A DNA stretch of 64,000 bases from Terriglobia bacterium (GTDB taxonomy: Bacteria; Acidobacteriota; Terriglobia; Bryobacterales; Bryobacteraceae): NCBI GenBank assembly GCA_021325235.1, contig JAJPHN010000014.1:62001-126000 (forward strand), read 5' to 3'. Within the stretch, counting starts at the first letter, position 1. Every line of letters starts with the position of its first letter. A program made the position numbers and the translations under genes. Of this stretch, positions 1 through 64,000 are shown one piece after another. The notes below the pieces were generated by a model that did no database searches, was not told the origin of the DNA, and saw only the letters and a list, made by a program, of their open reading frames with translations.

Positions 1-1
1 C

Positions 2-355
2 CTGCAGGATCAGGCCGCGGCCATCCGTCTGGCACATGCCAGCATGTTCAACGACCTGGCCAATCTGCAGCTTGTGTTTCATCTCCCGGGGCACGTGGTT
101 CCGTACGCGGATTTCGTCGCGGAGCACCGCCATTTCCTGGTGCTCGCCACTCCCGGATATCCAGAGGACTGGCTGCTTCGCAAGCTGCAGGAAGACCACG
201 CGGAGGTGAGACGGCTTGGCCGGTACCGGATCCCCTACAAAGACACTCAGCTGTTTGAAGTGTGGCTAGGCAGAGTCAACGGCGCGAGAGCATCTGATCC
301 CGCGGGGCGTGCGGCTGCCGGCGCGGAAATGAAAAATCCAGGATCGCCTCGATGA
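2..355 (+). CDS. C-terminal end of a probable membrane glycosyltransferase (5' truncated by window edge)
   Basis: The reading frame is open from base 2 with no start needed before the Met at 44, so this is the last ~117 residues of a larger protein whose N-terminus lies outside the window. The visible part has no membrane segment. It is a soluble tail with a phrase around FLVLATPGYPEDWL and a PYKDTQLFEVWL ending, which resembles the extracytoplasmic C-terminal domain of GT39/ArnT-like membrane glycosyltransferases of Acidobacteria. That assignment comes from recall of the family and is modest. Its last 80 bases overlap the 3' end of the convergent aminotransferase gene, so one of the two C-terminal tails is likely poorly conserved. 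Confidence 0.55.
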   Translation: MQDQAAAIRLAHASMFNDLANLQLVFHLPGHVVPYADFVAEHRHFLVLATPGYPEDWLLRKLQEDHAEVRRLGRYRIPYKDTQLFEVWLGRVNGARASDPAGRAAAGAEMKNPGSPR

Positions 356-1478
356 CTCTGGCCTGATCGGACTGGCTGAGCGAACTATACAGCGGCAGCC
401 GTATGAGCCGGTCGCTCACGCACTCGGCGACCGGGCATTGCCCCGGGTAACCGCCGAAATGACGCCCCATTTGCGAAACATGCAGCGGCATGTAATGAAA
501 CACGCTCAGAATCTGCTGCGCTGCGAGGTGCTCGATCAGAGCGTCGCGATCGTCGCGGCTCGGCATCAGCAGATAAAAAATGTGAAAACTCTGCTCGCAA
601 TGCGGCGGGACATGCGGTAGGCGGACGCCGTGGTTTGCGGCCCAGCTGGCCAACTCGCGCTGATAGGTGTTCCAGATGTGTTCCCGCTTCCCTTGGATCT
701 TATCCCGGACTTCGAGCTGCGCGAACAGAACGGCCGCCAGAATGTCGGAGGGGAGAAAGCTCGAGCCCTTCTCGATCCAGGTGTATTTGTCCACCTGGCC
801 CCGGAAAAACTGCTTGCGATTGGTGCCCTTCTCGCGAATGATCTCAGCGCGCTCGACCAGCCCGGGATCATTGATGAGCAGCGCGCCGCCTTCCCCCGAG
901 CTGAAGTTCTTGGTTTCGTGGAAGCTCTGGGTCGCCAGCCGGCCGAAGCTGCCGAGCGGGCGTCCGCGATAACGTGCGAACAGACCGTGCGCATTGTCTT
1001 CGATGACCGAAATGCCGTGGCGTTCCGCGACCGCGCCGATGGCGTCCATCTCGCAGCCCACACCCGCGTAGTGAACCGGAACGATGGCTTTGGTGGCGGG
1101 CGTGATCAGAGCTTCGAGCTGCGCGTCATCGAGGTTGAGCGTGTCGGGCCGGATATCGGCAAAAACGGGCCTGGCACCTTGCAGCACGAACGCGTTTGCT
1201 ACCGACGAAAACGTGAACGAGGGTACGATGACTTCGTCGCCCGGCTGTATATTCAGCAGCAGCGCGCTCATTTCGAGCGCATGGGTGCAGGAGGTCGTCA
1301 GCAGCGCTTTGCGCACCCCGAGTTCCGCCTCCAGAATTTCGTGGCAGCGGCGCGTGAACATCCCGTCGCCCGAAATGTGCAGCGCGGCAAATGCCTGCTC
1401 GATGTACCGCGTTTCGGTTCCCACCCGGCTCACGCAGTTGAACGGGATAAACGACTGGAGTTCGGAGCTCGTGACCAC
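276..1478 (-). CDS. rffA: dTDP-4-amino-4,6-dideoxygalactose transaminase-like aminotransferase (RffA/WecE type)
   Basis: A 400-residue fold-type I PLP aminotransferase of the DegT/DnrJ/EryC1/WecE class, which aminates a nucleotide-linked 4-keto sugar for surface polysaccharide. The PLP lysine is K190 in a HETKNFSSGEGG motif. The IEDNAHG motif (E160-D161) supplies the aspartate that contacts the cofactor ring nitrogen. The HETKN wording is typical of the RffA/WecE subgroup, which makes dTDP-Fuc4N, but the exact sugar cannot be read from the sequence. The start used is GTG at 1478. The C-terminal ~25 residues, rich in Arg and Pro, extend past the usual ~376 residues and overlap the convergent gene at 2-355. 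Confidence 0.82.
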   Translation of the reverse strand: MVTSSELQSFIPFNCVSRVGTETRYIEQAFAALHISGDGMFTRRCHEILEAELGVRKALLTTSCTHALEMSALLLNIQPGDEVIVPSFTFSSVANAFVLQGARPVFADIRPDTLNLDDAQLEALITPATKAIVPVHYAGVGCEMDAIGAVAERHGISVIEDNAHGLFARYRGRPLGSFGRLATQSFHETKNFSSGEGGALLINDPGLVERAEIIREKGTNRKQFFRGQVDKYTWIEKGSSFLPSDILAAVLFAQLEVRDKIQGKREHIWNTYQRELASWAANHGVRLPHVPPHCEQSFHIFYLLMPSRDDRDALIEHLAAQQILSVFHYMPLHVSQMGRHFGGYPGQCPVAECVSDRLIRLPLYSSLSQSDQARVIEAILDFSFPRRQPHAPRDQMLSRR

Positions 1479-1611
1479 CCTCTTGGTGCAAGTGTAACGA
1501 GCAAATCGCTTCCACGAGCAACGTTGCCGGGAAAACAGTACGGGCTATAACCTCCAGTACTGCGCAGAGTTACAGCGCTGAAAACGGGCGGGATCCGGGC
1601 CGTTACAAGCG

Positions 1612-3951
1612 CTATTTACGGCGACGCCGGCCCGTGTTCGATTCTTCTATCAGACCGAACTGCAGCTTTTTTTCCACAGGATCGGCGCGTTCCAGACGGA
1701 CGCGCACACGGTCGCCGATCGAGAAGCTCCGGCGCGTACGCTCTCCAATGATTTTGCGCCCGTTTTCCTGGTAGGTGAAGCGGTCGCCGGCCAAGGTCTC
1801 GATTGGCACCAGTCCCTCGATGAAGAGTTCGGTCAGTTCGACGAAGAAGCCGTACTTGGTTGTGCTGATAATCAGGCCGTCGAAATCTTCGCCCAGGCGC
1901 TCTTCCATGAAGCGCACTTTTTTCCATTCGATCAGCTCGCGCTCGGCCTCGGCGGCGCGCCGCTCGGTGAACGATGTATCGTCGCCCAGTTCGTGCAGCG
2001 CGCCCGGTTCGAGCAGCGCGCTCTGCGTATCGAAGTAATGCGACAGGATGCGATGGACGATGAGATCCGGATAGCGGCGGATGGGCGAAGTGAAATGCGT
2101 GTAGGCCGGCGCGGCGAGGGCGAAGTGGCCTTCGTTGATATGACTGTAGCGAGCCTGTTTGAGTGAGCGCAGCATGAGATAGCTGAGGATGCGCTCTTCC
2201 GGTTTACCGGCGATCTTGGCGATCAGCTTCTGATAGTTGCGGGAGGAGATCGCAATCTGCTGGGGGATTTCAAGCGACCGGCGCGTTTTGGAAAGGCCTC
2301 CGCGGCCTCCGTGTTTGGGATCTTTCGAGCGGCGCGCCGCCACATCGTATTTCTTCACCGGCACGGCGCCGAAACCGAGCGAATAGCCGAAATGCGCGGC
2401 TATTTCTTCGAAATCCATGAGGCGCTTCGGGTCCGGAGTTTCGTGGATTCGATAGAGCGAGGGAATGTCGGCTGCTTCGAGATGGCTTGCCACGGCTTCG
2501 TTGGCCGCCAGCATGAATTCTTCAATGATCCGGTGGGCGATGTTGCGCTCGCCCCGGGTGACCCCGATCATCTGGCCCGAGAGGTCGAGCTCGATATTGG
2601 TTTCGGGCAGGTCGAAATCGATTGAGCCGCGGCGGGTGCGCTTGCGATTGAGGATCAGCGCCAGTTCGCGCATCTGTTCGAAGCGCCCGGTGAGTGCCGC
2701 ATAGCGCTCCCGCATGGCGGCATCGCCTTCGAGGACGCGGAACACGTTGGTGTACGTCATGCGCTCGGCGCTGCGGATCACGCCGCGCGTAAATTCCTGC
2801 GATACGATTTCGCCCTGGCGATTGATTTCGAGCAGTACGGAGAGAACAAGGCGGTCCTCGTGCGGGCGCAGCGAGCAGATATCGGTGGAAAGCTCGACTG
2901 GAAGCATCGGGATGGCGCGGTCGGGAAAATAGACGCTCGTACCGCGCCGGACTGCTTCTTCGTCGATCCCAGAGCCGGGGCGGACGTAGTGGCTCACATC
3001 GGCGATGTGCACCTGCAGCGCGAAGTGGCCGTGGGGTAAAGCGTCGACCCAGACAGCGTCGTCGAAATCGCGCGCTGTTTCGCCGTCGATAGTGACGATA
3101 TCGAAGGAGCGAAAATCGCGCCGCCGCGCCAGCTCGCGATCGGGGATGGCCTTGGGAATAGCAGCAGCTTCGCGCAGCGCTTCTTCCGGGAATTCGTGCG
3201 GCAGATGGTGCTTGCGGATGACAATTTCCACGTCGACGCCGAAATCGTCGGGATAACCGAGGATCTCGAGGACGCGGCCCACAGCATTGCCGCCGTCCTC
3301 CGGAAATTCGAGAATCTCCACATCGACGATGAGGCCGTCGAGATCAGCCGGATCGTCGGTCTTCAGATAAGGCAGATCGCCGACGCGATCGACGGCGAGG
3401 CTGCGCTGCGGTTTCTCGAGTCCTTCGGGAATTTCGATCCACTGCTGAATGCGATCATCGTGCGGAACCACAAAGTTTCCGCGTTTGCGCACGCGGAATT
3501 CGCCCACGACCGTGACGTGGGCGCGGCGCAGGATGCGTACGATTTCGCCCTCGGCGCGGCCCTCGCCGCTGAGCCGGGTGACATGCACGAGCGCGCGATC
3601 GCCATGCATGGCTTTTGAGGCCTCGCCCGGCGGCAGAAAAACGTCGCCTCGAATGGCTTCATTGGCGGGCGCATCCGGAATCAGAAAACCGAAGCCGTCA
3701 CGATGAACAGAGATGCGGCCGGCGACATACTCGGGGTTTGTTCCGGTGGCGATGAAGTGGCCGGAGCGCAGTTCGGCGAGCAGTCCCTTATCCGTGAGGC
3801 GATCGAGTGCGTCTTCGAGCGCATCGCGATTTTCGCCTTGTAAGCCGAGCTCGCGCACCAGCTGCTTGAAGGTGGCGCGGGCATGCGGAAGTTTTCGGAT
3901 ATGCTCGAGCAGGCTTTGATCAGTGAATGCCTTGCGGGCTCGCTCGCGCAC
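1612..3951 (-). CDS. rnr: Ribonuclease R (RNase II/R family 3'-5' exoribonuclease)
   Basis: Degrades RNA 3' to 5', including structured RNA, in the cytoplasm. The 779-residue length fits RNase R rather than the shorter RNase II. Order of parts: N-terminal winged helix (about 10-70), cold-shock/OB domains (about 75-240), RNB catalytic domain with the metal-binding DFDD motif at 295-298 within an ETARDFDDAV stretch, and a C-terminal S1 domain (about 690-772) followed by an Arg/Lys tail. The start used is GTG at 3951. The frame stays open a little further upstream, so the exact start is uncertain. It is divergent from glcE with only 50 bases between them. Confidence 0.95.
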   Translation of the reverse strand: MRERARKAFTDQSLLEHIRKLPHARATFKQLVRELGLQGENRDALEDALDRLTDKGLLAELRSGHFIATGTNPEYVAGRISVHRDGFGFLIPDAPANEAIRGDVFLPPGEASKAMHGDRALVHVTRLSGEGRAEGEIVRILRRAHVTVVGEFRVRKRGNFVVPHDDRIQQWIEIPEGLEKPQRSLAVDRVGDLPYLKTDDPADLDGLIVDVEILEFPEDGGNAVGRVLEILGYPDDFGVDVEIVIRKHHLPHEFPEEALREAAAIPKAIPDRELARRRDFRSFDIVTIDGETARDFDDAVWVDALPHGHFALQVHIADVSHYVRPGSGIDEEAVRRGTSVYFPDRAIPMLPVELSTDICSLRPHEDRLVLSVLLEINRQGEIVSQEFTRGVIRSAERMTYTNVFRVLEGDAAMRERYAALTGRFEQMRELALILNRKRTRRGSIDFDLPETNIELDLSGQMIGVTRGERNIAHRIIEEFMLAANEAVASHLEAADIPSLYRIHETPDPKRLMDFEEIAAHFGYSLGFGAVPVKKYDVAARRSKDPKHGGRGGLSKTRRSLEIPQQIAISSRNYQKLIAKIAGKPEERILSYLMLRSLKQARYSHINEGHFALAAPAYTHFTSPIRRYPDLIVHRILSHYFDTQSALLEPGALHELGDDTSFTERRAAEAERELIEWKKVRFMEERLGEDFDGLIISTTKYGFFVELTELFIEGLVPIETLAGDRFTYQENGRKIIGERTRRSFSIGDRVRVRLERADPVEKKLQFGLIEESNTGRRRRK

Positions 3952-4001
3952 TACAGCAAGTTTAACGAGCGGAGCGAAATCCGCATGGCAAGCTGAGATC
4001 T

Positions 4002-5159
4002 GTGAGTGCCGTTGCGACCCCCTCCTCCGCCCAGGAAATAGCGGAGCTGCTCAGGGACACCGCGGGCCAGTCGCGCGCTATTTCAATAGCCGGTAATCAC
4101 AGCAAGCGCTTGATGGGCGGCCCGTGTCTTCCCGCAGATGTAACGATTTCAACCGCAAGGCTCAGCCGCATCCTGCAATACGAGCCGAACGATCTCACGA
4201 TCAGCGTAGAAGCGGGCGTGCGCTGGAGCGAGCTGGAACGCACACTCGCCAGGAACCGTCAGCGCATCGCCCTCGATCCACCGTTTGCTGCGGAGGCGAC
4301 CGTGGGCGGAGTCGTCGCCAGCAACTCGAGCGGCCCGCTGCGGAAACAATTCGGCACGGCGCGCGATCTGGTGATCGGTATGCAATTCGCCACGCTCGAA
4401 GGCAAGCTGGTGCGGACCGGCGGCATGGTGGTGAAGAACGTCGCGGGTCTCGACATGGGCAAGCTGCTGATCGGCAGCTTCGGGACGCTGGCGGTGATCA
4501 CGTCGGTGAATTTCCGGCTGCACCCCTTGCCCGAAGACACGCGCACTTTTGTCTTGTCGTTTGCCGATTCGGATGCGGCGCTCACGCGCTGTTCCGCCCT
4601 GCGCGAAAGCATGCTGCGGCCGCACACGATGGATCTCATCGGACCGGTTTTTGCGGCACGCTTCGGACTGCGCGGGTACCTGCTCGCGTTGCAGGCGGGT
4701 GGAAGCCGGCGTGTGCTCGAGCGTTATGGGCGCGAACTCGCCGGGAGTGCCATCCTCGCGGGTGCCGAAGAGCAGAGCTTCTGGAAACAGGTGCGCGAGG
4801 CTCCGGCTGAGTTTCTGAAGCGCCAGCCGGCGGGACTGGTGCTGCGTATTGCTACGCCGCTCAGCGAAATGGACCGGCTGCTGCGGCTCGCCTCGGGAGC
4901 GGCCATTGCGCGGGCGGGGAACGGGATTGCATACATCTATCTGAGCGGGCCCGGAGCACTTGCTTCGCTCTCGCGGGCGATCAAAGAACGCGGCTGGACG
5001 AGCGTGATCGAGTATGCCGCGCCGGACTTTCGCGGGAAAGGCGAGCTGTGGCCGTTGACGCCCGGCGGCGAGAGCGCGTTTGCCATGATGAAAAGCGTCA
5101 AACACATGTTCGATCCGCAGAATCTGCTGAACCGGTCGCGTCTGTATGGCCGCATCTGA
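4002..5159 (+). CDS. glcE: Glycolate oxidase FAD-binding subunit GlcE
   Basis: A 385-residue protein with an N-terminal PCMH-type FAD-binding domain (about 5-180; ATVGGVVASNSSGP and KNVAGLDMGKLLIGSFGT are characteristic). Its C-terminal segment ends in the FDPQNLLNRSRLYG phrase common to GlcD/GlcE proteins. With GlcD and GlcF it forms the membrane-associated glycolate dehydrogenase that oxidises glycolate to glyoxylate. GlcF follows with a 14-base overlap, so the two are translationally coupled. GlcD is absent from this window and must be encoded elsewhere if the complex is functional. The start is GTG at 4002. Confidence 0.9.
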   Translation: MSAVATPSSAQEIAELLRDTAGQSRAISIAGNHSKRLMGGPCLPADVTISTARLSRILQYEPNDLTISVEAGVRWSELERTLARNRQRIALDPPFAAEATVGGVVASNSSGPLRKQFGTARDLVIGMQFATLEGKLVRTGGMVVKNVAGLDMGKLLIGSFGTLAVITSVNFRLHPLPEDTRTFVLSFADSDAALTRCSALRESMLRPHTMDLIGPVFAARFGLRGYLLALQAGGSRRVLERYGRELAGSAILAGAEEQSFWKQVREAPAEFLKRQPAGLVLRIATPLSEMDRLLRLASGAAIARAGNGIAYIYLSGPGALASLSRAIKERGWTSVIEYAAPDFRGKGELWPLTPGGESAFAMMKSVKHMFDPQNLLNRSRLYGRI

Positions 5160-6453
5160 AGTTGCGCCGCGGCGTACAGCGGCCGGACCGGCGCAGGCCG
5201 ATCTCGATAAATGCGTGCACTGCGGCCTGTGTCTGAATGCCTGCCCGACCTATCGCGAGCTGGGCGTCGAAATGGACTCGCCGCGTGGGCGCATCTACCA
5301 GATGAACCAGGTTGCGGCGGGCGCGCCCATGACGCCGGGTTATGTGGAGCATCTTGATCTCTGCCTGGCGTGCCGCGCTTGTGAAACGGCCTGCCCATCG
5401 GGTGTTCCGTACGGCCGGATGATCGAAGCGGCGCGCGCGGAAATTCGCAAACGGCAGAAGATCACCCTCGGAGGGCGCATCCTGCGCTACCTGATCTTCG
5501 AACGGCTGCTGCCCTCGCGTATTGCGCTGCAGATCGCGGGAGCCGGTCTGTACGCTTACCAGGCAAGCGGATTGCAAAAAGTTCTGCGCGCAAGCGGCGT
5601 CCTCAAGCTGCTTGGACGCGTGGCCGATATCGAAGCGCTGTCGCCCAGTGCCGAAGTGCCGTTCTTCTACTCAAAGATCGGCAAGATATTCGCGCCTGTG
5701 GGCCAACGGCGCTACCGCGTCGCGTTTCTGAGCGGCTGCATTGCGAACGTTGCCTTCGCCCGGCTGAATGAAGCGACGGTGCGCGTGCTGCAGCGCAACG
5801 GCTGCGAAGTGGTGATACCGGCAGCCCAGAACTGCTGCGGGGCGCTGCACGTGCATTCGGGGCTGGAGGAGCAGGCGCGTGCGCTGGCGCGGCGCAACAT
5901 CGATGCGGTACTCGGCGGGAATTTTGATGCGATCCTTACCAACGCGGCCGGCTGCGGCTCCACGCTGAAAGAGTACGATCATCTGCTGGCTGATGAGGCC
6001 GGGTATGCCGAACGTGCGCGAGAGTTCCGCCGCAGAATGCGCGACGTGAACGAATTCCTGGCGTCCATCGGATTAAATCCTGAGCTGGGCCGTCTCGACG
6101 CGGTCGCAACGTATCAGGATTCGTGCCATCTGGCCCACGGGCAGCAGATTCGCAGCGCTCCTCGCCAGCTTCTCCAAGCGATTCCGGGATTGAAGCTGCG
6201 CGAGATGCGGCTGGCGGATGGATGCTGCGGCAGTGCGGGCATCTACAACCTCGTCCACAACGATATGGCCATGCAGATTCTGGAGAAAAAGATGGCCGAC
6301 GTGAATGCAACGGGTGCCTCGCTCATTGTCACTTCCAATCCGGGATGCATGCTGCAGCTGGCCGCGGGCGCGCGGCTTTATGGAAGCGGCCAGCGAGTGC
6401 TGCATGTGGTCGAAGTGCTCGACGAGAGCTATCGCGCGGCGCAGGCTGCCTAA
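5146..6453 (+). CDS. glcF: Glycolate oxidase iron-sulfur subunit GlcF
   Basis: A 435-residue electron-transfer subunit of glycolate dehydrogenase. Two 4Fe-4S motifs are intact: C23-C26-C29-C33 (CVHCGLCLNACP) and C73-C76-C79-C83 (CLACRACETACP). Two CCG domains follow, with NCCGALHVHSG and DGCCGSAGIY motifs, as in GlcF, LutA and heterodisulfide-reductase-like proteins. The ATG at 5146 lies inside the end of glcE, so the pair forms one operon. The convergent GAF gene begins 8 bases after the stop. Confidence 0.93.
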   Translation: MAASEVAPRRTAAGPAQADLDKCVHCGLCLNACPTYRELGVEMDSPRGRIYQMNQVAAGAPMTPGYVEHLDLCLACRACETACPSGVPYGRMIEAARAEIRKRQKITLGGRILRYLIFERLLPSRIALQIAGAGLYAYQASGLQKVLRASGVLKLLGRVADIEALSPSAEVPFFYSKIGKIFAPVGQRRYRVAFLSGCIANVAFARLNEATVRVLQRNGCEVVIPAAQNCCGALHVHSGLEEQARALARRNIDAVLGGNFDAILTNAAGCGSTLKEYDHLLADEAGYAERAREFRRRMRDVNEFLASIGLNPELGRLDAVATYQDSCHLAHGQQIRSAPRQLLQAIPGLKLREMRLADGCCGSAGIYNLVHNDMAMQILEKKMADVNATGASLIVTSNPGCMLQLAAGARLYGSGQRVLHVVEVLDESYRAAQAA

Positions 6454-6461
6454 GACTCGGC

Positions 6462-6971
6462 TTACGGTGCGAAATCGCTTCGGCGGCGGGGACGGTTTTC
6501 CATCAGCAGGATGGTCAGCGCAGCCAGGTCACGCAGCGGGCGGCGATCAACCTCGACAGCTTTACGCGGCGTACTATCAATGACGCACAGCGTCCCCAGC
6601 GGATGCCCATCGGAGGTGCGAAGCGGCGCCCCGGCGTAGAAGCGGATGAACGGCGGCCCGGTGACGAGCGGATTGTCATTGAAGCGCTCATCGTCCCGCG
6701 CATCGCCGATGACGAGTACATCGTCCTGCAGGATGGCATGTGCGCAGAAGGCGTAATCGCGCGGCGTCTCGCGTGTTTTGAGCCCGACGCAGGCTTTGAA
6801 CCACTGCCGGTTCATATCGAGCAGCGAAATGGTCGCGATCTCGGTGCGGTACAGATAGGCGGCCAGATCCGTGATGCGATCGAATGTGGCTTCCTGTTCG
6901 GTATCGAGGATTTCCAGCCGGTTGAGGGCCTGCAGGCGCAGGGATTCAGTCGGCGGCAGCGGAGGGATCAC
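6462..6971 (-). CDS. Stand-alone GAF-domain protein
   Basis: A 169-residue cytoplasmic protein that is almost entirely one GAF domain (about 20-160), with the usual opening in which a leader helix precedes TFDRITDLAA and the later phrases FCAHAIL and LGTLCVID. GAF domains of this wording usually head sensor kinases and diguanylate cyclases, but no output domain is attached here. It may be a free-standing ligand or redox sensor, or a detached N-terminus. Nothing shows the ligand. It is convergent with glcF and is followed on the same strand by the YVTN-type lipoprotein, whose start at 8153 lies upstream. Confidence 0.8.
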   Translation of the reverse strand: MIPPLPPTESLRLQALNRLEILDTEQEATFDRITDLAAYLYRTEIATISLLDMNRQWFKACVGLKTRETPRDYAFCAHAILQDDVLVIGDARDDERFNDNPLVTGPPFIRFYAGAPLRTSDGHPLGTLCVIDSTPRKAVEVDRRPLRDLAALTILLMENRPRRRSDFAP

Positions 6972-7013
6972 TTGGTCTTCTGCGCAAGACGTGCCGGCGT
7001 GTGAGAAAAAATC

Positions 7014-8153
7014 TCAGGCCGGCCGCGGGACAATGGCCGCATGAACCGGGCGGCTTCCGACCGGCAGCATAGTGAAGAGCGCCGCCGCTGCCTTTCCGCG
7101 CATGACAGCCGGATTGCCGAGCCGTTCGCGAATGACAGGCAGTCGGATGACGGCCATGTCGCCCGAGCCTTCGTTCAGTACGAGCGCGTACTGGCTGTCG
7201 GGCGTGACCGCGATGAAGCCCGGCCGCTGACCGACTTCGACAATCCCCAGTACCTTGCGATCGTCGATGTTGAGCACGTAAACGTTGGCGCCGCTGGCGC
7301 TCGCCACCAGCAGGTAAGCCGGATTTTCCGAGCATGCCATGGCGCCTGGGTCGCGTCCGGCGAGAACGGTCTGCTCGATCTCGAGCGGCAGATAGGGGAA
7401 GGCAATGGCGATGCCGTCCATTTCGCGGCCGGTGATAAAGAGCTGTCCGCCGTCGGCATTGAAGCAGAGATGATCGGGGCGCATGGCGAGCGGCAGGTGC
7501 ACGATGACCTCCAGGCTAGGGACCTGTAGGGCAGTGAGCGCCTGGTCTTTGTAGTTGGCGACGAGCAGTACTTTCCCGTCGCGCCGGAACAGAACCTCGC
7601 CGATCGGGCCTTCGAAGTCGCGGCGCGTGGTCTGGCCGCTTTGGGGCGCGATCAGCTCGAGGATGCCACGGGTTCCGCTCGAAACGGCGATCCATCCGCT
7701 GGCCGAAACGGCAAACTGAACGGGCTGAGCTGCCAGCCGCCAGCGCTTCTGCGGGACGAGCGTATGCGGGTCGGCTGCGATCAGCTCGCACGCGCCTCCG
7801 GCCAGCGCAAATAGCCGGTTGGTGCCGGCCGCTACATGCAGGCCGCACAATTCGTCGGCCAGCTTGCGCGAAGCAGCGCGTCGCAAGGCGATATCCAACG
7901 CGTGCACCGTGCCACTGGCGGGAGTCAGCACGTAGCTGGCACCGGCTCCGGGAACCACCAGCGAGGGCGCGGCGCCGAGCGGCACTTGGCGAAACGGCGT
8001 GAAGTTCGACAGATCGGTGATCGAGATACTTTCTTCGCCCGCCGTCGCCACCAGTGCGTAGCCGTTGAAGCCCGAGCCCGCGCGACGCCCGCAACTTGTC
8101 AGAAGCGCGCCGGAAGCGGCCGCTAACCACGCACGCCGGCTTATGTACGGCAA
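7014..8153 (-). CDS. Exported YVTN/beta-propeller-type lipoprotein
   Basis: A 379-residue protein. The N-terminus has an RRAWLAAASG stretch resembling a Tat signal, and an LLTSC lipobox puts the lipidated Cys near residue 21. The rest is a series of ~40-residue repeats containing phrases such as YALVATAGEESISITDL, VLLVANYKDQALT, LFITGREMD and YALVLNEGSGDMAVI. These are blades of a YVTN/lactonase-like seven-bladed propeller. Proteins of this kind sit at the cell surface and are usually of unknown binding function. It is divergent from mreB across a 192-base spacer. Confidence 0.82.
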   Translation of the reverse strand: MPYISRRAWLAAASGALLTSCGRRAGSGFNGYALVATAGEESISITDLSNFTPFRQVPLGAAPSLVVPGAGASYVLTPASGTVHALDIALRRAASRKLADELCGLHVAAGTNRLFALAGGACELIAADPHTLVPQKRWRLAAQPVQFAVSASGWIAVSSGTRGILELIAPQSGQTTRRDFEGPIGEVLFRRDGKVLLVANYKDQALTALQVPSLEVIVHLPLAMRPDHLCFNADGGQLFITGREMDGIAIAFPYLPLEIEQTVLAGRDPGAMACSENPAYLLVASASGANVYVLNIDDRKVLGIVEVGQRPGFIAVTPDSQYALVLNEGSGDMAVIRLPVIRERLGNPAVMRGKAAAALFTMLPVGSRPVHAAIVPRPA

Positions 8154-8173
8154 TGCGCAACCATTGTGGAACG

Positions 8174-8214
8174 GCCCTCGCGGGCGTGCGAAAAACAGCC
8201 CTTGCGGGCGTGCG
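8174..8214. repeat. Two 17-base GC-rich direct repeats upstream of mreB
   Basis: GCCCTCGCGGGCGTGCG at 8174-8190 is repeated with one change (C to T) at 8198-8214, a period of 24 bases. Each copy begins with a small inverted repeat (GCCC, 4 bases, GGGC). A degraded third copy (GCGGGTGCG) follows near 8226. They lie in the spacer between the divergent lipoprotein gene and mreB. Their role is unknown. Paired protein-binding sites or small RNA hairpins are possible. Confidence 0.6.
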
Positions 8215-8345
8215 GGAAATGATTCATGCGGGTGCGAAACAGGAACAATGAGCCCGCGTTTACGAGCGGCGGCGAAGACTCATTCTCGATACACTCCTAT
8301 GGTACTCTCGGATTTCACTCATTCCCAGGTAGCTGTCGCTCATTC

Positions 8346-9371
8346 ATGAATTTCCGGTCTGTTTTCAGCCTGGTGTCTTCGGATCTTGCTATCGATCTGG
8401 GCACGGCCAATACATTGGTTTACGCCAAAACCAAGGGCATTGTGGTCAATGAGCCCTCGATTGTCGCGATCAACAAGAATAACGGCGAAATCGAGGCAGT
8501 GGGCAAAGAGGCCAAGGAGATGGTCGGCCGCACGCCGGGCAATATCGTCGCCATCCGGCCTATGAAAGACGGCGTAATCGCCGATTTCAAAGTGACCGAG
8601 CGGATGCTGAACTACTTCATCCTGAAGGCGCACGGCCGCAAGATGCTGGTGCATCCGCGGATCGTGATCGGCGTGCCGAGCGAGATCACCCAGGTGGAGA
8701 AGCGGGCCGTGAGCGAATCGGCCTACCGGGCGCGGGCGAGCGAAGTGCATCTGGTCGAGCAGGCGATGGTGGCGGCCATCGGCGCGGGGTTGCCCATTAC
8801 CGAGCCGTCCGGGAACATGGTGGTCGATATCGGCGGCGGCACAACCGATGTGGCGGTTATTTCGCTTTCGGGCATTGTCTATGCGCGCTCGGTGCGCGTG
8901 GCCGGGAACGAGATGGACGACGCCATCATGAGCTATCTGAAGCGCAAGTACAATCTGCTGATCGGGGAGCGCACCGCCGAGCAGATAAAAATTCAGATCG
9001 GCTCCGCCTATCCGCTCGACAAGCCGCTGAGCATGGAGATCAAAGGCCGCAACCTGATCGAAGGCGTTCCAAAAACAGTTACGGTCGAGGACAGCGAGAT
9101 CCGCGAGGCGCTGGCCGAATGCGTGGCCACCATCGTGAACGCGATTCGAGTGGCACTCGAGCGGACTCCACCGGAGCTGAGCGCCGACATCAGCGACCGC
9201 GGCATCGTGCTCACCGGCGGCGGCGCCATGCTCAAGAATCTCGATCGCCGCATCCGCGAAGAAACCGGATTGCCGGTCTCAATCGCGGAAGATCCGCTGG
9301 CCTCGGTGGTTCTGGGCACGGGCAAAATGCTCACTGACTTCAAGCTGCTGCGCCGTATTGCCATTGAATAG
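8346..9371 (+). CDS. mreB: Rod shape-determining protein MreB
   Basis: The actin-like filament protein that guides lateral wall synthesis at the inner face of the cytoplasmic membrane. From the ATG at 8346 the product is 341 residues, the family's usual size. It opens with the [16 protein letters not shown] phosphate-1 motif and carries [16 protein letters not shown] (phosphate 2) and [15 protein letters not shown] (adenosine motif). The frame is open upstream to 8226, but the extra 40 residues have no MreB character, so the internal Met is preferred. It leads an mreB-mreC-mreD cluster. Confidence 0.96.
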
Positions 9372-9478
9372 GGGCCGCCTGCGTCCTCTCCCGCCCTCCG
9401 TTTGTAGCGGCTCGCAATGTTACCGGACCGGCGGCGCCCAATTCTGAGCGGGGCGCTTTACAGTAGAAAAAGGACTCC

Positions 9479-10747
9479 ATGGAAGCCTTGCTGAGCCGGT
9501 TCCGGAACCTGACGGTTCTGGTGGTCGCCGTTGTCGCGCAGTTGCTCTATCTGGCTTACCAGGTGAAGACCAATGGCGATGAACGGCTCATCCGGGTCTG
9601 GGCGGTAACGGCGGTAACCCCGCTGGCCGGAATTGTGGAAGCCATCCGGCACAACACCATCGGCTTTCTGGAAGATTATTTCATCCTGCTCGATGTTCGT
9701 GAACAGAACCGGAAGCTCAAAGCCGCCAACGACCGGCTGCAGATGGAGAACATTTACTTCCGTAACCAGCTGGCCACGGCCGAGCATGCCCGGGCGCTGG
9801 TTCAGTTTCAATCGCAGACGCCTTCCCGGACGATTGCCGCGCGCGTGATCGGCAATAGCACCGTCGCTTCCGCCAAAGCTGTGTTCATCGATCGCGGTTC
9901 GACCAGCGGAGTCGAAAACGGCATGGCAGTGGTGACGCCGGAAGGCATTGTGGGCAAAGTGGTCGCGGTGTATCCGCTGGTGGCGCAGGTGCTCCTGGTG
10001 ACGGATGCCACGTTCAAGGTGGGCGTCGAATCGCAGAAGGGGCACGTGCATGGCGTGCTCGATTGCGGCAGCGGCAAATGCGTGGTCGAGCAGGTTCAGA
10101 ACGAGGATCGGGTCGATCCGGGCGAATGGTTTTACACCTCGGGTGAGGACCGTATTTTCCCCAAAGGTTTTCCGGTCGGAAAGGTGATTTCGAGCCAGCC
10201 CGGACAGGGGATGCGCGATCTGAAGCTGACGCTGAGTGCGTCCCCGGGTGCGGCCGAAGAGGTGCTGGTGGTGGTGCAGGGCGTGCATCAGGCGATTCCC
10301 ACCAAGCCTCCTCCCACCGAAGAAGAAGTGGATGTGCATCAGCTGCCGCCTCCTCCCAAAGAGACCGGACGCGATGCGGCGGCCGATGCCAAACCGCAGA
10401 CGGAAGCCGATAAAGTACTCGCGAAATACGACTCGATCGGCAAGGAACAGGGGCACGTCTTCGGCGGACTTGGCTCCGGCATCCCGAATTTCAATGTGAA
10501 GAAGCCGGCCAGCCCGGCCGAGAAGCCGGACGGGGCAGCCGGCGCGGGGAAACCGGCAGCGGCTCCGACTGCGCCCGTGAAGCCTGTGACAAACGGCGCT
10601 CCGGCCATATTGGGAGCACGGCCCGGCAGCAATCCGCAAGCACTGCCCACGCCCAAGCCGGCCGTCAATGAGCCGGTGCTGCCGCTGGGAGCGCCGCGCC
10701 GGAAAACGCCGCCTTCCACCGCTACCAGCACAGCGCCGCAACCATGA
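9479..10747 (+). CDS. mreC: Rod shape-determining protein MreC with long proline-rich tail
   Basis: A bitopic inner-membrane protein of the elongasome. One membrane helix (about 11-27) is followed by a periplasmic coiled coil (about 65-105) and the MreC beta domains (about 115-275, including the GVENGMAVVTPEGIVGKV phrase). Residues ~276-422 form a low-complexity tail rich in Pro, Ala and Lys that typical MreC (about 280-330 residues) lacks. The ATG at 9479 is preceded by AAGGACT at good spacing. The stop overlaps the mreD start by 4 bases (ATGA). Confidence 0.92.
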   Translation: MEALLSRFRNLTVLVVAVVAQLLYLAYQVKTNGDERLIRVWAVTAVTPLAGIVEAIRHNTIGFLEDYFILLDVREQNRKLKAANDRLQMENIYFRNQLATAEHARALVQFQSQTPSRTIAARVIGNSTVASAKAVFIDRGSTSGVENGMAVVTPEGIVGKVVAVYPLVAQVLLVTDATFKVGVESQKGHVHGVLDCGSGKCVVEQVQNEDRVDPGEWFYTSGEDRIFPKGFPVGKVISSQPGQGMRDLKLTLSASPGAAEEVLVVVQGVHQAIPTKPPPTEEEVDVHQLPPPPKETGRDAAADAKPQTEADKVLAKYDSIGKEQGHVFGGLGSGIPNFNVKKPASPAEKPDGAAGAGKPAAAPTAPVKPVTNGAPAILGARPGSNPQALPTPKPAVNEPVLPLGAPRRKTPPSTATSTAPQP

Positions 10748-11289
10748 ACGAGACCAGCGACCAGATTCTCGCGCCCGCCACGCGCGACGGCTGGTTCCAC
10801 CGTTTCCAGGTCGTTGCGCTGGCCGCGCTCACGCTGGTGGCGATCATCGGGAAGTTCTATCTGCCGCGGCTGGTGCCGCACACCGAATGGCTCGAACTGC
10901 CGCTGCTGCTGACGATCTATTTCGGACTCATGCGCCATTCACCGATCGCTTCGCTGTTTTTTGGCGCGTTTGTGGGGTTGGCCGAAGACTCGCTTTCACC
11001 GGCCAATATTCCGATCGGCATGTACGGCATTACTAAGACGCTGGTCGGTTACTTTGCCGCCTCGGTGAGCCAGCGCTTCAATGTTGATAATTCGGTAATC
11101 CGGGCCGTGCTCTGCTTCTTCTTTTTCTTTTTCCACGCCTTTTTCTACTGGCTGATGCGGCGCGCGCTGCTCGGGCAGGTGATCCCGTTCGATCCGCAAG
11201 AGGTGTTTGTGCACGGCGCGCTGAACAGCGTGGTGGCGGTGCCGCTCTTCATGATCCTCGACCGGCTAAGGCTTGCAGGCGGCGCTTAG
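10744..11289 (+). CDS. mreD: Rod shape-determining protein MreD
   Basis: A 181-residue polytopic membrane protein with about five hydrophobic segments (for example 22-45, 55-72, 80-100, 118-138 and 155-172) and a Phe-rich stretch near residue 120. Sequence conservation of MreD is low. The call rests on size, topology, the LPLLLTIYFGLMRHSPIAS region and its place directly after mreC with an ATGA overlap. It has a polar N-terminal ~17 residues before the first helix. Confidence 0.88.
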   Translation: MNETSDQILAPATRDGWFHRFQVVALAALTLVAIIGKFYLPRLVPHTEWLELPLLLTIYFGLMRHSPIASLFFGAFVGLAEDSLSPANIPIGMYGITKTLVGYFAASVSQRFNVDNSVIRAVLCFFFFFFHAFFYWLMRRALLGQVIPFDPQEVFVHGALNSVVAVPLFMILDRLRLAGGA

Positions 11290-11302
11290 AAAACCGAGAG
11301 AG

Positions 11303-12112
11303 CTATTCGAGCACGCGCACGAATTCGGCGATGACGCGATACTTCGTCTCGTCCTCGTCGAGATCCCAGGAGGGATAGGCGGGGTTCAGGCTTTCGAGCC
11401 GGATACGGCTATGCCGGAAGCCTTCGTCCGCCGTGACCTTTTCGCTCTTGTAACGCTTCACGGTATAGGCATCGCCGATCTCACCCCGATTTTCGACCAA
11501 CACCAGTTTGTTATTCCGGCTGCCCGCTCCGAAGTAGCGGAAGACGCACAAGGAGCCGTCCGGGATACGCGGCTCCATCGAGTGGCCCTGGATGCGCGCC
11601 ACAAACATGTCGTCGTCGAGTCGGAGATCCGGCGGCGTTTCGATCCAGTCTTCGGCTTCGACTTCACTTCTGTTTGTCAGAAACGGCCCCGCGGCTGCCG
11701 CCAGCGTAAGCCGCGGCAGATGGGTGCGGAACTGCAGAACTTTGGCCGGCACGTGCTCGCGATACAGGTCGTTGAGGGTACGCTCGAAATCCCGCACCAT
11801 GATGGCTTCCCGGTCCGTGACTCGCAGTCCGAGCGAAGCTTCGTTTTCCAGCCGGTCGAGCACCGCTTTGCCGCCCTGTTCGCGCGCCAGCCGCTCCAGA
11901 TCGCTCGCCAGCTCCTCCAGCACCTCGACATCTTCTTCTTCCGCCACCGATTCGAGATCGCGCCGCAGCCGGATATGCAGGTTGTCGGTGGCCGGATCGA
12001 GCAGCAGCACGCCAATGGTCTGCTCCCCATGTTCGGGCAGGTCGGAGAGCAGCAGCGAGTACTCTCCCCGCTTGGGAGCGTAATCGGCAAATTTGAGCAC
12101 GCGCGCCGACAT
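11303..12112 (-). CDS. S24 (LexA/UmuD-like) peptidase domain fused to a non-HTH N-terminal domain
   Basis: 269 residues. The C-terminal half (about 132-269) is an S24 serine/lysine self-cleaving protease. The catalytic Ser is S178 in RIQGHSMEPRIPDG and the lysine is K219 in AYTVKRY. An Ala-Gly pair at 141-142 (LAAAAGPF) sits where LexA-type proteins are cleaved. The N-terminal ~130 residues are not a helix-turn-helix. They begin with a strand-rich EYSLLLSDLPEHGEQTIGVLLLD segment, then an acidic helical region, distantly like DUF3037-type proteins (a weak resemblance). If it cleaves itself, the released part would not be an ordinary repressor. It is convergent with mreD. Confidence 0.75.
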   Translation of the reverse strand: MSARVLKFADYAPKRGEYSLLLSDLPEHGEQTIGVLLLDPATDNLHIRLRRDLESVAEEEDVEVLEELASDLERLAREQGGKAVLDRLENEASLGLRVTDREAIMVRDFERTLNDLYREHVPAKVLQFRTHLPRLTLAAAAGPFLTNRSEVEAEDWIETPPDLRLDDDMFVARIQGHSMEPRIPDGSLCVFRYFGAGSRNNKLVLVENRGEIGDAYTVKRYKSEKVTADEGFRHSRIRLESLNPAYPSWDLDEDETKYRVIAEFVRVLE

Positions 12113-12197
12113 AGTCCGATCAGGCTTCAGCTTAGCGCCTTATACCGCGAGACGTCTATTGGCCTGATTCCGGCGGGGGCAGGGTTCAGCCAGGGGT

Positions 12198-13307
12198 TCA
12201 GGGAGTAGCGGTACTGGCGTAATAGCCGTGGCGGGCGCGCACTTTGACGTTCCCGAGATCCACCACCACCTTTACGTTCCGATACGATTTTTCGCTTGGA
12301 TTATCGGAGACGTAGCGGATGATGTACTGCATCGTCACCTCACCCGCGATATCGGCGACGGCGTGGTACATCTTGGTGTCTACCGCGGAGCGATAGGCGC
12401 CCGTCCCCACCGTGAGCGAGTAGTTCCCGTCATCGGAGGGATGCGAAAGATAGCCGTCCGTGTCTTTATAAACGTCACCGAGCGGATACACCACGCGCCC
12501 ACCGGTCTCGGTCGCCAGACGCACCAGATTGTCGGTGGAAGCATTGGTGAAGCCGAAGGCCTCGGTGCTGATGCAGTAAACCGTCACCAGATTGCGCTGC
12601 GCCAACTCGATCACTTCGTTCAGCGAATGCTTGCTGGCGTTATCGTGGCCATCGCCGACGATGACGATGACGCGGCGTGGCTCGATCGGTTCGCCTTTGA
12701 CCAGCTTGCGGCTGGTGCAGGCCAGATAGACGGCGTCGTACAGCGCCGATCCGCCGCCCGGTTTCAGCTTGCGGATCTTCTCCACGATAGGCTCGGGATC
12801 GGTGCCGGTGTTCACAGCCACTTCGGCGTCCTGCGCATAATCGATCAGATAGCCCGAATACTTGGGATCGCCCGGCAGCAAAGTCTGCACGAGCTCGGTG
12901 GTGGCCGCCTGAAAGTTCTTCCAGTGGATCGTGCTGGCGCTGCTCAGATCGAGCAGAAAGCCGATCACCACCGGGTAGCTGCGCTCGCGCGTGAAGAAGC
13001 GGATGGTTTGCGGCTTATTGTCCTCGAAGATCGTGAAATCCTTTTTATCGAGATCGGAGACGAAGCGGCCCTTGTCATCGGTCACGGTTACCGGCACAAT
13101 GACCTCGTTCACCGACACCTTGATAGAGGCGTCGTCCGGCTTCGGTTTATCCGCCGCCGCCGGAGCGACGGTGGTGCTCGTCTCGCTCGACGAACTGGAT
13201 GAGGAGGAACTGGCGGAAGCGGGCGTGTTTTGCTGCTGAGCCGAAAGAGAACTGACCAGGGAGAAGCCAAGCACGGCTAGCGCCATGCCCGGTTTGAACG
13301 ACTGCAT
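12198..13307 (-). CDS. Secreted VWA-domain protein, acidobacterial VWFA-related type
   Basis: 369 residues with a signal peptide (about 1-24, cleaved after LSA) and a Ser-rich linker (about 30-50). A short beta domain contains VPVTVTDDKGRFVSDLDKKDF and FEDNKPQTIRFF. A von Willebrand A domain follows, with a MIDAS-like FLLDLSSAST stretch and VIVIVGDGHDN. This two-part architecture is the VWFA-related family that is greatly expanded in Acidobacteria (TIGR03436 as I recall it). The role is unknown, probably periplasmic or surface adhesion/assembly. The C-terminal KVKVVVDLGNVKVRARHGYYA phrase is also typical. Confidence 0.88.
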   Translation of the reverse strand: MQSFKPGMALAVLGFSLVSSLSAQQQNTPASASSSSSSSSSETSTTVAPAAADKPKPDDASIKVSVNEVIVPVTVTDDKGRFVSDLDKKDFTIFEDNKPQTIRFFTRERSYPVVIGFLLDLSSASTIHWKNFQAATTELVQTLLPGDPKYSGYLIDYAQDAEVAVNTGTDPEPIVEKIRKLKPGGGSALYDAVYLACTSRKLVKGEPIEPRRVIVIVGDGHDNASKHSLNEVIELAQRNLVTVYCISTEAFGFTNASTDNLVRLATETGGRVVYPLGDVYKDTDGYLSHPSDDGNYSLTVGTGAYRSAVDTKMYHAVADIAGEVTMQYIIRYVSDNPSEKSYRNVKVVVDLGNVKVRARHGYYASTATP

Positions 13308-13342
13308 GAATGGGATTGCCTAACAGGGATTATATCGAGGTC

Positions 13343-14053
13343 TCACCAGTTATGTGTCCAGAACGTCAGGCAATACGACTCGGGAAACAGTGCCGCCAGC
13401 TCGGCCGGAGTCATGGATTGCGCGCGCCGGTGAAGCTCCGCGCGCTCCGGCCGGAAGTAGCGGTCGTTGGCCCCGTGCGTGAGGTGAATCCAGTCGATCG
13501 GGTAAATCAGTTCGCCCGAATAGATCACCGTGTTCGCGGGCCGGTACGCAAGCAGTCCCTGCTGCAGCCGGAACGGCCCGGTGTGGCGTTCCACCTGCTG
13601 CTCGGAAGGCGAAGCGTGCAGAGCATCCTGCGCCACCCTCAGCCAGAAATCGCTGCCCGGCGAGGAGGCGAGAAAGGCGTTTGGAATGCGGTAATAGTCG
13701 TTGTCGTCAGAAAGGCAGCCGAGCACGATATCGTAGTCAGCCAGCAGCGGCTCCAGCGGGCGCAGAGAGACGAAATCCAGGTCGACATAGACGCCGCCGA
13801 AGCGGTGCATGTACAGGAAGCGTGCAAAGTCGGCCTGCTTGATCGAAGGCGTTAGTTGCCGGTACGCTTCCTGGAACTGCGGATAATGCGCTCGGACCAG
13901 CTCCAGATTATCGGCGTCGGTCCAGAACATGCGCTGCCAGCCCGAGTGCAGGGACATCCAGGACTCGACCCAGCATTTCTTATAGATGTCGTACGGAATG
14001 TGCTCGTCCTTCCAGGACTGGTGGAGGATGCGGGGAATCCGGGACACGCGCAC
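13343..14053 (-). CDS. GT32-like glycosyltransferase with sugar-binding DXD motif
   Basis: A 236-residue cytoplasmic glycosyltransferase of the Gly_transf_sug/OCH1 type. It opens with IPRILHQSWKD and carries the ADFARFLYMHRFGGVYVDLD core, whose DLD is the metal- and nucleotide-sugar-binding DXD motif. A DDNDYYRIPNAFLAS region follows. It probably adds one sugar to a surface glycan, but acceptor and donor cannot be told. The upstream gene on this strand ends 5 bases before its start, so it is probably co-transcribed with the RidA-repeat gene. Confidence 0.82.
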   Translation of the reverse strand: MRVSRIPRILHQSWKDEHIPYDIYKKCWVESWMSLHSGWQRMFWTDADNLELVRAHYPQFQEAYRQLTPSIKQADFARFLYMHRFGGVYVDLDFVSLRPLEPLLADYDIVLGCLSDDNDYYRIPNAFLASSPGSDFWLRVAQDALHASPSEQQVERHTGPFRLQQGLLAYRPANTVIYSGELIYPIDWIHLTHGANDRYFRPERAELHRRAQSMTPAELAALFPESYCLTFWTHNW

Positions 14054-14058
14054 GAATT

Positions 14059-15144
14059 CTAACGCAGCGCGGGTTTCGGAACACCGGGCGCCAGGATCGC
14101 TTCGATACCGGCGGTGGCATCGACCGACGGTAAGCCCTCAATGGTTTCTACGGTGAACGTGCTGGGCGGAACGGCGGTCGTTTTGCGCAGGGCCGAACCG
14201 CCGGCCGGATCGAGCGAGAAGACATTCACGTGCACCGGCGCTTCCACTGGGTCGAGCGCGGTGGCGGCCCGCTCGAGCCGAACGAATGCTTCATGCGCGT
14301 CGTCGAGATAACTGCCGAACGAGAGCTGCAGACCGGTAAACACGAGCGGATGCGGTCCGACCAGGGTCGCGCGCCGGCTCTCGAGCAGCACAACCGGGGC
14401 GTCCGCGGGGGTGTTTGTCAGTTGACCGATCGCTTCGCAGACCGCGCCGTCCGAGGCCGGGTCGCGCAGCGCCTGCACCAGGTTCACATTGGCGTGGGGA
14501 AAAGCGCCGAGCACCTGGCCGTGTGCGCTGTTCCAGTCTTCCAGCCGAGCGGTGAAGCAGGTTGCCACCAGGACGGCATCCGGCGCCACGCCAGCTGCCT
14601 GAACGCTCTCCTGTAACCGGCCGAGCGCCTGTGCTAAAGAGGTGCCCCCTTGCCCGGCGAAGAAGGCGAGCCCGTTTGGATTGGCTTGCCGGCGCGTGGA
14701 AACCACGGCCTCGATAACCACTTTGGCGGCCTCCTGGCCGAGCGCGCCCACCTGCAGCACGGTCAGGACCGGAAGCGGCAATTTGTGCTCGGTGAAGAGA
14801 TTGACCACCTCGGCCTGTACGCGCCGCGCATCGCCTGCCCCCGCTACGAAGGCTCGGAGCTTGATAATCGTTTCGCCGTGTGTGTCGCGGATCAGATCGT
14901 TGAGGCTCTGGCGGATCTGCGCTGCCAGGCCGCCGGACTTGAGCAGCGGCGAGAGATGAAAATCGAGCGCACCGGCATCCGCCTTGAGGGCCATCGGCGG
15001 TTGCGGCGGCAGCGGCTGGACCTGCGACTTCGGCTCCTCATTCCGGTGCTTCTGACCGCCAAAGATGGGGTCCAGGGCAGAGGCCGAGAAAAGGGGGACA
15101 AGCGCCAGTCCAAGCGCGATCACCGCGCACGCGGGGCCGTTCAC
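14059..15144 (-). CDS. Secreted protein with three tandem RidA/YjgF-like domains
   Basis: 361 residues from a GTG start, with a signal peptide (about 1-23) and a Pro-rich linker (about 37-52). Three divergent copies of the RidA (YER057c/YjgF) fold pattern follow: about 58-150, 156-243 and 266-351. Each has the pattern of an opening strand, a long helix (for example AQIRQSLNDLI, LAQALGRLQESV, DDAHEAFVRLERAA), a middle strand, and a closing acidic strand (VVIEAVV, ATAGIEAI). The arginine that RidA imine deaminases use in the PAR segment is not visible in copies 1 and 3 (LPVLTVLQ, PPSTFTVE), so enamine/imine deamination is unlikely. Export is also unusual for this family. I infer a binding or structural role. 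Confidence 0.6.
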   Translation of the reverse strand: MNGPACAVIALGLALVPLFSASALDPIFGGQKHRNEEPKSQVQPLPPQPPMALKADAGALDFHLSPLLKSGGLAAQIRQSLNDLIRDTHGETIIKLRAFVAGAGDARRVQAEVVNLFTEHKLPLPVLTVLQVGALGQEAAKVVIEAVVSTRRQANPNGLAFFAGQGGTSLAQALGRLQESVQAAGVAPDAVLVATCFTARLEDWNSAHGQVLGAFPHANVNLVQALRDPASDGAVCEAIGQLTNTPADAPVVLLESRRATLVGPHPLVFTGLQLSFGSYLDDAHEAFVRLERAATALDPVEAPVHVNVFSLDPAGGSALRKTTAVPPSTFTVETIEGLPSVDATAGIEAILAPGVPKPALR

Positions 15145-15239
15145 AACATTTAGCCTAGCCTGAGCCGGTCGAGGCGGCCGCGAACTGCAGGAACGAAGCC
15201 AATTGGCTGGTCTTCAGGCCATCCAATTTGGTATGCTGG

Positions 15240-16718
15240 ATGCACTTGGACCTGCTCTCTCACCTGCGCCTCGAAATCGAGTCGGAGCTACCGATTTATC
15301 GGCAGTTGGCCGAGGGGATCCAGCGTGCGCTCGATGCCGGTGTCCTGCTGCATGGCGACCGTTTGCCGCCTACGCGCGAATTGGCTGGCCAACTTGGACT
15401 GAACCGGACCACCGTCTCCGCCGCCTATGCTGTTCTGGAGCAGGCTGGCTGCCTGCAGGGCGTGGTCGGGCGCGGAAGTTTCGTGATCCGGAGCGGTGCG
15501 CCGCCCGCCGCCGGATTCGACTGGGAAGCTCTTCTCGGGCCAGCCGGCGCCGACGCTGCAGCTGGCGCGGAAGCTGCCTACAATTTTGCGAATTCCCGGC
15601 CGGCAGAAGAGTGCTTTCCGCTGGCCGAGTTCCGCCGGTTGGCGAAAGAGGTGGTGGATTTGCCGGAGGCAGCCGAGTTGCTCCAGCTCGGCTCGCCTTA
15701 CGGCTATGCACCACTCCGCCGCTATCTGCTCGAGGAAAACGCTTCCACGGGAATGGCGCGCGCGCAAGACGATCTGATCGTCACCAACGGTTGCCAGCAG
15801 GCGCTGGATCTGATCGCGCGCATTCTGGTCGAGACGAACACGCCGGTGCTGGTGGAAGACCCGGTCTATCACGGGTTGCTGCGTGTCTTTGGCCGCGCGC
15901 ACGCGCAATTGCTACCGGTACCGGTTGGGGAGGCGGGCTTGAATCTTTCTGTGCTCGAAAATCTGGCGGCACAGCATCGCCCGCGGCTGCTGGTCGTGAC
16001 CCCGGATTTTCAAAATCCAACCGGAACGGCGCTGACGCTCGAGCAGCGCCGGTCGATTCTGGCGATCGCGGTGCGTTTCGGAATCGCGGTGGTCGAGATT
16101 GCGATTTATCGCGAACTCCGCTATCGCGGCGTTGCGTTGCCTGCCCTAAAGCAGCTGGACGAAACGGGCCACGTGATCGCGATCGGCAGCTATTCAAAAG
16201 TAGCCTTTCCGGGTCTGCGCGTGGGCTGGGTGATTGCTCCGCGTCCGGTGGTGGCGCGGCTTGCGGAAGCAAAGCAGACCACCGATCTGCATTCCGATCA
16301 GCTCTCGCAGGCCGTGTTGCTCCGTTTCGCGGCATCGGGCGAGCTGCAGCGCCATATCGAACAGACGCGCAGGACCGGTGGAGAGCGGCTGCAGGCAGCT
16401 CTCGATGCGTGTGCGCGCGCCTTTCCGCGCGGAACGCGGTATTCGCGGCCGGAAGGCGGCATGAATCTGTGGGTCGAGTTGCCGCAGCCGCTGACGGCAG
16501 AGAATCTGCTGGCGGTGGCGCGCGAACGCGGAGTCGCCTTTCTGCCCGGCAGCTATTTCTCGTCCAGAGAGATCCATCGGCGCTCGCTGCGGCTCAGTTT
16601 TGGCGGACTCGCGCCCAAAGAGATCACGACCGGCATACGGCTGCTCGGGGACATCGCTCACGAGCTGCTGCGCGCGCCTGCCGCTCGGCCGCTGGCTCGG
16701 GAAGCGGCGCTGGTATGA
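15240..16718 (+). CDS. pdxR: MocR/GntR-family regulator with aminotransferase-like domain, probable PdxR
   Basis: 492 residues from the ATG at 15240; a TTG at 15228 would add four. The N-terminal winged helix (about 12-82; LPPTRELAGQLGLNRTTVSAAY) is of the GntR type. It is joined to a fold-type I aminotransferase domain (about 105-480) with the PLP lysine K320 in IGSYSKVAFPGLRVGW. MocR regulators of this build sense PLP and control its synthesis, and pdxS starts 33 bases downstream, which supports the name. The aspartate that normally pairs with the PLP ring nitrogen (DDxY) is replaced: here the segment reads VVEIAIYREL, with Ile287 in that place. Confidence 0.85.
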   Translation: MHLDLLSHLRLEIESELPIYRQLAEGIQRALDAGVLLHGDRLPPTRELAGQLGLNRTTVSAAYAVLEQAGCLQGVVGRGSFVIRSGAPPAAGFDWEALLGPAGADAAAGAEAAYNFANSRPAEECFPLAEFRRLAKEVVDLPEAAELLQLGSPYGYAPLRRYLLEENASTGMARAQDDLIVTNGCQQALDLIARILVETNTPVLVEDPVYHGLLRVFGRAHAQLLPVPVGEAGLNLSVLENLAAQHRPRLLVVTPDFQNPTGTALTLEQRRSILAIAVRFGIAVVEIAIYRELRYRGVALPALKQLDETGHVIAIGSYSKVAFPGLRVGWVIAPRPVVARLAEAKQTTDLHSDQLSQAVLLRFAASGELQRHIEQTRRTGGERLQAALDACARAFPRGTRYSRPEGGMNLWVELPQPLTAENLLAVARERGVAFLPGSYFSSREIHRRSLRLSFGGLAPKEITTGIRLLGDIAHELLRAPAARPLAREAALV

Positions 16719-16751
16719 ATTCCAACTCAAAATCGTGCAAAGGAAAACGTT

Positions 16752-17639
16752 ATGAACTTTGAAACCGAGAGCTTTCGTCTGAAGGTCGGGCTGGCCGAAA
16801 TGTTGAAGGGCGGCGTCATCATGGACGTGGTCAACGCCGAGCAGGCAGTGATCGCCGAGAAGGCGGGCGCGGCAGCCGTCATGGCGCTGGAGCGCGTGCC
16901 GGCGGATATCCGCAAAGAGGGAGGCGTGGCCCGCATGTCACAGATCAAAATCATTCGCGACATCATGAGCGCGGTTTCGATCCCGGTGATGGCGAAGGTG
17001 CGCATCGGCCACTTCACGGAAGCGCGCATTCTGGAAGTGCTCGGTGTCGATTACATCGATGAGAGCGAAGTGCTGACGCCGGCCGACGAAGAGCACCACG
17101 TCGACAAGCACGATTTCAAAGTACCGTTCGTCTGCGGCGCGCGCAATCTAGGCGAAGCGCTGCGCCGCATTGCCGAAGGCGCGGCCATGATCCGCACCAA
17201 AGGCGAGGCTGGCTCGGGCAACATCGTCGAAGCCGTGCGTCACATCCGCACCATCGTGAAAGAGATGAAGCAGCTCACCGTCCTCGGCAAGGAAGAGCTG
17301 GTGCATGAAGCCAAGAATCTGCAGGCTCCGCTCGAGCTCGTGCAGTATGTCGCGCAGCACGGCAAACTGCCTGTGCCGAATTTTTCAGCCGGCGGCATTG
17401 CGACTCCTGCCGATGCGGCGCTTGTGATGCAGCTCGGCGCGGAGGCGGTCTTTGTGGGTTCCGGTATTTTCAAATCGTCCGATCCGGAAGCGCGCGCCAA
17501 GGCGATCGTGAAAGCGGCAACTTACTACCGCGATCCGGTGAAGCTGCTCGAAGCCAGCGAAGAGCTCGGCGAGGCCATGCCCGGGCTTGAGATTTCAAAG
17601 CTGCCGGAAGGCGAGCTGCTGCAGACGCGCGGCTGGTAG
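16752..17639 (+). CDS. pdxS: Pyridoxal 5'-phosphate synthase, PdxS subunit
   Basis: The synthase subunit of the DXP-independent vitamin B6 pathway. It condenses ribose 5-phosphate, glyceraldehyde 3-phosphate and ammonia to PLP. The 295 residues match the family. D25 and the two working lysines, K82 (MAKVRIGH) and K150 ([12 protein letters not shown]), are present. The ATG is preceded by AAAGGA at proper spacing. pdxT follows 4 bases after the stop, giving a pdxR-pdxS-pdxT order on one strand. Confidence 0.97.
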
Positions 17640-17643
17640 AGCC

Positions 17644-18216
17644 ATGCAGCCGCAAGTGGGCGTTCTCGCGCTGCAGGGTGATTTCGAAGCACACGCGCGG
17701 GCGCTGGCGCGGGCCGGTGCCAAAGCCCGCGAAGTGCGCACTAAGGCCGATCTCGAAGCGATCGATGCACTGATCATTCCGGGCGGCGAGAGCACAACGA
17801 TGCTGAAACTGCTCGCCGCCGAGGACTTGCTGGAGCCGCTGCGCGCCTTCGGCCAGGAGAAGCCCATTTTCGGAACCTGCGCCGGCGCGATTCTGCTGGC
17901 GAGCGAAGTAACCCACCCGCGGCAGGATTCACTCGCGCTGATGGACCTGACCATCGAGCGCAATGGCTACGGCCGCCAGATCGATAGCCGGATCGCACAC
18001 ATCGACCTGCAAGGACGTCCGGCGGAGGCGGTCTTCATTCGCGCTCCCGTCATTCGCCGCGCCGGACCGCAAACAAACGTTCTGGCCACATACAACGGCG
18101 ATCCGGTGCTGGTCGAGCAGGGCCGGCATTTGGCGGCCACCTTCCACCCCGAACTGACCGGCGATGCCGAGATCCATCGCTACTTTCTGTCGAAGCTCGA
18201 GAGCGCGCTAGACTGA
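17644..18216 (+). CDS. pdxT: Pyridoxal 5'-phosphate synthase glutaminase, PdxT subunit
   Basis: A class I glutamine amidotransferase of 190 residues that supplies ammonia to PdxS. The triad is C79 in FGTCAGAILLA, and H168 with E170 in AATFHPELTG. The PGGEST oxyanion motif is at 47-52. The ATG at 17644 is chosen because the family begins directly with VGVLALQGDF. The frame is open further upstream inside pdxS. Confidence 0.96.
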   Translation: MQPQVGVLALQGDFEAHARALARAGAKAREVRTKADLEAIDALIIPGGESTTMLKLLAAEDLLEPLRAFGQEKPIFGTCAGAILLASEVTHPRQDSLALMDLTIERNGYGRQIDSRIAHIDLQGRPAEAVFIRAPVIRRAGPQTNVLATYNGDPVLVEQGRHLAATFHPELTGDAEIHRYFLSKLESALD

Positions 18217-18232
18217 ACAGGACCGCTTCGCG

Positions 18233-18688
18233 ATGAAACGCGTTCTGTTTCTTTGTATCGGCAACTCCTGCCGCAGTCCGATGGCCGAGGCGTTCGCGCG
18301 TGCTTATGGCTCGGACGTAATGGAGCCGCTCAGCGCCGGACTCGCTCCCGCCTACATCATTCAACCGCTCACAAAACAGGTGATGGAGGCGAAAAACATC
18401 AGCCTGGAAGGCCTGTATGCGAAAGATCTGGGCGCGATCGATCTCACGACCGTTGACCTGATCGTCAACATGAGCAATCGCCCGCTTCCGCCCGGAATTC
18501 CGGTGGAAGTACGAGAGTGGCGCGTCGAGGACCCGATCGGCCAGGACGAAGAAACGTACATCGCGGTTCGAGATCAGATCGAGCGGCTCGTCATGGGGTT
18601 GATTCTCGATCTGCGCCGAGCCAAGCGGCCCGCCAAGCGCGCGCCCTCGCTACGCACGCTGCTGCGCGGCAGCGGCACCGACGTATAG
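18233..18688 (+). CDS. Low-molecular-weight protein tyrosine phosphatase / arsenate reductase-like protein
   Basis: 151 residues. The phosphate-binding loop C8-IGNSC-R14-S is a perfect CX5R(S/T) motif at the N-terminus, and a VEDPIGQ segment supplies the Asp that acts as general acid. The protein could dephosphorylate tyrosine or arginine, or reduce arsenate. The extra Cys13 within the loop is common to both groups. It starts 16 bases after pdxT, so it is probably in the same transcript, though no functional tie to PLP is evident. The tail after ~130 is Arg/Lys-rich. Confidence 0.85.
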   Translation: MKRVLFLCIGNSCRSPMAEAFARAYGSDVMEPLSAGLAPAYIIQPLTKQVMEAKNISLEGLYAKDLGAIDLTTVDLIVNMSNRPLPPGIPVEVREWRVEDPIGQDEETYIAVRDQIERLVMGLILDLRRAKRPAKRAPSLRTLLRGSGTDV

Positions 18689-18736
18689 CTCTCATCCGAT
18701 CGATATCGCTGTTTTTCAAGCGCCGATATACTGAGC

Positions 18737-19894
18737 ATGTTTTCATACATGGACTCGATCGGAATCATCCTCAACGGCGTTACCGGACGCATGGGCACGA
18801 ATCAGCATCTGAAACGGTCGCTTGTGCCGATTCGCGAGGCGGGCGGGGTGCTTCTGAGCAACGGCAGGCGAGTAACGCCCGAACTCCTGCTGGTGGGCCG
18901 CAACGAAACGAAGCTGCGCGCGCTCGCCGAGGAGTGTGGCATAGCGCGCTGGTCCACCGATCTTGCTGAATCGCTGCGCGATCCGCAGTTTCAAATCTAT
19001 TTCGATGCGCAGACAACTTCGCAGCGCGTTCCCGGCGTGAAGCGGGCGCTCGCGGCCGGTAAACACGTGTATTGTGAAAAGCCGCTGGCCGAGAATTTGG
19101 ATGACGCACTCGAGCTCGCGCGCCTGGCGCGACGAAGCGGCTTGAAACACGGCATTGTGCAGGACAAGTTGTTTCTCCCGGGACTGCGCAAGCTGAAGCA
19201 ACTGATCGAAAACGGCTTTTTCGGGCGGATTCTGGCGGTGCGCGGCGAGTTCGGCTACTGGGTGTTCGAAGGCGACGATGTGCCTGCGCAGCGCCCCTCC
19301 TGGAACTATCGCAAAGAGGACGGCGGCGGCATCACGCTCGACATGTTCGGCCACTGGCAATACGTTTTCGAAAATCTGTTCGGACGCGTTGAACGCTTAT
19401 CCGCTCGGGCGCTGACGCATATTCCGCAGCGTGTGGACGAAGGCGGAGCGCGTTACGAATGCACGGCTGACGACGCGGTCTATGCTTTCTTCGAACTCGA
19501 AAACGGCGCGGTGATTCAGATGAACTCTTCCTGGGCGACGCGCGTGAATCGCGACGATCTGCTCACGCTCCAAGTCGACGGCACCGAGGGCAGTGCGGTG
19601 GCGGGCTTGCGCGATTGCAAAATTCAATCGAGGAAAGAGACTCCGCGCGCCGTCTGGAATCCGGATCTTGCGAAGCCCATCGATTATCTTGCAGCCTGGC
19701 AGCCGGTAGAGGCCGAGCGTGAATACGAAAACGCCTTCAAAGTGCAGTGGGAGATGTTTCTGCGTCACGTGCTCGAGAATGCGCCGTTTCCGCACGATTT
19801 TCTCTCGGGCGCCAAGGGTGTGCAGCTGGCGGAACTCGGCCTTGAGTCATCCGCGAGCGGCTGCAGTGTGCCGGTCCCGGAGCTCGGGCTGTGA
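18737..19894 (+). CDS. Gfo/Idh/MocA-family NAD(P)-dependent oxidoreductase
   Basis: 385 residues. The N-terminal Rossmann domain (GIILNGVTGRMG at about 7-18) precedes the CEKPLAENLDDALELARLA motif, whose lysine is the usual catalytic EKP residue. A C-terminal alpha/beta substrate domain follows. It probably oxidises or reduces a sugar, inositol or related polyol. The downstream DUF993 gene overlaps by 4 bases (GTGA), and an aldehyde dehydrogenase follows, suggesting a short catabolic pathway. The start may be 18737 or the Met at 18749. A TATACT box at 18727-18732 would favour the latter. Confidence 0.87.
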   Translation: MFSYMDSIGIILNGVTGRMGTNQHLKRSLVPIREAGGVLLSNGRRVTPELLLVGRNETKLRALAEECGIARWSTDLAESLRDPQFQIYFDAQTTSQRVPGVKRALAAGKHVYCEKPLAENLDDALELARLARRSGLKHGIVQDKLFLPGLRKLKQLIENGFFGRILAVRGEFGYWVFEGDDVPAQRPSWNYRKEDGGGITLDMFGHWQYVFENLFGRVERLSARALTHIPQRVDEGGARYECTADDAVYAFFELENGAVIQMNSSWATRVNRDDLLTLQVDGTEGSAVAGLRDCKIQSRKETPRAVWNPDLAKPIDYLAAWQPVEAEREYENAFKVQWEMFLRHVLENAPFPHDFLSGAKGVQLAELGLESSASGCSVPVPELGL

Positions 19895-21030
19895 AAACGA
19901 TCACGCTTCCGGCTGAGAACGGAAGGTCCTTTGAATATTCGCTCAATACGGAAGAACCGCTGCGCGTAGAGACGGCTCGCTTCAAGAGCCGGATTGCTTA
20001 CGCCGCGGCACATGTGGTTGCGACCGATGAGCCCGAACCGGCGATCGATCTGGAAGCGACACTCGCGTACCGGCGCTGGTTGTGGGCGCTGGGTTTTGGC
20101 GTGGCGGAAGCGATGGACACGTCGCAGCGCGGCATGGGTCTCGACTGGAACGGCGCCAAACAGCTGATTCGGGCGTCGTGTGCGGAAGCGCGCGCGGCGG
20201 GGCGCCCGATTGCTTGTGGCGCGAACACCGATCAACTGAGGCCCGGCAGTAACAGACTGGAGCAGGTCATTGCGGCATACGAAGAGCAAGGCGCCTTCAT
20301 CGAAGCTGCCGGAGGACGCATCATTCTCATGGCGAGCCGTGCTCTGGCTGGATGCGCGCAGTCTGCGGACGACTACCTGCGCGTGTATGGAAACCTGCTG
20401 GGTCAGGTCTCGGAGCCGGTGATCCTGCACTGGCTCGGCGAAGCCTTCGATCCTGCACTCGCCGGCTACTGGGGCAGTTCGGATGTCAGCGTCTCGATGG
20501 AGACATGTCTGGCGCTGATACACGATTATCGAAACAAGATCGACGGCATCAAAATCTCGCTGCTCGATGCAGATCGCGAGATTGAAATGCGGCGCCGCCT
20601 GCCCCAGGGCGTCCGCATGTACACCGGAGACGATTTCCATTACCCGGAGCTGATCGAAGGCGATGAGGGCGGCTACAGCGACGCTCTGCTCGGCATCTTC
20701 GACGGCATTGCACCAGCTGCGGCCCTCGCTTTTCAGAAACTCGACGAGAACGATCGCGCCGGCTATCGCGCGCTGCTCGCGCCGACGCTGCCGCTTTCGC
20801 GCCACATTTTCCAGACACCTACCTACCACTACAAAACCGGGCTTGCGTTTCTCAGTTATCTCAATGGACGGCAGCGGCATTTCAGTATGCTTGGCAATCA
20901 GCAGCACGCGCGTTCGGCCGCTCACCTGGCGCAGGTCTTTGTGCTCGCCGATCGAGCGCGTCTGCTCAGGGATCCGGATCTGGCAGCCGCGCGCATATTG
21001 GCGTATCTCAAAACAGCAGCCGTCTGCTAA
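19891..21030 (+). CDS. DUF993 family protein, probable TIM-barrel aldolase/lyase
   Basis: 379 residues from a GTG that overlaps the preceding stop. It is recognised as DUF993, a family found next to Gfo/Idh/MocA oxidoreductases and sugar isomerases and predicted to be a TIM barrel like the DHDPS/class I aldolases. Visible family stretches include AMDTSQRGMGLDW, GRIILMASRAL, IDGIKISLLD (the lysine is a candidate Schiff-base residue) and MYTGDDFHYPELI. Substrate is unknown. With its neighbours it most likely cleaves an oxidised sugar derivative to an aldehyde. That is an inference from context. Confidence 0.8.
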   Translation: MKTITLPAENGRSFEYSLNTEEPLRVETARFKSRIAYAAAHVVATDEPEPAIDLEATLAYRRWLWALGFGVAEAMDTSQRGMGLDWNGAKQLIRASCAEARAAGRPIACGANTDQLRPGSNRLEQVIAAYEEQGAFIEAAGGRIILMASRALAGCAQSADDYLRVYGNLLGQVSEPVILHWLGEAFDPALAGYWGSSDVSVSMETCLALIHDYRNKIDGIKISLLDADREIEMRRRLPQGVRMYTGDDFHYPELIEGDEGGYSDALLGIFDGIAPAAALAFQKLDENDRAGYRALLAPTLPLSRHIFQTPTYHYKTGLAFLSYLNGRQRHFSMLGNQQHARSAAHLAQVFVLADRARLLRDPDLAAARILAYLKTAAVC

Positions 21031-21039
21031 GAAACGGAT

Positions 21040-22404
21040 ATGGCCATTCGTTCGGTGAATCCGGCTTCCGGGCAGCTTCTGAAAGAATACGAGCCGCTCA
21101 CCGAGGCGGCGATCGAGCGCAAGCTGGAACTTGCTCGGCAAGCCTTCCACTCCTGGAAGCAGACGCCGTTTTCGCTCCGCCGTGAGGCCATGCAGAAAGC
21201 CGCGGAAATTCTGGAGCGCGATAAGCAGCAGTTAGCCACGGTCGCTACTACCGAGATGGGCAAGACGCTCGCGAGCGCGGTTGCCGAAGTAGAAAAATGC
21301 GCACTCGGGTGCCGCTATTACGCCGAAAATGCCGAGCGCCATCTCGCGGCGGAAGAAACCAAGACAAATGCCTCGCACAGTTACCGGATGTATCAGCCTC
21401 TTGGACCGATACTGGCCGTGATGCCGTGGAATTTTCCGTATTGGCAGGTATTTCGTTTCGCCGCCCCTGCCTTGATGGCCGGCAATGTCGGCCTGCTCAA
21501 GCATGCGTCGAATGTTCCCGGGTGCGCACTGGCAATTGAGCGGGTCTTTCTGGAAGCCGGTTTCCCGGAGGGCGTGTTTCAAACTCTCTTACTCGAGGCC
21601 GAGCGCACCGGCAAGCTGCTCGAAGACGATCGTGTGGCAGCTGCGACCTTAACCGGCAGCGAACCAGCAGGCCGGTCCATCGCCAAAATCGCCGGCTCGC
21701 AGCTCAAAAAGACGGTGCTCGAGCTGGGCGGCAGCGATCCGTTCGTTGTGATGCCATCGGCGATGGATGGAGAGATCGCCCGGACAGCGGCTGGCGCGCG
21801 CTGCATCAACAACGGGCAGTCCTGCATTGCTGCCAAGCGCTTCCTCGTGGCCGATTCGATCTATCAAGAGTTTGAAAGGCAGTTCGTCGAAGCGATGAAA
21901 GCGCTGCGCGTAGGGGATCCGATGGATCCCAAAACCGATATCGGCCCGCTCGCCACTGAGAAGATTGTGAGCGAACTCGATGAGCAGGTGAAGCGCGCCA
22001 AAACCGCTGGAGCCACGGTGCTGACAGGCGGCAAACGGATTCCGCATTCCGGCAACTACTACGAACCGACAGTGCTGACCGGGGTTCCGCGCGGCTCAGA
22101 CGTCTTTTATGAAGAGCTTTTCGGACCCGTCGCAATGCTCTTTCGCGTGCGCGATGCGCAGGATGCGATTGAATTGGCGAACGACTCACCGTTCGGCCTG
22201 GGTGCGAGCGTCTGGACGCGCGATGAGCGAGAGCAGGAGCTCTTTATCAACGGCATCGAAACGGGTCAGGTTTTTGTGAATGCGACCGTTGCCTCCGACC
22301 CACGAATGCCCTTCGGCGGGGTGAAGCGCAGCGGCTACGGGCGCGAGCTGGCCGATATCGGGATTCGCGAATTCGTCAACACGAAAACCATCTGGATCAG
22401 GTAG
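21040..22404 (+). CDS. NAD(P)-dependent succinate-semialdehyde dehydrogenase-like aldehyde dehydrogenase
   Basis: A 454-residue cytoplasmic aldehyde dehydrogenase. Asn131 (MPWNFPYWQ), general base Glu228 (LELGGSDPF) and nucleophile Cys262 (NNGQSCIAAKR) are all present. The length and the short N-terminus fit the GabD1/Sad group that oxidises succinate semialdehyde. It begins 9 bases after the DUF993 gene and may oxidise the aldehyde that module releases, so the true substrate could differ. Its last 8 bases overlap the convergent cupin gene. Confidence 0.88.
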   Translation: MAIRSVNPASGQLLKEYEPLTEAAIERKLELARQAFHSWKQTPFSLRREAMQKAAEILERDKQQLATVATTEMGKTLASAVAEVEKCALGCRYYAENAERHLAAEETKTNASHSYRMYQPLGPILAVMPWNFPYWQVFRFAAPALMAGNVGLLKHASNVPGCALAIERVFLEAGFPEGVFQTLLLEAERTGKLLEDDRVAAATLTGSEPAGRSIAKIAGSQLKKTVLELGGSDPFVVMPSAMDGEIARTAAGARCINNGQSCIAAKRFLVADSIYQEFERQFVEAMKALRVGDPMDPKTDIGPLATEKIVSELDEQVKRAKTAGATVLTGGKRIPHSGNYYEPTVLTGVPRGSDVFYEELFGPVAMLFRVRDAQDAIELANDSPFGLGASVWTRDEREQELFINGIETGQVFVNATVASDPRMPFGGVKRSGYGRELADIGIREFVNTKTIWIR

Positions 22405-22843
22405 CGGGATCCACGCATTGCGGCGCAGCGCCTTCGGGCAGCGGCGGCGCCTGCTCGCCCGCACGCGGCAGAGTGCCGGCCAGTTCCTGACGCCAGTGCG
22501 CCACTTCGCCGGCCGGACCATAGCAGTAGAGCATGCGGCAGGGACGCGGAGAACGGTTCGTCAGCTGGTGGAAAACGCCGCTGGGAATGTAAACGGCTTG
22601 CCCGCTCTTCAGCGTTCCGCGTTCCTCTCCCAGGCAGATTTCAGCCTCGCCTTCGAGCAGGACATAGACTTCCTCCTGCTCATGGTTGTGCCAGGGCACC
22701 TGTCCGCCATTTGGCTCGAGTTGCACGTGGCCCAGGCAGAAATTGGCGGCCTGAATTGGGCTGGCGCCGCCTGCGAGATTTTGCGTCCGGCGGCGCGCCG
22801 GATAGGCGCGCCCCTCAATCGACGCCAGATCGGCAACGATCAT
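22397..22843 (-). CDS. Small single-domain cupin protein
   Basis: 148 residues with one cupin barrel. Motif 1 (VPWHNHEQEEVYVLLEGEA) has the His-x-His and Glu metal ligands, and motif 2 (YIPSGVFHQLTN) has the third His. This suggests a metal-binding enzyme or a sugar/small-molecule binder. The substrate is unknown. The start ATG shares one base with the stop of the upstream BON gene (TAATG), so the two are coupled. The C-terminal ~35 residues are Pro/Ala-rich. Confidence 0.83.
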   Translation of the reverse strand: MIVADLASIEGRAYPARRRTQNLAGGASPIQAANFCLGHVQLEPNGGQVPWHNHEQEEVYVLLEGEAEICLGEERGTLKSGQAVYIPSGVFHQLTNRSPRPCRMLYCYGPAGEVAHWRQELAGTLPRAGEQAPPLPEGAAPQCVDPAT

Positions 22844-23400
22844 TATTCTTTGACGACTTGCAGATTGTTGGTCACGCTGAACACGTTGGGCACGGAATTG
22901 GCGCGCATGCCGATGAGATTCTTGTCGAAGGCGTTCGCGACCACGCCCTCGAGCGTCACGTGGCCGTTTTCCACGATGATGTGTATGCTCGGGAGCGCCT
23001 GGTTGCCGTAGCGCGTTCCGATCTGCGGATCACCATAGATGGCGCGGGCGAGGGCGCGGCGTATCTGCCAGTCGAAATCGGAGACAGGCAGGACTTTGAT
23101 CTGATTCACAACCTGGGTGACGCCTTCGATGTGCTTCACGACGTTTTCCGCATCCGATTTGAGGGTGGGCCGCGTAACCGCTCCGACCAGCGTGACGGTC
23201 GAGCCCTGCACATTGAATCCCAGATCGTCGAAAATCGTGTAGTACGGCAGCATGATGAGCTGGTGCCGGACTTCCTGAGCGATTCGACTCTCATTGGCCG
23301 GCCCATGGACGAACGAATCGTTGTGGCTGCTTTGAGCCACCGCCGCGGCCGGCAGGACCAGCATTGCCGAAAAGATGGCGGAAAACAACGTTCTGCGCAT
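22843..23400 (-). CDS. Secreted protein with two BON domains
   Basis: 185 residues with a signal peptide (about 1-23, ending AVAQ) and two BON repeats, about 40-105 (LGFNVQGSTVTLVGAVTRP) and about 112-185 (IHIIVENGHVTLEGVVANAFDKN). BON domains bind phospholipid surfaces and occur in OsmY-like periplasmic stress proteins. This protein probably acts in the periplasm during envelope or osmotic stress, an inference from the family. It heads a two-gene unit with the cupin. Confidence 0.87.
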   Translation of the reverse strand: MRRTLFSAIFSAMLVLPAAAVAQSSHNDSFVHGPANESRIAQEVRHQLIMLPYYTIFDDLGFNVQGSTVTLVGAVTRPTLKSDAENVVKHIEGVTQVVNQIKVLPVSDFDWQIRRALARAIYGDPQIGTRYGNQALPSIHIIVENGHVTLEGVVANAFDKNLIGMRANSVPNVFSVTNNLQVVKE

Positions 23401-23447
23401 TTTTGTAGTCTCTCCTGACTATGAGACGAAGATCCGGGAACTTTGTT

Positions 23448-23636
23448 TTATCCGTGACCGCGATGGCGCCAGAGAGCGCTGCCGTGTCTGGCAAAAATAC
23501 TCACGAGGAAGAAGAGAATCGCCACAAACCAGCAAAATGCCGGGGCGAAAATACTCCAGTTCTGGCTATACGGCCAAGCCGGCATAGCGAGGATACCGGC
23601 GAGCACAAAGATGATCGAAAGAATTCTCCAGCCCAT
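23448..23636 (-). CDS. Small two-helix membrane protein, DUF3309-like
   Basis: 62 residues with two hydrophobic segments (about 4-20 and 29-48) separated by a WPYSQNWS turn. That MPxWPYSxxW turn is the mark of DUF3309-type small membrane proteins, often near stress genes. The tail is short and basic (ARHGSALWRHRGHG). It lies 47 bases upstream of the BON gene on the same strand, so joint expression is plausible. Function is unknown. Confidence 0.6.
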   Translation of the reverse strand: MGWRILSIIFVLAGILAMPAWPYSQNWSIFAPAFCWFVAILFFLVSIFARHGSALWRHRGHG

Positions 23637-23695
23637 ACGTTCGCGTAAAGGATCGCTCCGAAGAAATCATACGCCTATTGAATCGAGAGCGCCGG

Positions 23696-24592
23696 CTATT
23701 GAGCGCGCGGGGCTTCTTCAATGGCCACCATGGCCTTCCCGCTCGAGAGATTCTTCTTTCTGCAGCGAACGACCTGACCGGGTCCGAACTGCCACGTTTC
23801 GCCATCCGGCATCTCCTCGGCGATCTTGTAGAAATCGCGTCCCACATGCTCGGCACGAACGGCGCGCAGCACATTGAGACCTTCTCCCACCAGCGAAACG
23901 TAAATAGTCGCTTCTTTGCCCGGCGGGATCGCGACAGCCTGCGGTGCGGGCGGGGCCGGAGGAGCAGGAGTCGCTTGCGGAACAGGTGCGGGTTCGGCGG
24001 TTCGCTCGATCACTTGCGGCGCAACCGGCGGGGTCGCTGGCGGGACTGGCGGTTCGGGCGCTGCTTCGGAGAAAGATGGCCGCGTGAAAGTCGGGCGCGG
24101 AGTGACGGGAGGCGCTGGCGGCTCGGCAGGCGATACTGGCGGGCGCACGGGCTCGCCGGTCGGGATCGGAGGCGGCGCTGGAGGGCGCAGCGACACGACA
24201 CGTTGCTGGATTGCTGGCGTGTAGTCGATTCGTCCGCTCATGCGAGCGCGATCGATAGCCGCGAGCAGAATCGTAACGCCGATCCAGACATACGGAAGCC
24301 AGTCGCCTGTGACCGGTCCCGCAAACGTTGCGCCCTCGACATGATTGGATCGCAGCCACGCAATTGGAGTTGCTGCGGCGAGGGCAAAGGCAAGGGCGAG
24401 CACAGCGGAAAATCCAATGCTCTCGAAAACGCTTCGATATCCTTCGCGGTCGAACGACAGAAGAACTAATGCCAGGCTCAGACCGGCGATGCTCGCCATC
24501 CAGAAATAAGGCCCGCCGAGCAGAAAAAATCCAAACGCGGATGCTACTACCGCCGCTGCTAAAGCGGTTCCATCGATTTGCGATTTTGGCAT
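23696..24592 (-). CDS. Membrane protein with proline-rich linker and small C-terminal domain
   Basis: A 298-residue protein I cannot assign to a known family. About four membrane segments lie in residues 8-120. A ~90-residue Pro/Ala-rich linker (about 133-222) probably crosses the periplasm or projects into the cytoplasm. A compact ~70-residue C-terminal domain follows (about 226-290; EATIYVSLVGEGLNVLRAV and WQFGPGQVVRCRKK). The linker's repetitive PPxPP composition is unlike its neighbours. It is divergent from the Rel/SpoT gene. Confidence 0.65.
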   Translation of the reverse strand: MPKSQIDGTALAAAVVASAFGFFLLGGPYFWMASIAGLSLALVLLSFDREGYRSVFESIGFSAVLALAFALAAATPIAWLRSNHVEGATFAGPVTGDWLPYVWIGVTILLAAIDRARMSGRIDYTPAIQQRVVSLRPPAPPPIPTGEPVRPPVSPAEPPAPPVTPRPTFTRPSFSEAAPEPPVPPATPPVAPQVIERTAEPAPVPQATPAPPAPPAPQAVAIPPGKEATIYVSLVGEGLNVLRAVRAEHVGRDFYKIAEEMPDGETWQFGPGQVVRCRKKNLSSGKAMVAIEEAPRAQ

Positions 24593-24665
24593 GATTGCTC
24601 TGTCGAGGCCATTCTAACGGAATCGCGCCGCTCGCAGTCTCGTCTAACCTAGTAGATAGCTACAA

Positions 24666-26882
24666 ATGTCCTCCCTTGTTGTGGACGTGCCCCAGGCCGA
24701 AGAACTCTATCGCAGCCTGGAAGCGAAGGTTCGCGCGCTGCGTCCGAAAGATGATCCGAATGTGCTCGAGCGGGCCTACCGTTTCGCCGCCGAAGCGCAC
24801 AGCAATCAACGCCGCAAGTCGGGCGAGCCGTACATTACTCATCCGCTCTCGGTGGCGCACATCCTGGCCGACATGCAAATGGATTCGGTGTGTCTGCAGA
24901 CCGGCTTGTTGCACGATGTGCTGGAAGATACGAATGTCACGCTGGAGCAGATTCGGGAAAACTTCGGCGAAGATGTGGGTCGCTGCGTCGATGGCGTCAC
25001 CAAGCTGACAAAGATCAGCTTCGCCAACCGCGAGGATCGGCAGGCGGAAAGCTTACGCAAGATGCTGCTCGCGATGACCACCGATATCCGCGTGATCATC
25101 GTCAAACTTGCCGACCGTCTGCATAACCTGCGCACGATCGCATCCCTGCCGCGCGAGCGCCAGGAGACGATTGCGCAGGAGACGATCGATATCTATGCGC
25201 CGATCGCGCATCGTCTTGGAATGGGCAAGATTCGCGGCGAGCTGGAAGACCTCTCGTTCCAGACTTTGCATCCGGAAGCGGCCGCCGACCTGATTCGCGA
25301 AATCGAATCCAAGCGTCAGGAATATGAGAACTGGCTGAAACAGGTGCAAAGCGAGATCGAGCAGCGGTTGACGCGCGAGAACATCCCGGCGCGCGTCGAA
25401 GGCCGCGTGAAGCGCGCCTATTCGGTCTACCTGAAACTCAAACGCCAGAAGATCACGCTCGATCAGGTCTACGACATTGTCGCCATTCGCATCATTACCG
25501 ACTCGGTGAAAAACTGCTACGCGGCACTCGGTGTGATTCACAACGAATGGCATCCGGTGCCGGGCCGCATCAAGGATTTCATCGCGATGCCGCGGCCCAA
25601 TCTTTACCAATCGCTGCATACATCGGTTATTGGACCGGGCGGCGTGACCTTCGAGGTTCAGATTCGAACAGAAGAGATGCACCGCATCGCGGAAGAGGGC
25701 ATCGCCGCGCACTGGAAATACAAAGAAGGCAGCAAAGGTCCGGGACTCGAGGATCAGCGCATCGCCTGGCTTCGCCAGCTGGTGGAGTGGCAGCGCGACA
25801 TGAAGGATTCGGGCGACTTCCTGTCGACGGTCAAGATGGACCTGTACGGCGAGGAAGTTTATACCTTTACGCCGCGCGGACGAGTCATCGTGCTGCCGCG
25901 CGATGCGACGCCGATCGATTTCGCCTACGCGATCCACAGCGACGTAGGGAATACGTGCGTGGGCGCACGCGTGAACGGCACGATTCGCCCGCTCAAGTCC
26001 ACGCTGCGCAACGGCGACGTTGTCGAGATCCTTACGCAACCTGGCCATCAGCCGAGCCGCGACTGGCTGGCGGTTGTGAAAACAGCTCGGGCCCGCAATA
26101 AGATTCGGCATCTGATTAACGCGGTCGAGCGCGCCAAAGCAGTCGAAATCGGTCAGAAATCGCTGGAAAAGGAAGCGCGGCGCATGGGGGTAAATCTTGG
26201 CCGGCTTTCCAATAACGATCTGGCCGCGGTCGCCTCCGAGTATGGTGTCAGCAAGACGGACGACCTGTACGCTGCGCTTGGCTTCGGGCGCTTTTCGGCG
26301 CGGCAGGTGTTGCAGAAGGTTGCTCCGGAGCAAAGCACGCCCGCTCCCGAGCCTGCTCCGCAACTGCCGCTGCCGCCGAGCATCCCACAACTGCAGACAG
26401 ATGCGGCGCTGGCCAACGGCGATCTCACGATTCATGTAAAAGGCGCCGACGACGTGCTTGTCTATCGCGCCAAATGCTGCAATGCTGTGCGTGGCGAACA
26501 GATCGTCGGCTACATCACTCGCGGGAAGGGAATCGCTGTGCATTCGCTGCAATGCCCCAATGTGCAGAAACTGCTTTATGAGCCGGAGCGAAAAATTGCG
26601 GTGGAATGGGCGCGTAGCGCCAGCGACCCGCTGCCGGTGAAAGTAGTCATCTACACAGACGACCGGCCTGGCATTCTGCACAAGCTGACGTCGATTTTGG
26701 ATGCAGAAAAGAGTAATATTCGAACGCTCGAAGCGCGCGGCGACGAAAAGCGCACCGACAACAGCGCCATCATCGATATCACCATCGACGTAAAAGATAA
26801 GAAGCAGCTCGAGCGAGTCATCAGTGCATTCCGCCGCGTTCCGGGCGTGCGCGATATCGAGCGCATGCAGAATGTGATTTAG
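24666..26882 (+). CDS. relA: Bifunctional (p)ppGpp synthetase/hydrolase, Rel/SpoT
   Basis: The 738-residue stringent-response enzyme. The hydrolase HD domain is intact (about 40-190; H59 in ITHPLSVAH, H83-D84 in GLLHDVLEDT), so it can degrade the alarmone as well as make it. The synthetase domain (about 235-350) has YQSLHTSVIG and EVQIRTEEMH. A TGS domain (about 395-455, VYTFTPRGRVIVLPRDATPIDFA) and a C-terminal ACT domain (about 655-735) provide ribosome and amino-acid regulation. A short Pro-rich linker lies near 555-575. It is the long single Rel type expected outside gamma/beta-Proteobacteria. Confidence 0.95.
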   Translation: MSSLVVDVPQAEELYRSLEAKVRALRPKDDPNVLERAYRFAAEAHSNQRRKSGEPYITHPLSVAHILADMQMDSVCLQTGLLHDVLEDTNVTLEQIRENFGEDVGRCVDGVTKLTKISFANREDRQAESLRKMLLAMTTDIRVIIVKLADRLHNLRTIASLPRERQETIAQETIDIYAPIAHRLGMGKIRGELEDLSFQTLHPEAAADLIREIESKRQEYENWLKQVQSEIEQRLTRENIPARVEGRVKRAYSVYLKLKRQKITLDQVYDIVAIRIITDSVKNCYAALGVIHNEWHPVPGRIKDFIAMPRPNLYQSLHTSVIGPGGVTFEVQIRTEEMHRIAEEGIAAHWKYKEGSKGPGLEDQRIAWLRQLVEWQRDMKDSGDFLSTVKMDLYGEEVYTFTPRGRVIVLPRDATPIDFAYAIHSDVGNTCVGARVNGTIRPLKSTLRNGDVVEILTQPGHQPSRDWLAVVKTARARNKIRHLINAVERAKAVEIGQKSLEKEARRMGVNLGRLSNNDLAAVASEYGVSKTDDLYAALGFGRFSARQVLQKVAPEQSTPAPEPAPQLPLPPSIPQLQTDAALANGDLTIHVKGADDVLVYRAKCCNAVRGEQIVGYITRGKGIAVHSLQCPNVQKLLYEPERKIAVEWARSASDPLPVKVVIYTDDRPGILHKLTSILDAEKSNIRTLEARGDEKRTDNSAIIDITIDVKDKKQLERVISAFRRVPGVRDIERMQNVI

Positions 26883-26884
26883 CA

Positions 26885-27271
26885 ATGACCGAGCCGACTC
26901 AAACCGTTCCCGCCGCCGCCGATCCGGAGCATATCGCCATCTCGAAATCGAGCGGTATCAAGATCGATTGGCGCGATGGTCATCATAGCGACTACTCGCT
27001 GGCTTATCTACGCGACGAATGCCCCTGCGCGACGTGCAGCGGGGTGCACGGCACGGAGCCGCAACGCTCCAATTACTCAAAGCAAGAGCTATTTCCGATG
27101 TTCAAGCCAGCGCTGAAGATGAACTCGGTCGAGCCTGTTGGCCAATATGCAGTGCGGATCTACTGGAATGACGGCCACAGCTCGGGAATCTATTCATTCG
27201 AGCATCTGCGCCGCATCTGTCCCTGCGAAGATTGCAAGCGAGCGCGCGCGAACTGGTATTCGGATATTTAG
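26885..27271 (+). CDS. DUF971 (GBBH-like N-terminal) domain protein
   Basis: 128 residues, starting 2 bases after the rel stop. The DUF971 core is clear, with two half-repeats: IDWRDGHHSDYSLAYLRDECPCATC and IYWNDGHSSGIYSFEHLRRICPCEDC. Each has a DGH phrase and a CPCxxC pair that could bind a metal. This domain is found at the N-terminus of gamma-butyrobetaine hydroxylase and, alone, near Fe-S or Mrp-type proteins. Its exact role is unknown; a link to iron-sulfur handling is only a guess. Confidence 0.87.
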   Translation: MTEPTQTVPAAADPEHIAISKSSGIKIDWRDGHHSDYSLAYLRDECPCATCSGVHGTEPQRSNYSKQELFPMFKPALKMNSVEPVGQYAVRIYWNDGHSSGIYSFEHLRRICPCEDCKRARANWYSDI

Positions 27272-27370
27272 CTGATAGCCGCTTCAAATCTGCCAAAGCC
27301 CTACTCGCGATTTGCACGGCGCTCGGCAATCCAGTTTTCAGATTGCTCGGGTGGTAGCTTTGCGAAATAG

Positions 27371-27922
27371 CTATGGCTTGGGCGAACCAGCGGCCGGATA
27401 GGTCTTGTCGTAGAGCTTGATCACATCATCGGTCACGTCGATGGAGGGCGCCGCATAGATAACACTGCCGCTCGCACCTCCCTCTTCGAGAATCAGCGTG
27501 TAGCCGTTAGCCTTCGCATACTGGTTGACTACGGCGGTAAGCCGCTGCCCGATCTGCTGCAGCAGCTTTTGCTGATCGGCACGCAAGCTTTCGTCAGCGT
27601 CCTGCATATCGCGCTCGAGCCGCTTCTTTTTCGATTCAATTTCACGTGCCAGCTCGGCTTTCTTGTCTTCGCTCAGCAGACTCGCGCCTTTGGTGAGCTG
27701 ATCATTAAGGGTTGAAAGTTCCTGCTGCCGCGCATCGAACTCCTTCTGCTGCGGTCCGATCCTGGCGCTAATGGCGAGCGTTGCCTTTTGCCCCTCGGCT
27801 GTTCCACCCAGCGCCTTTTCTACATTCAGAACGCCAACTTTCACGGTAGTCTGTCCATTCATGGACAGAGCGAAAGTGGCAAGCAGACATGCGATCGGAA
27901 TCAGTGGCTTTACTTTCATCAT
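27371..27922 (-). CDS. Periplasmic OmpH/Skp-like chaperone
   Basis: 183 residues from the ATG at 27922. Adjacent Met codons are at 27922 and 27919. A signal peptide (about 1-22, ending MNGQ) precedes the Skp pattern: a VKVGVLNVEKALGGTAEG strand, a long charged coiled-coil arm (about 50-125, rich in Lys, Glu and Gln), and a returning strand GYTLILEEG. Skp-like proteins hold unfolded outer-membrane proteins in the periplasm. The gene is divergent from the sigma factor, with their start regions 47 bases apart. Confidence 0.83.
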   Translation of the reverse strand: MMKVKPLIPIACLLATFALSMNGQTTVKVGVLNVEKALGGTAEGQKATLAISARIGPQQKEFDARQQELSTLNDQLTKGASLLSEDKKAELAREIESKKKRLERDMQDADESLRADQQKLLQQIGQRLTAVVNQYAKANGYTLILEEGGASGSVIYAAPSIDVTDDVIKLYDKTYPAAGSPKP

Positions 27923-27969
27923 TCTTGGACCCCTACGGCCACGGCATGCGTCAGGCATCTAAACAGGGA

Positions 27970-28800
27970 ATGCACGAGAGCATGGAATCTTGCGCAAAAT
28001 CGATCAGGCCGCCTGAAATCGGCCCAGCTGCACGAAGACTCTACGAAGCTTCGGGCGCTGCGCGGTTCGGGCTCCCCGAGGAGAATTGGGAATTCTGCCT
28101 GGTGGATATCGCCGTAGCGCAGCTGGGGCCCTCGATGAGCACCGCGGCGTTCATCCGCTTCTGCGGCACGCTTCATCTCGCTGAGTTGGCACTGGGCCGC
28201 TCTTGTGCACTTGGGCTGGAGCCGGCGTGGGAGACGTTGATCGCGACGTATTCTGCTGCAATTCTTGCGGCAGCCATTAGCATCACGCGCCCGGATGAAA
28301 CAGTAGGCCGCGAACTGGCGCAGAGCCTTTGGACCGATCTTTATTGCACTCCGGCGAAACTCGGCTCTTATACCGGCCGAGGAGCGCTCGAGAACTGGCT
28401 GAAAGCAACTCTCTATCAGGCCAATACCAACCGGTTCCGTTCTGAGCGGCGCTTTGTCAGCTTGGAAGAGAGCCTCTGCCCGGTCTGCCTCGAGCTCGCG
28501 CCGCGCGATCTGGCCGAAGCTGAAACCACCCTGCTCGTTGAACAAAGCATGCGCGCCGCTCTGCGAGAGATTGCGGCGGAAGATCGTTTCCTGCTCGCCT
28601 CTTATTATGTCGATGGGCGAAATCTCGCGCAAATATCGGCGATGCTGTGCGTTCATGAATCGACGGTGAGCCGCCGAATTGCAAAATTGCTCAAACGGCT
28701 GCAGCGCGGCATGTGCAGGCGCTTGCGAATGCGCGGCATCACGAGCGATTTTGCGCTTTCACTATCGCTCGATTTCGACCTCAAACGAGAACTGTCATGA
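27970..28800 (+). CDS. Sigma-70 family (ECF-like) RNA polymerase sigma factor
   Basis: About 276 residues from 27970. The frame is open to 27889, and a Met at 27982 is also possible. Region 2-like sequence lies at about 100-170 (ELAQSLWTDLYC, GRGALENWLKATLYQ). Region 4 lies near the C-terminus (FLLASYYVDGRNLAQISAML followed by VHESTVSRRIAKLLKRLQ), with the helix-turn-helix expected for -35 recognition. An extended ~80-residue N-terminus precedes region 2. The next gene overlaps by 4 bases and looks like its anti-sigma factor. Confidence 0.78.
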   Translation: MHESMESCAKSIRPPEIGPAARRLYEASGAARFGLPEENWEFCLVDIAVAQLGPSMSTAAFIRFCGTLHLAELALGRSCALGLEPAWETLIATYSAAILAAAISITRPDETVGRELAQSLWTDLYCTPAKLGSYTGRGALENWLKATLYQANTNRFRSERRFVSLEESLCPVCLELAPRDLAEAETTLLVEQSMRAALREIAAEDRFLLASYYVDGRNLAQISAMLCVHESTVSRRIAKLLKRLQRGMCRRLRMRGITSDFALSLSLDFDLKRELS

Positions 28801-29231
28801 ACGGAACGCCTCATCTCACGGCCGATCAGCTCAGCACGCTCGCGGAAAAGCGCCAAACGGGAATTCCGGCAAGTGAGATTTTCTTTGATCATTTGGCGGA
28901 ATGCCACTTTTGCCGTGATGCGCTTTTTCTGCTTACCCGGCCGGCTCAGAAGCGGGCCCGGTTTGAGGGTCGCTGGTTAGCTGCTGCTGCGGTCGCCGCG
29001 CTGGCAGTCATCTCGCCCATCCTGCTGAGGCGGCCTGCTCCCCACACGCAGCAGGCGTCCTATATCGCGAGTGCCCATAGACACCTGCCACAACCCTTCC
29101 GCCGTGTTGCGCTGACTCCCGCCATGCTCCGCAAATCGCTGCCTGCGCCCGATGCCGACCAGTTCGTGGTTCAAACAGCAGCGGGAGAACGCTGGATATC
29201 TTTCAAGACAATCACGCTGTTCGAGGAGTAA
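28797..29231 (+). CDS. Putative zinc-finger anti-sigma factor
   Basis: 144 residues, start overlapping the sigma stop (ATGA). The N-terminal part has a FDHLAECHFCRDALF segment, the HxxxCxxC zinc motif of ZAS anti-sigma factors. A single membrane helix (about 60-77, WLAAAAVAALAVISPILL) is followed by a ~65-residue extracytoplasmic tail ending GERWISFKTITLFEE. The layout fits a membrane-anchored anti-sigma factor that holds the cognate sigma. The signal it senses is unknown. Confidence 0.72.
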   Translation: MNGTPHLTADQLSTLAEKRQTGIPASEIFFDHLAECHFCRDALFLLTRPAQKRARFEGRWLAAAAVAALAVISPILLRRPAPHTQQASYIASAHRHLPQPFRRVALTPAMLRKSLPAPDADQFVVQTAAGERWISFKTITLFEE

Positions 29232-29303
29232 CACCAGTCCTGCGAAACGGTCGGTACTCGTGCTTGCCGAAGCACTTGTTATCCTATCGGCCAACGCTCA
29301 CCG

Positions 29304-30803
29304 ATGCCGTCCGTTCCCAAGCTTTTGCCCCGTGTTTGCGTAGCTTTGGGATTTCCGACAACCGGCGAGCTCAGCCGAACGGCCGAACGTGAGTACAAAG
29401 ACGGCGCGACTCTTCTCGAATTTCGCCTCGACTATCTGAAAAATCCAAGTACGGGTGTCGATTTGATTCGCAGATTTCGACAGGCGAATCCGGATGCGCA
29501 AATTCTTGCGACCTGCCGCCATCGGCGCGCGCACGGGCAGTTCGGCGGCTCTATCGAAGACCAAATCAGGCTTCTAAAAGCTAGTGCGGACGCCGGCGCG
29601 GCCTTTCTTGACTGCGAAATTGAAACCGCCGAGAAGGCCAAAACCATGATGCGTGATTTGCGAGAGCAGGTCCCGCTGATCGTCTCGTATCACAATTTTG
29701 AAAGCACGCCTGCACTCGACTCCGTGCTGCGCCGCCTGGTCTCGGTTCCCGCTGATATTTACAAGATCGCCACCACCGCGCGCAAGCCAAGCGATAACCT
29801 GCGGCTCATGCAACTCCTGCGCAACGCCGACGGGCATCCGATGATCGTGGTGGCCATGTCGGAAATCGGGGCGCCGAGCCGAATTCTTTCACCCTCGCTC
29901 GGGTCGCTGTTCACCTACGCCGCGCCCAATGATCAGGAAGGCACCGCTCCCGGCCAGCTGGCAGCACGCACGCTTCGCACACTGTATCGCTCGGACAAGC
30001 TCAGTAAACAAAGCCGCGTTTACGGCATCATCGCCGATCCGGTATTTCATTCAAAATCGCCGTACATTCATAACCGTGCTTTCCAATCGCGCCGGCTGGA
30101 TGCGGTGTATGTCCCCTTTCTGGTGAAACAGAATCAGCTGGCCGACTGGATGAAGTTTGCCTGCGATCTGCCGGTCGCTGGTTTCAGCGTCACGATACCG
30201 CACAAGCGCCGGATCCTGCGTCACCTCGATCAGATCGAGCCGCTGGCGCGTCGAATCGGCGCGGTGAATACCGTTTGGCGGAAGGCAGGGAAATGGCGCG
30301 GCACCAACACGGATGCCGATGGCGTGCTTAAACCGCTCGGCCGCCATCTGCGCCTGGCGAACGCCTCTGTGTTGATCGCCGGTTACGGCGGGGCTGCGCG
30401 AGCGGCGGCAGTGGCACTGCACGACGCCCGTGCTACGGTCGCGATCACGGGGCGTAATCTTTCGAGCGCGCAGAGTCTGGCTCGAGTCATCAAAGGGGAG
30501 GCGCTTACGCTTCGCCAGGCGCAGCAGCGTAAATTCGACGTTCTAATTCACGCTACACCCGTCGGGATGGTGCCGAAGGTCGACGACTCGCTTTTCAACG
30601 ATTCCGTACCGGCATCGATTGTGCTTGATATGGTGTACAACCCGCACGAGACGTTGCTGCTCAAGCGCGCCCGCGCAGAGGGATGCACGATCATTCCGGG
30701 AGCGGAGATGCTGCTCGAGCAGGCAGTCTCGCAATTTGAAATCTGGACCGGCGAGAGCGCGCCGCGCGAGGCAATGCGTCATGCGCTCGAAGCGCATTTG
30801 TGA
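29304..30803 (+). CDS. aroDE: Fused 3-dehydroquinate dehydratase (type I) / shikimate dehydrogenase
   Basis: 499 residues carrying two consecutive steps of aromatic amino acid synthesis: 3-dehydroquinate to 3-dehydroshikimate to shikimate. Residues ~8-230 are type I AroD, with the catalytic His in SYHNFE and the Schiff-base Lys in IYKIATTA. Residues ~237-499 are AroE, opening YGIIADPVFHSKSP with the KSP substrate-binding Lys in the next strand (VTIPHKRRIL) and the NADP-binding GYGGAARAA. The same fusion order is known from plants and Chlamydiae and is seen in some Acidobacteria. The linker is only ~7 residues. Confidence 0.94.
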   Translation: MPSVPKLLPRVCVALGFPTTGELSRTAEREYKDGATLLEFRLDYLKNPSTGVDLIRRFRQANPDAQILATCRHRRAHGQFGGSIEDQIRLLKASADAGAAFLDCEIETAEKAKTMMRDLREQVPLIVSYHNFESTPALDSVLRRLVSVPADIYKIATTARKPSDNLRLMQLLRNADGHPMIVVAMSEIGAPSRILSPSLGSLFTYAAPNDQEGTAPGQLAARTLRTLYRSDKLSKQSRVYGIIADPVFHSKSPYIHNRAFQSRRLDAVYVPFLVKQNQLADWMKFACDLPVAGFSVTIPHKRRILRHLDQIEPLARRIGAVNTVWRKAGKWRGTNTDADGVLKPLGRHLRLANASVLIAGYGGAARAAAVALHDARATVAITGRNLSSAQSLARVIKGEALTLRQAQQRKFDVLIHATPVGMVPKVDDSLFNDSVPASIVLDMVYNPHETLLLKRARAEGCTIIPGAEMLLEQAVSQFEIWTGESAPREAMRHALEAHL

Positions 30804-30827
30804 CCTTTGAGCATCTCTGGCCGCGTG

Positions 30828-31346
30828 CTAAGACGCGCGGTGTGAAAGCGCGAGGATGACGCGGTCGGTAAGCTCTTCGATCATGGCGGGCATGGCCATG
30901 TCGAGCGCGAGCGTTACGGCCGCACGGACGGTCGCGCGATCGAAGGTTGCGCCTGAAGCAACAGCTTCGACAATCGTGGGTCTGCTAGCCAGCAGTTTCT
31001 GCGCGGCGTCGAGCAGCGCTGAGGCTTCGAATGGCTTGCGCAGAATTGCATCGGCCCCAGCGTTTTTCGCATCCTGCTCATCGAACTCGTCGGCCGGAGC
31101 GGGCGCGAAGATAATGGGCAGCGCACGGTAACGCTCCTGAGCCCGCAGGAAGCGCGCAATCTCGAAGGCGTTCCGGGTAGGCAGATAGAGATCGAGCACG
31201 AGCAGATCCGGTCTGGCATCTTCAAGGCGTCGGAGCGCACTGGCACCGTCGGTCACGCTCACCACTTCATGGCCCTGCCCGCCCAATATCTGCTCTGCTA
31301 GACGAAGTGCCTGCGGGCTATCGTCCGCAAGCAGAATACGGCTCAT
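30828..31346 (-). CDS. CheY-like response regulator with short C-terminal helical extension
   Basis: 172 residues. The receiver domain (about 2-118) has the acidic pair in LLADDS, the phosphoacceptor Asp in LLVLDLYLP and the Lys in ILRKPFEA. A further ~50 residues (TIVEAVASGATFDRATVRAAVTLALDMAMPAMIEELTDRVI) form amphipathic helices rather than a known DNA-binding output. It overlaps the bamD-like gene's stop by 4 bases and follows it on the same strand, so the two are translated from one message. Confidence 0.85.
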   Translation of the reverse strand: MSRILLADDSPQALRLAEQILGGQGHEVVSVTDGASALRRLEDARPDLLVLDLYLPTRNAFEIARFLRAQERYRALPIIFAPAPADEFDEQDAKNAGADAILRKPFEASALLDAAQKLLASRPTIVEAVASGATFDRATVRAAVTLALDMAMPAMIEELTDRVILALSHRAS

Positions 31347-32710
31347 TGCTGCGGCGCGGACTGCTGTGAAGAGGGCTGGGTCGTGCTCGGGGTAGTTGAG
31401 TTGCCGGTCCCGTTCGCAGGAGAGCTCGAACCAGTTGCGGGCGTTGCGTTCGCGCTTGCGCCCTGCTTGTCCTGCTCCTTCTTCTTTTTCTTCTCGAGCT
31501 TGGCCTGTTTTTTGGCCTGTTGAGCGCGGAGCTTCTTCAACTCGGCATCGCGATTGGTAGGCAGCGGCTGATTCGCTGCGGCATTCGTAGCCGTGCCGCC
31601 GTTTTCGGTTTTGCGTGCATCCGGCGAAGAGTCAAGCGCGCTATTGATACCTACGGTGCTGGCGCTCACCTCAGTGGTGCCGGTTCCTGTGCCGGTGTTG
31701 CCGCCGCTCGTCTCCGTGTTATTCGGCACTGGAACACTAGCTGGAATCGTCTTCTTTGGATCGGTCATGGTGGGCTGCCCCATGTGGGCCGCATGATCCA
31801 CGTCCGGACCACTGCTCATCAGTCCCATTGCCTTGCCAAACAAGCTATGGTGGCGATAGTTCTCCATGTTGTACTTCTCGCGCTGCAAGGCGGCCTGATC
31901 CGGTTGCGGAACCGGCATCTCGAGATCTTCCAAACGCTTCTTGGCATCGTCGGCTCGCGGATCGAGCGGGTACTCGCGCACAATGCGTGCGAACATCTCG
32001 CCTGCAGTCTTGCGGAAACGCGGACCCATCTTCGAATACGCATCGCCCGCTTCATAAAGCGCTTCGCCGGCCTTGCTATAAAGCGGATATTGGTCCACTA
32101 CGGCATTGAGCCGATTGGCCGCGGCCGGATTCATATCGCGTCTCCAGTAGAAGTTGCCGACTACAAATTCGTGCTCGGCCAGGCTCTCCTGGATCTCGCG
32201 CAGCTTCTGCGCAGCCTGCGGAGCGAACTTACTGTTTGGAAATTGCACCAGCACCTGACGGCATTCTTCTTCCGCGCGCAGCGTCTGAGTCCAGTCGCGA
32301 TCGCTCTTATCCATCTGCTTATAGTGGATGTCGCAGACTCGGTTCTGCGCCTCGGCCGCCTCTTCCATATTGGGATAGAAGAGGATGAAGTCTTTGTACT
32401 CGGCTTCCGCCTGCGCGAGACCGTTGGCGCCGCCTTCGCGGTACCAGCTGTCGGCCACCGCCAGCTTGGCCTTCGCCATGTACTCGCTCGATTCATAGGT
32501 GCTCATCATGGTCTGCAGCGAGATACGAGCCGTTTCGTAGCGGCCTTTCTCAATGTCCTTGATGGCCTGATCAAAGAGAACTTTGTCGGGCTGCTGCGTG
32601 TTCTTGGTAATCGGCGTCTCGTACTTCTTGTGAAAGCAGGAGGTCGCCAGACACGCCGCCGTGAGCGCCAGAAGCGCTTTTCGCCCGGAGCGTAGCAGAA
32701 AGAAATTCAT
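31343..32710 (-). CDS. bamD: BamD-like outer-membrane assembly lipoprotein with long low-complexity tail
   Basis: 455 residues. A lipoprotein-type signal (candidate lipidated Cys 20 or 25, LTAACLATSC) is followed by five TPR-like repeats (about 38-250; for example GRYETARISLQTMMSTY, AEYKDFILFYPNMEEA and RFRKTAGEMFARIVREYPLDP). That is the BamD/ComL pattern of the BAM complex that inserts beta-barrels. Typical BamD stops near 245-260 residues. Here ~190 more residues rich in Thr, Asn, Gly, Lys and Gln follow, including a KKLRAQQAKKQAKLEKKKKK charged run. Rpe ends upstream with only 4 bases between. Confidence 0.83.
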   Translation of the reverse strand: MNFFLLRSGRKALLALTAACLATSCFHKKYETPITKNTQQPDKVLFDQAIKDIEKGRYETARISLQTMMSTYESSEYMAKAKLAVADSWYREGGANGLAQAEAEYKDFILFYPNMEEAAEAQNRVCDIHYKQMDKSDRDWTQTLRAEEECRQVLVQFPNSKFAPQAAQKLREIQESLAEHEFVVGNFYWRRDMNPAAANRLNAVVDQYPLYSKAGEALYEAGDAYSKMGPRFRKTAGEMFARIVREYPLDPRADDAKKRLEDLEMPVPQPDQAALQREKYNMENYRHHSLFGKAMGLMSSGPDVDHAAHMGQPTMTDPKKTIPASVPVPNNTETSGGNTGTGTGTTEVSASTVGINSALDSSPDARKTENGGTATNAAANQPLPTNRDAELKKLRAQQAKKQAKLEKKKKKEQDKQGASANATPATGSSSPANGTGNSTTPSTTQPSSQQSAPQQ

Positions 32711-32714
32711 AGAA

Positions 32715-33389
32715 CTAAACCTTGATACTCAGCGCCCCACGGGCGGAGTGCTGCAATTCCCGAAAGGCCTCGGATGCGTCCCTCGTCCCAAAAACCGAGG
32801 AGCCCGCTACTACCCAGTCCACGCCGGCGCGCGCGATCTCGGCGATATTCTCTCGCCCTGCGCCGCCGTCAATCTCGATTGCAAAATTCAGTCCGCGTTC
32901 GGAGCGCAACCGAACCAGTTCGCGCACTTTCCCAAGCGAGCGCGGAATGAATTTCTGGCCCCCGTAACCCGGATTGACGCTCATTACCAAAACATAATCG
33001 ACGATGCCAAGAACTTCGGTCAGCACGGCCACAGGTGTCGCGGGATTGATCACCACTCCAGCCAGAGCGCCGTGATCGCGGATCATGTGCAACGTGCGAT
33101 CCAAATTCCGGCAGACTTCGTAGTGCACGCTTACGCTGTCGGCACCGGCCTTGATAAAGATAGGGGCGTATGTATCCGGGTCGTCGATCATCAGGTGATG
33201 ATCGAGTTTGACGTGCGCCGAGCGCCGGATGGATTCAGTAATCGGCGTCCCCATGGTGAAATTTGGAACAAAATGCCCGTCCATGATGTCCACATGGATC
33301 ATTTGGGCGCCGGCCTGCTCAACCGAACGAATTTCTTCGCCCAGCCGCATGAAGTCCGCGGCAAATATGGAGGGAACGATCTGAATCAC
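32715..33389 (-). CDS. rpe: Ribulose-phosphate 3-epimerase
   Basis: 224 residues, the family's size. This TIM-barrel enzyme interconverts ribulose 5-phosphate and xylulose 5-phosphate in the pentose phosphate pathway. Metal and catalytic motifs are present: VPSIFAADF, MIHVDIMDGHFVPN (His and Asp), VKLDHHLMIDDP, VMSVNPGYGGQKFI and FAIEIDGGAG. It is directly upstream (4 bases) of bamD on this strand. Confidence 0.96.
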   Translation of the reverse strand: MIQIVPSIFAADFMRLGEEIRSVEQAGAQMIHVDIMDGHFVPNFTMGTPITESIRRSAHVKLDHHLMIDDPDTYAPIFIKAGADSVSVHYEVCRNLDRTLHMIRDHGALAGVVINPATPVAVLTEVLGIVDYVLVMSVNPGYGGQKFIPRSLGKVRELVRLRSERGLNFAIEIDGGAGRENIAEIARAGVDWVVAGSSVFGTRDASEAFRELQHSARGALSIKV

Positions 33390-33540
33390 TCGAGCCTGAC
33401 GATAGCCGAAGGTATAGCCCGGGCACCGGGAGCCGTGGCTTTTCGGATCATTTCGATGGTATCACGTAAAGCGCAGACCGGCATGGAATACACACTCGAT
33501 CCGATCTGTTCCGAATGGAGTGGCGGCCCGTGTTTTCTGG

Positions 33541-33627
33541 CGGTGAGGGTGGGATTCGAACCCACGGAACCCGTAAAGGTTCAACGGTTTTCGAGACCGC
33601 CCGATTCAACCGCTCTCGCACCTCACC
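33541..33627 (-). tRNA. tRNA-Ser (anticodon CGA)
   Basis: Read on the minus strand, the 7-bp acceptor GGTGAGG (33621-33627) pairs with CCTCACC (33542-33548) plus discriminator G at 33541. The T arm contains GGGTTCGAATCCC. The anticodon loop CTCGAAA lies in a GGT/ACC stem with anticodon CGA at 33591-33593. A long variable arm (CCTTTACGGG region) marks the class II fold of serine tRNA. The 3' CCA is not encoded: the base after the discriminator is different. It lies 24 bases downstream of the deoxyhypusine-synthase-like gene. Confidence 0.93.
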
Positions 33628-33651
33628 GCGGCCTTTTAACACGATAGCAGG

Positions 33652-34629
33652 CTAGCAGCCTAATACGTAGGCGAATACCAGCGGCGCTACGATCGATGCA
33701 TCCGACTCGATCACGTACTTCGGGGTGTCGATGCTCAGCTTCTCCCAGGTGATCTTTTCGTTGGGAATCGCGCCCGAGTAGGAGCCGTAGCTCGTGGTCG
33801 AGTCGCTGATCTGGCAGAAATAACCCCAGAGCGGCGTATCGTCCCGCTCCAGATCCTGCCTAAGCATCGGCACTACGCAAATCGGGAAATCGCCCGCAAT
33901 TCCGCCGCCGATCTGAAAGAAACCGATCGAAGCTGCCTTAGCGGTCTTCGTGTACCAGTCGGCCAGCGACATCATGTACTCGATTCCCGTACGCACTGTA
34001 TGCACATTCTTGACGTCGCCCGAAATGCAGTGCCCGGCGTACATATTGCCCAGCGTTGAATCTTCCCAGCCCGGCACAAACATCGGCAAATTGCGCTCCA
34101 TTGCCGCATACAGCCAACTGTCCTTCTTGTCGATTTGGAAACTCTTCTGCAACTCCGCCGACTGCAGGATGCGGAAAAAGAACTCATGCGGAAAGCGCCG
34201 CTCGCCGGCCTGATCCGCCGCCATCCACTCTTTCAGAATCACGCCTTCAATGCGCCGCATCGCTTCCTCTTCGGGAATGCAGGTATCTGTGACGCGGTTC
34301 ATGTGACGGTCGAGCAGTGCCTGCTCATCTTCCGGCTTCAGATCGCGCCAGTGCGGCACGCGCTCATAAAAGTCATGCGCCACCAGGTTGAAAACGTCTT
34401 CCTCGAGATTGGCGCCGGTGCAGCAAATGCCGTGAACCTTATCCTGCCGGATCATCTCGGCTAACGACACGCCCAGTTCGGCTGTGCTCATCGCGCCTGC
34501 CAGCGTTACAAACATCTTTCCGCCGTTTTCGAGGTGCTTCTTGTAGCCTTCGGCTGCATCCACCATCGTTGCGGCGTTGAAGTGGCGAAAATGGTGCCTA
34601 ATAAATTGCGTAATCGGACCGGGATTCAT
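33652..34629 (-). CDS. Deoxyhypusine synthase-like protein
   Basis: 325 residues from the ATG at 34629; the frame is open 11 codons further. It belongs to the deoxyhypusine synthase family, with VTLAGAMSTAELG, GICCTGANLEEDVFN, FQIGGGIAGDFPI and DSTTSYGSYSGAIPNE motifs. The reactive lysine that carries the aminobutyl group in eukaryotic DHS is present as K297 in ITWEKLSID (WGK in eukaryotes). Bacteria have no eIF5A, so such proteins are thought to be homospermidine synthases or to act on other polyamines. The substrate here is open. Confidence 0.85.
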   Translation of the reverse strand: MNPGPITQFIRHHFRHFNAATMVDAAEGYKKHLENGGKMFVTLAGAMSTAELGVSLAEMIRQDKVHGICCTGANLEEDVFNLVAHDFYERVPHWRDLKPEDEQALLDRHMNRVTDTCIPEEEAMRRIEGVILKEWMAADQAGERRFPHEFFFRILQSAELQKSFQIDKKDSWLYAAMERNLPMFVPGWEDSTLGNMYAGHCISGDVKNVHTVRTGIEYMMSLADWYTKTAKAASIGFFQIGGGIAGDFPICVVPMLRQDLERDDTPLWGYFCQISDSTTSYGSYSGAIPNEKITWEKLSIDTPKYVIESDASIVAPLVFAYVLGC

Positions 34630-34693
34630 CGTCTTCTCCCATTGATCTTCGCATCCCGGCACCGCTTGAGTTGCTACGCTCAGACAAAGCCGC

Positions 34694-36349
34694 TTGCGCG
34701 TCAGGATACGAATCAGTCACTCGCCCGTCCGGCCCGATTCTTCAGCGGCGGCACAGGCAGTCGCTTTCGAGCAGACGCCGCCATCCACTCCCGGTCCCAA
34801 GCTCGGTGGCTCTTCGCGGGTGGCTCTCGGTATTCTTCTAAGCCGTCTCGCCGGGCTGATTCGCGAGCGCGTGATCGGCCATTATTTCGGCAACTCTGCC
34901 GTGATTGGCGTCTTTCGCGCGGCGTTCAAAATTCCGAACCTTCTGAGCAACCTGTTCGGCGAGGGCGTTCTCTCGGCAGCTTTCATCACCGTCTATGCGA
35001 AGCTTCGCGCCGAGGGCCGGGAAGACGACGCACGCAAGTTAGCGGCAGCGGTGTTCAGTCTGCTGGCGTGTGCCTGTTCGGTGCTGGTTGCGGCGGGTGT
35101 TCTGGCAACGCCCTTGCTGATTGATCTGATCGCACCCGGATTTCATGGTGCCGACCGCGAACTGACGATTCGGCTGGTGCGCATTCTGTTTCCGGCTGCG
35201 GGCATGCTGGTCATGAGCGCCTGGTGCCTGGGCGTACTGAATAGCCATCGGCGATTCCTGCTGTCTTATTCGGCACAGGTTGTGATGAACGTAACCATGA
35301 TCGCCGCGCTCATTCTCTTTGGCCGCTATCTTGCGCAGGAGCAGGCCGTGGTCGTATTGGCCTGGTCGTGCGTGGCCGGCAGTGTTCTCGTGTTCCTCGT
35401 CCAGGTGCCGAGCGTTCTCGAACTGCTGCCGCATTTCCGCCCGGTACTCGATATCAGTTCCGATCCGGTTCGCCGCGTATTGCGCAACTTCGGTCCGGTG
35501 TTTGCAAGCCGTGGCGTCGTCCAGATCAGCGCCTACATCGATCAGATCATTGCCAGCTTTCTCGGGCCGGTTGCGGTGGCCGCGCTTGGCTATGCGCAGA
35601 TCATCGCCGTTCTGCCGATCAGCCTCTTCAGCATGTCTGTCTCCGCGGCCGAATTGCCGGAATTTTCAAGCGTGACTGGCGAACGGGAAGAGTTGAACGC
35701 ACGGCTGCGGACGCGTCTTGCCGCTGGTTTGCGGAGAATCGCGTTTTTTATTGTTCCGTGCGCGGTCGCGTTTCTGGTGATCGGGGATGTACTCGTCGCA
35801 GCGCTGTATCAGAGCGGCCGTTTCCATTACTCAGACGCGGTGTACGTGTGGTCCGCGCTGGCCGGCTCGGCCGTAGGATTGCTCGCCAGCTCGCTCGGCC
35901 GTCTGTATTCTTCTGTCTTCTACGCTCTGCAGGACACGCGCACACCTTTGCGTTTTGCGATTGTACGCGTCGTTTTGACCACCGGCCTGGGAGTGATCTT
36001 CGCGCTATATGTGCCGGCCTGGATCGGCATCGATCAAAAGTGGGGCGTCGCTGGCCTGACCATTTCGGCGGGTCTCGCGGGCTGGGTGGAGTTTGGGCTG
36101 CTGAGGCGCGCGCTGGCTCAAAGAATCGGTCCGGCGCCTCTCTCGATCGCGTTTACCGCCAAGCTTTGGACGGTTGCATTCGCCGCCGGCGCAACTGGCT
36201 ATGGCATCAAGTCGCTGCTCGGCACACGACACCCGTTGCCCCTGGCGGTGATCGTCATTGGTCTGTACGGCCTGATCTATTTCGCGGGTACGGCCGCGTT
36301 GCGCGTCCCCGAATCGAAAGCAGTGCTGAAACGGGTTTTCTTCCGTTGA
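34694..36349 (+). CDS. murJ: Lipid II flippase MurJ (MviN family)
   Basis: 551 residues, polytopic, about 14 membrane segments. It is a MOP-superfamily flippase that moves lipid II across the cytoplasmic membrane for peptidoglycan synthesis. Typical opening motifs are SRLAGLIRERVIGHYFG and DAFRAAFKIPNLLSNLFGEG-like text (here VFRAAFKIPNLL). A QISAYIDQIIASFLG segment and the basic/charged loop DTRTPLRFAIVRV also fit. The start used is TTG at 34694. The first ~40 residues are polar and atypical, and a GTG near 34819 would give a shorter form, so the start is uncertain. Confidence 0.9.
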   Translation: MRVRIRISHSPVRPDSSAAAQAVAFEQTPPSTPGPKLGGSSRVALGILLSRLAGLIRERVIGHYFGNSAVIGVFRAAFKIPNLLSNLFGEGVLSAAFITVYAKLRAEGREDDARKLAAAVFSLLACACSVLVAAGVLATPLLIDLIAPGFHGADRELTIRLVRILFPAAGMLVMSAWCLGVLNSHRRFLLSYSAQVVMNVTMIAALILFGRYLAQEQAVVVLAWSCVAGSVLVFLVQVPSVLELLPHFRPVLDISSDPVRRVLRNFGPVFASRGVVQISAYIDQIIASFLGPVAVAALGYAQIIAVLPISLFSMSVSAAELPEFSSVTGEREELNARLRTRLAAGLRRIAFFIVPCAVAFLVIGDVLVAALYQSGRFHYSDAVYVWSALAGSAVGLLASSLGRLYSSVFYALQDTRTPLRFAIVRVVLTTGLGVIFALYVPAWIGIDQKWGVAGLTISAGLAGWVEFGLLRRALAQRIGPAPLSIAFTAKLWTVAFAAGATGYGIKSLLGTRHPLPLAVIVIGLYGLIYFAGTAALRVPESKAVLKRVFFR

Positions 36350-36353
36350 AATT

Positions 36354-38030
36354 TCAGACGCTCTGGCCCGCCTGAATCAGCTGTTCCGCATGCTTCAGTG
36401 CCTCGGCGGTAATCTGCTCGCCGGAGAGCATCCGGCCAATCTCGCGCGCTCGCTGCTCCGCACTCAGCTCTTCTATCTGCGTGCCGACTCGACCCTTTCT
36501 CTCGATCTTCGATACCGCGAAATGCTGATCGGCGAAACCCGCAATTTGCGCCAGGTGCGTCACACAAATCACCTGATTCGCTTTGGACAGCATCTTCAGA
36601 CGGCGGCCCACCGCAGCCGCAGCCGCACCGCCCACACCCGCGTCTACCTCATCGAAGACCAGCGTTGTTGCCGAATGGCGCTTCGCACCCTCACCGGCCG
36701 CTGTCTTCAGCGCCAATGCAATGCGAGAGAGTTCGCCGCCTGAAGCAATTTTCTCCATCGGCTTCAATTCCTCTCCGCGGTTCGGCGAAACCAGAAAAGT
36801 GATTTCGTCGATTCCCGTGGCGGACCACTCGCGACGCTCCACACCGATTCGGAAACGCGTGCCGCCCATCATCAGTCCTTTGAGCTCGTCTTCCACCGCC
36901 TTGCTCAATTTTGCGGCTGCGGAGTTTCGGGCTGCACTCAGCTTCTGCGCGCGGTCTTCATACTGCCTGGCCAGTTCGCAACGCTCTCTCTCGAGTGCCG
37001 CTCGATGTTCGCTTGCATTTTCGACCTCGTCAATCCGCCGGGCCGCCTCCTCTCGAAACTTCAAAACATCTTCCAGGCTTCCGCCGTATTTTCGCTTGAG
37101 CCGGTCCAGTGCTGCAAGTCTCGATTCGATCGTTTCCAGGCGCGCCGGGTCCCCTTCGAGCTTTCCGAGATAATCGCGCAGTGAGTACGCCGCCTCATCG
37201 AGCAGTACCGAAGCCTGGCGCAGAGAAGCGGCTGAGTCCTCGAGCGTCGCGTCGATTCGCGTCAGCTCATCCATCCGCTTCAACGTGTGCTTGAGCTGTG
37301 CTGTTGCGCTCGTTTCCGCGTCGTATAAAGCGTCGAAAGCCGCAGCAGCGCTTTCCTGCAGCCGCGTCACATTCTGCAGAATTTTTCGCTCGGCTTCGAG
37401 TTCCGCGTCTTCGCCCGCGCGAGGCGACACCGAATCAATCTCTTTCCGCTGAAACGTCCAGAGATCGAGCAGTCGCAGCTTTTCCTGCTCGCTGCGATCG
37501 AAATCGGCCAGTTTCTCCCCGAGCGACCGCCACTCACCAAACAGCCGGCCCACCTCAGCCCGCAACTCGAGAGTGCGCGCGTAGGAATCGAGCAGATCGC
37601 GCTGGGCTTCGGCTGTGAACAAGGACTGTTGATCGTTCTGACCATGTATATCTCCGAGCGCGGCAGCAAGCTGGCGTAGAAATGCTGTGGTGACGGGACG
37701 ATTGCTGACAAACGCGCGCGACTTTCCGTTTGCGGTTATCTCACGCTCGATGATCAGCTCGTCCTCGCCGGTTTCAATCCCCGCATCGGAGAGCAATCGC
37801 TCGAGTTCCGGTGTCATCTCGATGGAAAAGATGCCGGAGACGCGCGCGCGAGAAGCTCCGCTGCGAATCATCTCCGCCGAGGCGCGCGCGCCCAGCAGAA
37901 GACCGAGCGAATCCACCACAATCGACTTGCCGCTTCCAGTCTCGCCCGACAGCACATTCAAGCCATCGCCGAATCGAATGCGCGCCTGCTCAACGACCGC
38001 GTAGTTTTCGACGATCAATTCGAGCAGCAT
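36354..38030 (-). CDS. recN: DNA repair protein RecN
   Basis: A 558-residue SMC-like ATPase that acts in double-strand-break repair. The Walker A GETGSGKSIVVDSLGLLLG is at about 30-48. A long coiled coil runs through about 160-360. The C-terminal half carries the SGGELSRIALALK signature and VFDEVDAGVGG (Walker B). It is convergent with murJ, with only 4 bases between stops, and lies 43 bases after kdsA on the same strand, so it may be the last gene of the kdsB-pyrG-kdsA operon. Confidence 0.95.
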   Translation of the reverse strand: MLLELIVENYAVVEQARIRFGDGLNVLSGETGSGKSIVVDSLGLLLGARASAEMIRSGASRARVSGIFSIEMTPELERLLSDAGIETGEDELIIEREITANGKSRAFVSNRPVTTAFLRQLAAALGDIHGQNDQQSLFTAEAQRDLLDSYARTLELRAEVGRLFGEWRSLGEKLADFDRSEQEKLRLLDLWTFQRKEIDSVSPRAGEDAELEAERKILQNVTRLQESAAAAFDALYDAETSATAQLKHTLKRMDELTRIDATLEDSAASLRQASVLLDEAAYSLRDYLGKLEGDPARLETIESRLAALDRLKRKYGGSLEDVLKFREEAARRIDEVENASEHRAALERERCELARQYEDRAQKLSAARNSAAAKLSKAVEDELKGLMMGGTRFRIGVERREWSATGIDEITFLVSPNRGEELKPMEKIASGGELSRIALALKTAAGEGAKRHSATTLVFDEVDAGVGGAAAAAVGRRLKMLSKANQVICVTHLAQIAGFADQHFAVSKIERKGRVGTQIEELSAEQRAREIGRMLSGEQITAEALKHAEQLIQAGQSV

Positions 38031-38073
38031 TGCCCGAATTATAAGCTGTCGGCTAACGGCATCGCTAAGAAGG

Positions 38074-38907
38074 TCAGGAGCCTTGGATCTGCGATGTTTT
38101 CACCAGCTGGTCAATTGCGCGGATTCGTTGCAGGAAGCCGGCGAGAAGATCCAGGCGTAACGCATTTGCTCCATCAGAGAGAGCATTTGACGGATCCTGA
38201 TGTGTTTCCAGAAAAATTCCCGCGATGCCGATGGCCGTTGCCGCGCGCGCAAGCGGCTCGATAAACTCGGGCTGCCCACCCGACACACTTCCGGCCGCGC
38301 CGGGGAGTTGAACGCTGTGAGTCGCGTCGAAGACGACCGGGTAACCGGTCGCGGCCATGATCTTCAGCGCGCGCATATCGACCACCAGGTTGTTGTAGCC
38401 GAATGACGAGCCGCGCTCCGTGAGAATTATGCGATCGTTACCGGTCGAGGCCACCTTTTCCGCAGCCCTCGCGATATCGTGCGGCGCAACGAACTGACCC
38501 TTCTTGATATTCACGGCGCGGCCCGTTTTTCCTGCTTCCACCAGCAGGTCGGTTTGGCGGCAGAGAAACGCAGGAATCTGCAGGATGTCCGCTGCTTCAG
38601 CAGCGATCTCGGCCTGTGCCGGCTCGTGTATGTCCGTCAGCACGGGTACACCGTAATCCCGGACCGCTTTGAGGATCCGCACGCCTTCCTGCAAGCCGGG
38701 GCCGCGATATGAGTTCACACTGCTGCGGTTGGCTTTGTCAAACGAAGCTTTGAAAACATACGGTCCAGCGATGGACCCGATGTTTTTCGCAAGCCAGAGC
38801 ACATGCTCTTCGGATTCAATAACGCAAGGCCCGGCAATCAAAGCCAGCGGCTTGTCGTTTGAGAAGGTGATCGGATGAGGTTCGGTTCCGACAACGACAC
38901 GCGTCAT
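38074..38907 (-). CDS. kdsA: 3-deoxy-8-phosphooctulonate synthase (Kdo-8-phosphate synthase)
   Basis: 277 residues. It condenses PEP with arabinose 5-phosphate to Kdo 8-phosphate, a step to the inner core of LPS. Family motifs [47 protein letters not shown] and [12 protein letters not shown] are intact. The start overlaps the pyrG stop by 4 bases. Its presence, with kdsB in the same operon, shows an LPS-bearing outer membrane. Confidence 0.96.
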
Positions 38908-40550
38908 GCGCTCTGCAGAACCTGATCAGCACGCGAATTAGCAGCAGTGCGCTTCTGTTCGCGATGCTTCAGCGCGGCGCCGAGAAAAGCGGTGAAGAGC
39001 GGATGCGGCTCGAGCGGCTTCGATTTGAACTCGGGATGAAACTGGCAGCCGAGATACCAGGGATGATCGGGCAACTCGCAGATCTCGACATAGACGCCGT
39101 CCGGAGTCTGGCCGGTAAGGCGGAGACCGTGGCTCGTCAGAATTGGCTCGAATTCGCGATTGAACTCGTAACGGTGGCGATGGCGTTCGCTGATATCGCG
39201 CGTGCCGTAAGCCTGCTCCGCAAAGCTGCCTTCGGCGAGATGGCACGGATAAGCACCGAGCCGCATGGTGCCGCCCAGCTCATCCACTCCCTTCAGCTCG
39301 CGCAGTTTATAGATGACGCGGTGCGCGGTGGCCGCGTTGAATTCCGTAGAATCGGCATCGGCAAGGCCGCACACATTACGGGCAAACTCGATGACCATAG
39401 TCTGCATTCCCAGACAGATGCCGAAATAGGGAATGCGATCTTCGCGTGCGCAGCGAATCGCGTCGAGCATCCCGGAAATCCCGCGCTTACCGAAGCCGCC
39501 CGGAACCAGAATGCCATCGAAGCGCTCCAGGTACTGGCGGCAGTTTGGATACTCGATGCTCTCCGATTCGATCCACTCGATCTGCACTCGCGCCTGATGC
39601 GCAATGCCGGCGTGCAGCAGCGCCTCTTTCAGACTCTTGTACGAATCCTCGTACTCGACGTACTTGCCGACCAGTCCGATCGTTACTTCGCGCACCGGGT
39701 TGTTCATGCGGTCGAGCATTTCGGTCCAGCGCGAAAGGTTGCGCTTACCCGCTTCGAGATGCAGTAGCCGCAAAATAATTTCGTCGACGCCCTGATCGGC
39801 GAACATCAGCGGAATCTCGTAAACCGAATGTACGTCACGCGCCGTGACGACTGCTTTGACATCCACATCGCAGAAAAGCGCGATTTTTTCTTTTACTTCA
39901 TCGGCGAGCGCACGCTCGGAGCGGCAAAGCAGAATATCGGGCTGGATACCGATGGCGCGCAGCTCCTTCACGCTGTGCTGCGTGGGCTTGGTTTTGAGCT
40001 CCTGCGCGGCGGCGATCCAGGGGACAAGCGTGAGGTGTACGAAAAGAGTGTTTTCGCGGCCCTCTTCGTGCCGCATCTGGCGAATTGCTTCGATAAAGGG
40101 CAGTGACTCGATATCACCCACCGTACCGCCGATTTCGACGATCGCCACATCCACATCGGCCGCAACTTTGCGGCACGCGGCTTTAATTTCGTTTGTGACG
40201 TGCGGAATCACCTGCACCGTCTTGCCGAGATAATCGCCGCGACGCTCGCGCGCGATGATGTTTTCGTAGATACGGCCGGAGGTCAGATTGTTCGACTGCG
40301 TGAGCGGGGCGTGCGTGAAGCGCTCATAATGCCCTAGATCGAGATCGGTTTCGGCGCCGTCATCCGTCACAAATACTTCCCCGTGCTGGAACGGGCTCAT
40401 CGTGCCGGGATCGATGTTGAGATAAGGATCAAACTTCTGCAGCGTAACTCGCAAGCCGCGGCTTTCGAGCAAACAGCCGATCGACGCGGCCGCAATTCCC
40501 TTACCGAGAGATGAAACGACACCACCGGTCACGAAGATGTATTTAGGCAT
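38904..40550 (-). CDS. pyrG: CTP synthase
   Basis: 548 residues from the ATG at 40550. The start [18 protein letters not shown] is the family's standard opening, so the 15 extra upstream codons are excluded. The N-terminal amidoligase domain makes CTP from UTP and ATP. The C-terminal class I glutaminase (about 290-530) has its Cys in [11 protein letters not shown] and His/Glu in CQFHPEFKS. It overlaps kdsB by 8 bases and kdsA by 4. CTP is the co-substrate of KdsB, which explains the shared operon. Confidence 0.97.
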
Positions 40551-41325
40551 TCCCCTCACTTTGAAATCTGTCGGCCACCGAGCTGAAGAGCTCATTCACA
40601 CGCGCCAGGTCTTCGGGCGTATCCACACCCAGCGACTCATATTCAGTCGGCACCACCCGGATTCGATAACCATTTTCGAGAGCGCGTAACTGCTCGAGCC
40701 GTTCGGCGCGCTCGAGCGGACCCACGCTCAGATCCGGATAATGCAGTAGAAAATCGCGCCGGTACACGTACAAGCCGACATGCTTGAAATAAAGCGGCTC
40801 GCCGCTGCGCCCGTCGCGCTCGTACGGAATGGGGCAGCGCGAAAAATAGATGGCGTTGCCGAGCAGGTCGGTGATCACTTTGACGACGTTTGTGTTGACG
40901 ATATCGGTGGGATCGTAAATCTGCTTCTTGAGCGTGCCCATCACGACCGATTCATCGCCTTCAACCGAAAGAATGGCTGCGTCGATCGCTTCGGGATCGA
41001 TCAGCGGTTCATCGCCCTGAATATTGACGTACAGGTGAGCGTTTTCGGCGGATGCAACTTCGGCCAGACGGTCGGTACCCGATTCGTGTGCCGGGCTCGT
41101 CATGCGAACACGGGCGCCAAACCGGCGGCCTTCGCTTGCGATGCGCTCATCATCCGTAGCAATGACAACATCGCTTAAATATCTGGCGAGCGAGGCACGT
41201 TCCCAGACGTGCTGAAGCATGGTTTTTCCGGCGAGGAGGGCGAGAGCTTTGCCAGGAAATCGGGAAGAAGCAAACCGGGCGGGAATTACGCCGAGAATCC
41301 GCGTCCGCACGCTCAAGTGTAGCAC
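40543..41325 (-). CDS. kdsB: 3-deoxy-manno-octulosonate cytidylyltransferase (CMP-Kdo synthetase)
   Basis: 260 residues. It activates Kdo with CTP for LPS core synthesis. Motifs: [17 protein letters not shown] (nucleotide binding), [11 protein letters not shown] (metal-binding Asp) and [13 protein letters not shown]. The start used is GTG at 41325; a GTG at 41310 is possible because KdsB proteins begin close to the GVIPAR strand. First gene of a kdsB-pyrG-kdsA-(recN) operon. Confidence 0.94.
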
Positions 41326-41337
41326 GCTGTGACGCGG

Positions 41338-42366
41338 TTATCTGGGCTCGGGAACGGCACAAATCACGCGCAAAATGTAGTCGCGCAACAGCGCGCGATG
41401 CTGTGAGCGAAAGGCGGCGTACTCCTGCGCAATTTGCGCGTCGGCAGCATTGAGCAGGACCCAGCATTCGAGGAATCCGGTGTCGGCAATTTGTTTGATG
41501 CCGGAATCGGCTGCGGACCTGGCGCATTCAGCGACGGCTGCGACCGTGTGCAGCGTTTGACAAGCGGCCGGACGAGCCGGCGGTGGATGCAGCGGACGGC
41601 CCGTGCGTTGGCTCCATCGCTGAAGCGCAGCCCAGGTGTTGCGCGTGTAGGGTTGAGCGATGATCGCATCGGCAAATTTTCGAAGCGCATCGTCCGGCTG
41701 GTTCGCCGCAAGCAACGCGTCGCCCCAGTAGCGGTAGGCAGTCTCGCGATCCGGGTCGATCGCGATGGCTTTCTCGAACCACTCGCCTGCTTTGGCCGTA
41801 TCGCGCATGCGAAACGCCGTATCGCCGGCAAACAGCGGAGCACCGTAGTAAGTCGGATCCTTTGCGGCTGCTTCGCTGTATCCTTTGAGCGCGGCCGCAT
41901 AATCGTTTCGCGCGAAAGCAGCTTCGGCAGCCTGCATGGAAGCGATCACCTGCTGATCCTTCGATTCGCGATAGCCCGGCGATGGAGCTGTGGTCGGGTG
42001 CGCCGATTTTCGGGGAGCAAAGCGCGCTTCCAGATACTCAATTTCCGTCTGCGCATAATTGCTGTTGTCGCCGAGCGATCTCGCCCGCAATAATTCGTTG
42101 TAAGCTTCGCGCAGCGCCGCTGTCTTTTGCGCATCGTCGGTTATAGTCGCAGCTTTGGCAATTAGACCAGAGGCGTGCCGCTCCGCAAACGCCGGATTGT
42201 TCGGGTCGCGCTTGGCCAAATCTTCATACAGCGGGAGCGCGTCGAGCGCGCGGCCCTGCGCAAAAAGCTCGTTGGCTTTGGCGCGCTCTGCCTGGAAGTC
42301 GGCGGGAGCAGATTGCGCGGAGCACAGAAGGCCAGCTATCAACAGACTCAGAACCGCAAAGCGCAT
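41338..42366 (-). CDS. Exported TPR-repeat protein
   Basis: 342 residues from the ATG at 42366, chosen because it is followed at once by a signal peptide (RFAVLSLLIAGLLCSAQSA, about 2-20). The body consists of tetratricopeptide repeats, for example ANELFAQGRALDALPLYEDLAKRDP near the N-terminus and NDYAAALKGYSEAAAKDP and AGEWFEKAIAIDPDRETAYRYW in the middle, followed by a Cys-containing C-terminal helical region. It is probably a periplasmic scaffold. No specific partner can be named. kdsB starts just downstream, 12 bases after its stop. Confidence 0.8.
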   Translation of the reverse strand: MRFAVLSLLIAGLLCSAQSAPADFQAERAKANELFAQGRALDALPLYEDLAKRDPNNPAFAERHASGLIAKAATITDDAQKTAALREAYNELLRARSLGDNSNYAQTEIEYLEARFAPRKSAHPTTAPSPGYRESKDQQVIASMQAAEAAFARNDYAAALKGYSEAAAKDPTYYGAPLFAGDTAFRMRDTAKAGEWFEKAIAIDPDRETAYRYWGDALLAANQPDDALRKFADAIIAQPYTRNTWAALQRWSQRTGRPLHPPPARPAACQTLHTVAAVAECARSAADSGIKQIADTGFLECWVLLNAADAQIAQEYAAFRSQHRALLRDYILRVICAVPEPR

Positions 42367-42421
42367 TGCGCCATTGTACTTACGTCGAAGCCGGCCGGCC
42401 GCGATAGGATAAGTCTCTCCA

Positions 42422-43222
42422 ATGCTGAATGCGCTCGAAAGCTCACTCATCGTGCTGGCCAGCATGCTGTCTGCAACGGCGTGCCTCTTCGCCTACCGGC
42501 GTTACTGGTTACGAAACAATCGGCATCAGCTGAACGACATCATCGGCTGGCAGATCAGCTTTCTCGCCACCACGTACGCGGTCATCGTGGCGTTCATGCT
42601 GGCAGACGTCTGGAACAACTATCGCGCAGCTCAGGCCAATAGCGAAAGCGAGGCCAATGCGCTGATCAACCTTTACCGCTCTTCCGGAGCCCTGAGCCGC
42701 CCCCAGAACGGTGAAATTCGATCGCTGGCCAAACAATACGCAACCGCCATGGTCAATGAGGAATGGCCCGCCATGCAGATTGGAAGTTTCAGCCGCGCCG
42801 GATTCACCATCGTGCACCAGCTCTGGACAACTCTGACCCGCACTGAGGTGCATAGCGCATCCGAGCAGGCCATCCTGAGCCGCGCGCTCAGCGATCTCAC
42901 CAACCTCACCGAGCACCGCCGCATTCGCCATCTGGACAGCCGCTCCGGTATGCCGGCGATCTTCTGGGTCCTTCTGATCGCCGGTGGAGTTCTGACCGTG
43001 CTCTACACCTGCTTCTTTGACATCGAAGACAGCAAAGTGCACGCCGCGCAGGTGCTCGGAACCACGTTCATGATCGCCCTCGTGCTGGTGACGATTGCCG
43101 ACGTGGATGCACCCTATGGCGGCGCGATCCGCATTCAACCGACCGCTTTTCAGCAGGCCCTGCAGACGATGGCGGACGAAGCGGTCCCGCTAAAAGGAAA
43201 TGCAGGCCAGCCGGGTGGCTGA
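42422..43222 (+). CDS. DUF4239 (bestrophin-like) membrane protein
   Basis: 266 residues with about four membrane segments: two near the N-terminus (about 5-25 and 42-60) and two in the C-terminal half (about 178-198 and 208-226). A ~110-residue soluble loop lies between them. This is the layout of DUF4239, also called bestrophin-like domain. The SESEANALINLYRSS region just after the second helix is the most conserved part of the family. Transport function has not been established for it. The stop lies inside a strong inverted repeat (43201-43228). Confidence 0.72.
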   Translation: MLNALESSLIVLASMLSATACLFAYRRYWLRNNRHQLNDIIGWQISFLATTYAVIVAFMLADVWNNYRAAQANSESEANALINLYRSSGALSRPQNGEIRSLAKQYATAMVNEEWPAMQIGSFSRAGFTIVHQLWTTLTRTEVHSASEQAILSRALSDLTNLTEHRRIRHLDSRSGMPAIFWVLLIAGGVLTVLYTCFFDIEDSKVHAAQVLGTTFMIALVLVTIADVDAPYGGAIRIQPTAFQQALQTMADEAVPLKGNAGQPGG

Positions 43223-43228
43223 CCTGCA
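43192..43228 (-). terminator. Intrinsic terminator for the PEP-CTERM gene
   Basis: On the minus strand a 12-bp stem (TGCAGGTCAGCC and GGCTGGCCTGCA, one mismatch) with an ACCC loop is followed at once by TTTCCTTTT. It is well placed to end transcription from the PEP-CTERM gene that stops at 43271. It overlaps the stop codon of the convergent DUF4239 gene. In the plus direction there is no T tract. Confidence 0.6.
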
Positions 43229-43270
43229 GGAAAGGACAACGAAAAGGAAGGACAACAGAAGAGTAAATCG

Positions 43271-43909
43271 TTAGGCAGTCGCTCCCGATTTGCGGCGGCG
43301 GAGGAAGCGGGCGAGACCGGCGGCCAGAATACCGCTGCCGAAGAGTGCCAGCGAGGCGGGTTCCGGAGTGCTGGAGACGATAAACTCCTGCGCCGAATTA
43401 CCTGAATACGTACCGCTCTGAGACAGAATCGTGTAGTACTGCGTGTTGAAGTTCAAATTATTAAATGCAGTTGTGATGTAGCCCTGGACAGCAGTGTTGT
43501 TTTTGTCATTCTTGAGCGAGTTCGCGTCCATAATGTCCCAGGCCGCCTGTTGAATGTCAGTCGTATCCGCCTTCGGCTGGATGAGCTGGCTAAAGAGATA
43601 GACCTCTGCGGTGTATACCTGGCTAGCCGAGTAGGTCGTACCATTGATCGTCCGCGTCGTGGCACCTAGATCGCCGCTGCCCAGATAGGTCTGGCTCAGA
43701 TTTGAGCTGTTTGCGGCAGTTGCGTTCGCGGTCCATTTTTCTCCGCCGCTGACATGCAGGAAGTCGTCCATGCACATGGCCTGGACATTCACGCCATTCA
43801 CATTGAGCGTGTACGGTCCATAGTAATTGCCGCTGACGAAGCTAACATTGACAGGCGCTGCTGAAAGCAGACCGCCGAGGAATAAGAAAGGAAGAAGGAT
43901 TTTTTTCAT
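43271..43909 (-). CDS. PEP-CTERM sorting-domain protein
   Basis: 212 residues from the ATG at 43909; a GTG two codons upstream is also possible. A signal peptide (about 1-18, ending LLSAAP) precedes an Asn/Thr/Ser-rich exported body. The C-terminus is a PEP-CTERM tripartite signal: TPEPASLALFGSG, a hydrophobic helix, then RFLRRRK. Such proteins are handled by exosortase (EpsH/XrtA) and usually belong to the extracellular matrix. The gene is preceded by a structured leader and followed by an intrinsic terminator, so it is a single-gene transcript. Confidence 0.9.
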   Translation of the reverse strand: MKKILLPFLFLGGLLSAAPVNVSFVSGNYYGPYTLNVNGVNVQAMCMDDFLHVSGGEKWTANATAANSSNLSQTYLGSGDLGATTRTINGTTYSASQVYTAEVYLFSQLIQPKADTTDIQQAAWDIMDANSLKNDKNNTAVQGYITTAFNNLNFNTQYYTILSQSGTYSGNSAQEFIVSSTPEPASLALFGSGILAAGLARFLRRRKSGATA

Positions 43910-43910
43910 A

Positions 43911-44000
43911 AGCACCGTTTTTCTGTGTCGGTGATGTACTCATCGGCCGACATGGTGCTTGCTTGAGGACGGGACGAGCTCCGAGGTACTGCCTCTCGTC
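43911..44000 (-). promoter_or_regulatory. Structured 5' leader of the PEP-CTERM gene
   Basis: The minus-strand RNA can form nested helices right up to the start codon. A 7-bp outer stem AAGCACC/GGTGCTT (43954-43960 with 43911-43917) ends one base before the ATG. An inner hairpin pairs 43941-43951 with 43927-43936 (GTCGG/CCGAC plus CATC/GATG around a 4-base loop and one bulge). A separate hairpin upstream pairs 43995-44000 with 43973-43978 (GACGAG/CTCGTC, plus an inner AGG/CCT). No Shine-Dalgarno stands outside the outer stem. The layout suggests control of translation start. It matches no riboswitch class that I know. Confidence 0.5.
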
Positions 44001-44061
44001 TCTTGGTAGTTATGGTACGCCGGGCCCTAGACGAGCTCAACAAGAGCCGTATGCGCGCGCG

Positions 44062-45555
44062 TTATCGATTCAGCCGGTACGCGGCATCGTTCCAGCGCAA
44101 TTCGTTACGGAATTCCCGCAACGATGTTTGGCTGTCAATGAGCAGAAACTCAACACCGGCCATCCCGGCAAAATCCTCCAGATGCTCGGGCGTGAGCGCC
44201 TGGCTGAACCCGGTATGGTGCGCGCCTCCGGCAAGAATCCACGCCTTGGCAGCAGTCTGAAAATCCGGCTCGGGATTCCAGAGCGCACGCGCGACCGGCA
44301 GTTTGGGCAGGGGCTGCTCCGGCTCAACAACGCTCACCTGGTTCACGATCATCCGGAAGCGCTCGCCCATATCCACCAGCGATGCATTCACCGCCGGACC
44401 CGGGGCAGCCGTAAAGACGAGACGCACCGGATCACTTTTGCCGCCGATCGAGAGCGGATGAATTTCGGCTCTCGGTTTGTCGTGCGTGATCGAAGGGCAG
44501 ATCTCCAGCATGTGCGCCCCGAGCACCTGCCCGCCGTTTTTCAAATGGTAGGTGTAGTCCTCCATGAACGACGTGCCGCCATCGAGACCGGCGGCCATGA
44601 CTTTCATCGAGCGCACCAGCGCGGCAGTTTTCCAGTCGCCCTCGCCGCCGAAGCCGTAGCCGTCCGCCATCAAACGCTGCGCCGCAATGCCCGGCAATTG
44701 CGCCATGCCGTGCAGGTCCTCAAAGGTATCGGTGAACGCTTTGAATCCGCCTTCGTCAAGGAAGCGGCGCAGTGCGAGTTCGATGCGGGCTGCTTCGCGC
44801 AACGCATTGCGCTGCGGTCCGTTCTTCTGCAGGGGTTCGGCGAGTTCGTAAACATTGTCATATTCCGCGGTCAACCGATCAATTTCGCCTTCGCTTATGT
44901 GTGCGAACTGATCGGTCAAATCGCCAATTCCGTAGCCGCGCACCGAATAGCCAAGCCGCAACGCCGCTTCCACTTTGTCGCCTTCCGTCACGGCTACATT
45001 GCGCATGTTGTCGCCAAAGCGCGCCACTTTGAGCTGCTGCGCATCGTGCCACGCCGCGGCAGCACGCGCCCATACCGCCAGTTCCTGCAACACTCCGGCG
45101 TCGCGCCAGAATCCGACCACAACTTTGCGATTGAGCCGCATGCGGCTGGCCAGAAATCCGAACTCGCGGTCGCCATGCGCGGCCTGGTTCAGATTCATAA
45201 AATCCATGTCGATCGTCGGCCAGGGCAGCTCTTCGTTGTATTGCGTATGCAGATGCGCCAAAGGCTTGCGTAAACTCTTCAGCCCCGCAATCCACATCTG
45301 TGCCGGAGAAAACGTGTGCATCCAGGCGATAATGCCGATGCAGGAAGCGGCAGAGTTCGCCTCCAGGCACAGCTGATAAATCGATTCGGCGGTCGTCAGC
45401 ACGGGCTTGAAGACCACCCGCACAGGCGTGGCGGGCAACTGCAATCCGCGCGCAATTTCCTCAGCATGCGCCGCCACTTGCCTCAGCGTCTCCTCACCGT
45501 AGAGGTGCTGGCTTCCCGTGGCGAACCACAGTTCAAGTTTTGAGAAATCGAACAT
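44062..45555 (-). CDS. araA: L-arabinose isomerase
   Basis: 497 residues, standard for AraA, which interconverts L-arabinose and L-ribulose in a Mn-dependent reaction. Family stretches: [17 protein letters not shown] at the start, the [15 protein letters not shown] active-site region, and [15 protein letters not shown] with its metal-binding Glu. It starts 14 bases after the GH51 arabinofuranosidase, so the two form an operon that frees arabinose from arabinan and commits it to the pentose phosphate route. AraB and AraD are not in the window. Confidence 0.96.
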
Positions 45556-45569
45556 TTCGGCCCCGCCGC

Positions 45570-47117
45570 TCAGGCAAGCTTTCCTTTCAGCATCGTGTAC
45601 GAGTGCGGCGGCAGCTGGTAGCGCAGGCGGCTTCCCGAAGCCTGTACGGTTTTGCGAGTCGTCTTCACAAGCGAACTGTTGAAGTTGTTTTCCGACTTGA
45701 TATCGGGGCCGTTCACTTCCGCCACTTCGAATTCGCCCGAGAACTGCTTGTCTTCAAGTTCAAAGGTCACCGGCAAATTGTCCGTGCGGCTTCGATTCAC
45801 CGCGTTCAGCACCAGCGTGCCGCGATCGTAAGCAGCCGAGACATCCAGGTACGGCGTTTTCGGCGAATGTTTCGTTGAATAAGTCGGGGCATCCACAAAC
45901 AACTCGAGCGCATTGCCGAAAGAATTTGTCGCAAACAGCTGAAGAGGGTAGTAGATGGTCTGCAGATAGAGCCCGTTTTCGCTGGTGAAGATTGGCGCAA
46001 TCACATTCACCAGCTGCGCCATGTTGGCGATCTTGACAATGTTGGCGTTATTCACAAACGTGTTCAGGAATGTCGCCACCACCAGGGCGTCTTCGAGGTT
46101 GTAGTGCTCTTCGAGAATGCGCCGGCCGCGTTCATTCGAGCCCCGCGCGCGATACCAGACGTTCCACTCGTCCCAGGCGATGTACATCTGCCGGTTCGAA
46201 ACATCCGACATGGCGCCGCGGATGATTCCTTCCGCGATCTTGGTGCGCTGATCGAGTTCGAGCGAGCTCGCCAGAAATTCTTCGAAATTGTTCTGCGGAT
46301 TCCCGACGTACATATGCAGCGACAAATAACCGGCGTGGTGCTTCAGGTACTCGAGAACCGTGCGGTTCCAGCCGATCCAGTCGGCTGCATAGTTCGAGGA
46401 TCCGGCCGCGACCAGCTTGATGGTCGGATCGGTCCAGCGCATGAGCTTGGCGCCTTCGAGAGCGAATTTGCCGTAGTCTTCGGCTGTGCGGTGGCCCATT
46501 TGCCAGGGGCCGTCCATTTCATTGCCGAGGCCCCAGTATTTGACCTTCCAGGGTTGCTCGCGCCCGTTCTTCTGGCGCAGCTTCGAGGTGGCGGTGCCGT
46601 CGGGATAATTGCAGTATTCGACCCATTGCTGGGCCTCATCCCAGGATCCGGTGCCGAAGTTGGCACAGAGGTAGGGCTCGGTCCGAATCGTCTCGCAGTA
46701 CTGGAGGAATTCGTGGGTGCCGAAGCGGTTATCCTCTACCGTTCCCCAGGCCATCTCAAGCCGCGCGGGACGCTGGTCGCGCGGCCCGATGCCGTCGCGC
46801 CAGTTGTAATTCGATGAGAAATTACCGCCCGGCCAGCGCAACAGCGAGACGTGCAGATCTTCCACCGCCTTCAGGACATCTTTGCGGAAGCCGTTGGCGT
46901 CGGAAAGCGGGGAATTCTCTTCGAAAATGCCGCCCTCGATGCAGCGGCCCAGGTGCTCGGTAAAGTTCCCGTAGATTTTGGGGTCGATCTCGCCGATGAC
47001 CCGTTCGGTATCGATTTTGACGCGCGCCTCGCGGGAGGATGGCTGCGCTTTCAGCAGGAGCGGGGCCGAAAGCAGGGTGGAAGTGAAAGCGCGGCGAGAG
47101 ATAGAACCGTTCGACAT
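45570..47117 (-). CDS. GH51 alpha-L-arabinofuranosidase, Tat-exported
   Basis: 515 residues. A twin-arginine signal ([19 protein letters not shown], about 7-25) exports it folded. The GH51 barrel follows, with acid/base E200 ([12 protein letters not shown]) and nucleophile E317 ([11 protein letters not shown]), and a C-terminal beta domain (about 395-510). It removes terminal alpha-arabinofuranosyl units from arabinan or arabinoxylan oligomers. Most GH51 enzymes are cytoplasmic, so the Tat signal is notable. A well-formed sigma-70 promoter and a LacI-type operator lie just upstream. Confidence 0.93.
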
Positions 47118-47137
47118 GGAAGTAAGCTGGAAGAGCC

Positions 47138-47166
47138 TTTATATCGTTTTGGAAGAAAGAAGTCAA
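47138..47166 (-). promoter_or_regulatory. Sigma-70 promoter of the arabinofuranosidase-araA operon
   Basis: Minus strand: -35 TTGACT (47161-47166), spacer of exactly 17 bases, -10 TATAAA (47138-47143). Five of six bases match the consensus at each box. The start codon is 20 bases further on, leaving a short leader with an AAG-type ribosome site. Confidence 0.8.
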
Positions 47167-47174
47167 CGAAAAAC

Positions 47175-47188
47175 TGCAAGCGCTTTCA
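47175..47188. promoter_or_regulatory. LacI-family (cre-like) operator
   Basis: TGCAAGCGCTTTCA is a 14-base palindrome with one mismatch, built on the AAGCGCTT centre that LacI/GalR/CcpA-type repressors recognise. It ends 8 bases upstream of the -35 box of the arabinofuranosidase promoter. A LacI-family gene lies 0.5 kb away at 47655. A related half-site (CAAGCGC) occurs at 47624-47630, upstream of that regulator's own start. Confidence 0.65.
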
Positions 47189-47530
47189 GCTGCCACACAG
47201 CTGCTTCGCTCGTGCCCGAACTTCTCCGAGGGCGCCGGCCGGATCCTGCCCGAGCGATTCCGCCCGCAGCCACTGTTCGATGGCCCAAAGCAGATCGGAA
47301 ACTCGCGGGTCGGCCTGCAATGGATGCGGTGTTCCCTGCGGTGCTGATTCAGCAGGTTCCCCCTCCGCCCGATCGTCTTCCAGAATCGTGTAGCAGACGG
47401 CAATACACTCGTCGCAGATGTATGCGTGCGGATACGGGTCCGCACTCGAAATAAGTTTGCCGACCGTATCCTGGCTCTTATGGCAGAACGAGCATTGCAA
47501 TGAGTCGCTGCCGTGTGCTGATTGCTTCAT
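47186..47530 (-). CDS. Stand-alone ClpX-type zinc-finger protein
   Basis: 114 residues. The first half is a ClpX N-terminal zinc-binding domain (about 10-52): CSFCHKSQDTVGKLI and later YICDECIAVC, giving the four-Cys zinc site CxxC/CxxC. No AAA+ ATPase follows. The second half (about 55-114) is an acidic then helical region (RVSDLLWAIEQWLRAES). The domain recruits substrates or adaptors to ClpXP, so this may be an adaptor or competitor. That role is inferred. Its last codons overlap the LacI-type operator. Confidence 0.8.
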   Translation of the reverse strand: MKQSAHGSDSLQCSFCHKSQDTVGKLISSADPYPHAYICDECIAVCYTILEDDRAEGEPAESAPQGTPHPLQADPRVSDLLWAIEQWLRAESLGQDPAGALGEVRARAKQLCGS

Positions 47531-47654
47531 TCCGCTGTGAGCCTTTGCTTACCGTAACAGGTATTTGTGTGCGTAAACAATCACACCGATTCCCGTCCTC
47601 TTACCTGAATTGAGGTTGCGGTTCAAGCGCCAGAGATAATATCAGCAGCCGGGG

Positions 47655-48650
47655 ATGAACTTAGAAGAAGTCGCCAAATTAGCGAGGGTTTCCACCGCAA
47701 CCGTCTCGCGTGTGCTGAACAACGTGGGGCCGGTGCGCGCCTCCACCCGAGCGCGCGTTCTCAAAGCTGTCGAAGAGCTGAAGTACACGCCCAATCTGCA
47801 CGCGCGCAATCTGGCGGGCGGCAAGAGCCGGACGTTCGGGATGATCGTTTCCAATCTCGAGAATCCCTTCTTTTTTGACGTGTTCAAAGCTGCTGAGCAG
47901 ACAGCACGCGCCCACGGCTTCGAGATCGTGCTGGCCAATACCGACTACGATCCCGAGCATCTGGTGCGGAATCTTCGGCTGATGCTGGGCCGCCGCGTCG
48001 CCGGCATGGCGCTCGTGATCTCCGAAATGGATCCGGCCGTGAACCAGGAATTTGCGGAACTCGACATTCCGGCAGTGTTCTACGACGTCGGCTCCCCGCA
48101 GCATAACGTGGCCAATATCACCGTGAATTACGGAAAGGGCATCGAGCGGGCCGTGCATTACCTGCATGCGCTCGGCCATACGCGGATGGCGTTTGTGGGC
48201 CACCATCCGAGCCTTGGGCCGCTCAGTATTCGCGAACGCGTCTTTCGCGAAACAGTAGGCGAATTTGCTTCCGCCATCGACTGGAAAGTCGTTGCCAGCG
48301 CGGATACGATCGACGGCGGCCGCCAGGCTACTCGCGAACTGCTCGCCTCGGGGCTCGATCCGACCGCCATCATCTGCGTCAACGACTTCATGGCGCTCGG
48401 CGTGCTGCACGAGCTGCGCGATTGCGGTAGGCAGGTGCCGTACGACGTTTCGGTCACCGGCTTCGATAACATCAAGCTCGCCGAAGTGGCGTGGCCGCCG
48501 CTCACAACTGTCCATATTCCGCGCGACCGCATCGGCCAGATGATGGTGCAGGTCTTGATGACTCCGGAGGCTTCATCGGAGCGCGGCCGCAACTTCGTGA
48601 TCGATCCCGAGTTCGTCGTGCGCGCTTCTACCGGGCCCGTGCGCAGTTAG
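47655..48650 (+). CDS. LacI-family transcriptional regulator
   Basis: 331 residues. The N-terminal LacI helix-turn-helix (about 1-55: LEEVAKLARVSTATVSRVLNN, then the hinge helix near ARNLAGG) precedes a periplasmic-binding-protein-like sugar domain (about 60-330; GMIVSNLENPFFFDV and ICVNDFMALGVLHELR). By position next to a GH51-araA operon with a matching operator, it probably controls arabinan or arabinose use. This is inferred from context. A half-operator upstream suggests it also controls itself. Confidence 0.9.
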   Translation: MNLEEVAKLARVSTATVSRVLNNVGPVRASTRARVLKAVEELKYTPNLHARNLAGGKSRTFGMIVSNLENPFFFDVFKAAEQTARAHGFEIVLANTDYDPEHLVRNLRLMLGRRVAGMALVISEMDPAVNQEFAELDIPAVFYDVGSPQHNVANITVNYGKGIERAVHYLHALGHTRMAFVGHHPSLGPLSIRERVFRETVGEFASAIDWKVVASADTIDGGRQATRELLASGLDPTAIICVNDFMALGVLHELRDCGRQVPYDVSVTGFDNIKLAEVAWPPLTTVHIPRDRIGQMMVQVLMTPEASSERGRNFVIDPEFVVRASTGPVRS

Positions 48651-48695
48651 ACTCTGCTGGAATAGCCGCAGCTTAATCGAGGACCAACGTCGCGC

Positions 48696-50897
48696 TCAGT
48701 CTTTATCCTGATCGAATAGCGAAGTCCGGTCGATCTTTTCGCCCTTGAAGTAAACGCTGTTGATGTGCTCCGTGACGCCGATGTCCTGCAGCGGATCGCC
48801 ATCGAGCAACAGGAACGTCGCATCGCGCCCGGGCTGGATCAGTCCGATGCGATCATCGGCCCGAAGCACCTTCGCCGCATTGTAGGTAGCCGCTTGGAGA
48901 GCAATCGCAGGCGGAATACCATCCTGAACCCAAAGTTCGAGCTCGTGCTGCACTGTCGGCCCGTGCACAACCAGCAGATTGCCGGCATCGGTTCCGGTAA
49001 TCAGCAGCACCCCGCTCGCGTAAGCCGCCTTCAGATTGCCGCGAACGTTGTCCCAGACATGCTCAAAGGGTGCCGCTGGCTTTTCCGGCTTGTTCTTTTT
49101 GAGAAAGGCGCGCGTGTCCTCGAGCAGATCACCTGGTCCGACCTGCTGCAGCAGCGAGCGGTTCAATAGCTCCGGGTTGCCATTGTGCAGGTAAAGCAGA
49201 CCTTCGTAGATGCTGAGCGTCGGGTCGTATGCAATCTGCTTTGCCTTCATGTCTGCGAAAAGTGCCGGCGGAACGGGCAGTTCCATCGAGCCATGCTCAA
49301 TCGAGTTCGTTCCGGCGGTAATCGCATCGCGCATATCGGTGGTATTTCCGGTGTGCGTTGCGGAGGGCAGGTTGTCTTTCTTGGCCTCCGCGATCACCGC
49401 ATCGTAGATGTTGGTATCCAGTCGGTTGAACAAGCCCCATTCGGCATTTCCCGACTCAAGAACGGCCTTGATGCCGTCCACGCCGGATTTTTTCAGTGCA
49501 TCCACCTGCTGGCGGGCTTCGTCGGCCGATTTCGGTTCGCGCAGAAATTCTGCCTTTGCTTGCTGTTTCGCCTGGTCGGGGAAGTTCGCGATGAGTTCTT
49601 CGGGATGTCCGCCCGCCGCCGTGAACAAAGGTCCGCAAACGAAAAGCTCGGCGCCGAGATAGCGGCCTGATCTCACCAATTCCCGCCATTCCAGCGAGGA
49701 ATGCAGAAAATCGCCGGTACTGCGTATCGCGGTGATGCCGCTATAGAGATACGCTGCCAAACGGCGTTTCGCCAACTTCGGGTCCGCGTATTTCGCTGCC
49801 TCTTTGTACACGCCGCCCGGTGCGCCGATATGAACGTGCATGTCGATCAGTCCCGGCAGCAGAGTTTTGCCGGAACCATCGACGATCTCCGCATGAAGCG
49901 CTTTGGGATCGGAAGGCGGCGTGCCGAAAACCTGCGCGATCTTTCCGTCCCGCACGAGAACGGCGCCTTTTTCAATTACGGTCCCGTTCCCCACGAAGAC
50001 CTTCACGTTCTGCACAAGAGTCGACCCGCGCCGCATCAGAGTGCGCGTGAGCATCTTCGTCTTCTCGACGTTCTGCAAGGTGCGCGCCTGGTAAACACCC
50101 ATGAATACGAAGGGCGCGAGTACCGCTAACAGCCACAGCTTCGCGCTGGCGGCGATCTTCTCTTCCTTTTCCCAGCGAAACAGCTTTGTGCCGAGCACCA
50201 GCGCAACCCCGAGCGTCACCACCAGCGCAATCACGGGAATGATGTTGCTGAAAAAACTCTCGCCGCCGAGCATCAGACTCTGCAAACCCTGGAACAGGTA
50301 GGTCGCCGGCAAAAACTGTGCGATCTTTTGCAGCCAGACGGGCATCATGCTGAGCGGAAACGTGGCCCCGCTCAGGAACAGCATCGGCAGATACAGCAGC
50401 TGTGTGATGATCGACATCTCCTGCATCGAATTCACCACGCCCGCGATGATCATGCCGAGAGAGCGGAAGGCAATCACGCCGATCGATAGAAAAATCAGAA
50501 TCGAAATCAGATTGTGTGGAAGCGGCGCGCGGTAAATCACCTTGCCGAAGAAGAAAAAGAGAAAAACGGAGGGCAGGAATGCGACCAGCCCAGAGGCGAT
50601 TCCGGCCACAATAATCGGCAGCGGCCCTACTGGCGCTACCTTGAAGCGCCGCAGTACATTGGTTTCACGATCCTGTACGGCGCGCATACCCGCGCCGAAG
50701 AAACCGTTGCCGAGCACACCGATGATCAGCACCATCGTGATCACCTGCGTCATCGCGCCCGAACTCTCCGAGACATGAAAGGATTGCGCGAAAAGAAAAA
50801 AGAAACTCAGTGGGAAAAGATAACTGAAGAACAGCACCGAGCGGTCGCGCGCCATCAGCCGGAGATTGCTCTTGATCTGCGCGATGTAGGGACGCAT
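48696..50897 (-). CDS. ABC-2 type permease fused in frame to a metal-dependent amidohydrolase
   Basis: 733 residues in one frame. Residues 1-240 are a six-helix ABC-2 permease (helices near 21-38, 51-70, 96-118, 128-153, 162-180 and 218-238), with the SLGMIIAGVVNSMQEM and LSGATFPLSMMP motifs. A seventh helix (about 253-269) looks like a signal-peptide core. Residues ~292-725 are a complete imidazolonepropionase/prolidase-like amidohydrolase with all metal residues: H354-x-H356, K477, H515, H535 and D637. With the permease C-terminus inside, the seventh helix would place the enzyme in the periplasm. Its ATPase partner ends 3 bases upstream. The chemistry acted on is unknown. I know no characterised protein of this build. 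Confidence 0.88.
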   Translation of the reverse strand: MRPYIAQIKSNLRLMARDRSVLFFSYLFPLSFFFLFAQSFHVSESSGAMTQVITMVLIIGVLGNGFFGAGMRAVQDRETNVLRRFKVAPVGPLPIIVAGIASGLVAFLPSVFLFFFFGKVIYRAPLPHNLISILIFLSIGVIAFRSLGMIIAGVVNSMQEMSIITQLLYLPMLFLSGATFPLSMMPVWLQKIAQFLPATYLFQGLQSLMLGGESFFSNIIPVIALVVTLGVALVLGTKLFRWEKEEKIAASAKLWLLAVLAPFVFMGVYQARTLQNVEKTKMLTRTLMRRGSTLVQNVKVFVGNGTVIEKGAVLVRDGKIAQVFGTPPSDPKALHAEIVDGSGKTLLPGLIDMHVHIGAPGGVYKEAAKYADPKLAKRRLAAYLYSGITAIRSTGDFLHSSLEWRELVRSGRYLGAELFVCGPLFTAAGGHPEELIANFPDQAKQQAKAEFLREPKSADEARQQVDALKKSGVDGIKAVLESGNAEWGLFNRLDTNIYDAVIAEAKKDNLPSATHTGNTTDMRDAITAGTNSIEHGSMELPVPPALFADMKAKQIAYDPTLSIYEGLLYLHNGNPELLNRSLLQQVGPGDLLEDTRAFLKKNKPEKPAAPFEHVWDNVRGNLKAAYASGVLLITGTDAGNLLVVHGPTVQHELELWVQDGIPPAIALQAATYNAAKVLRADDRIGLIQPGRDATFLLLDGDPLQDIGVTEHINSVYFKGEKIDRTSLFDQDKD

Positions 50898-50900
50898 TGG

Positions 50901-51830
50901 TTACTCCCTCAGCTTCTTTCCGGTGAGCTCGATAAAGACATCTTCAAGAGTCGGCCGCTTCAGATGAATATCGGCCAGCTTCAGGCCGCAGCCATCGACG
51001 TAGCGAACCAGCTCCACCACGGCTGCGGCGGGCTCGTCCGTCTGCAGGGAAATCGTCCGGCCGTTGTCTGCAAAGCTGCATTTCGCACCCTGCACAAGCG
51101 GCGGCAGATTCTCCGGCGGTATCGGCGCGCTGGCTGTCACTTCCACTACGGTGAGTCCGAGAACGCGCTGTTGAATTTCGCGCGGCTTGCCCTGTTCAAT
51201 GATCTTGCCGCCATCGATGATGGCCACGCGATCGCACAGGCGTTCGGCTTCCTCGATGTAATGTGTCGTCAGCAGGATCGTTTTGCCGGCCGCCTTGAGT
51301 TCTTCGATGATCGTATGGATCTCGTGGCGGACCTGCGGATCGAGCCCGGTCGTCGGCTCGTCCAGGAACAAAATGGCCGGGTCGTTGAGCAGCGCAAGAG
51401 CGAGTGCAACCCGCTGTTTCTGTCCGCCCGAAAGTGTTTTGTAAAACGCGTCGCGTTTCTCCCAGAGCTGAAGCCGCTTAAGAAGTTTGTCGCGATCCGT
51501 GTGACGGTCGTAAAAGGCATCGAAGAGCTCAAGCGCTTCGTGTGTCTTCATTTTGTCCGGTAGATTCGTGGCCTGCAGGCAGACACCGATCTGATTCTTC
51601 ACTTCGCGGCTGTTCACTGCCGGATCGAACCCAAGCACGGATACTTCGCCACTCGTGCGCGGACGAAGCCCTTCCAGGATTTCGACCGTAGTCGTCTTTC
51701 CCGCGCCATTCGGGCCAAGCAATCCGAAGACTTCCCCGGTTTCAACTGCCAGATCGATCCCCCGCACCGCCTCCACCGCGCCGTATCTCTTCGTTAACCC
51801 GCGCGCTTCGATCGCCGGTCGCTCGTTCAT
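50901..51830 (-). CDS. ABC transporter ATP-binding protein (ABC-2/DrrA type)
   Basis: 309 residues with a full nucleotide-binding domain: Walker A GLLGPNGAGKTTT, signature LSGGQKQRVALA, Walker B ILFLDEPTTGLDP and the H-loop TTHYIEEAERL. The C-terminal ~85 residues are the DUF4162-like extension of DrrA/CcmA-type exporters. It powers the neighbouring permease-amidohydrolase, which starts 3 bases later. Its own start overlaps the methyltransferase stop by 4 bases (ATGA). Confidence 0.94.
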   Translation of the reverse strand: MNERPAIEARGLTKRYGAVEAVRGIDLAVETGEVFGLLGPNGAGKTTTVEILEGLRPRTSGEVSVLGFDPAVNSREVKNQIGVCLQATNLPDKMKTHEALELFDAFYDRHTDRDKLLKRLQLWEKRDAFYKTLSGGQKQRVALALALLNDPAILFLDEPTTGLDPQVRHEIHTIIEELKAAGKTILLTTHYIEEAERLCDRVAIIDGGKIIEQGKPREIQQRVLGLTVVEVTASAPIPPENLPPLVQGAKCSFADNGRTISLQTDEPAAAVVELVRYVDGCGLKLADIHLKRPTLEDVFIELTGKKLRE

Positions 51831-52501
51831 GCTTGATCTTGAACATTGTAGAGGAGTGCCCTTGCGCCCGTGCTTAGCGTGCGGTCCTCGATCCGCCGCA
51901 GGAAGCGATGCTGCATCGCTTCTCGCGCGAATCTCTCGCTCGAGAGCGTACCGGTAAAAAGAAGTCGCAGCGGCCGCGGATGCTCCCGATACGACTCCCC
52001 GACTCGCTCCAGAAGCATTCGAAGAGCAGCGCCCGAGAGCGGGTTGAAAAGAAATATCAGCGTCGTATCCCGCGGGATCGAATATTCGAGCGCGTTGGCA
52101 TTCACGATTTCCACCTCACCGCAAACGGTTTTCTGCCGAATTCGAGCAACGTTCTGGCGGGCGAGCGCGCAAAGCTCGGAAGAAATCTCAACCCCAATGA
52201 CTCTGCGGAAGGGATGCATCGCCGCCACACAAACCGCCCGTCCCATCCCGGAGCCAACATCGAGGAACACGTCGTCGCGCGAAACGGATGCGAGCGCGAG
52301 CGATTCATCCAGATCGCGATAACTGACGGGCTGGTAGTGAACGAAATCGGGCGAGCCCGTATCCGGCGCATTTACACTCGAAGTGGCGATCCCGAAGCTC
52401 CGGTCGCGGGAACCGTCGAGCAGGCGATCGAGTGCCCAGGTGATCGTAGCGCCCGGCCCGGCGCGCAAACGAAAAAACAGTTCCGCCGCGAGTTCGCGCA
52501 T
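51827..52501 (-). CDS. Class I SAM-dependent methyltransferase (first of two in the operon)
   Basis: 224 residues from the ATG at 52501, which shares one base with the preceding stop; a GTG at 52504 is the alternative. The SAM-binding core is DVFLDVGSGMGRAVCVAA (motif I), then VIGVEISSELCALARQN and LIFLFNPLSG. The fold resembles DOT1-like or generic small-molecule methyltransferases, and the substrate is not evident. It lies between a membrane glycosyltransferase and an ABC exporter, so a glycan or glycolipid acceptor is likely. Confidence 0.82.
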   Translation of the reverse strand: MRELAAELFFRLRAGPGATITWALDRLLDGSRDRSFGIATSSVNAPDTGSPDFVHYQPVSYRDLDESLALASVSRDDVFLDVGSGMGRAVCVAAMHPFRRVIGVEISSELCALARQNVARIRQKTVCGEVEIVNANALEYSIPRDTTLIFLFNPLSGAALRMLLERVGESYREHPRPLRLLFTGTLSSERFAREAMQHRFLRRIEDRTLSTGARALLYNVQDQA

Positions 52502-54162
52502 CACGGCTGCCCTTCGCTCAGGCGCGGGGGTGTGTTGTCGGGCTCGAGATAAACAACCTTGCGGTCCGGATAGTAGCCGATGAGCTGCCGGTCGTCTTGC
52601 GGGCCCAGATCGCGCGCAAACACGATGCGTGTGCTATCAATGGAGGCCGCGTTCCAGACCCATTCGTCCTGAAAAATGTGGTGCGGAGAATAGTGTACGA
52701 AGACGAGCAGTTTGCCCGGGATACGCGCGAGCTGATCGGCCACAAACACCCGCCGTTGCGCGGAGCTCGGATGAGTGATCGCGTCCCAGGTCTCGTACCG
52801 GAGCAGCGGATGCAGGTTGCCGGGCCGTTCAAAAAGATGAAGGCTGTACCAGAGCGCGAACTCCGCCACGCAAAGAAGCAGCAGCACGCGAGCCACCTGC
52901 GCGCCGACTGCTTCGCCGCGGATCTCGATTTGCGAAATGCGCCGCAATCCGGCAACCGCCACCAGCAGGAACAGACACGTAACCGCCGCCAGGTAATGCG
53001 CCAGGAGATACGGAAACAGGTTTGTACCCAGAGCGAACACGGCCAGCGAAGCGGCAGCCCATTGATGCACCCGGTTGCGCAAAGTGAAAAGAAAGGCGAA
53101 CAAAGCCAGGTAGAGCGGCGGCAGGAAGAAGAAGCGGTAGTCGCGCACGCGGTACTCGAGCCGGAGAAGAAAGTGCGAAACGGAATCCCGGTCTGGTCCG
53201 TGCATGAGCAGTTGGGAACGATACTCGAGGTCCTGCTCGCGGGTAAGCGGAACGTGCGGTGTAGCCGGCTTCTCGATCGTGAGCGTGGTCGGGACGCCGT
53301 ATTGGTACTGGCTCAATGCCTCCGGTAAATTACCAAACGAACCCGTTACGGCCTTGTTGTGCAGGAGCATCAGAATCACGGCTGGCGCGAGTGCGGTCGA
53401 AGCCAAAGCAAGCGCGCGGGGGCTAAGCCGCTGCTTTGAAAACGCAAAAAAGAGGCAAACTGTTGTGAACAGCAGCAGCGATTCGAATGGACGCGTAAGC
53501 AGATGAAGTCCGAGCCCCGCGCCGAGTAAAAGAGGGATTGGCTTCGTTTTTTCAAGCCGGGGCAGGGCACCGAAAACCAGACATCCGACCGCCGCGGGGA
53601 GCGCCCCTCCCCAATAGCAGTTCATCCACAGGCAGAGCGGGCCGAACTGAATAACGGCGAGCACGCCTCCCGCCAGCGCCCAGACCGGCGGCACATAGGC
53701 GCGGAGCATCCAGTACGAAAGGCTGCAGAGCGCGCCGGTGGCGATTAGAACTCCGGTCCAGGCAAAGCCCGAAATCGCGCGGCCAAAGGCGAGCATGAGT
53801 CCCTGGCCGAGGGGGTAAATGGAGCTGTAGGTCGGCTGCTGGAGTACAAAAAACGTCTCGAAAAACTGGTGAAGCGCATGGGGCGGATTTGCCAGCCGGA
53901 AATGCAGCAAGGTATCCGCGACAAGCAGATGGCTGAACTCGTCGTAGAAGTTCGGAACCGGAACCGGATGGTCCGGCAGCAGCGCGAGACGGAGAAGAAT
54001 TGGCGTAACGAACAGCAGAATCATTATGAGTTGGGTTCGTTCCGCAAAAACGCGGACCCGTGCGCGCAGAGCCGGGGTCCAGAGAAAAGCGAAGATAACG
54101 AGAACGGCCGCGAGCCAGACTTCCAGCCAGTCGGCAGGCCCGAACGTATTGTTGACGGGCAT
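52501..54162 (-). CDS. GT39/mannosyltransferase-like polytopic membrane protein, copy 1
   Basis: 553 residues with about ten membrane helices and a ~110-residue extracytoplasmic C-terminal domain. After the first helices an acidic loop NFYDEFSHLLVADT supplies the Asp-Glu pair typical of polyprenyl-phosphate-sugar transferases (GT-C fold). A long loop follows with LANPPHALHQFFETFF and PTYSSIYPLGQG. The same loop (LANPPHPLSQFFEAVF, PTYSSIYPPGQG) and the same C-terminal EPDNTPPRL-type ending occur in the gene at 54864, so these are paralogues. It probably transfers a sugar from a lipid carrier on the outer face. Confidence 0.78.
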   Translation of the reverse strand: MPVNNTFGPADWLEVWLAAVLVIFAFLWTPALRARVRVFAERTQLIMILLFVTPILLRLALLPDHPVPVPNFYDEFSHLLVADTLLHFRLANPPHALHQFFETFFVLQQPTYSSIYPLGQGLMLAFGRAISGFAWTGVLIATGALCSLSYWMLRAYVPPVWALAGGVLAVIQFGPLCLWMNCYWGGALPAAVGCLVFGALPRLEKTKPIPLLLGAGLGLHLLTRPFESLLLFTTVCLFFAFSKQRLSPRALALASTALAPAVILMLLHNKAVTGSFGNLPEALSQYQYGVPTTLTIEKPATPHVPLTREQDLEYRSQLLMHGPDRDSVSHFLLRLEYRVRDYRFFFLPPLYLALFAFLFTLRNRVHQWAAASLAVFALGTNLFPYLLAHYLAAVTCLFLLVAVAGLRRISQIEIRGEAVGAQVARVLLLLCVAEFALWYSLHLFERPGNLHPLLRYETWDAITHPSSAQRRVFVADQLARIPGKLLVFVHYSPHHIFQDEWVWNAASIDSTRIVFARDLGPQDDRQLIGYYPDRKVVYLEPDNTPPRLSEGQP

Positions 54163-54168
54163 CGCCGC

Positions 54169-54867
54169 TCAGGTCTCTTTCACAGCAATCGCAATCAGCG
54201 AGGTGGCTGGCCAGGGCAGGTAGCGATCGACGCGCCGGACGAACGGGACCACGGCATTGAACAGAAGCAGTTGCGTGTTGCTGAGCGTTCGACGGCGAAG
54301 AATACGCGAATTGAGGATCCAGCCGGGCAGGGTAGCGCGATTGAACTGCAGCATGCGGTCGAGCCGGAAACCTGCAGCCCGCATTTTCCCTCTCAGCTCG
54401 CGCCTCGAATAGCGGCGCTGGTGTTCGAGCACCTCGTCGAGCGACCCGAACGCGATTTTGCACTGCGGCACAAGCACGATGGTGAGGCCGCCCGGACGAA
54501 GGGAATCGTGGATATTGCGCAAAGTGGCTTCGTCGTCCGGGATGTGCTCGAGAACATTCAGCGCGATGACGGTATCGAAGCGCTCGCGGAGGCTCTCGAA
54601 GGCAGATGGATCCGCGGCATCGGAAAAGAGCCTGTCCACGTTCGTCTGTTGCGGCAAACGCCGCTGCAGCGCTTCCAGGTGCTCTTCTTCGGTATCGAGC
54701 GCAACGTAGTGATCCGCAAGCGGGCTGAGGAATTCGGTGAGATTACCGATTCCGGCGCCGATTTCGAGAACGTTGCCGCGAACAAACGGCGCAATCGTAT
54801 CCGCCATCCAGCGGTTGAAGTGCCGGGCCCGCGCCATCTGGAACAGCATTTCTGTTCCGGGGTTCAT
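54169..54867 (-). CDS. Class I SAM-dependent methyltransferase (second of two)
   Basis: 232 residues from the ATG at 54867, which overlaps the upstream glycosyltransferase stop by 4 bases. The frame is open further up, but the longer form would lie within that gene. Motif I is VLEIGAGIGNLTEFL, followed by HYVALDTEEEHLEAL and a VIALNVLEHIPDDEATL stretch characteristic of UbiE/COQ5-like (Methyltransf_11/12) enzymes. It ends with a hydrophobic C-terminus (LPWPATSLIAIAVKET). It is unlike the methyltransferase at 51827 in detail, so the pair is not a simple duplication. Confidence 0.85.
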   Translation of the reverse strand: MNPGTEMLFQMARARHFNRWMADTIAPFVRGNVLEIGAGIGNLTEFLSPLADHYVALDTEEEHLEALQRRLPQQTNVDRLFSDAADPSAFESLRERFDTVIALNVLEHIPDDEATLRNIHDSLRPGGLTIVLVPQCKIAFGSLDEVLEHQRRYSRRELRGKMRAAGFRLDRMLQFNRATLPGWILNSRILRRRTLSNTQLLLFNAVVPFVRRVDRYLPWPATSLIAIAVKET

Positions 54868-56522
54868 TGCGGCGGATAGGGCGTCAGGTGTGGAGGATGG
54901 AAATCGGGTTCGAGAAGCCATTTCTTGCGGGAAGGGAAGTAGCGCTCCAATTTTTGATTTTCGTCTGCGCCCAGATCGAGAGCCCAGATTATGCGCGCTC
55001 GACCGATATCGGCTGCGTTTGCGATCCACTCGCCAAAACGATGCTGCCGGGTGTACCGAACGAATACGAGTTGATCACCCGGCGCGGCGGCGAGGTCACG
55101 TGCGATGGAGATGCGTCCTTCGGGATCGCCATGGTTGACGAAATCCCAGGTCTCATACGTTGTCACCGCGAGAAGAGCGGGATGATTCGAAAGATGGATG
55201 GCGTACCAGAAAACAAAATGCGCGCCACACAGGCAGATCAGGAGCACGGCTGCGAGGGGATTGCGGCGGTGCAGCGCGCACATTCCGCAAAGCGCCCATA
55301 ACAGGAATAGGCACGCCACCGCCGCGATGTACTGGGTGTGGAAGTAGGGATAGAAATTTGTACCGAAAAAAAAGAAGCCTAGAACGGTAAGCACAAACAG
55401 GAAAATTGTGCGCCGGCGAAAGGCAAAGGGCAGCGCAAGAAAAAGCGGCGCCAGCAGGAAGAAGCGGGCGTATGGAAGACGTTCGAGAAGCCGCGAGACG
55501 TAGCGGGCCGGCGAATCGGCAGCAGATCCATGAATCGCGGCTTGCGCGCGGTAATCGAGTTCCTGCTCCGGTGTGAGCGGGTTGTGTGGAACGGGATTGG
55601 GCTCGAAGGTGAAGCTGGCCGGTACACCGTATTGATAACGGCTCAGCTGGTAAGGGAGTTGGGTCCAGCCTCCCGTGACGGCTTTGTTTTGCGCCAGGAG
55701 GAGGCCGAATGCGAGTAGCGGAAGCGGGGCCGCAAAGATAAGCATGCGCCGGTGTTCCGGTCTCGTCAAACAGACTGCATAGGCGAAAACACAAACGCAG
55801 AGCAGGACGAATTCAAAAGGACGGGTGAGTAACTGCAGTGACAGGCCGAGACCGAGCAACCAGACCGCGCGGCGCGAGCCGAGTCTTGGAAGCGCGCCAA
55901 AGACGAGGCATCCGGCACAGGCAGAGAGCGAGCCGCCCCAGTAGGAATTGGTCCATGGATTGAGCGGCCCGAATTGAACAACAGCGAGCAAACCTCCGGC
56001 GAGTGCCCAGATTGCCGGAATCCAGGCGCGCAGCATCCAATAGCAGAGCGCAGGCAGCGCGGCCGAAACGAGCAGAACACCCGCCCAGTAGCTGCCGAAG
56101 AGGGTTCGTCCCAGAGCGAGTGCGATGCCTTGCCCGGGTGGATAAATCGAGCTGTAAGTGGGGTGCTGGAGGATAAAGACAGCTTCGAAGAACTGAGAAA
56201 GCGGGTGGGGCGGATTCGCGAGACGCAGGTGACGCAGCGTGTCCGCCAGGAGAATGTAGCTGAAGTCGTCGGCACCGGCGGGAATCGGGACAGGTGCCGC
56301 TGCGAGCAAAGCGAGGCGAAGTGCCAGGCCGAGCGCAAACAGAGTGAGCATGGCGACGGCTGGAGACTGAGCGAGCTTCCGCGCATACGGCTGTAGCGCT
56401 ACGCGCGCGAATAGCAAAATCGAGAGAAGAAGCGCCAGCGAAAAAACGACAAAATCGGCTGCTCCGAAACCGATCGGATTGCGCAAGGGCAGGAATGAGC
56501 GGAAAAGATCGAAAAGATACAC
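54864..56522 (-). CDS. GT39/mannosyltransferase-like polytopic membrane protein, copy 2
   Basis: 552 residues from a GTG at 56522. That start gives the same length as its paralogue at 52501 (553); the frame stays open to a TTG at 56561. It has about ten helices, the acidic loop ADDFSYILLADT, the long loop with PTYSSIYPPGQG, and an extracytoplasmic C-terminal domain with WALDLGADENQKLERYFPSRK and LEPDFHPPHL. It is the first gene of a six-gene overlapping operon that runs down to 48696. It is divergent from the copper monooxygenase cluster across 82 bases. Confidence 0.78.
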   Translation of the reverse strand: MYLFDLFRSFLPLRNPIGFGAADFVVFSLALLLSILLFARVALQPYARKLAQSPAVAMLTLFALGLALRLALLAAAPVPIPAGADDFSYILLADTLRHLRLANPPHPLSQFFEAVFILQHPTYSSIYPPGQGIALALGRTLFGSYWAGVLLVSAALPALCYWMLRAWIPAIWALAGGLLAVVQFGPLNPWTNSYWGGSLSACAGCLVFGALPRLGSRRAVWLLGLGLSLQLLTRPFEFVLLCVCVFAYAVCLTRPEHRRMLIFAAPLPLLAFGLLLAQNKAVTGGWTQLPYQLSRYQYGVPASFTFEPNPVPHNPLTPEQELDYRAQAAIHGSAADSPARYVSRLLERLPYARFFLLAPLFLALPFAFRRRTIFLFVLTVLGFFFFGTNFYPYFHTQYIAAVACLFLLWALCGMCALHRRNPLAAVLLICLCGAHFVFWYAIHLSNHPALLAVTTYETWDFVNHGDPEGRISIARDLAAAPGDQLVFVRYTRQHRFGEWIANAADIGRARIIWALDLGADENQKLERYFPSRKKWLLEPDFHPPHLTPYPPQ

Positions 56523-56604
56523 GGTTTTGCAGTCCGAAACGCATGGCGGAGAGGCCGCCAAACTCGATATACTCGGTTTCAGGCGCCCCGGGAGCGCCGG
56601 TCAC

Positions 56605-57957
56605 GTGAGAACAGCTTTACTCTGGCTCGTGCCTGCCTTTGCCGGCGTGGCGCTCGCAGCCGATCCGACCGTCACATTCACGCACGATGTGGCTCCGCTA
56701 CTTTATCAGCATTGTACGAGGTGTCACCATCCGAACGACGTGGCTCCGATGTCGCTGATTACATACAAAGAAGCGCGGCCGTGGGCGGCAGCGATGAAAG
56801 AGGCGGTGGTCACGCGCAAAATGCCGCCCTGGCAGGCAGATCCGCATTATGGCCATTTTGCGAACGATCCGCGGCTCAGCGACGCCGAGATTCAAACGAT
56901 TGTGAAATGGGTGCAGGAAGGTGCTCCGGAAGGAAATCGGGCCGATCTTCCGGCCGCGCCGAGTTATCCGGATGGCTGGAAAATTGGCAAGCCCGACGCG
57001 ATTATCCCGATCCCGGCGGATTATACGGTGAAACCGCACGATCCGGATCAATATGTGTATCTGCGAGTGCAGACCAATTTCCCGGAAGACCGCTGGGTGA
57101 GCGCCGTAGAGCTACGGCCGGGCAATCGCCGCATTGTGCACCACGCGCATGTGTACCTGTATGTTCCGCCGAAGCCGAAGACCGCAAGCGACACGGCGAA
57201 GAAAGACGATAAACCGCAGCCGATGATCAAGCGCGACGGTACGAACCACATCAATCCGCTGATGCCGGTGGTGGATGACGGGTGCTCGCTTCCTCACGGC
57301 GGAAACGCATTCGGCGATCCGCAGGAGAATAATATTCTTGGCTCGTATCTGCCGGGTAAAGCTCCCGATGTGTTCCCGGAAGGATATGCGCGCAAGATCC
57401 CCAAAGGCGCCGTGCTGGAATTCCAGATCCACTATAACTCGCAGACCATCACCGATACGGAAACGGATCGCACCAGCGTTGGCGTTGTGTTTGCCAAGGA
57501 GCCGCCAAAGCAGCAATTGCGGCGCGTCGACGTTTCGAATCACTTTTTCAAAATTCCGGCGGGCGACCCGGATCACTTAGTTACCGCCTGCTATGTCTTT
57601 CCCGAGAATGTGGATCTGATGTCCTATACCGCGCACATGCATCTGCGGGGAAAAGATATGAAGTTCATCGCGATCCATCCGGACGGACACCAGGAAGTAC
57701 TCGCTTCCGTGCCGAACTACGATTTCAACTGGCAGAACGAGTATCAGCTCGCGCAGCCGGTGCCGATCGAAGCGGGTACGAAAATCAAGATTGTTGCGCA
57801 TTTCGATAACTCGGCGAATAACAAGTACAATCCCGATCCCACGAAGGACATTCGCTGGGGCGAGCCGAGTACGGAAGAGATGATGGACGGCTGGTTCGAA
57901 TTTATTCTGCCCCAAAAGCCGGCGGAAACCGCGTCGATCGCGCACGGAGCCAAATGA
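56605..57957 (+). CDS. Exported haem-c / PHM-type copper monooxygenase fusion, copy 1
   Basis: 450 residues from the GTG at 56605, followed directly by a signal peptide (about 1-19, ending ALAA). A haem-c domain comes first: C37-T-R-C40-H41, with a conserved MPPW at 73-76 whose Met is a candidate axial ligand. A copper type II, ascorbate-dependent-type monooxygenase follows, with all six ligands expected from rat PHM: H179, H180 and H276 (FQIHYN) for CuH, and H344, H346 (AHMHLRG) and M426 (TEEMMDG) for CuM. It should hydroxylate an activated C-H next to nitrogen in the periplasm. Substrate is unknown. The stop overlaps copy 2 (ATGA). Confidence 0.88.
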   Translation: MRTALLWLVPAFAGVALAADPTVTFTHDVAPLLYQHCTRCHHPNDVAPMSLITYKEARPWAAAMKEAVVTRKMPPWQADPHYGHFANDPRLSDAEIQTIVKWVQEGAPEGNRADLPAAPSYPDGWKIGKPDAIIPIPADYTVKPHDPDQYVYLRVQTNFPEDRWVSAVELRPGNRRIVHHAHVYLYVPPKPKTASDTAKKDDKPQPMIKRDGTNHINPLMPVVDDGCSLPHGGNAFGDPQENNILGSYLPGKAPDVFPEGYARKIPKGAVLEFQIHYNSQTITDTETDRTSVGVVFAKEPPKQQLRRVDVSNHFFKIPAGDPDHLVTACYVFPENVDLMSYTAHMHLRGKDMKFIAIHPDGHQEVLASVPNYDFNWQNEYQLAQPVPIEAGTKIKIVAHFDNSANNKYNPDPTKDIRWGEPSTEEMMDGWFEFILPQKPAETASIAHGAK

Positions 57958-59297
57958 AGAAAGTACTACTGGCGGCCACGCTCGCAAGCTCGGTATATGC
58001 GGCGCCGGCGGTGACGTTCAATAAGGACGTAGCGCCGATTCTGTACAAGAACTGCGTTGTCTGCCATCATCCGAACGACATCGCGCCGATGTCGCTGCTC
58101 ACTTACAAAGAGGCGCGTCCATGGGCGGCGGCGATACGGCAGGCGGTTGTTACTCGGACCATGCCGCCCTGGCATGCCGATCCGAATGTGGGACATTACC
58201 TGAACGATCCGCGCTTGTCGAACGATGAAATCGCAACGATCGAGGCGTGGGTGAAAGCCGGCTCACCGGAAGGCGACCCGAAGGACCTGCCGCCCGCGCC
58301 TGTTTTCAAGGACGGCTGGCACATCAAGCCGGATGTGGTGCTGACGATTCCGGAGACGACCGTTGCCGCAGCCAATCAGGACGATTACGAGTACATCTAC
58401 GTTCCGACCAATTTCACGGAAGACAAATGGGTGCAGGCGGCCGAAGTGGTGCCGGGCGACCGTCGGGTGGTGCATCACGCAACGGTGAGTGTAGTGGCGG
58501 CCAAAGATGTTCCGAAGCTCGAAAATCCGAACGCACACGCGGAAGAAGATCAGTTCCATTTCCGCACGGGCAAGGTGAACCATTTGAAAATGGACGCCCC
58601 GGTGTCGGATGACGGGTGCGTCGCTTCGAATGATCCGAGAGTGAAGGACTGGTCCGGGGGGTATCTGAACTATGTGCCGGCGATCTATCTTCCGGGGCAT
58701 CTGGCCGAGACGCGTCCGCCCGGTTATGCGCTGAAGATTCCGGCGGGTTCGTATCTGCAGTTCCAGGTGCATTACAGCAATCGCCTGGGCGAAACGGTGA
58801 AAGACCGGACGAGTATCGGGCTGGTGTTTGCGAAAGAGCCGGTTGAGCACGAAGTAGCGCAGTACGAGATCTGGAACAACTGGTTTCTGATTCCGCCCGG
58901 CGATGGAAACCATAAAGTTACTTCGTGCTACACGCTCCCTAAGGATGTTGAGGCAGTGGCGTACACGGCGCACATGCACTTTCGCGGAAAGAGTATGCAG
59001 ACCGAAGCCATTTATCCGGATGGCCGGCATGAACTGCTCTTCAGCGTTCCTAAGTACGATTTCCGCTGGCAGGAGACTTATTTCCTCAAGCAGCATTTCA
59101 TCCTCCCCAAAGGTACAAAGCTGATTACGACTGCTTACTTCGATAACTCGGCGAATAATCCGCTGAATCCGGATCCATCGAAAGCGATTCGCTGGGGCGA
59201 GCCGAGTAATGAAGAAATGATGGGCTTCTGGCTGGCGTTCGCGGATGTTGATACGACGAAGCAGAGTGCGCAGGCAGCCAGGCACCCGGAGAGATAA
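57954..59297 (+). CDS. Exported haem-c / PHM-type copper monooxygenase fusion, copy 2
   Basis: A 447-residue paralogue of the preceding gene, with signal peptide about 1-16. Haem motif C34-V-V-C37-H38, MPPW at 70-73. Copper ligands are H174, H175, H273, H340, H342 and M422, all present. The two copies differ most in the loop after the CuH histidines (HHAHVYLY in copy 1, HHATVSVV here) and in the ~40 residues that follow it, the likely substrate-facing part. They could hydroxylate different substrates or act as a pair. It starts 4 bases inside copy 1, and the PAL-like gene begins 2 bases after its stop. Confidence 0.88.
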   Translation: MKKVLLAATLASSVYAAPAVTFNKDVAPILYKNCVVCHHPNDIAPMSLLTYKEARPWAAAIRQAVVTRTMPPWHADPNVGHYLNDPRLSNDEIATIEAWVKAGSPEGDPKDLPPAPVFKDGWHIKPDVVLTIPETTVAAANQDDYEYIYVPTNFTEDKWVQAAEVVPGDRRVVHHATVSVVAAKDVPKLENPNAHAEEDQFHFRTGKVNHLKMDAPVSDDGCVASNDPRVKDWSGGYLNYVPAIYLPGHLAETRPPGYALKIPAGSYLQFQVHYSNRLGETVKDRTSIGLVFAKEPVEHEVAQYEIWNNWFLIPPGDGNHKVTSCYTLPKDVEAVAYTAHMHFRGKSMQTEAIYPDGRHELLFSVPKYDFRWQETYFLKQHFILPKGTKLITTAYFDNSANNPLNPDPSKAIRWGEPSNEEMMGFWLAFADVDTTKQSAQAARHPER

Positions 59298-59299
59298 GT

Positions 59300-60355
59300 A
59301 TGAAACGATTGCAATCGACTTCGAGACGCCATTTTGTGCGGCAGATCGGAACGGGACTCGCGGCGCCGCTGATCCTCGGAGCTACCGATAAGGCCGGAAC
59401 AAAGAAGCCCGTGCTGGGTTCGGGCGAGCATACCTACGAAGTCACGCACGACTGGGGCGAACTGCCGGCCGATATTCAATACGGCAACACGCACGGAGTC
59501 TGTGAAGACTCGCAGGGGCGCATCTACATTCACCACACGGTCTGGGCGACAAGCGAGAAGCCGGATTCGATGGTGGTGTTCGATGGCGACGGCAAGTTCA
59601 TCAAGAGCTGGGGCCGCGAATTCAAAGGCGGCGCGCATGGGCTGACCATCCGGCGCGAGGGCAGCACGGAGTATTTGTATCTGAGCGATATCCAGCGTGG
59701 GCTAGTCGTCAAGACAACGCTTGATGGCGAGGAAGTCTTCACGCTCGGTTATCCGAAAGAGTCCGAACCGTATGCGAAACCCGGACCGGACGGCAAGCCG
59801 ATCAAATACAGCCCGACCAACCTTGCGATCGCACCCAATGGAGATATCTACGTAGGCGACGGTTACGGCTCAAGTTACATCAATCAGTACGATTCGAGTG
59901 GCAAACATATCCGCACCTTCGGGGGGCCCGGAAAAGACGCCGGCCAGCTGCTTTGTCCGCACGGCATTATGGTCGATACGCGCGCCAGCGAGCCAATTCT
60001 CGTGATCGCCGATCGCAGCAACAAGCGGATTCAGCGCTTCACGCTGGATGGCAAGCACGTGGATTTCATCTACGGTACGCCTGCGCCGTGTAATTTCAAC
60101 GTTTATAAGAACGGCGACATGGTTGTCCCGGATCTATTTGCGCGCGTGACCATCATGGATCGCGACAACAAGATCATCGAAAATCTGGGCGACGATTCCG
60201 GCAGCAACTATATGGAAACGCGCAAGCTCACGCGTGACCACTTCAAGCCGGGTAAATTCGTCTGCCCGCACGGCGCCTGTTTCGATCACGAAGGCAACAT
60301 TTACGTAGTCGAGTGGGTGGAAGTCGGGAGAGTGAGCAAGCTGCGCAAGGTTTAG
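59300..60355 (+). CDS. Tat-exported NHL beta-propeller, peptidyl-alpha-hydroxyglycine lyase (PAL)-like
   Basis: 351 residues. A twin-arginine signal (SRRHFVRQIGTGLAAPLILG, about 8-27) leads to a six-bladed NHL propeller. The order of motifs follows animal PAL: HGLTI with H113, SPTNLAIAPNGDIYVGDGY with Y189, GQLLCPHGIMVD with H221, VIADRSNKRIQRF, and a final CPHG with H324. In rat PAL the three zinc ligands and the active-site Tyr fall in the corresponding phrases. PAL cleaves the hydroxyglycine made by PHM to an amide plus glyoxylate. The Asp next to the last zinc His in rat PAL is Gly here, so activity is unproven. It directly follows two PHM-like genes. Confidence 0.8.
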   Translation: MKRLQSTSRRHFVRQIGTGLAAPLILGATDKAGTKKPVLGSGEHTYEVTHDWGELPADIQYGNTHGVCEDSQGRIYIHHTVWATSEKPDSMVVFDGDGKFIKSWGREFKGGAHGLTIRREGSTEYLYLSDIQRGLVVKTTLDGEEVFTLGYPKESEPYAKPGPDGKPIKYSPTNLAIAPNGDIYVGDGYGSSYINQYDSSGKHIRTFGGPGKDAGQLLCPHGIMVDTRASEPILVIADRSNKRIQRFTLDGKHVDFIYGTPAPCNFNVYKNGDMVVPDLFARVTIMDRDNKIIENLGDDSGSNYMETRKLTRDHFKPGKFVCPHGACFDHEGNIYVVEWVEVGRVSKLRKV

Positions 60356-60357
60356 TT

Positions 60358-61218
60358 TTGGGATTGCAGTTCACCCGGCGTAGTTGTTTGGCGCTGCTCG
60401 CAACCTGCGCGTTTGGGCAGGACAAGAACGCGCCTCCTGACAAAGACTGGGTCTGTCCGATGGATCCGGATTACCGGTCCGATAAGCCCGGCTTTTGTCC
60501 AAAGTGCGGCATGAAGCTGGTGCTGGGCATCCCGGACCGGGTCGAGTATCCGCTTGAAATCTCGCACGCTCCCGATGTGCTGCGGCCAGGCGAAACGGCG
60601 CGGTTAACGCTGCGCGCGTATCGTCCCGGGACGCAGCAGATTGTGACACAGTTCGAGATCGTTCACGAGAAGCTGATCCATCTGTTTATCGTGAGCGAGA
60701 ACCTGTCGTATTTCGCGCATGTGCATCCGGTGGCGCAGCCCGACGGCTCGTTTACGCTCGATGTGAAGTTGCCGTATGGCGGGATGTACCGGCTGCTGGC
60801 GGATTTCTATCCGGCGGGAGCGGTGCCGCAGCTCGCGGTCGGTACATTATTCGTTGCCGGCGAGAGCACAAAGCCGCAGCTTGCGCCGGCGCTCGCTCCC
60901 TCGAAATCCGAAAACACAACAGCGAGCCTGCGCATGGATCCTGAGCAGCCGCTTGCCGGGTTGGAGACGAAGTTGTTTTTTTCGCTCGATCCCGCGGAGG
61001 GACTGCAGCCCTACCTCGGCGCCTGGGCGCACATGCTGGCAGCGAGCGAGGATCTGATCGACCTGCTGCATCTGCATCCTTTCCTGGCAGATGGGAGGGC
61101 GAGTCTGCAATTCAACGTGATTTTCCCGCGCGACGGCCTCTATCGCGTCTGGACACAAATCCAGCGGCAGAATGTGGTCAACACGTTTGTGTTCACGATC
61201 CCGGTAAAGGCGCTTTGA
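60358..61218 (+). CDS. Exported protein with heavy-metal-binding (HMBD) domain
   Basis: 286 residues from a TTG at 60358, two bases after the PAL-like stop; a TTG at 60364 is also possible. A signal peptide or lipoprotein signal (about 5-21, TRRSCLALLATCAFGQ) precedes an HMBD zinc/copper-binding motif, WVCPMDPDYRSDKPGFCPKCGMKL (about 31-54), of the kind seen in CusB- and CopA-related proteins. Two Ig-like/beta domains follow, with His-rich phrases (YFAHVHPVAQ, DLLHLHPFLADG). It may deliver copper to the PHM-like enzymes, which is inferred from position. It overlaps the convergent cytochrome gene by 26 bases. Confidence 0.75.
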   Translation: MGLQFTRRSCLALLATCAFGQDKNAPPDKDWVCPMDPDYRSDKPGFCPKCGMKLVLGIPDRVEYPLEISHAPDVLRPGETARLTLRAYRPGTQQIVTQFEIVHEKLIHLFIVSENLSYFAHVHPVAQPDGSFTLDVKLPYGGMYRLLADFYPAGAVPQLAVGTLFVAGESTKPQLAPALAPSKSENTTASLRMDPEQPLAGLETKLFFSLDPAEGLQPYLGAWAHMLAASEDLIDLLHLHPFLADGRASLQFNVIFPRDGLYRVWTQIQRQNVVNTFVFTIPVKAL

Positions 61219-61873
61219 TCGTTTCGAGCGTGTAACGCAGCGGCGCTGAGGCTTCGATCACGGCGCCGGCGGGGACCTCGATCGGCTTCTGAAACGTGAA
61301 CGTGTGCGCGAATTTCGGATCGTAGCGATATAGCCAGACCAGCGGCTCAACACGTCCGTCGGGCCAGCGCGCAACCACACGTGTGGATGCAACTTCGACA
61401 GTGGGCAGCGGACGAATACCGGCTAAGCGCAACGGCGAGCGCAGAGTGACGCGGGTATCGACCTGCAGCGCGTCTGCGAGCACAGGCTGCGCTGCTTGCC
61501 GCAGTGAAATTGGCGAGGTTGGCAATAGCTCGGGATTACCTTTCGGCGCGCCACCCACTACCCAGGCGGCGAGGATCAGAATGTCTTCCTGGCTCAGTCC
61601 GTTGTCGGGCGAAAGATTGCCGAAGCCTTTGACAGCACCCCACGGCGGCATGGCGCGGCTCAACACCTGTTCCTTGATCGAAACGGCCCAGGGACGCGCC
61701 TGTTCATAAGTCACCAGCGGGATCGATGCGTTCGCGCCATGACATGAGAGGCAATGACGGGCAAAGATGCGGGACACGTCGCGCGTGAACGTGAGATTCG
61801 TGGTGATGATGTCGTGGGCAGACAGAAGGCCGGTGGAGATCGATAGCGCGATCAGAAGCCGGCGCACGCTCAC
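61193..61873 (-). CDS. Exported c-type cytochrome related to the haem domain of the monooxygenases, copper core missing
   Basis: About 226 residues from a GTG at 61873 (GTG at 61867 possible), with a signal peptide ending LLSA. The N-terminal ~110 residues match the haem domains of the two monooxygenases: CLSCH, a YEQARPWA phrase and MPPW. The C-terminal ~95 residues resemble only the last strands of the monooxygenase C-domain ([16 protein letters not shown] and [13 protein letters not shown] against HPDGHQEVLASVPNYD and PIEAGTKIKIVA). The HH, HMH and EEMM copper motifs are absent. It looks like a shortened paralogue that keeps electron transfer only. Confidence 0.78.
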
Positions 61874-61887
61874 ATACGCTGTATAGC

Positions 61888-62643
61888 ATGCAGGCAACGA
61901 AGAAATCAGCATTGATTACGGGAGGCGGCAGCGGGATCGGTCAGGCCGTCGCAATTCGACTGGCGCAGGCGGGCTGGCGAGTCGCGATTGCGGGCAGGCG
62001 AGAGAGCGAGCTGGAAAAAACCCGCTCGCTGGCCGGCAACGAAGCCGAAGTGCTGGCGGTGCGCGCTGATGTGAGTGTGGCGGAAGAGGTGAATCAGCTT
62101 TTCGCGCGAACAAAAGAAAATTTCGACCGCCTTGACGTGCTTTTCAACAATGCCGGAATTGGCGGCCCACCCGTTCCACTGGACGAACTCGCGCTCGAGG
62201 ACTGGAACCAGGTGGTCAATGTGAATCTGACCGGAGCGTTCCTGTGCGCGCAGCACGCGATACGTCAAATGAAGCATCAGGATCCGCAGGGTGGACGTAT
62301 CATCAACAACGGCTCGATCTCGGCGCATGTTCCGCGGCCGAACTCCTCGGCGTACACGGCGACCAAACATGCGATTGCCGGATTGACAAAATCCATCTCG
62401 CTCGAAGGCCGCGCATTTAACATCGCCTGCAGCCAGATCGATATCGGCAATGCGGCGACCGAGATGAGCGAGCGCATGGCGAAAGGCGTTCTGCAGGCCA
62501 ACGGCACGATCGCGCAGGAACCGCGTATGAACCTGCAGCACGTCGCCGATGCGGTGCTCTATATGGCGGAGCTGCCGCTGGATGCCAACGTGCAATTTAT
62601 GACGCTGATGGCGACCAACATGCCTTTCATCGGCCGGGGCTGA
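61888..62643 (+). CDS. Short-chain dehydrogenase/reductase (SDR)
   Basis: 251 residues with a classical SDR layout: TGGGSGIG cofactor loop (11-18), NNAG (87-90), a catalytic Ser in NGSISAHV (143 or 145), and Y156/K160 in YTATKHA. It is NAD(P)-dependent; the absence of an acidic residue after the second strand (AIAGRRES) favours NADP. The substrate is unknown. It is divergent from the copper-less cytochrome with starts 14 bases apart. The FAD oxidoreductase begins 20 bases after its stop. Confidence 0.9.
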
Positions 62644-62662
62644 ACGCATATCATGAAGAGCA

Positions 62663-64000
62663 ATGCCGAACCGGTGCCCGCATCTGGACAAGCTGCTTGG
62701 AATGGGCGAGGAGATTTCCCGCCGTGATTTTCTTGATGGGGCGCTCCTCGCGTCGGGTGCGGCGCTGCTCGCGGGAACGGCACCCTCGCAACTGGCTGCG
62801 CAGACCGGATGGGCGGGTTACACGGGCGAGGGCGATTACCAGGGGAGCGCCGGCAATGCCGAAGATGTTGTGCGGAGCGCGCATGCGGTGCGCGACGGCA
62901 AGTTCGATCAGGAACCAGTATCCGTCGTGGATACGAAGGAAGTTTTCGATTGCGTCATCGTCGGCGGAGGCTTTGCCGGATTGTCCGCAGCGCTGTTTTT
63001 CAAGCAGCGAACGCCTGCCTCGCGCAACTGCCTCGTGCTCGACAACGCGCGCGTCTTCGGCGGCGTTGCGAAGCGGAATGAATTTGTCGTTGAGGGACAC
63101 CGGCTGTACGCTCCGCAGGCGTCGGTGCATTTTCAGCCCCCGTATCCGGACAGCTTTCTGAAAGGTGTCTACGATTCGTTCGGGCTCGATTGGGATGCGT
63201 TCAAGAATTACCAGACGTGGGCCGGACCGGGACCTGATATGGATCTTTCGCGCAGCCCCTATCGCGTAGAAGGCTATCCGCCGCGCGCTACGTACGGCTT
63301 TTACTTCGGTGCAAAGTATGGCAAGACCCCTGGCATCTGGGTGAAGGATCCCTGGCGGGATGGCCTCGCGCGTACGCCGTTTTCTGAACAGACGCGCCGC
63401 GAGTTCATCTCCTGGCATGAGCAACGGCACGCCACAGCGCCGCTCGTGTACGATTTTCCAGGCGACTCCGTTTCGCGCGAGCTCGACAGCATGACGCTGG
63501 AAGATTACTGGGTTCGCTTATACGGGATCAGCCGGGAGACGATTCGTCTGATCACGGCCTCCGACACTGCTTCCGGATTCGGGCTCGGACCAGATGCGCT
63601 TTCGGCATGGCTTGAATACGAATGGTCGCGCAATGTGCCGACGGTCGACGATTCCATGGCAACGGGCCTTCAGATGTTCCCGGGCGGCAACTGCGGCATG
63701 AACCGCATGATCGTAAAGACTCTGATTCCGGAGGCGATCGAAGGCCCGCGCGGGATGGAGACGACGTGGAAGAATCGGATCGATTTCGATGCGCTCGATA
63801 CGCCCGGCTCGCGCGTCCGCCTGCGCCTCGGATCTACTGCTGTGCGTGTCGAACATGAAGGCGAGCCGCGCCAGGCGGAATTTGTCCGGATCACCTACAC
63901 GCGTGGCGGCAAGGTGTATCAGCTGAAGGCAAAAACAGTCGTGATGGCGGGCGGCGGATGGATCACCAAACACGTCGTGCGCGATCTGAATCCGGAGCGG
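62663..64000 (+). CDS. Tat-exported FAD-dependent oxidoreductase, spermidine dehydrogenase-like (3' truncated by window edge)
   Basis: 446 residues are visible, open to the last base of the window. A twin-arginine signal (SRRDFLDGALLASGAALLAG, about 19-38) is followed by a GxGxxG FAD fold, VIVGGGFAGLSAALFF. The VLDNARVFGGVAKRNEF phrase is typical of the Tat-exported NAD(P)/FAD oxidoreductases related to spermidine dehydrogenase and flavin amine oxidases. Two later stretches (MFPGGNCGMNRMIVKTL and VVMAGGGWITKHVV) belong to the substrate and second FAD regions. The C-terminus lies outside. Substrate identity as a polyamine is not certain. Confidence 0.8.
   Translation, partial: MPNRCPHLDKLLGMGEEISRRDFLDGALLASGAALLAGTAPSQLAAQTGWAGYTGEGDYQGSAGNAEDVVRSAHAVRDGKFDQEPVSVVDTKEVFDCVIVGGGFAGLSAALFFKQRTPASRNCLVLDNARVFGGVAKRNEFVVEGHRLYAPQASVHFQPPYPDSFLKGVYDSFGLDWDAFKNYQTWAGPGPDMDLSRSPYRVEGYPPRATYGFYFGAKYGKTPGIWVKDPWRDGLARTPFSEQTRREFISWHEQRHATAPLVYDFPGDSVSRELDSMTLEDYWVRLYGISRETIRLITASDTASGFGLGPDALSAWLEYEWSRNVPTVDDSMATGLQMFPGGNCGMNRMIVKTLIPEAIEGPRGMETTWKNRIDFDALDTPGSRVRLRLGSTAVRVEHEGEPRQAEFVRITYTRGGKVYQLKAKTVVMAGGGWITKHVVRDLNPER

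Follow-up and report, generated by a model that had tools for sequence, protein, structure and literature searches.

The window, by which we mean the whole 64,000-nucleotide stretch of DNA analyzed here, carries three consecutive genes for two exported copper monooxygenases of the PHM/DBH type (P0001 and P0002) and a PAL-like propeller (P0003). We tentatively read the second and third as a periplasmic pair, in which a heme-fed copper hydroxylase and a zinc-type lyase would carry out a two-step oxidative cleavage of a substrate other than the glycine-extended peptide bound by PAM. The pair of a P0002-type PHM and a propeller recurs in several acidobacterial families, distant ones included, and P0001 falls outside it.

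The genome that carries the window comprises 60 contigs and 5.03 Mb. The three open reading frames (ORFs) sit as the first-pass annotation had described them, with a 4-base overlap between P0001 and P0002 and a gap of 2 bases between P0002 and P0003; that observation was confirmed and had been partly understated. The gene for the HMBD protein probably starts at a TTG codon, again 2 bases past the preceding stop, and overlaps the convergent CxxCH gene by 26 bases (Table 1). Two further features of the region are recorded here. Two mutually similar membrane-protein-like ORFs (52501-54162 and 54864-56561, minus strand), by their look perhaps glycosyltransferases, are divergent from the operon. 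An ORF that resembles FAD-dependent oxidoreductases and has a twin-arginine-like start (62663-64000) runs off the end of the window; its best NCBIfam match, the PigB model, is weak and below the cut-off.

Table 1. Features of the operon and its 3' flank, in window positions
Feature	Position	Strand	Evidence
P0001: cytochrome c motif and PHM/DBH-type copper monooxygenase, exported	56605..57957	+	ORF, PF03712, tree
P0002: cytochrome c-fused PHM/DBH-type copper monooxygenase, exported; propeller-linked subfamily	57954..59297	+	
P0002 heme c attachment motif CVVCHH (C34, C37, H38)	58053..58070	+	
P0003: PAL-like six-bladed NHL propeller, Tat signal; H113, Y189, H221, R239, and H324 kept, Thr80	59300..60355	+	
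HMBD protein, Cys-rich heavy-metal-binding domain (CPMDPDYRSDKPGFCPKCGM)	60358..61218	+	PF19335, 49.4 bits (ORF 60355-61218)
Short exported CxxCH protein, convergent to the HMBD gene	61193..61912	-	PF13442, 25.8 bits, just below the cut-off of 27

In fold comparison, the predicted structure of P0002 shows the PHM/DBH fold, with the double jelly-roll of both subdomains. Residues H174, H175, H273, H340, H342, and M422 are invariant in a 12-row alignment; the five His positions align with DBH motifs, and the Met falls outside that alignment. Counterparts of all six ligands of rat PHM (H107, H108, H172, His 242, His 244, and Met 314; PMC6123673) were found in P0002, and sequence comparison gave the same ligand letters in P0001. 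The set expected for CuH (His/His/His) and CuM (His/His/Met) is thus present in P0002 as predicted copper sites, and the earlier PHM-like assignment is borne out at the level of fold for P0002 and of copper-ligand letters for both copies. The Pfam model PF03712 scored above its cut-off in both proteins (P0001, 24.2 bits against 23) and matched 11 of the 12 family rows at E 0.01. A search of the PDB with the P0001 sequence gave no match at E 1, and a 13-row profile matched DBH where the single-sequence PDB search had failed.

Both proteins also carry a c-type cytochrome motif at the N terminus. In P0001 this reads CTRCH, followed later by MPPW. C34, C37, and H38 of P0002 are kept in at least 90% of the 12 rows, and M70 of its MPPW, which is invariant, is likely the second heme ligand. 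Matches to PF00034 and PF13442 in this region of the two proteins are weak and below cut-off (PF00034 in P0001, 17.5 bits against 21.3), with CxxCH and MPPW kept nonetheless, and residues 31 to 80 of P0002 are poorly modeled (block pLDDT, 40 to 53). P0002 thus differs from rat PHM (1PHM/5WJA) in its fused N-terminal cytochrome c motif, and the N-terminal model PF01082 was not reported for either window copy in the Pfam scan. The window copies likewise differ from human dopamine beta-hydroxylase (4ZEL), which presumably carries a DOMON domain; they have the cytochrome c motif, and no DOMON domain was reported for them. P0001 is 51% identical to P0002 and groups by sequence with a different subfamily, outside the PAL-linked one. 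As a separate observation, locus L025 holds a single 868-amino-acid ORF (8216-10819, minus strand) with two tandem cytochrome-copper-monooxygenase units, a natural PHM-like fusion.

P0003 is predicted to fold as a six-bladed propeller like PAL, but PAL tied with the NHL domains of TRIM and Thin in the fold comparison, so that the fold is no proof of PAL identity. We take the PAL zinc site to be H585, H690, and H786, with Tyr654 as the base. H113 and Y189 of P0003 aligned directly to PAL letters, H221 was placed by alignment end points (assuming no gap in the last columns), and H324 was placed by motif and spacing. By these placements, P0003 matches the predicted three-His site and Tyr base of PAL, and all three His positions, the Tyr, and an Arg (R239) are kept in 48 of 48 propeller rows, with or without a PHM neighbor. 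The PAL-like character proposed in the first pass therefore stands, with the fold shared by other NHL propellers. Unlike PAL, P0003 has a Tat-type signal, is encoded by its own gene unfused to a hydroxylase, and has Thr80 at the position of Arg533. One propeller subclade (L044, L045, L046, L048, L050, and L057) has no twin-arginine motif in the N-terminal stretch, and its cellular place may differ.

We surveyed how often the two genes adjoin. A pattern scan of species contigs, covering close relatives, gave 50 propeller loci; 2 end at the gene, and the remaining 48, which have 700 or more bases upstream, were assessable. In 8 of these 48, the propeller is preceded on the same strand by a PHM-like gene, within 600 bases in 7 and, in L039, with a second propeller copy intervening. 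The other 40 have no such gene just upstream; among them is L025, where PHM-like genes lie near the propeller on the opposite strand. In a family sample of 81 genomes searched at E 1e-30, 41 had both proteins, 9 the propeller only, 13 the PHM-like protein only, and 18 neither (Fisher P = 2.9e-4, uncorrected for kinship); that is, 9 of 50 propeller genomes had no PHM-like match at this threshold. When the best 29 of 63 listed non-own propeller places in this sample were taken, none of the 28 assessable loci had a PHM-like gene within ∼1.5 kb, and 2 of the 28 follow DUF1501.

At the class level, we surveyed 349 genomes at least 85% complete, scoring in each the 4 or 5 top candidates from a first look. 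P0002-type genes (E 1e-165) were found in 16 genomes, propellers (E 1e-110) in 65, and both in 8 (P = 0.0036, uncorrected for kinship). The propeller lies directly 3' of the P0002-type gene in 5 of the 16 (G000, G242, G221, G268, and G349). Some contig loci and class genomes are the same organisms, as identical rows reveal; L013 (Bryobacteraceae bacterium LS_FP_2_bin.112) and G242, which belongs to the same genus as the window genome, have identical PHM-like rows. The linkage between PHM-like genes and propellers is real but minor. The joint action that the first-pass annotation had drawn from the gene order thus found mixed support, in that the pair recurs (in 5 of the 16 P0002-type genomes) but 40 of 48 and 28 of 28 propeller loci are unlinked.

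The distribution of linkage on the trees bears on which PHM belongs to the pair. A PHM tree of 60 rows places every one of the 13 PAL-linked rows (10 without three duplicates) in one 25-row clade that includes P0002 (SH-aLRT, 100), and none of the 35 rows outside it, P0001 included, is linked, although 2 of the 35 have fewer than 700 bases downstream. Because eight of these linked rows came to light via the propeller, the fraction of 13 in 25 is inflated; the unbiased figure is the 5 of 16 above. On the propeller tree, six linked rows group as a single clade, and three others are scattered among close unlinked rows. Linkage requires 4 changes on the propeller tree, against a shuffled mean of 8.6, and 6 changes on the PHM tree; on both, 0 of 500 shuffles clustered the labels as tightly (uncorrected for kinship). 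We rejected the reading of the two PHM copies plus PAL as one conserved unit, as first proposed, because P0001 does not belong to the PAL-linked clade. Its nearest relatives have no propeller within ∼1.5 kb, the 15 remaining P0002-type loci show no PHM-like gene 5' of the P0002-type gene (flanks up to 1.5 kb), and a P0001-type gene adjoins a P0002-type gene only in the window genome among 16 genomes. Tandem PHM-like copies do occur elsewhere, at L119 of G063 (without a propeller) and at L025.

Both genes also keep other company. In 6 of 48 loci (L017, L019, L024, L030, L035, and L043), the propeller comes after genes of the PSCyt1/PSCyt2/PSD1 and DUF1501 types (Pfam on L019 and L030 only), and 34 of the 48 have neither these nor a same-strand PHM-like gene just upstream. 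The planctomycete-specific PSCyt/PSD proteins have been described as heme proteins without an assigned function (PMC5615132); the one set scanned (L019) had no copper monooxygenase domain, unlike P0002. The PAL-like propeller may serve such proteins too. Downstream of P0002-type genes, an FG-GAP-type protein replaces the propeller in L140, L141, and L142, from three f6 genomes (Pfam on L141 only), and G134-type genomes have another gene there (in L134, a Meth_synt_2 protein). Several genomes have the conserved flanks but lack the propeller between them. A P0002-HMBD-cytochrome array without it occurs in G008, G077, and G379, and an HMBD-motif gene lies 3' of P0002-type genes whether the propeller is present or absent (L013, L015, G008, G077, and G379; Pfam on L013 only). 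A short CxxCH gene resembling that of the window was found near P0002-type operons. In G129 the P0002-type gene directly adjoins what we take, from its motif, to be an msrA-like gene; in G221 and G268 the propeller stands between those two.

The first-pass annotation had proposed amidation, in which PHM and then PAL would convert glycine-extended peptides or N-acylglycines into amides, with release of glyoxylate. The PHM fold of P0002, its counterparts of the rat PHM ligands, the PAL-like residues of P0003, and the adjacency of the genes all fit this proposal, but the substrate-binding positions speak against it, and we consider it very improbable. Arg533 of PAL is presumably an active-site residue. 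The Arg of the PAL motif FHRGD aligns with Thr80 of P0003 by both MAFFT --add and hhalign (an --addfragments run leaves a gap there), and of the 48 propeller rows, 44 (P0003 among them) have Thr at this position and only two have Arg. In PHM, we take Arg240, Asn316, and Tyr318 to hold the glycine carboxylate; by ligand spacing rather than direct alignment to PHM, P0002 has T338, G424, and W426 at these positions, and the Thr two residues before HxH is common to P0002 and P0001. The carboxylate-holding residues therefore appear to be absent, which disfavors P0002 as a PHM in the strict sense. On this residue evidence, animal-type amidation is unlikely, and so is the binding of a glycine-extended peptide in the manner of animal PAM. 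A link to glyoxylate metabolism through glcEF in the same window adds nothing, as the glcE/glcF-like ORFs (4002-6453) are ∼50 kb away and score below the NCBIfam cut-offs. The two rows that keep Arg at the Arg533 position, L054 and L055 (HRT and HRS), are from Planctomycetota; these propellers may be nearer to true PAL activity, and no PHM-like frame turned up next to either.

A stronger contender, though one we still think unlikely, is that the copper protein acts alone and the propeller serves as a general exported partner (for binding, as a scaffold, or as another enzyme) rather than the lyase of this hydroxylase. The propellers that follow PSCyt/PSD1 and DUF1501-type genes, the many with neither neighbor type, the FG-GAP-type protein in the propeller's place, and the tie with TRIM and Thin all agree with such a role. 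Yet a PAL-type His/Tyr/Arg set kept in every row is hard to square with a mere scaffold, and the adjacency is so far limited to one PHM subfamily. Three findings speak against chance neighborhood, meaning unrelated exported proteins brought together by genome drift: the label clustering went unequaled in the shuffles (again uncorrected for kinship), same-strand adjacent pairs occur in distant families, and the same flanking genes are found where the propeller is absent. Against these stand the patchiness of linkage on both trees and the placement of P0001 beside a P0002-type gene in this genome only, and we regard chance as improbable.

In the reading that we prefer, the haem-fed hydroxylase and zinc-type lyase would act in turn in the periplasm. 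P0002, to judge from its fold and ligands, would hydroxylate a C-H bond at its dicopper site, supplied with electrons by the c-type cytochrome fused to it and not solely by ascorbate. P0003, with its three-His metal site and Tyr base, would then cleave the C-N or C-O bond adjacent to the newly formed hydroxyl, releasing an aldehyde or keto acid. Export of P0002 by Sec and of P0003, folded in the cytoplasm, by Tat would keep the zinc of the lyase from periplasmic copper. The HMBD protein may, as a guess, load copper, and P0001 would be an extra monooxygenase of another subfamily, in the operon here by happenstance. A precedent for such logic is MgdH/MgdL, a methylguanidine hydroxylase and lyase for guanidine use, in which a 2-oxoglutarate/Fe oxygenase encoded in a bacterial operon makes a hemiaminal that a dedicated lyase splits (PMC12508155). 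Its authors compare MgdL with PAL, to which it has no sequence homology, and the system shows that bacteria do use lyases dedicated to splitting a hydroxylated intermediate (PMC12508155).

A review of PAM places it in animals, choanoflagellates, filastereans, green algae, dinoflagellates, and haptophytes, and the words "bacteria" and "prokaryot" are absent from its main text as available to us (PMC6529398); PHM is elsewhere placed in eukaryotes (PMC8812541). Among the matches listed in a search of the openly licensed literature, we found no account of a bacterial PHM/PAL operon. More speculatively, a heme-wired PHM branch of soil bacteria and a Tat-exported PAL-type lyase might constitute a periplasmic oxidative dealkylation of an environmental substrate, with its own electron source and a two-step logic common with amidation, which may parallel, or be the source of, the eukaryotic PHM/PAL modules. 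Bacterial operons that pair both folds would offer a simple test system for how hydroxylase and lyase came together, and a PHM with its own heme would bear on the two-electron supply to PHM-type enzymes. Up to 22 stretches matching such copper proteins were found in one genome of the family (one gene often gives two), and with so many matches in some genomes, this chemistry may be of importance for carbon turnover in soil.
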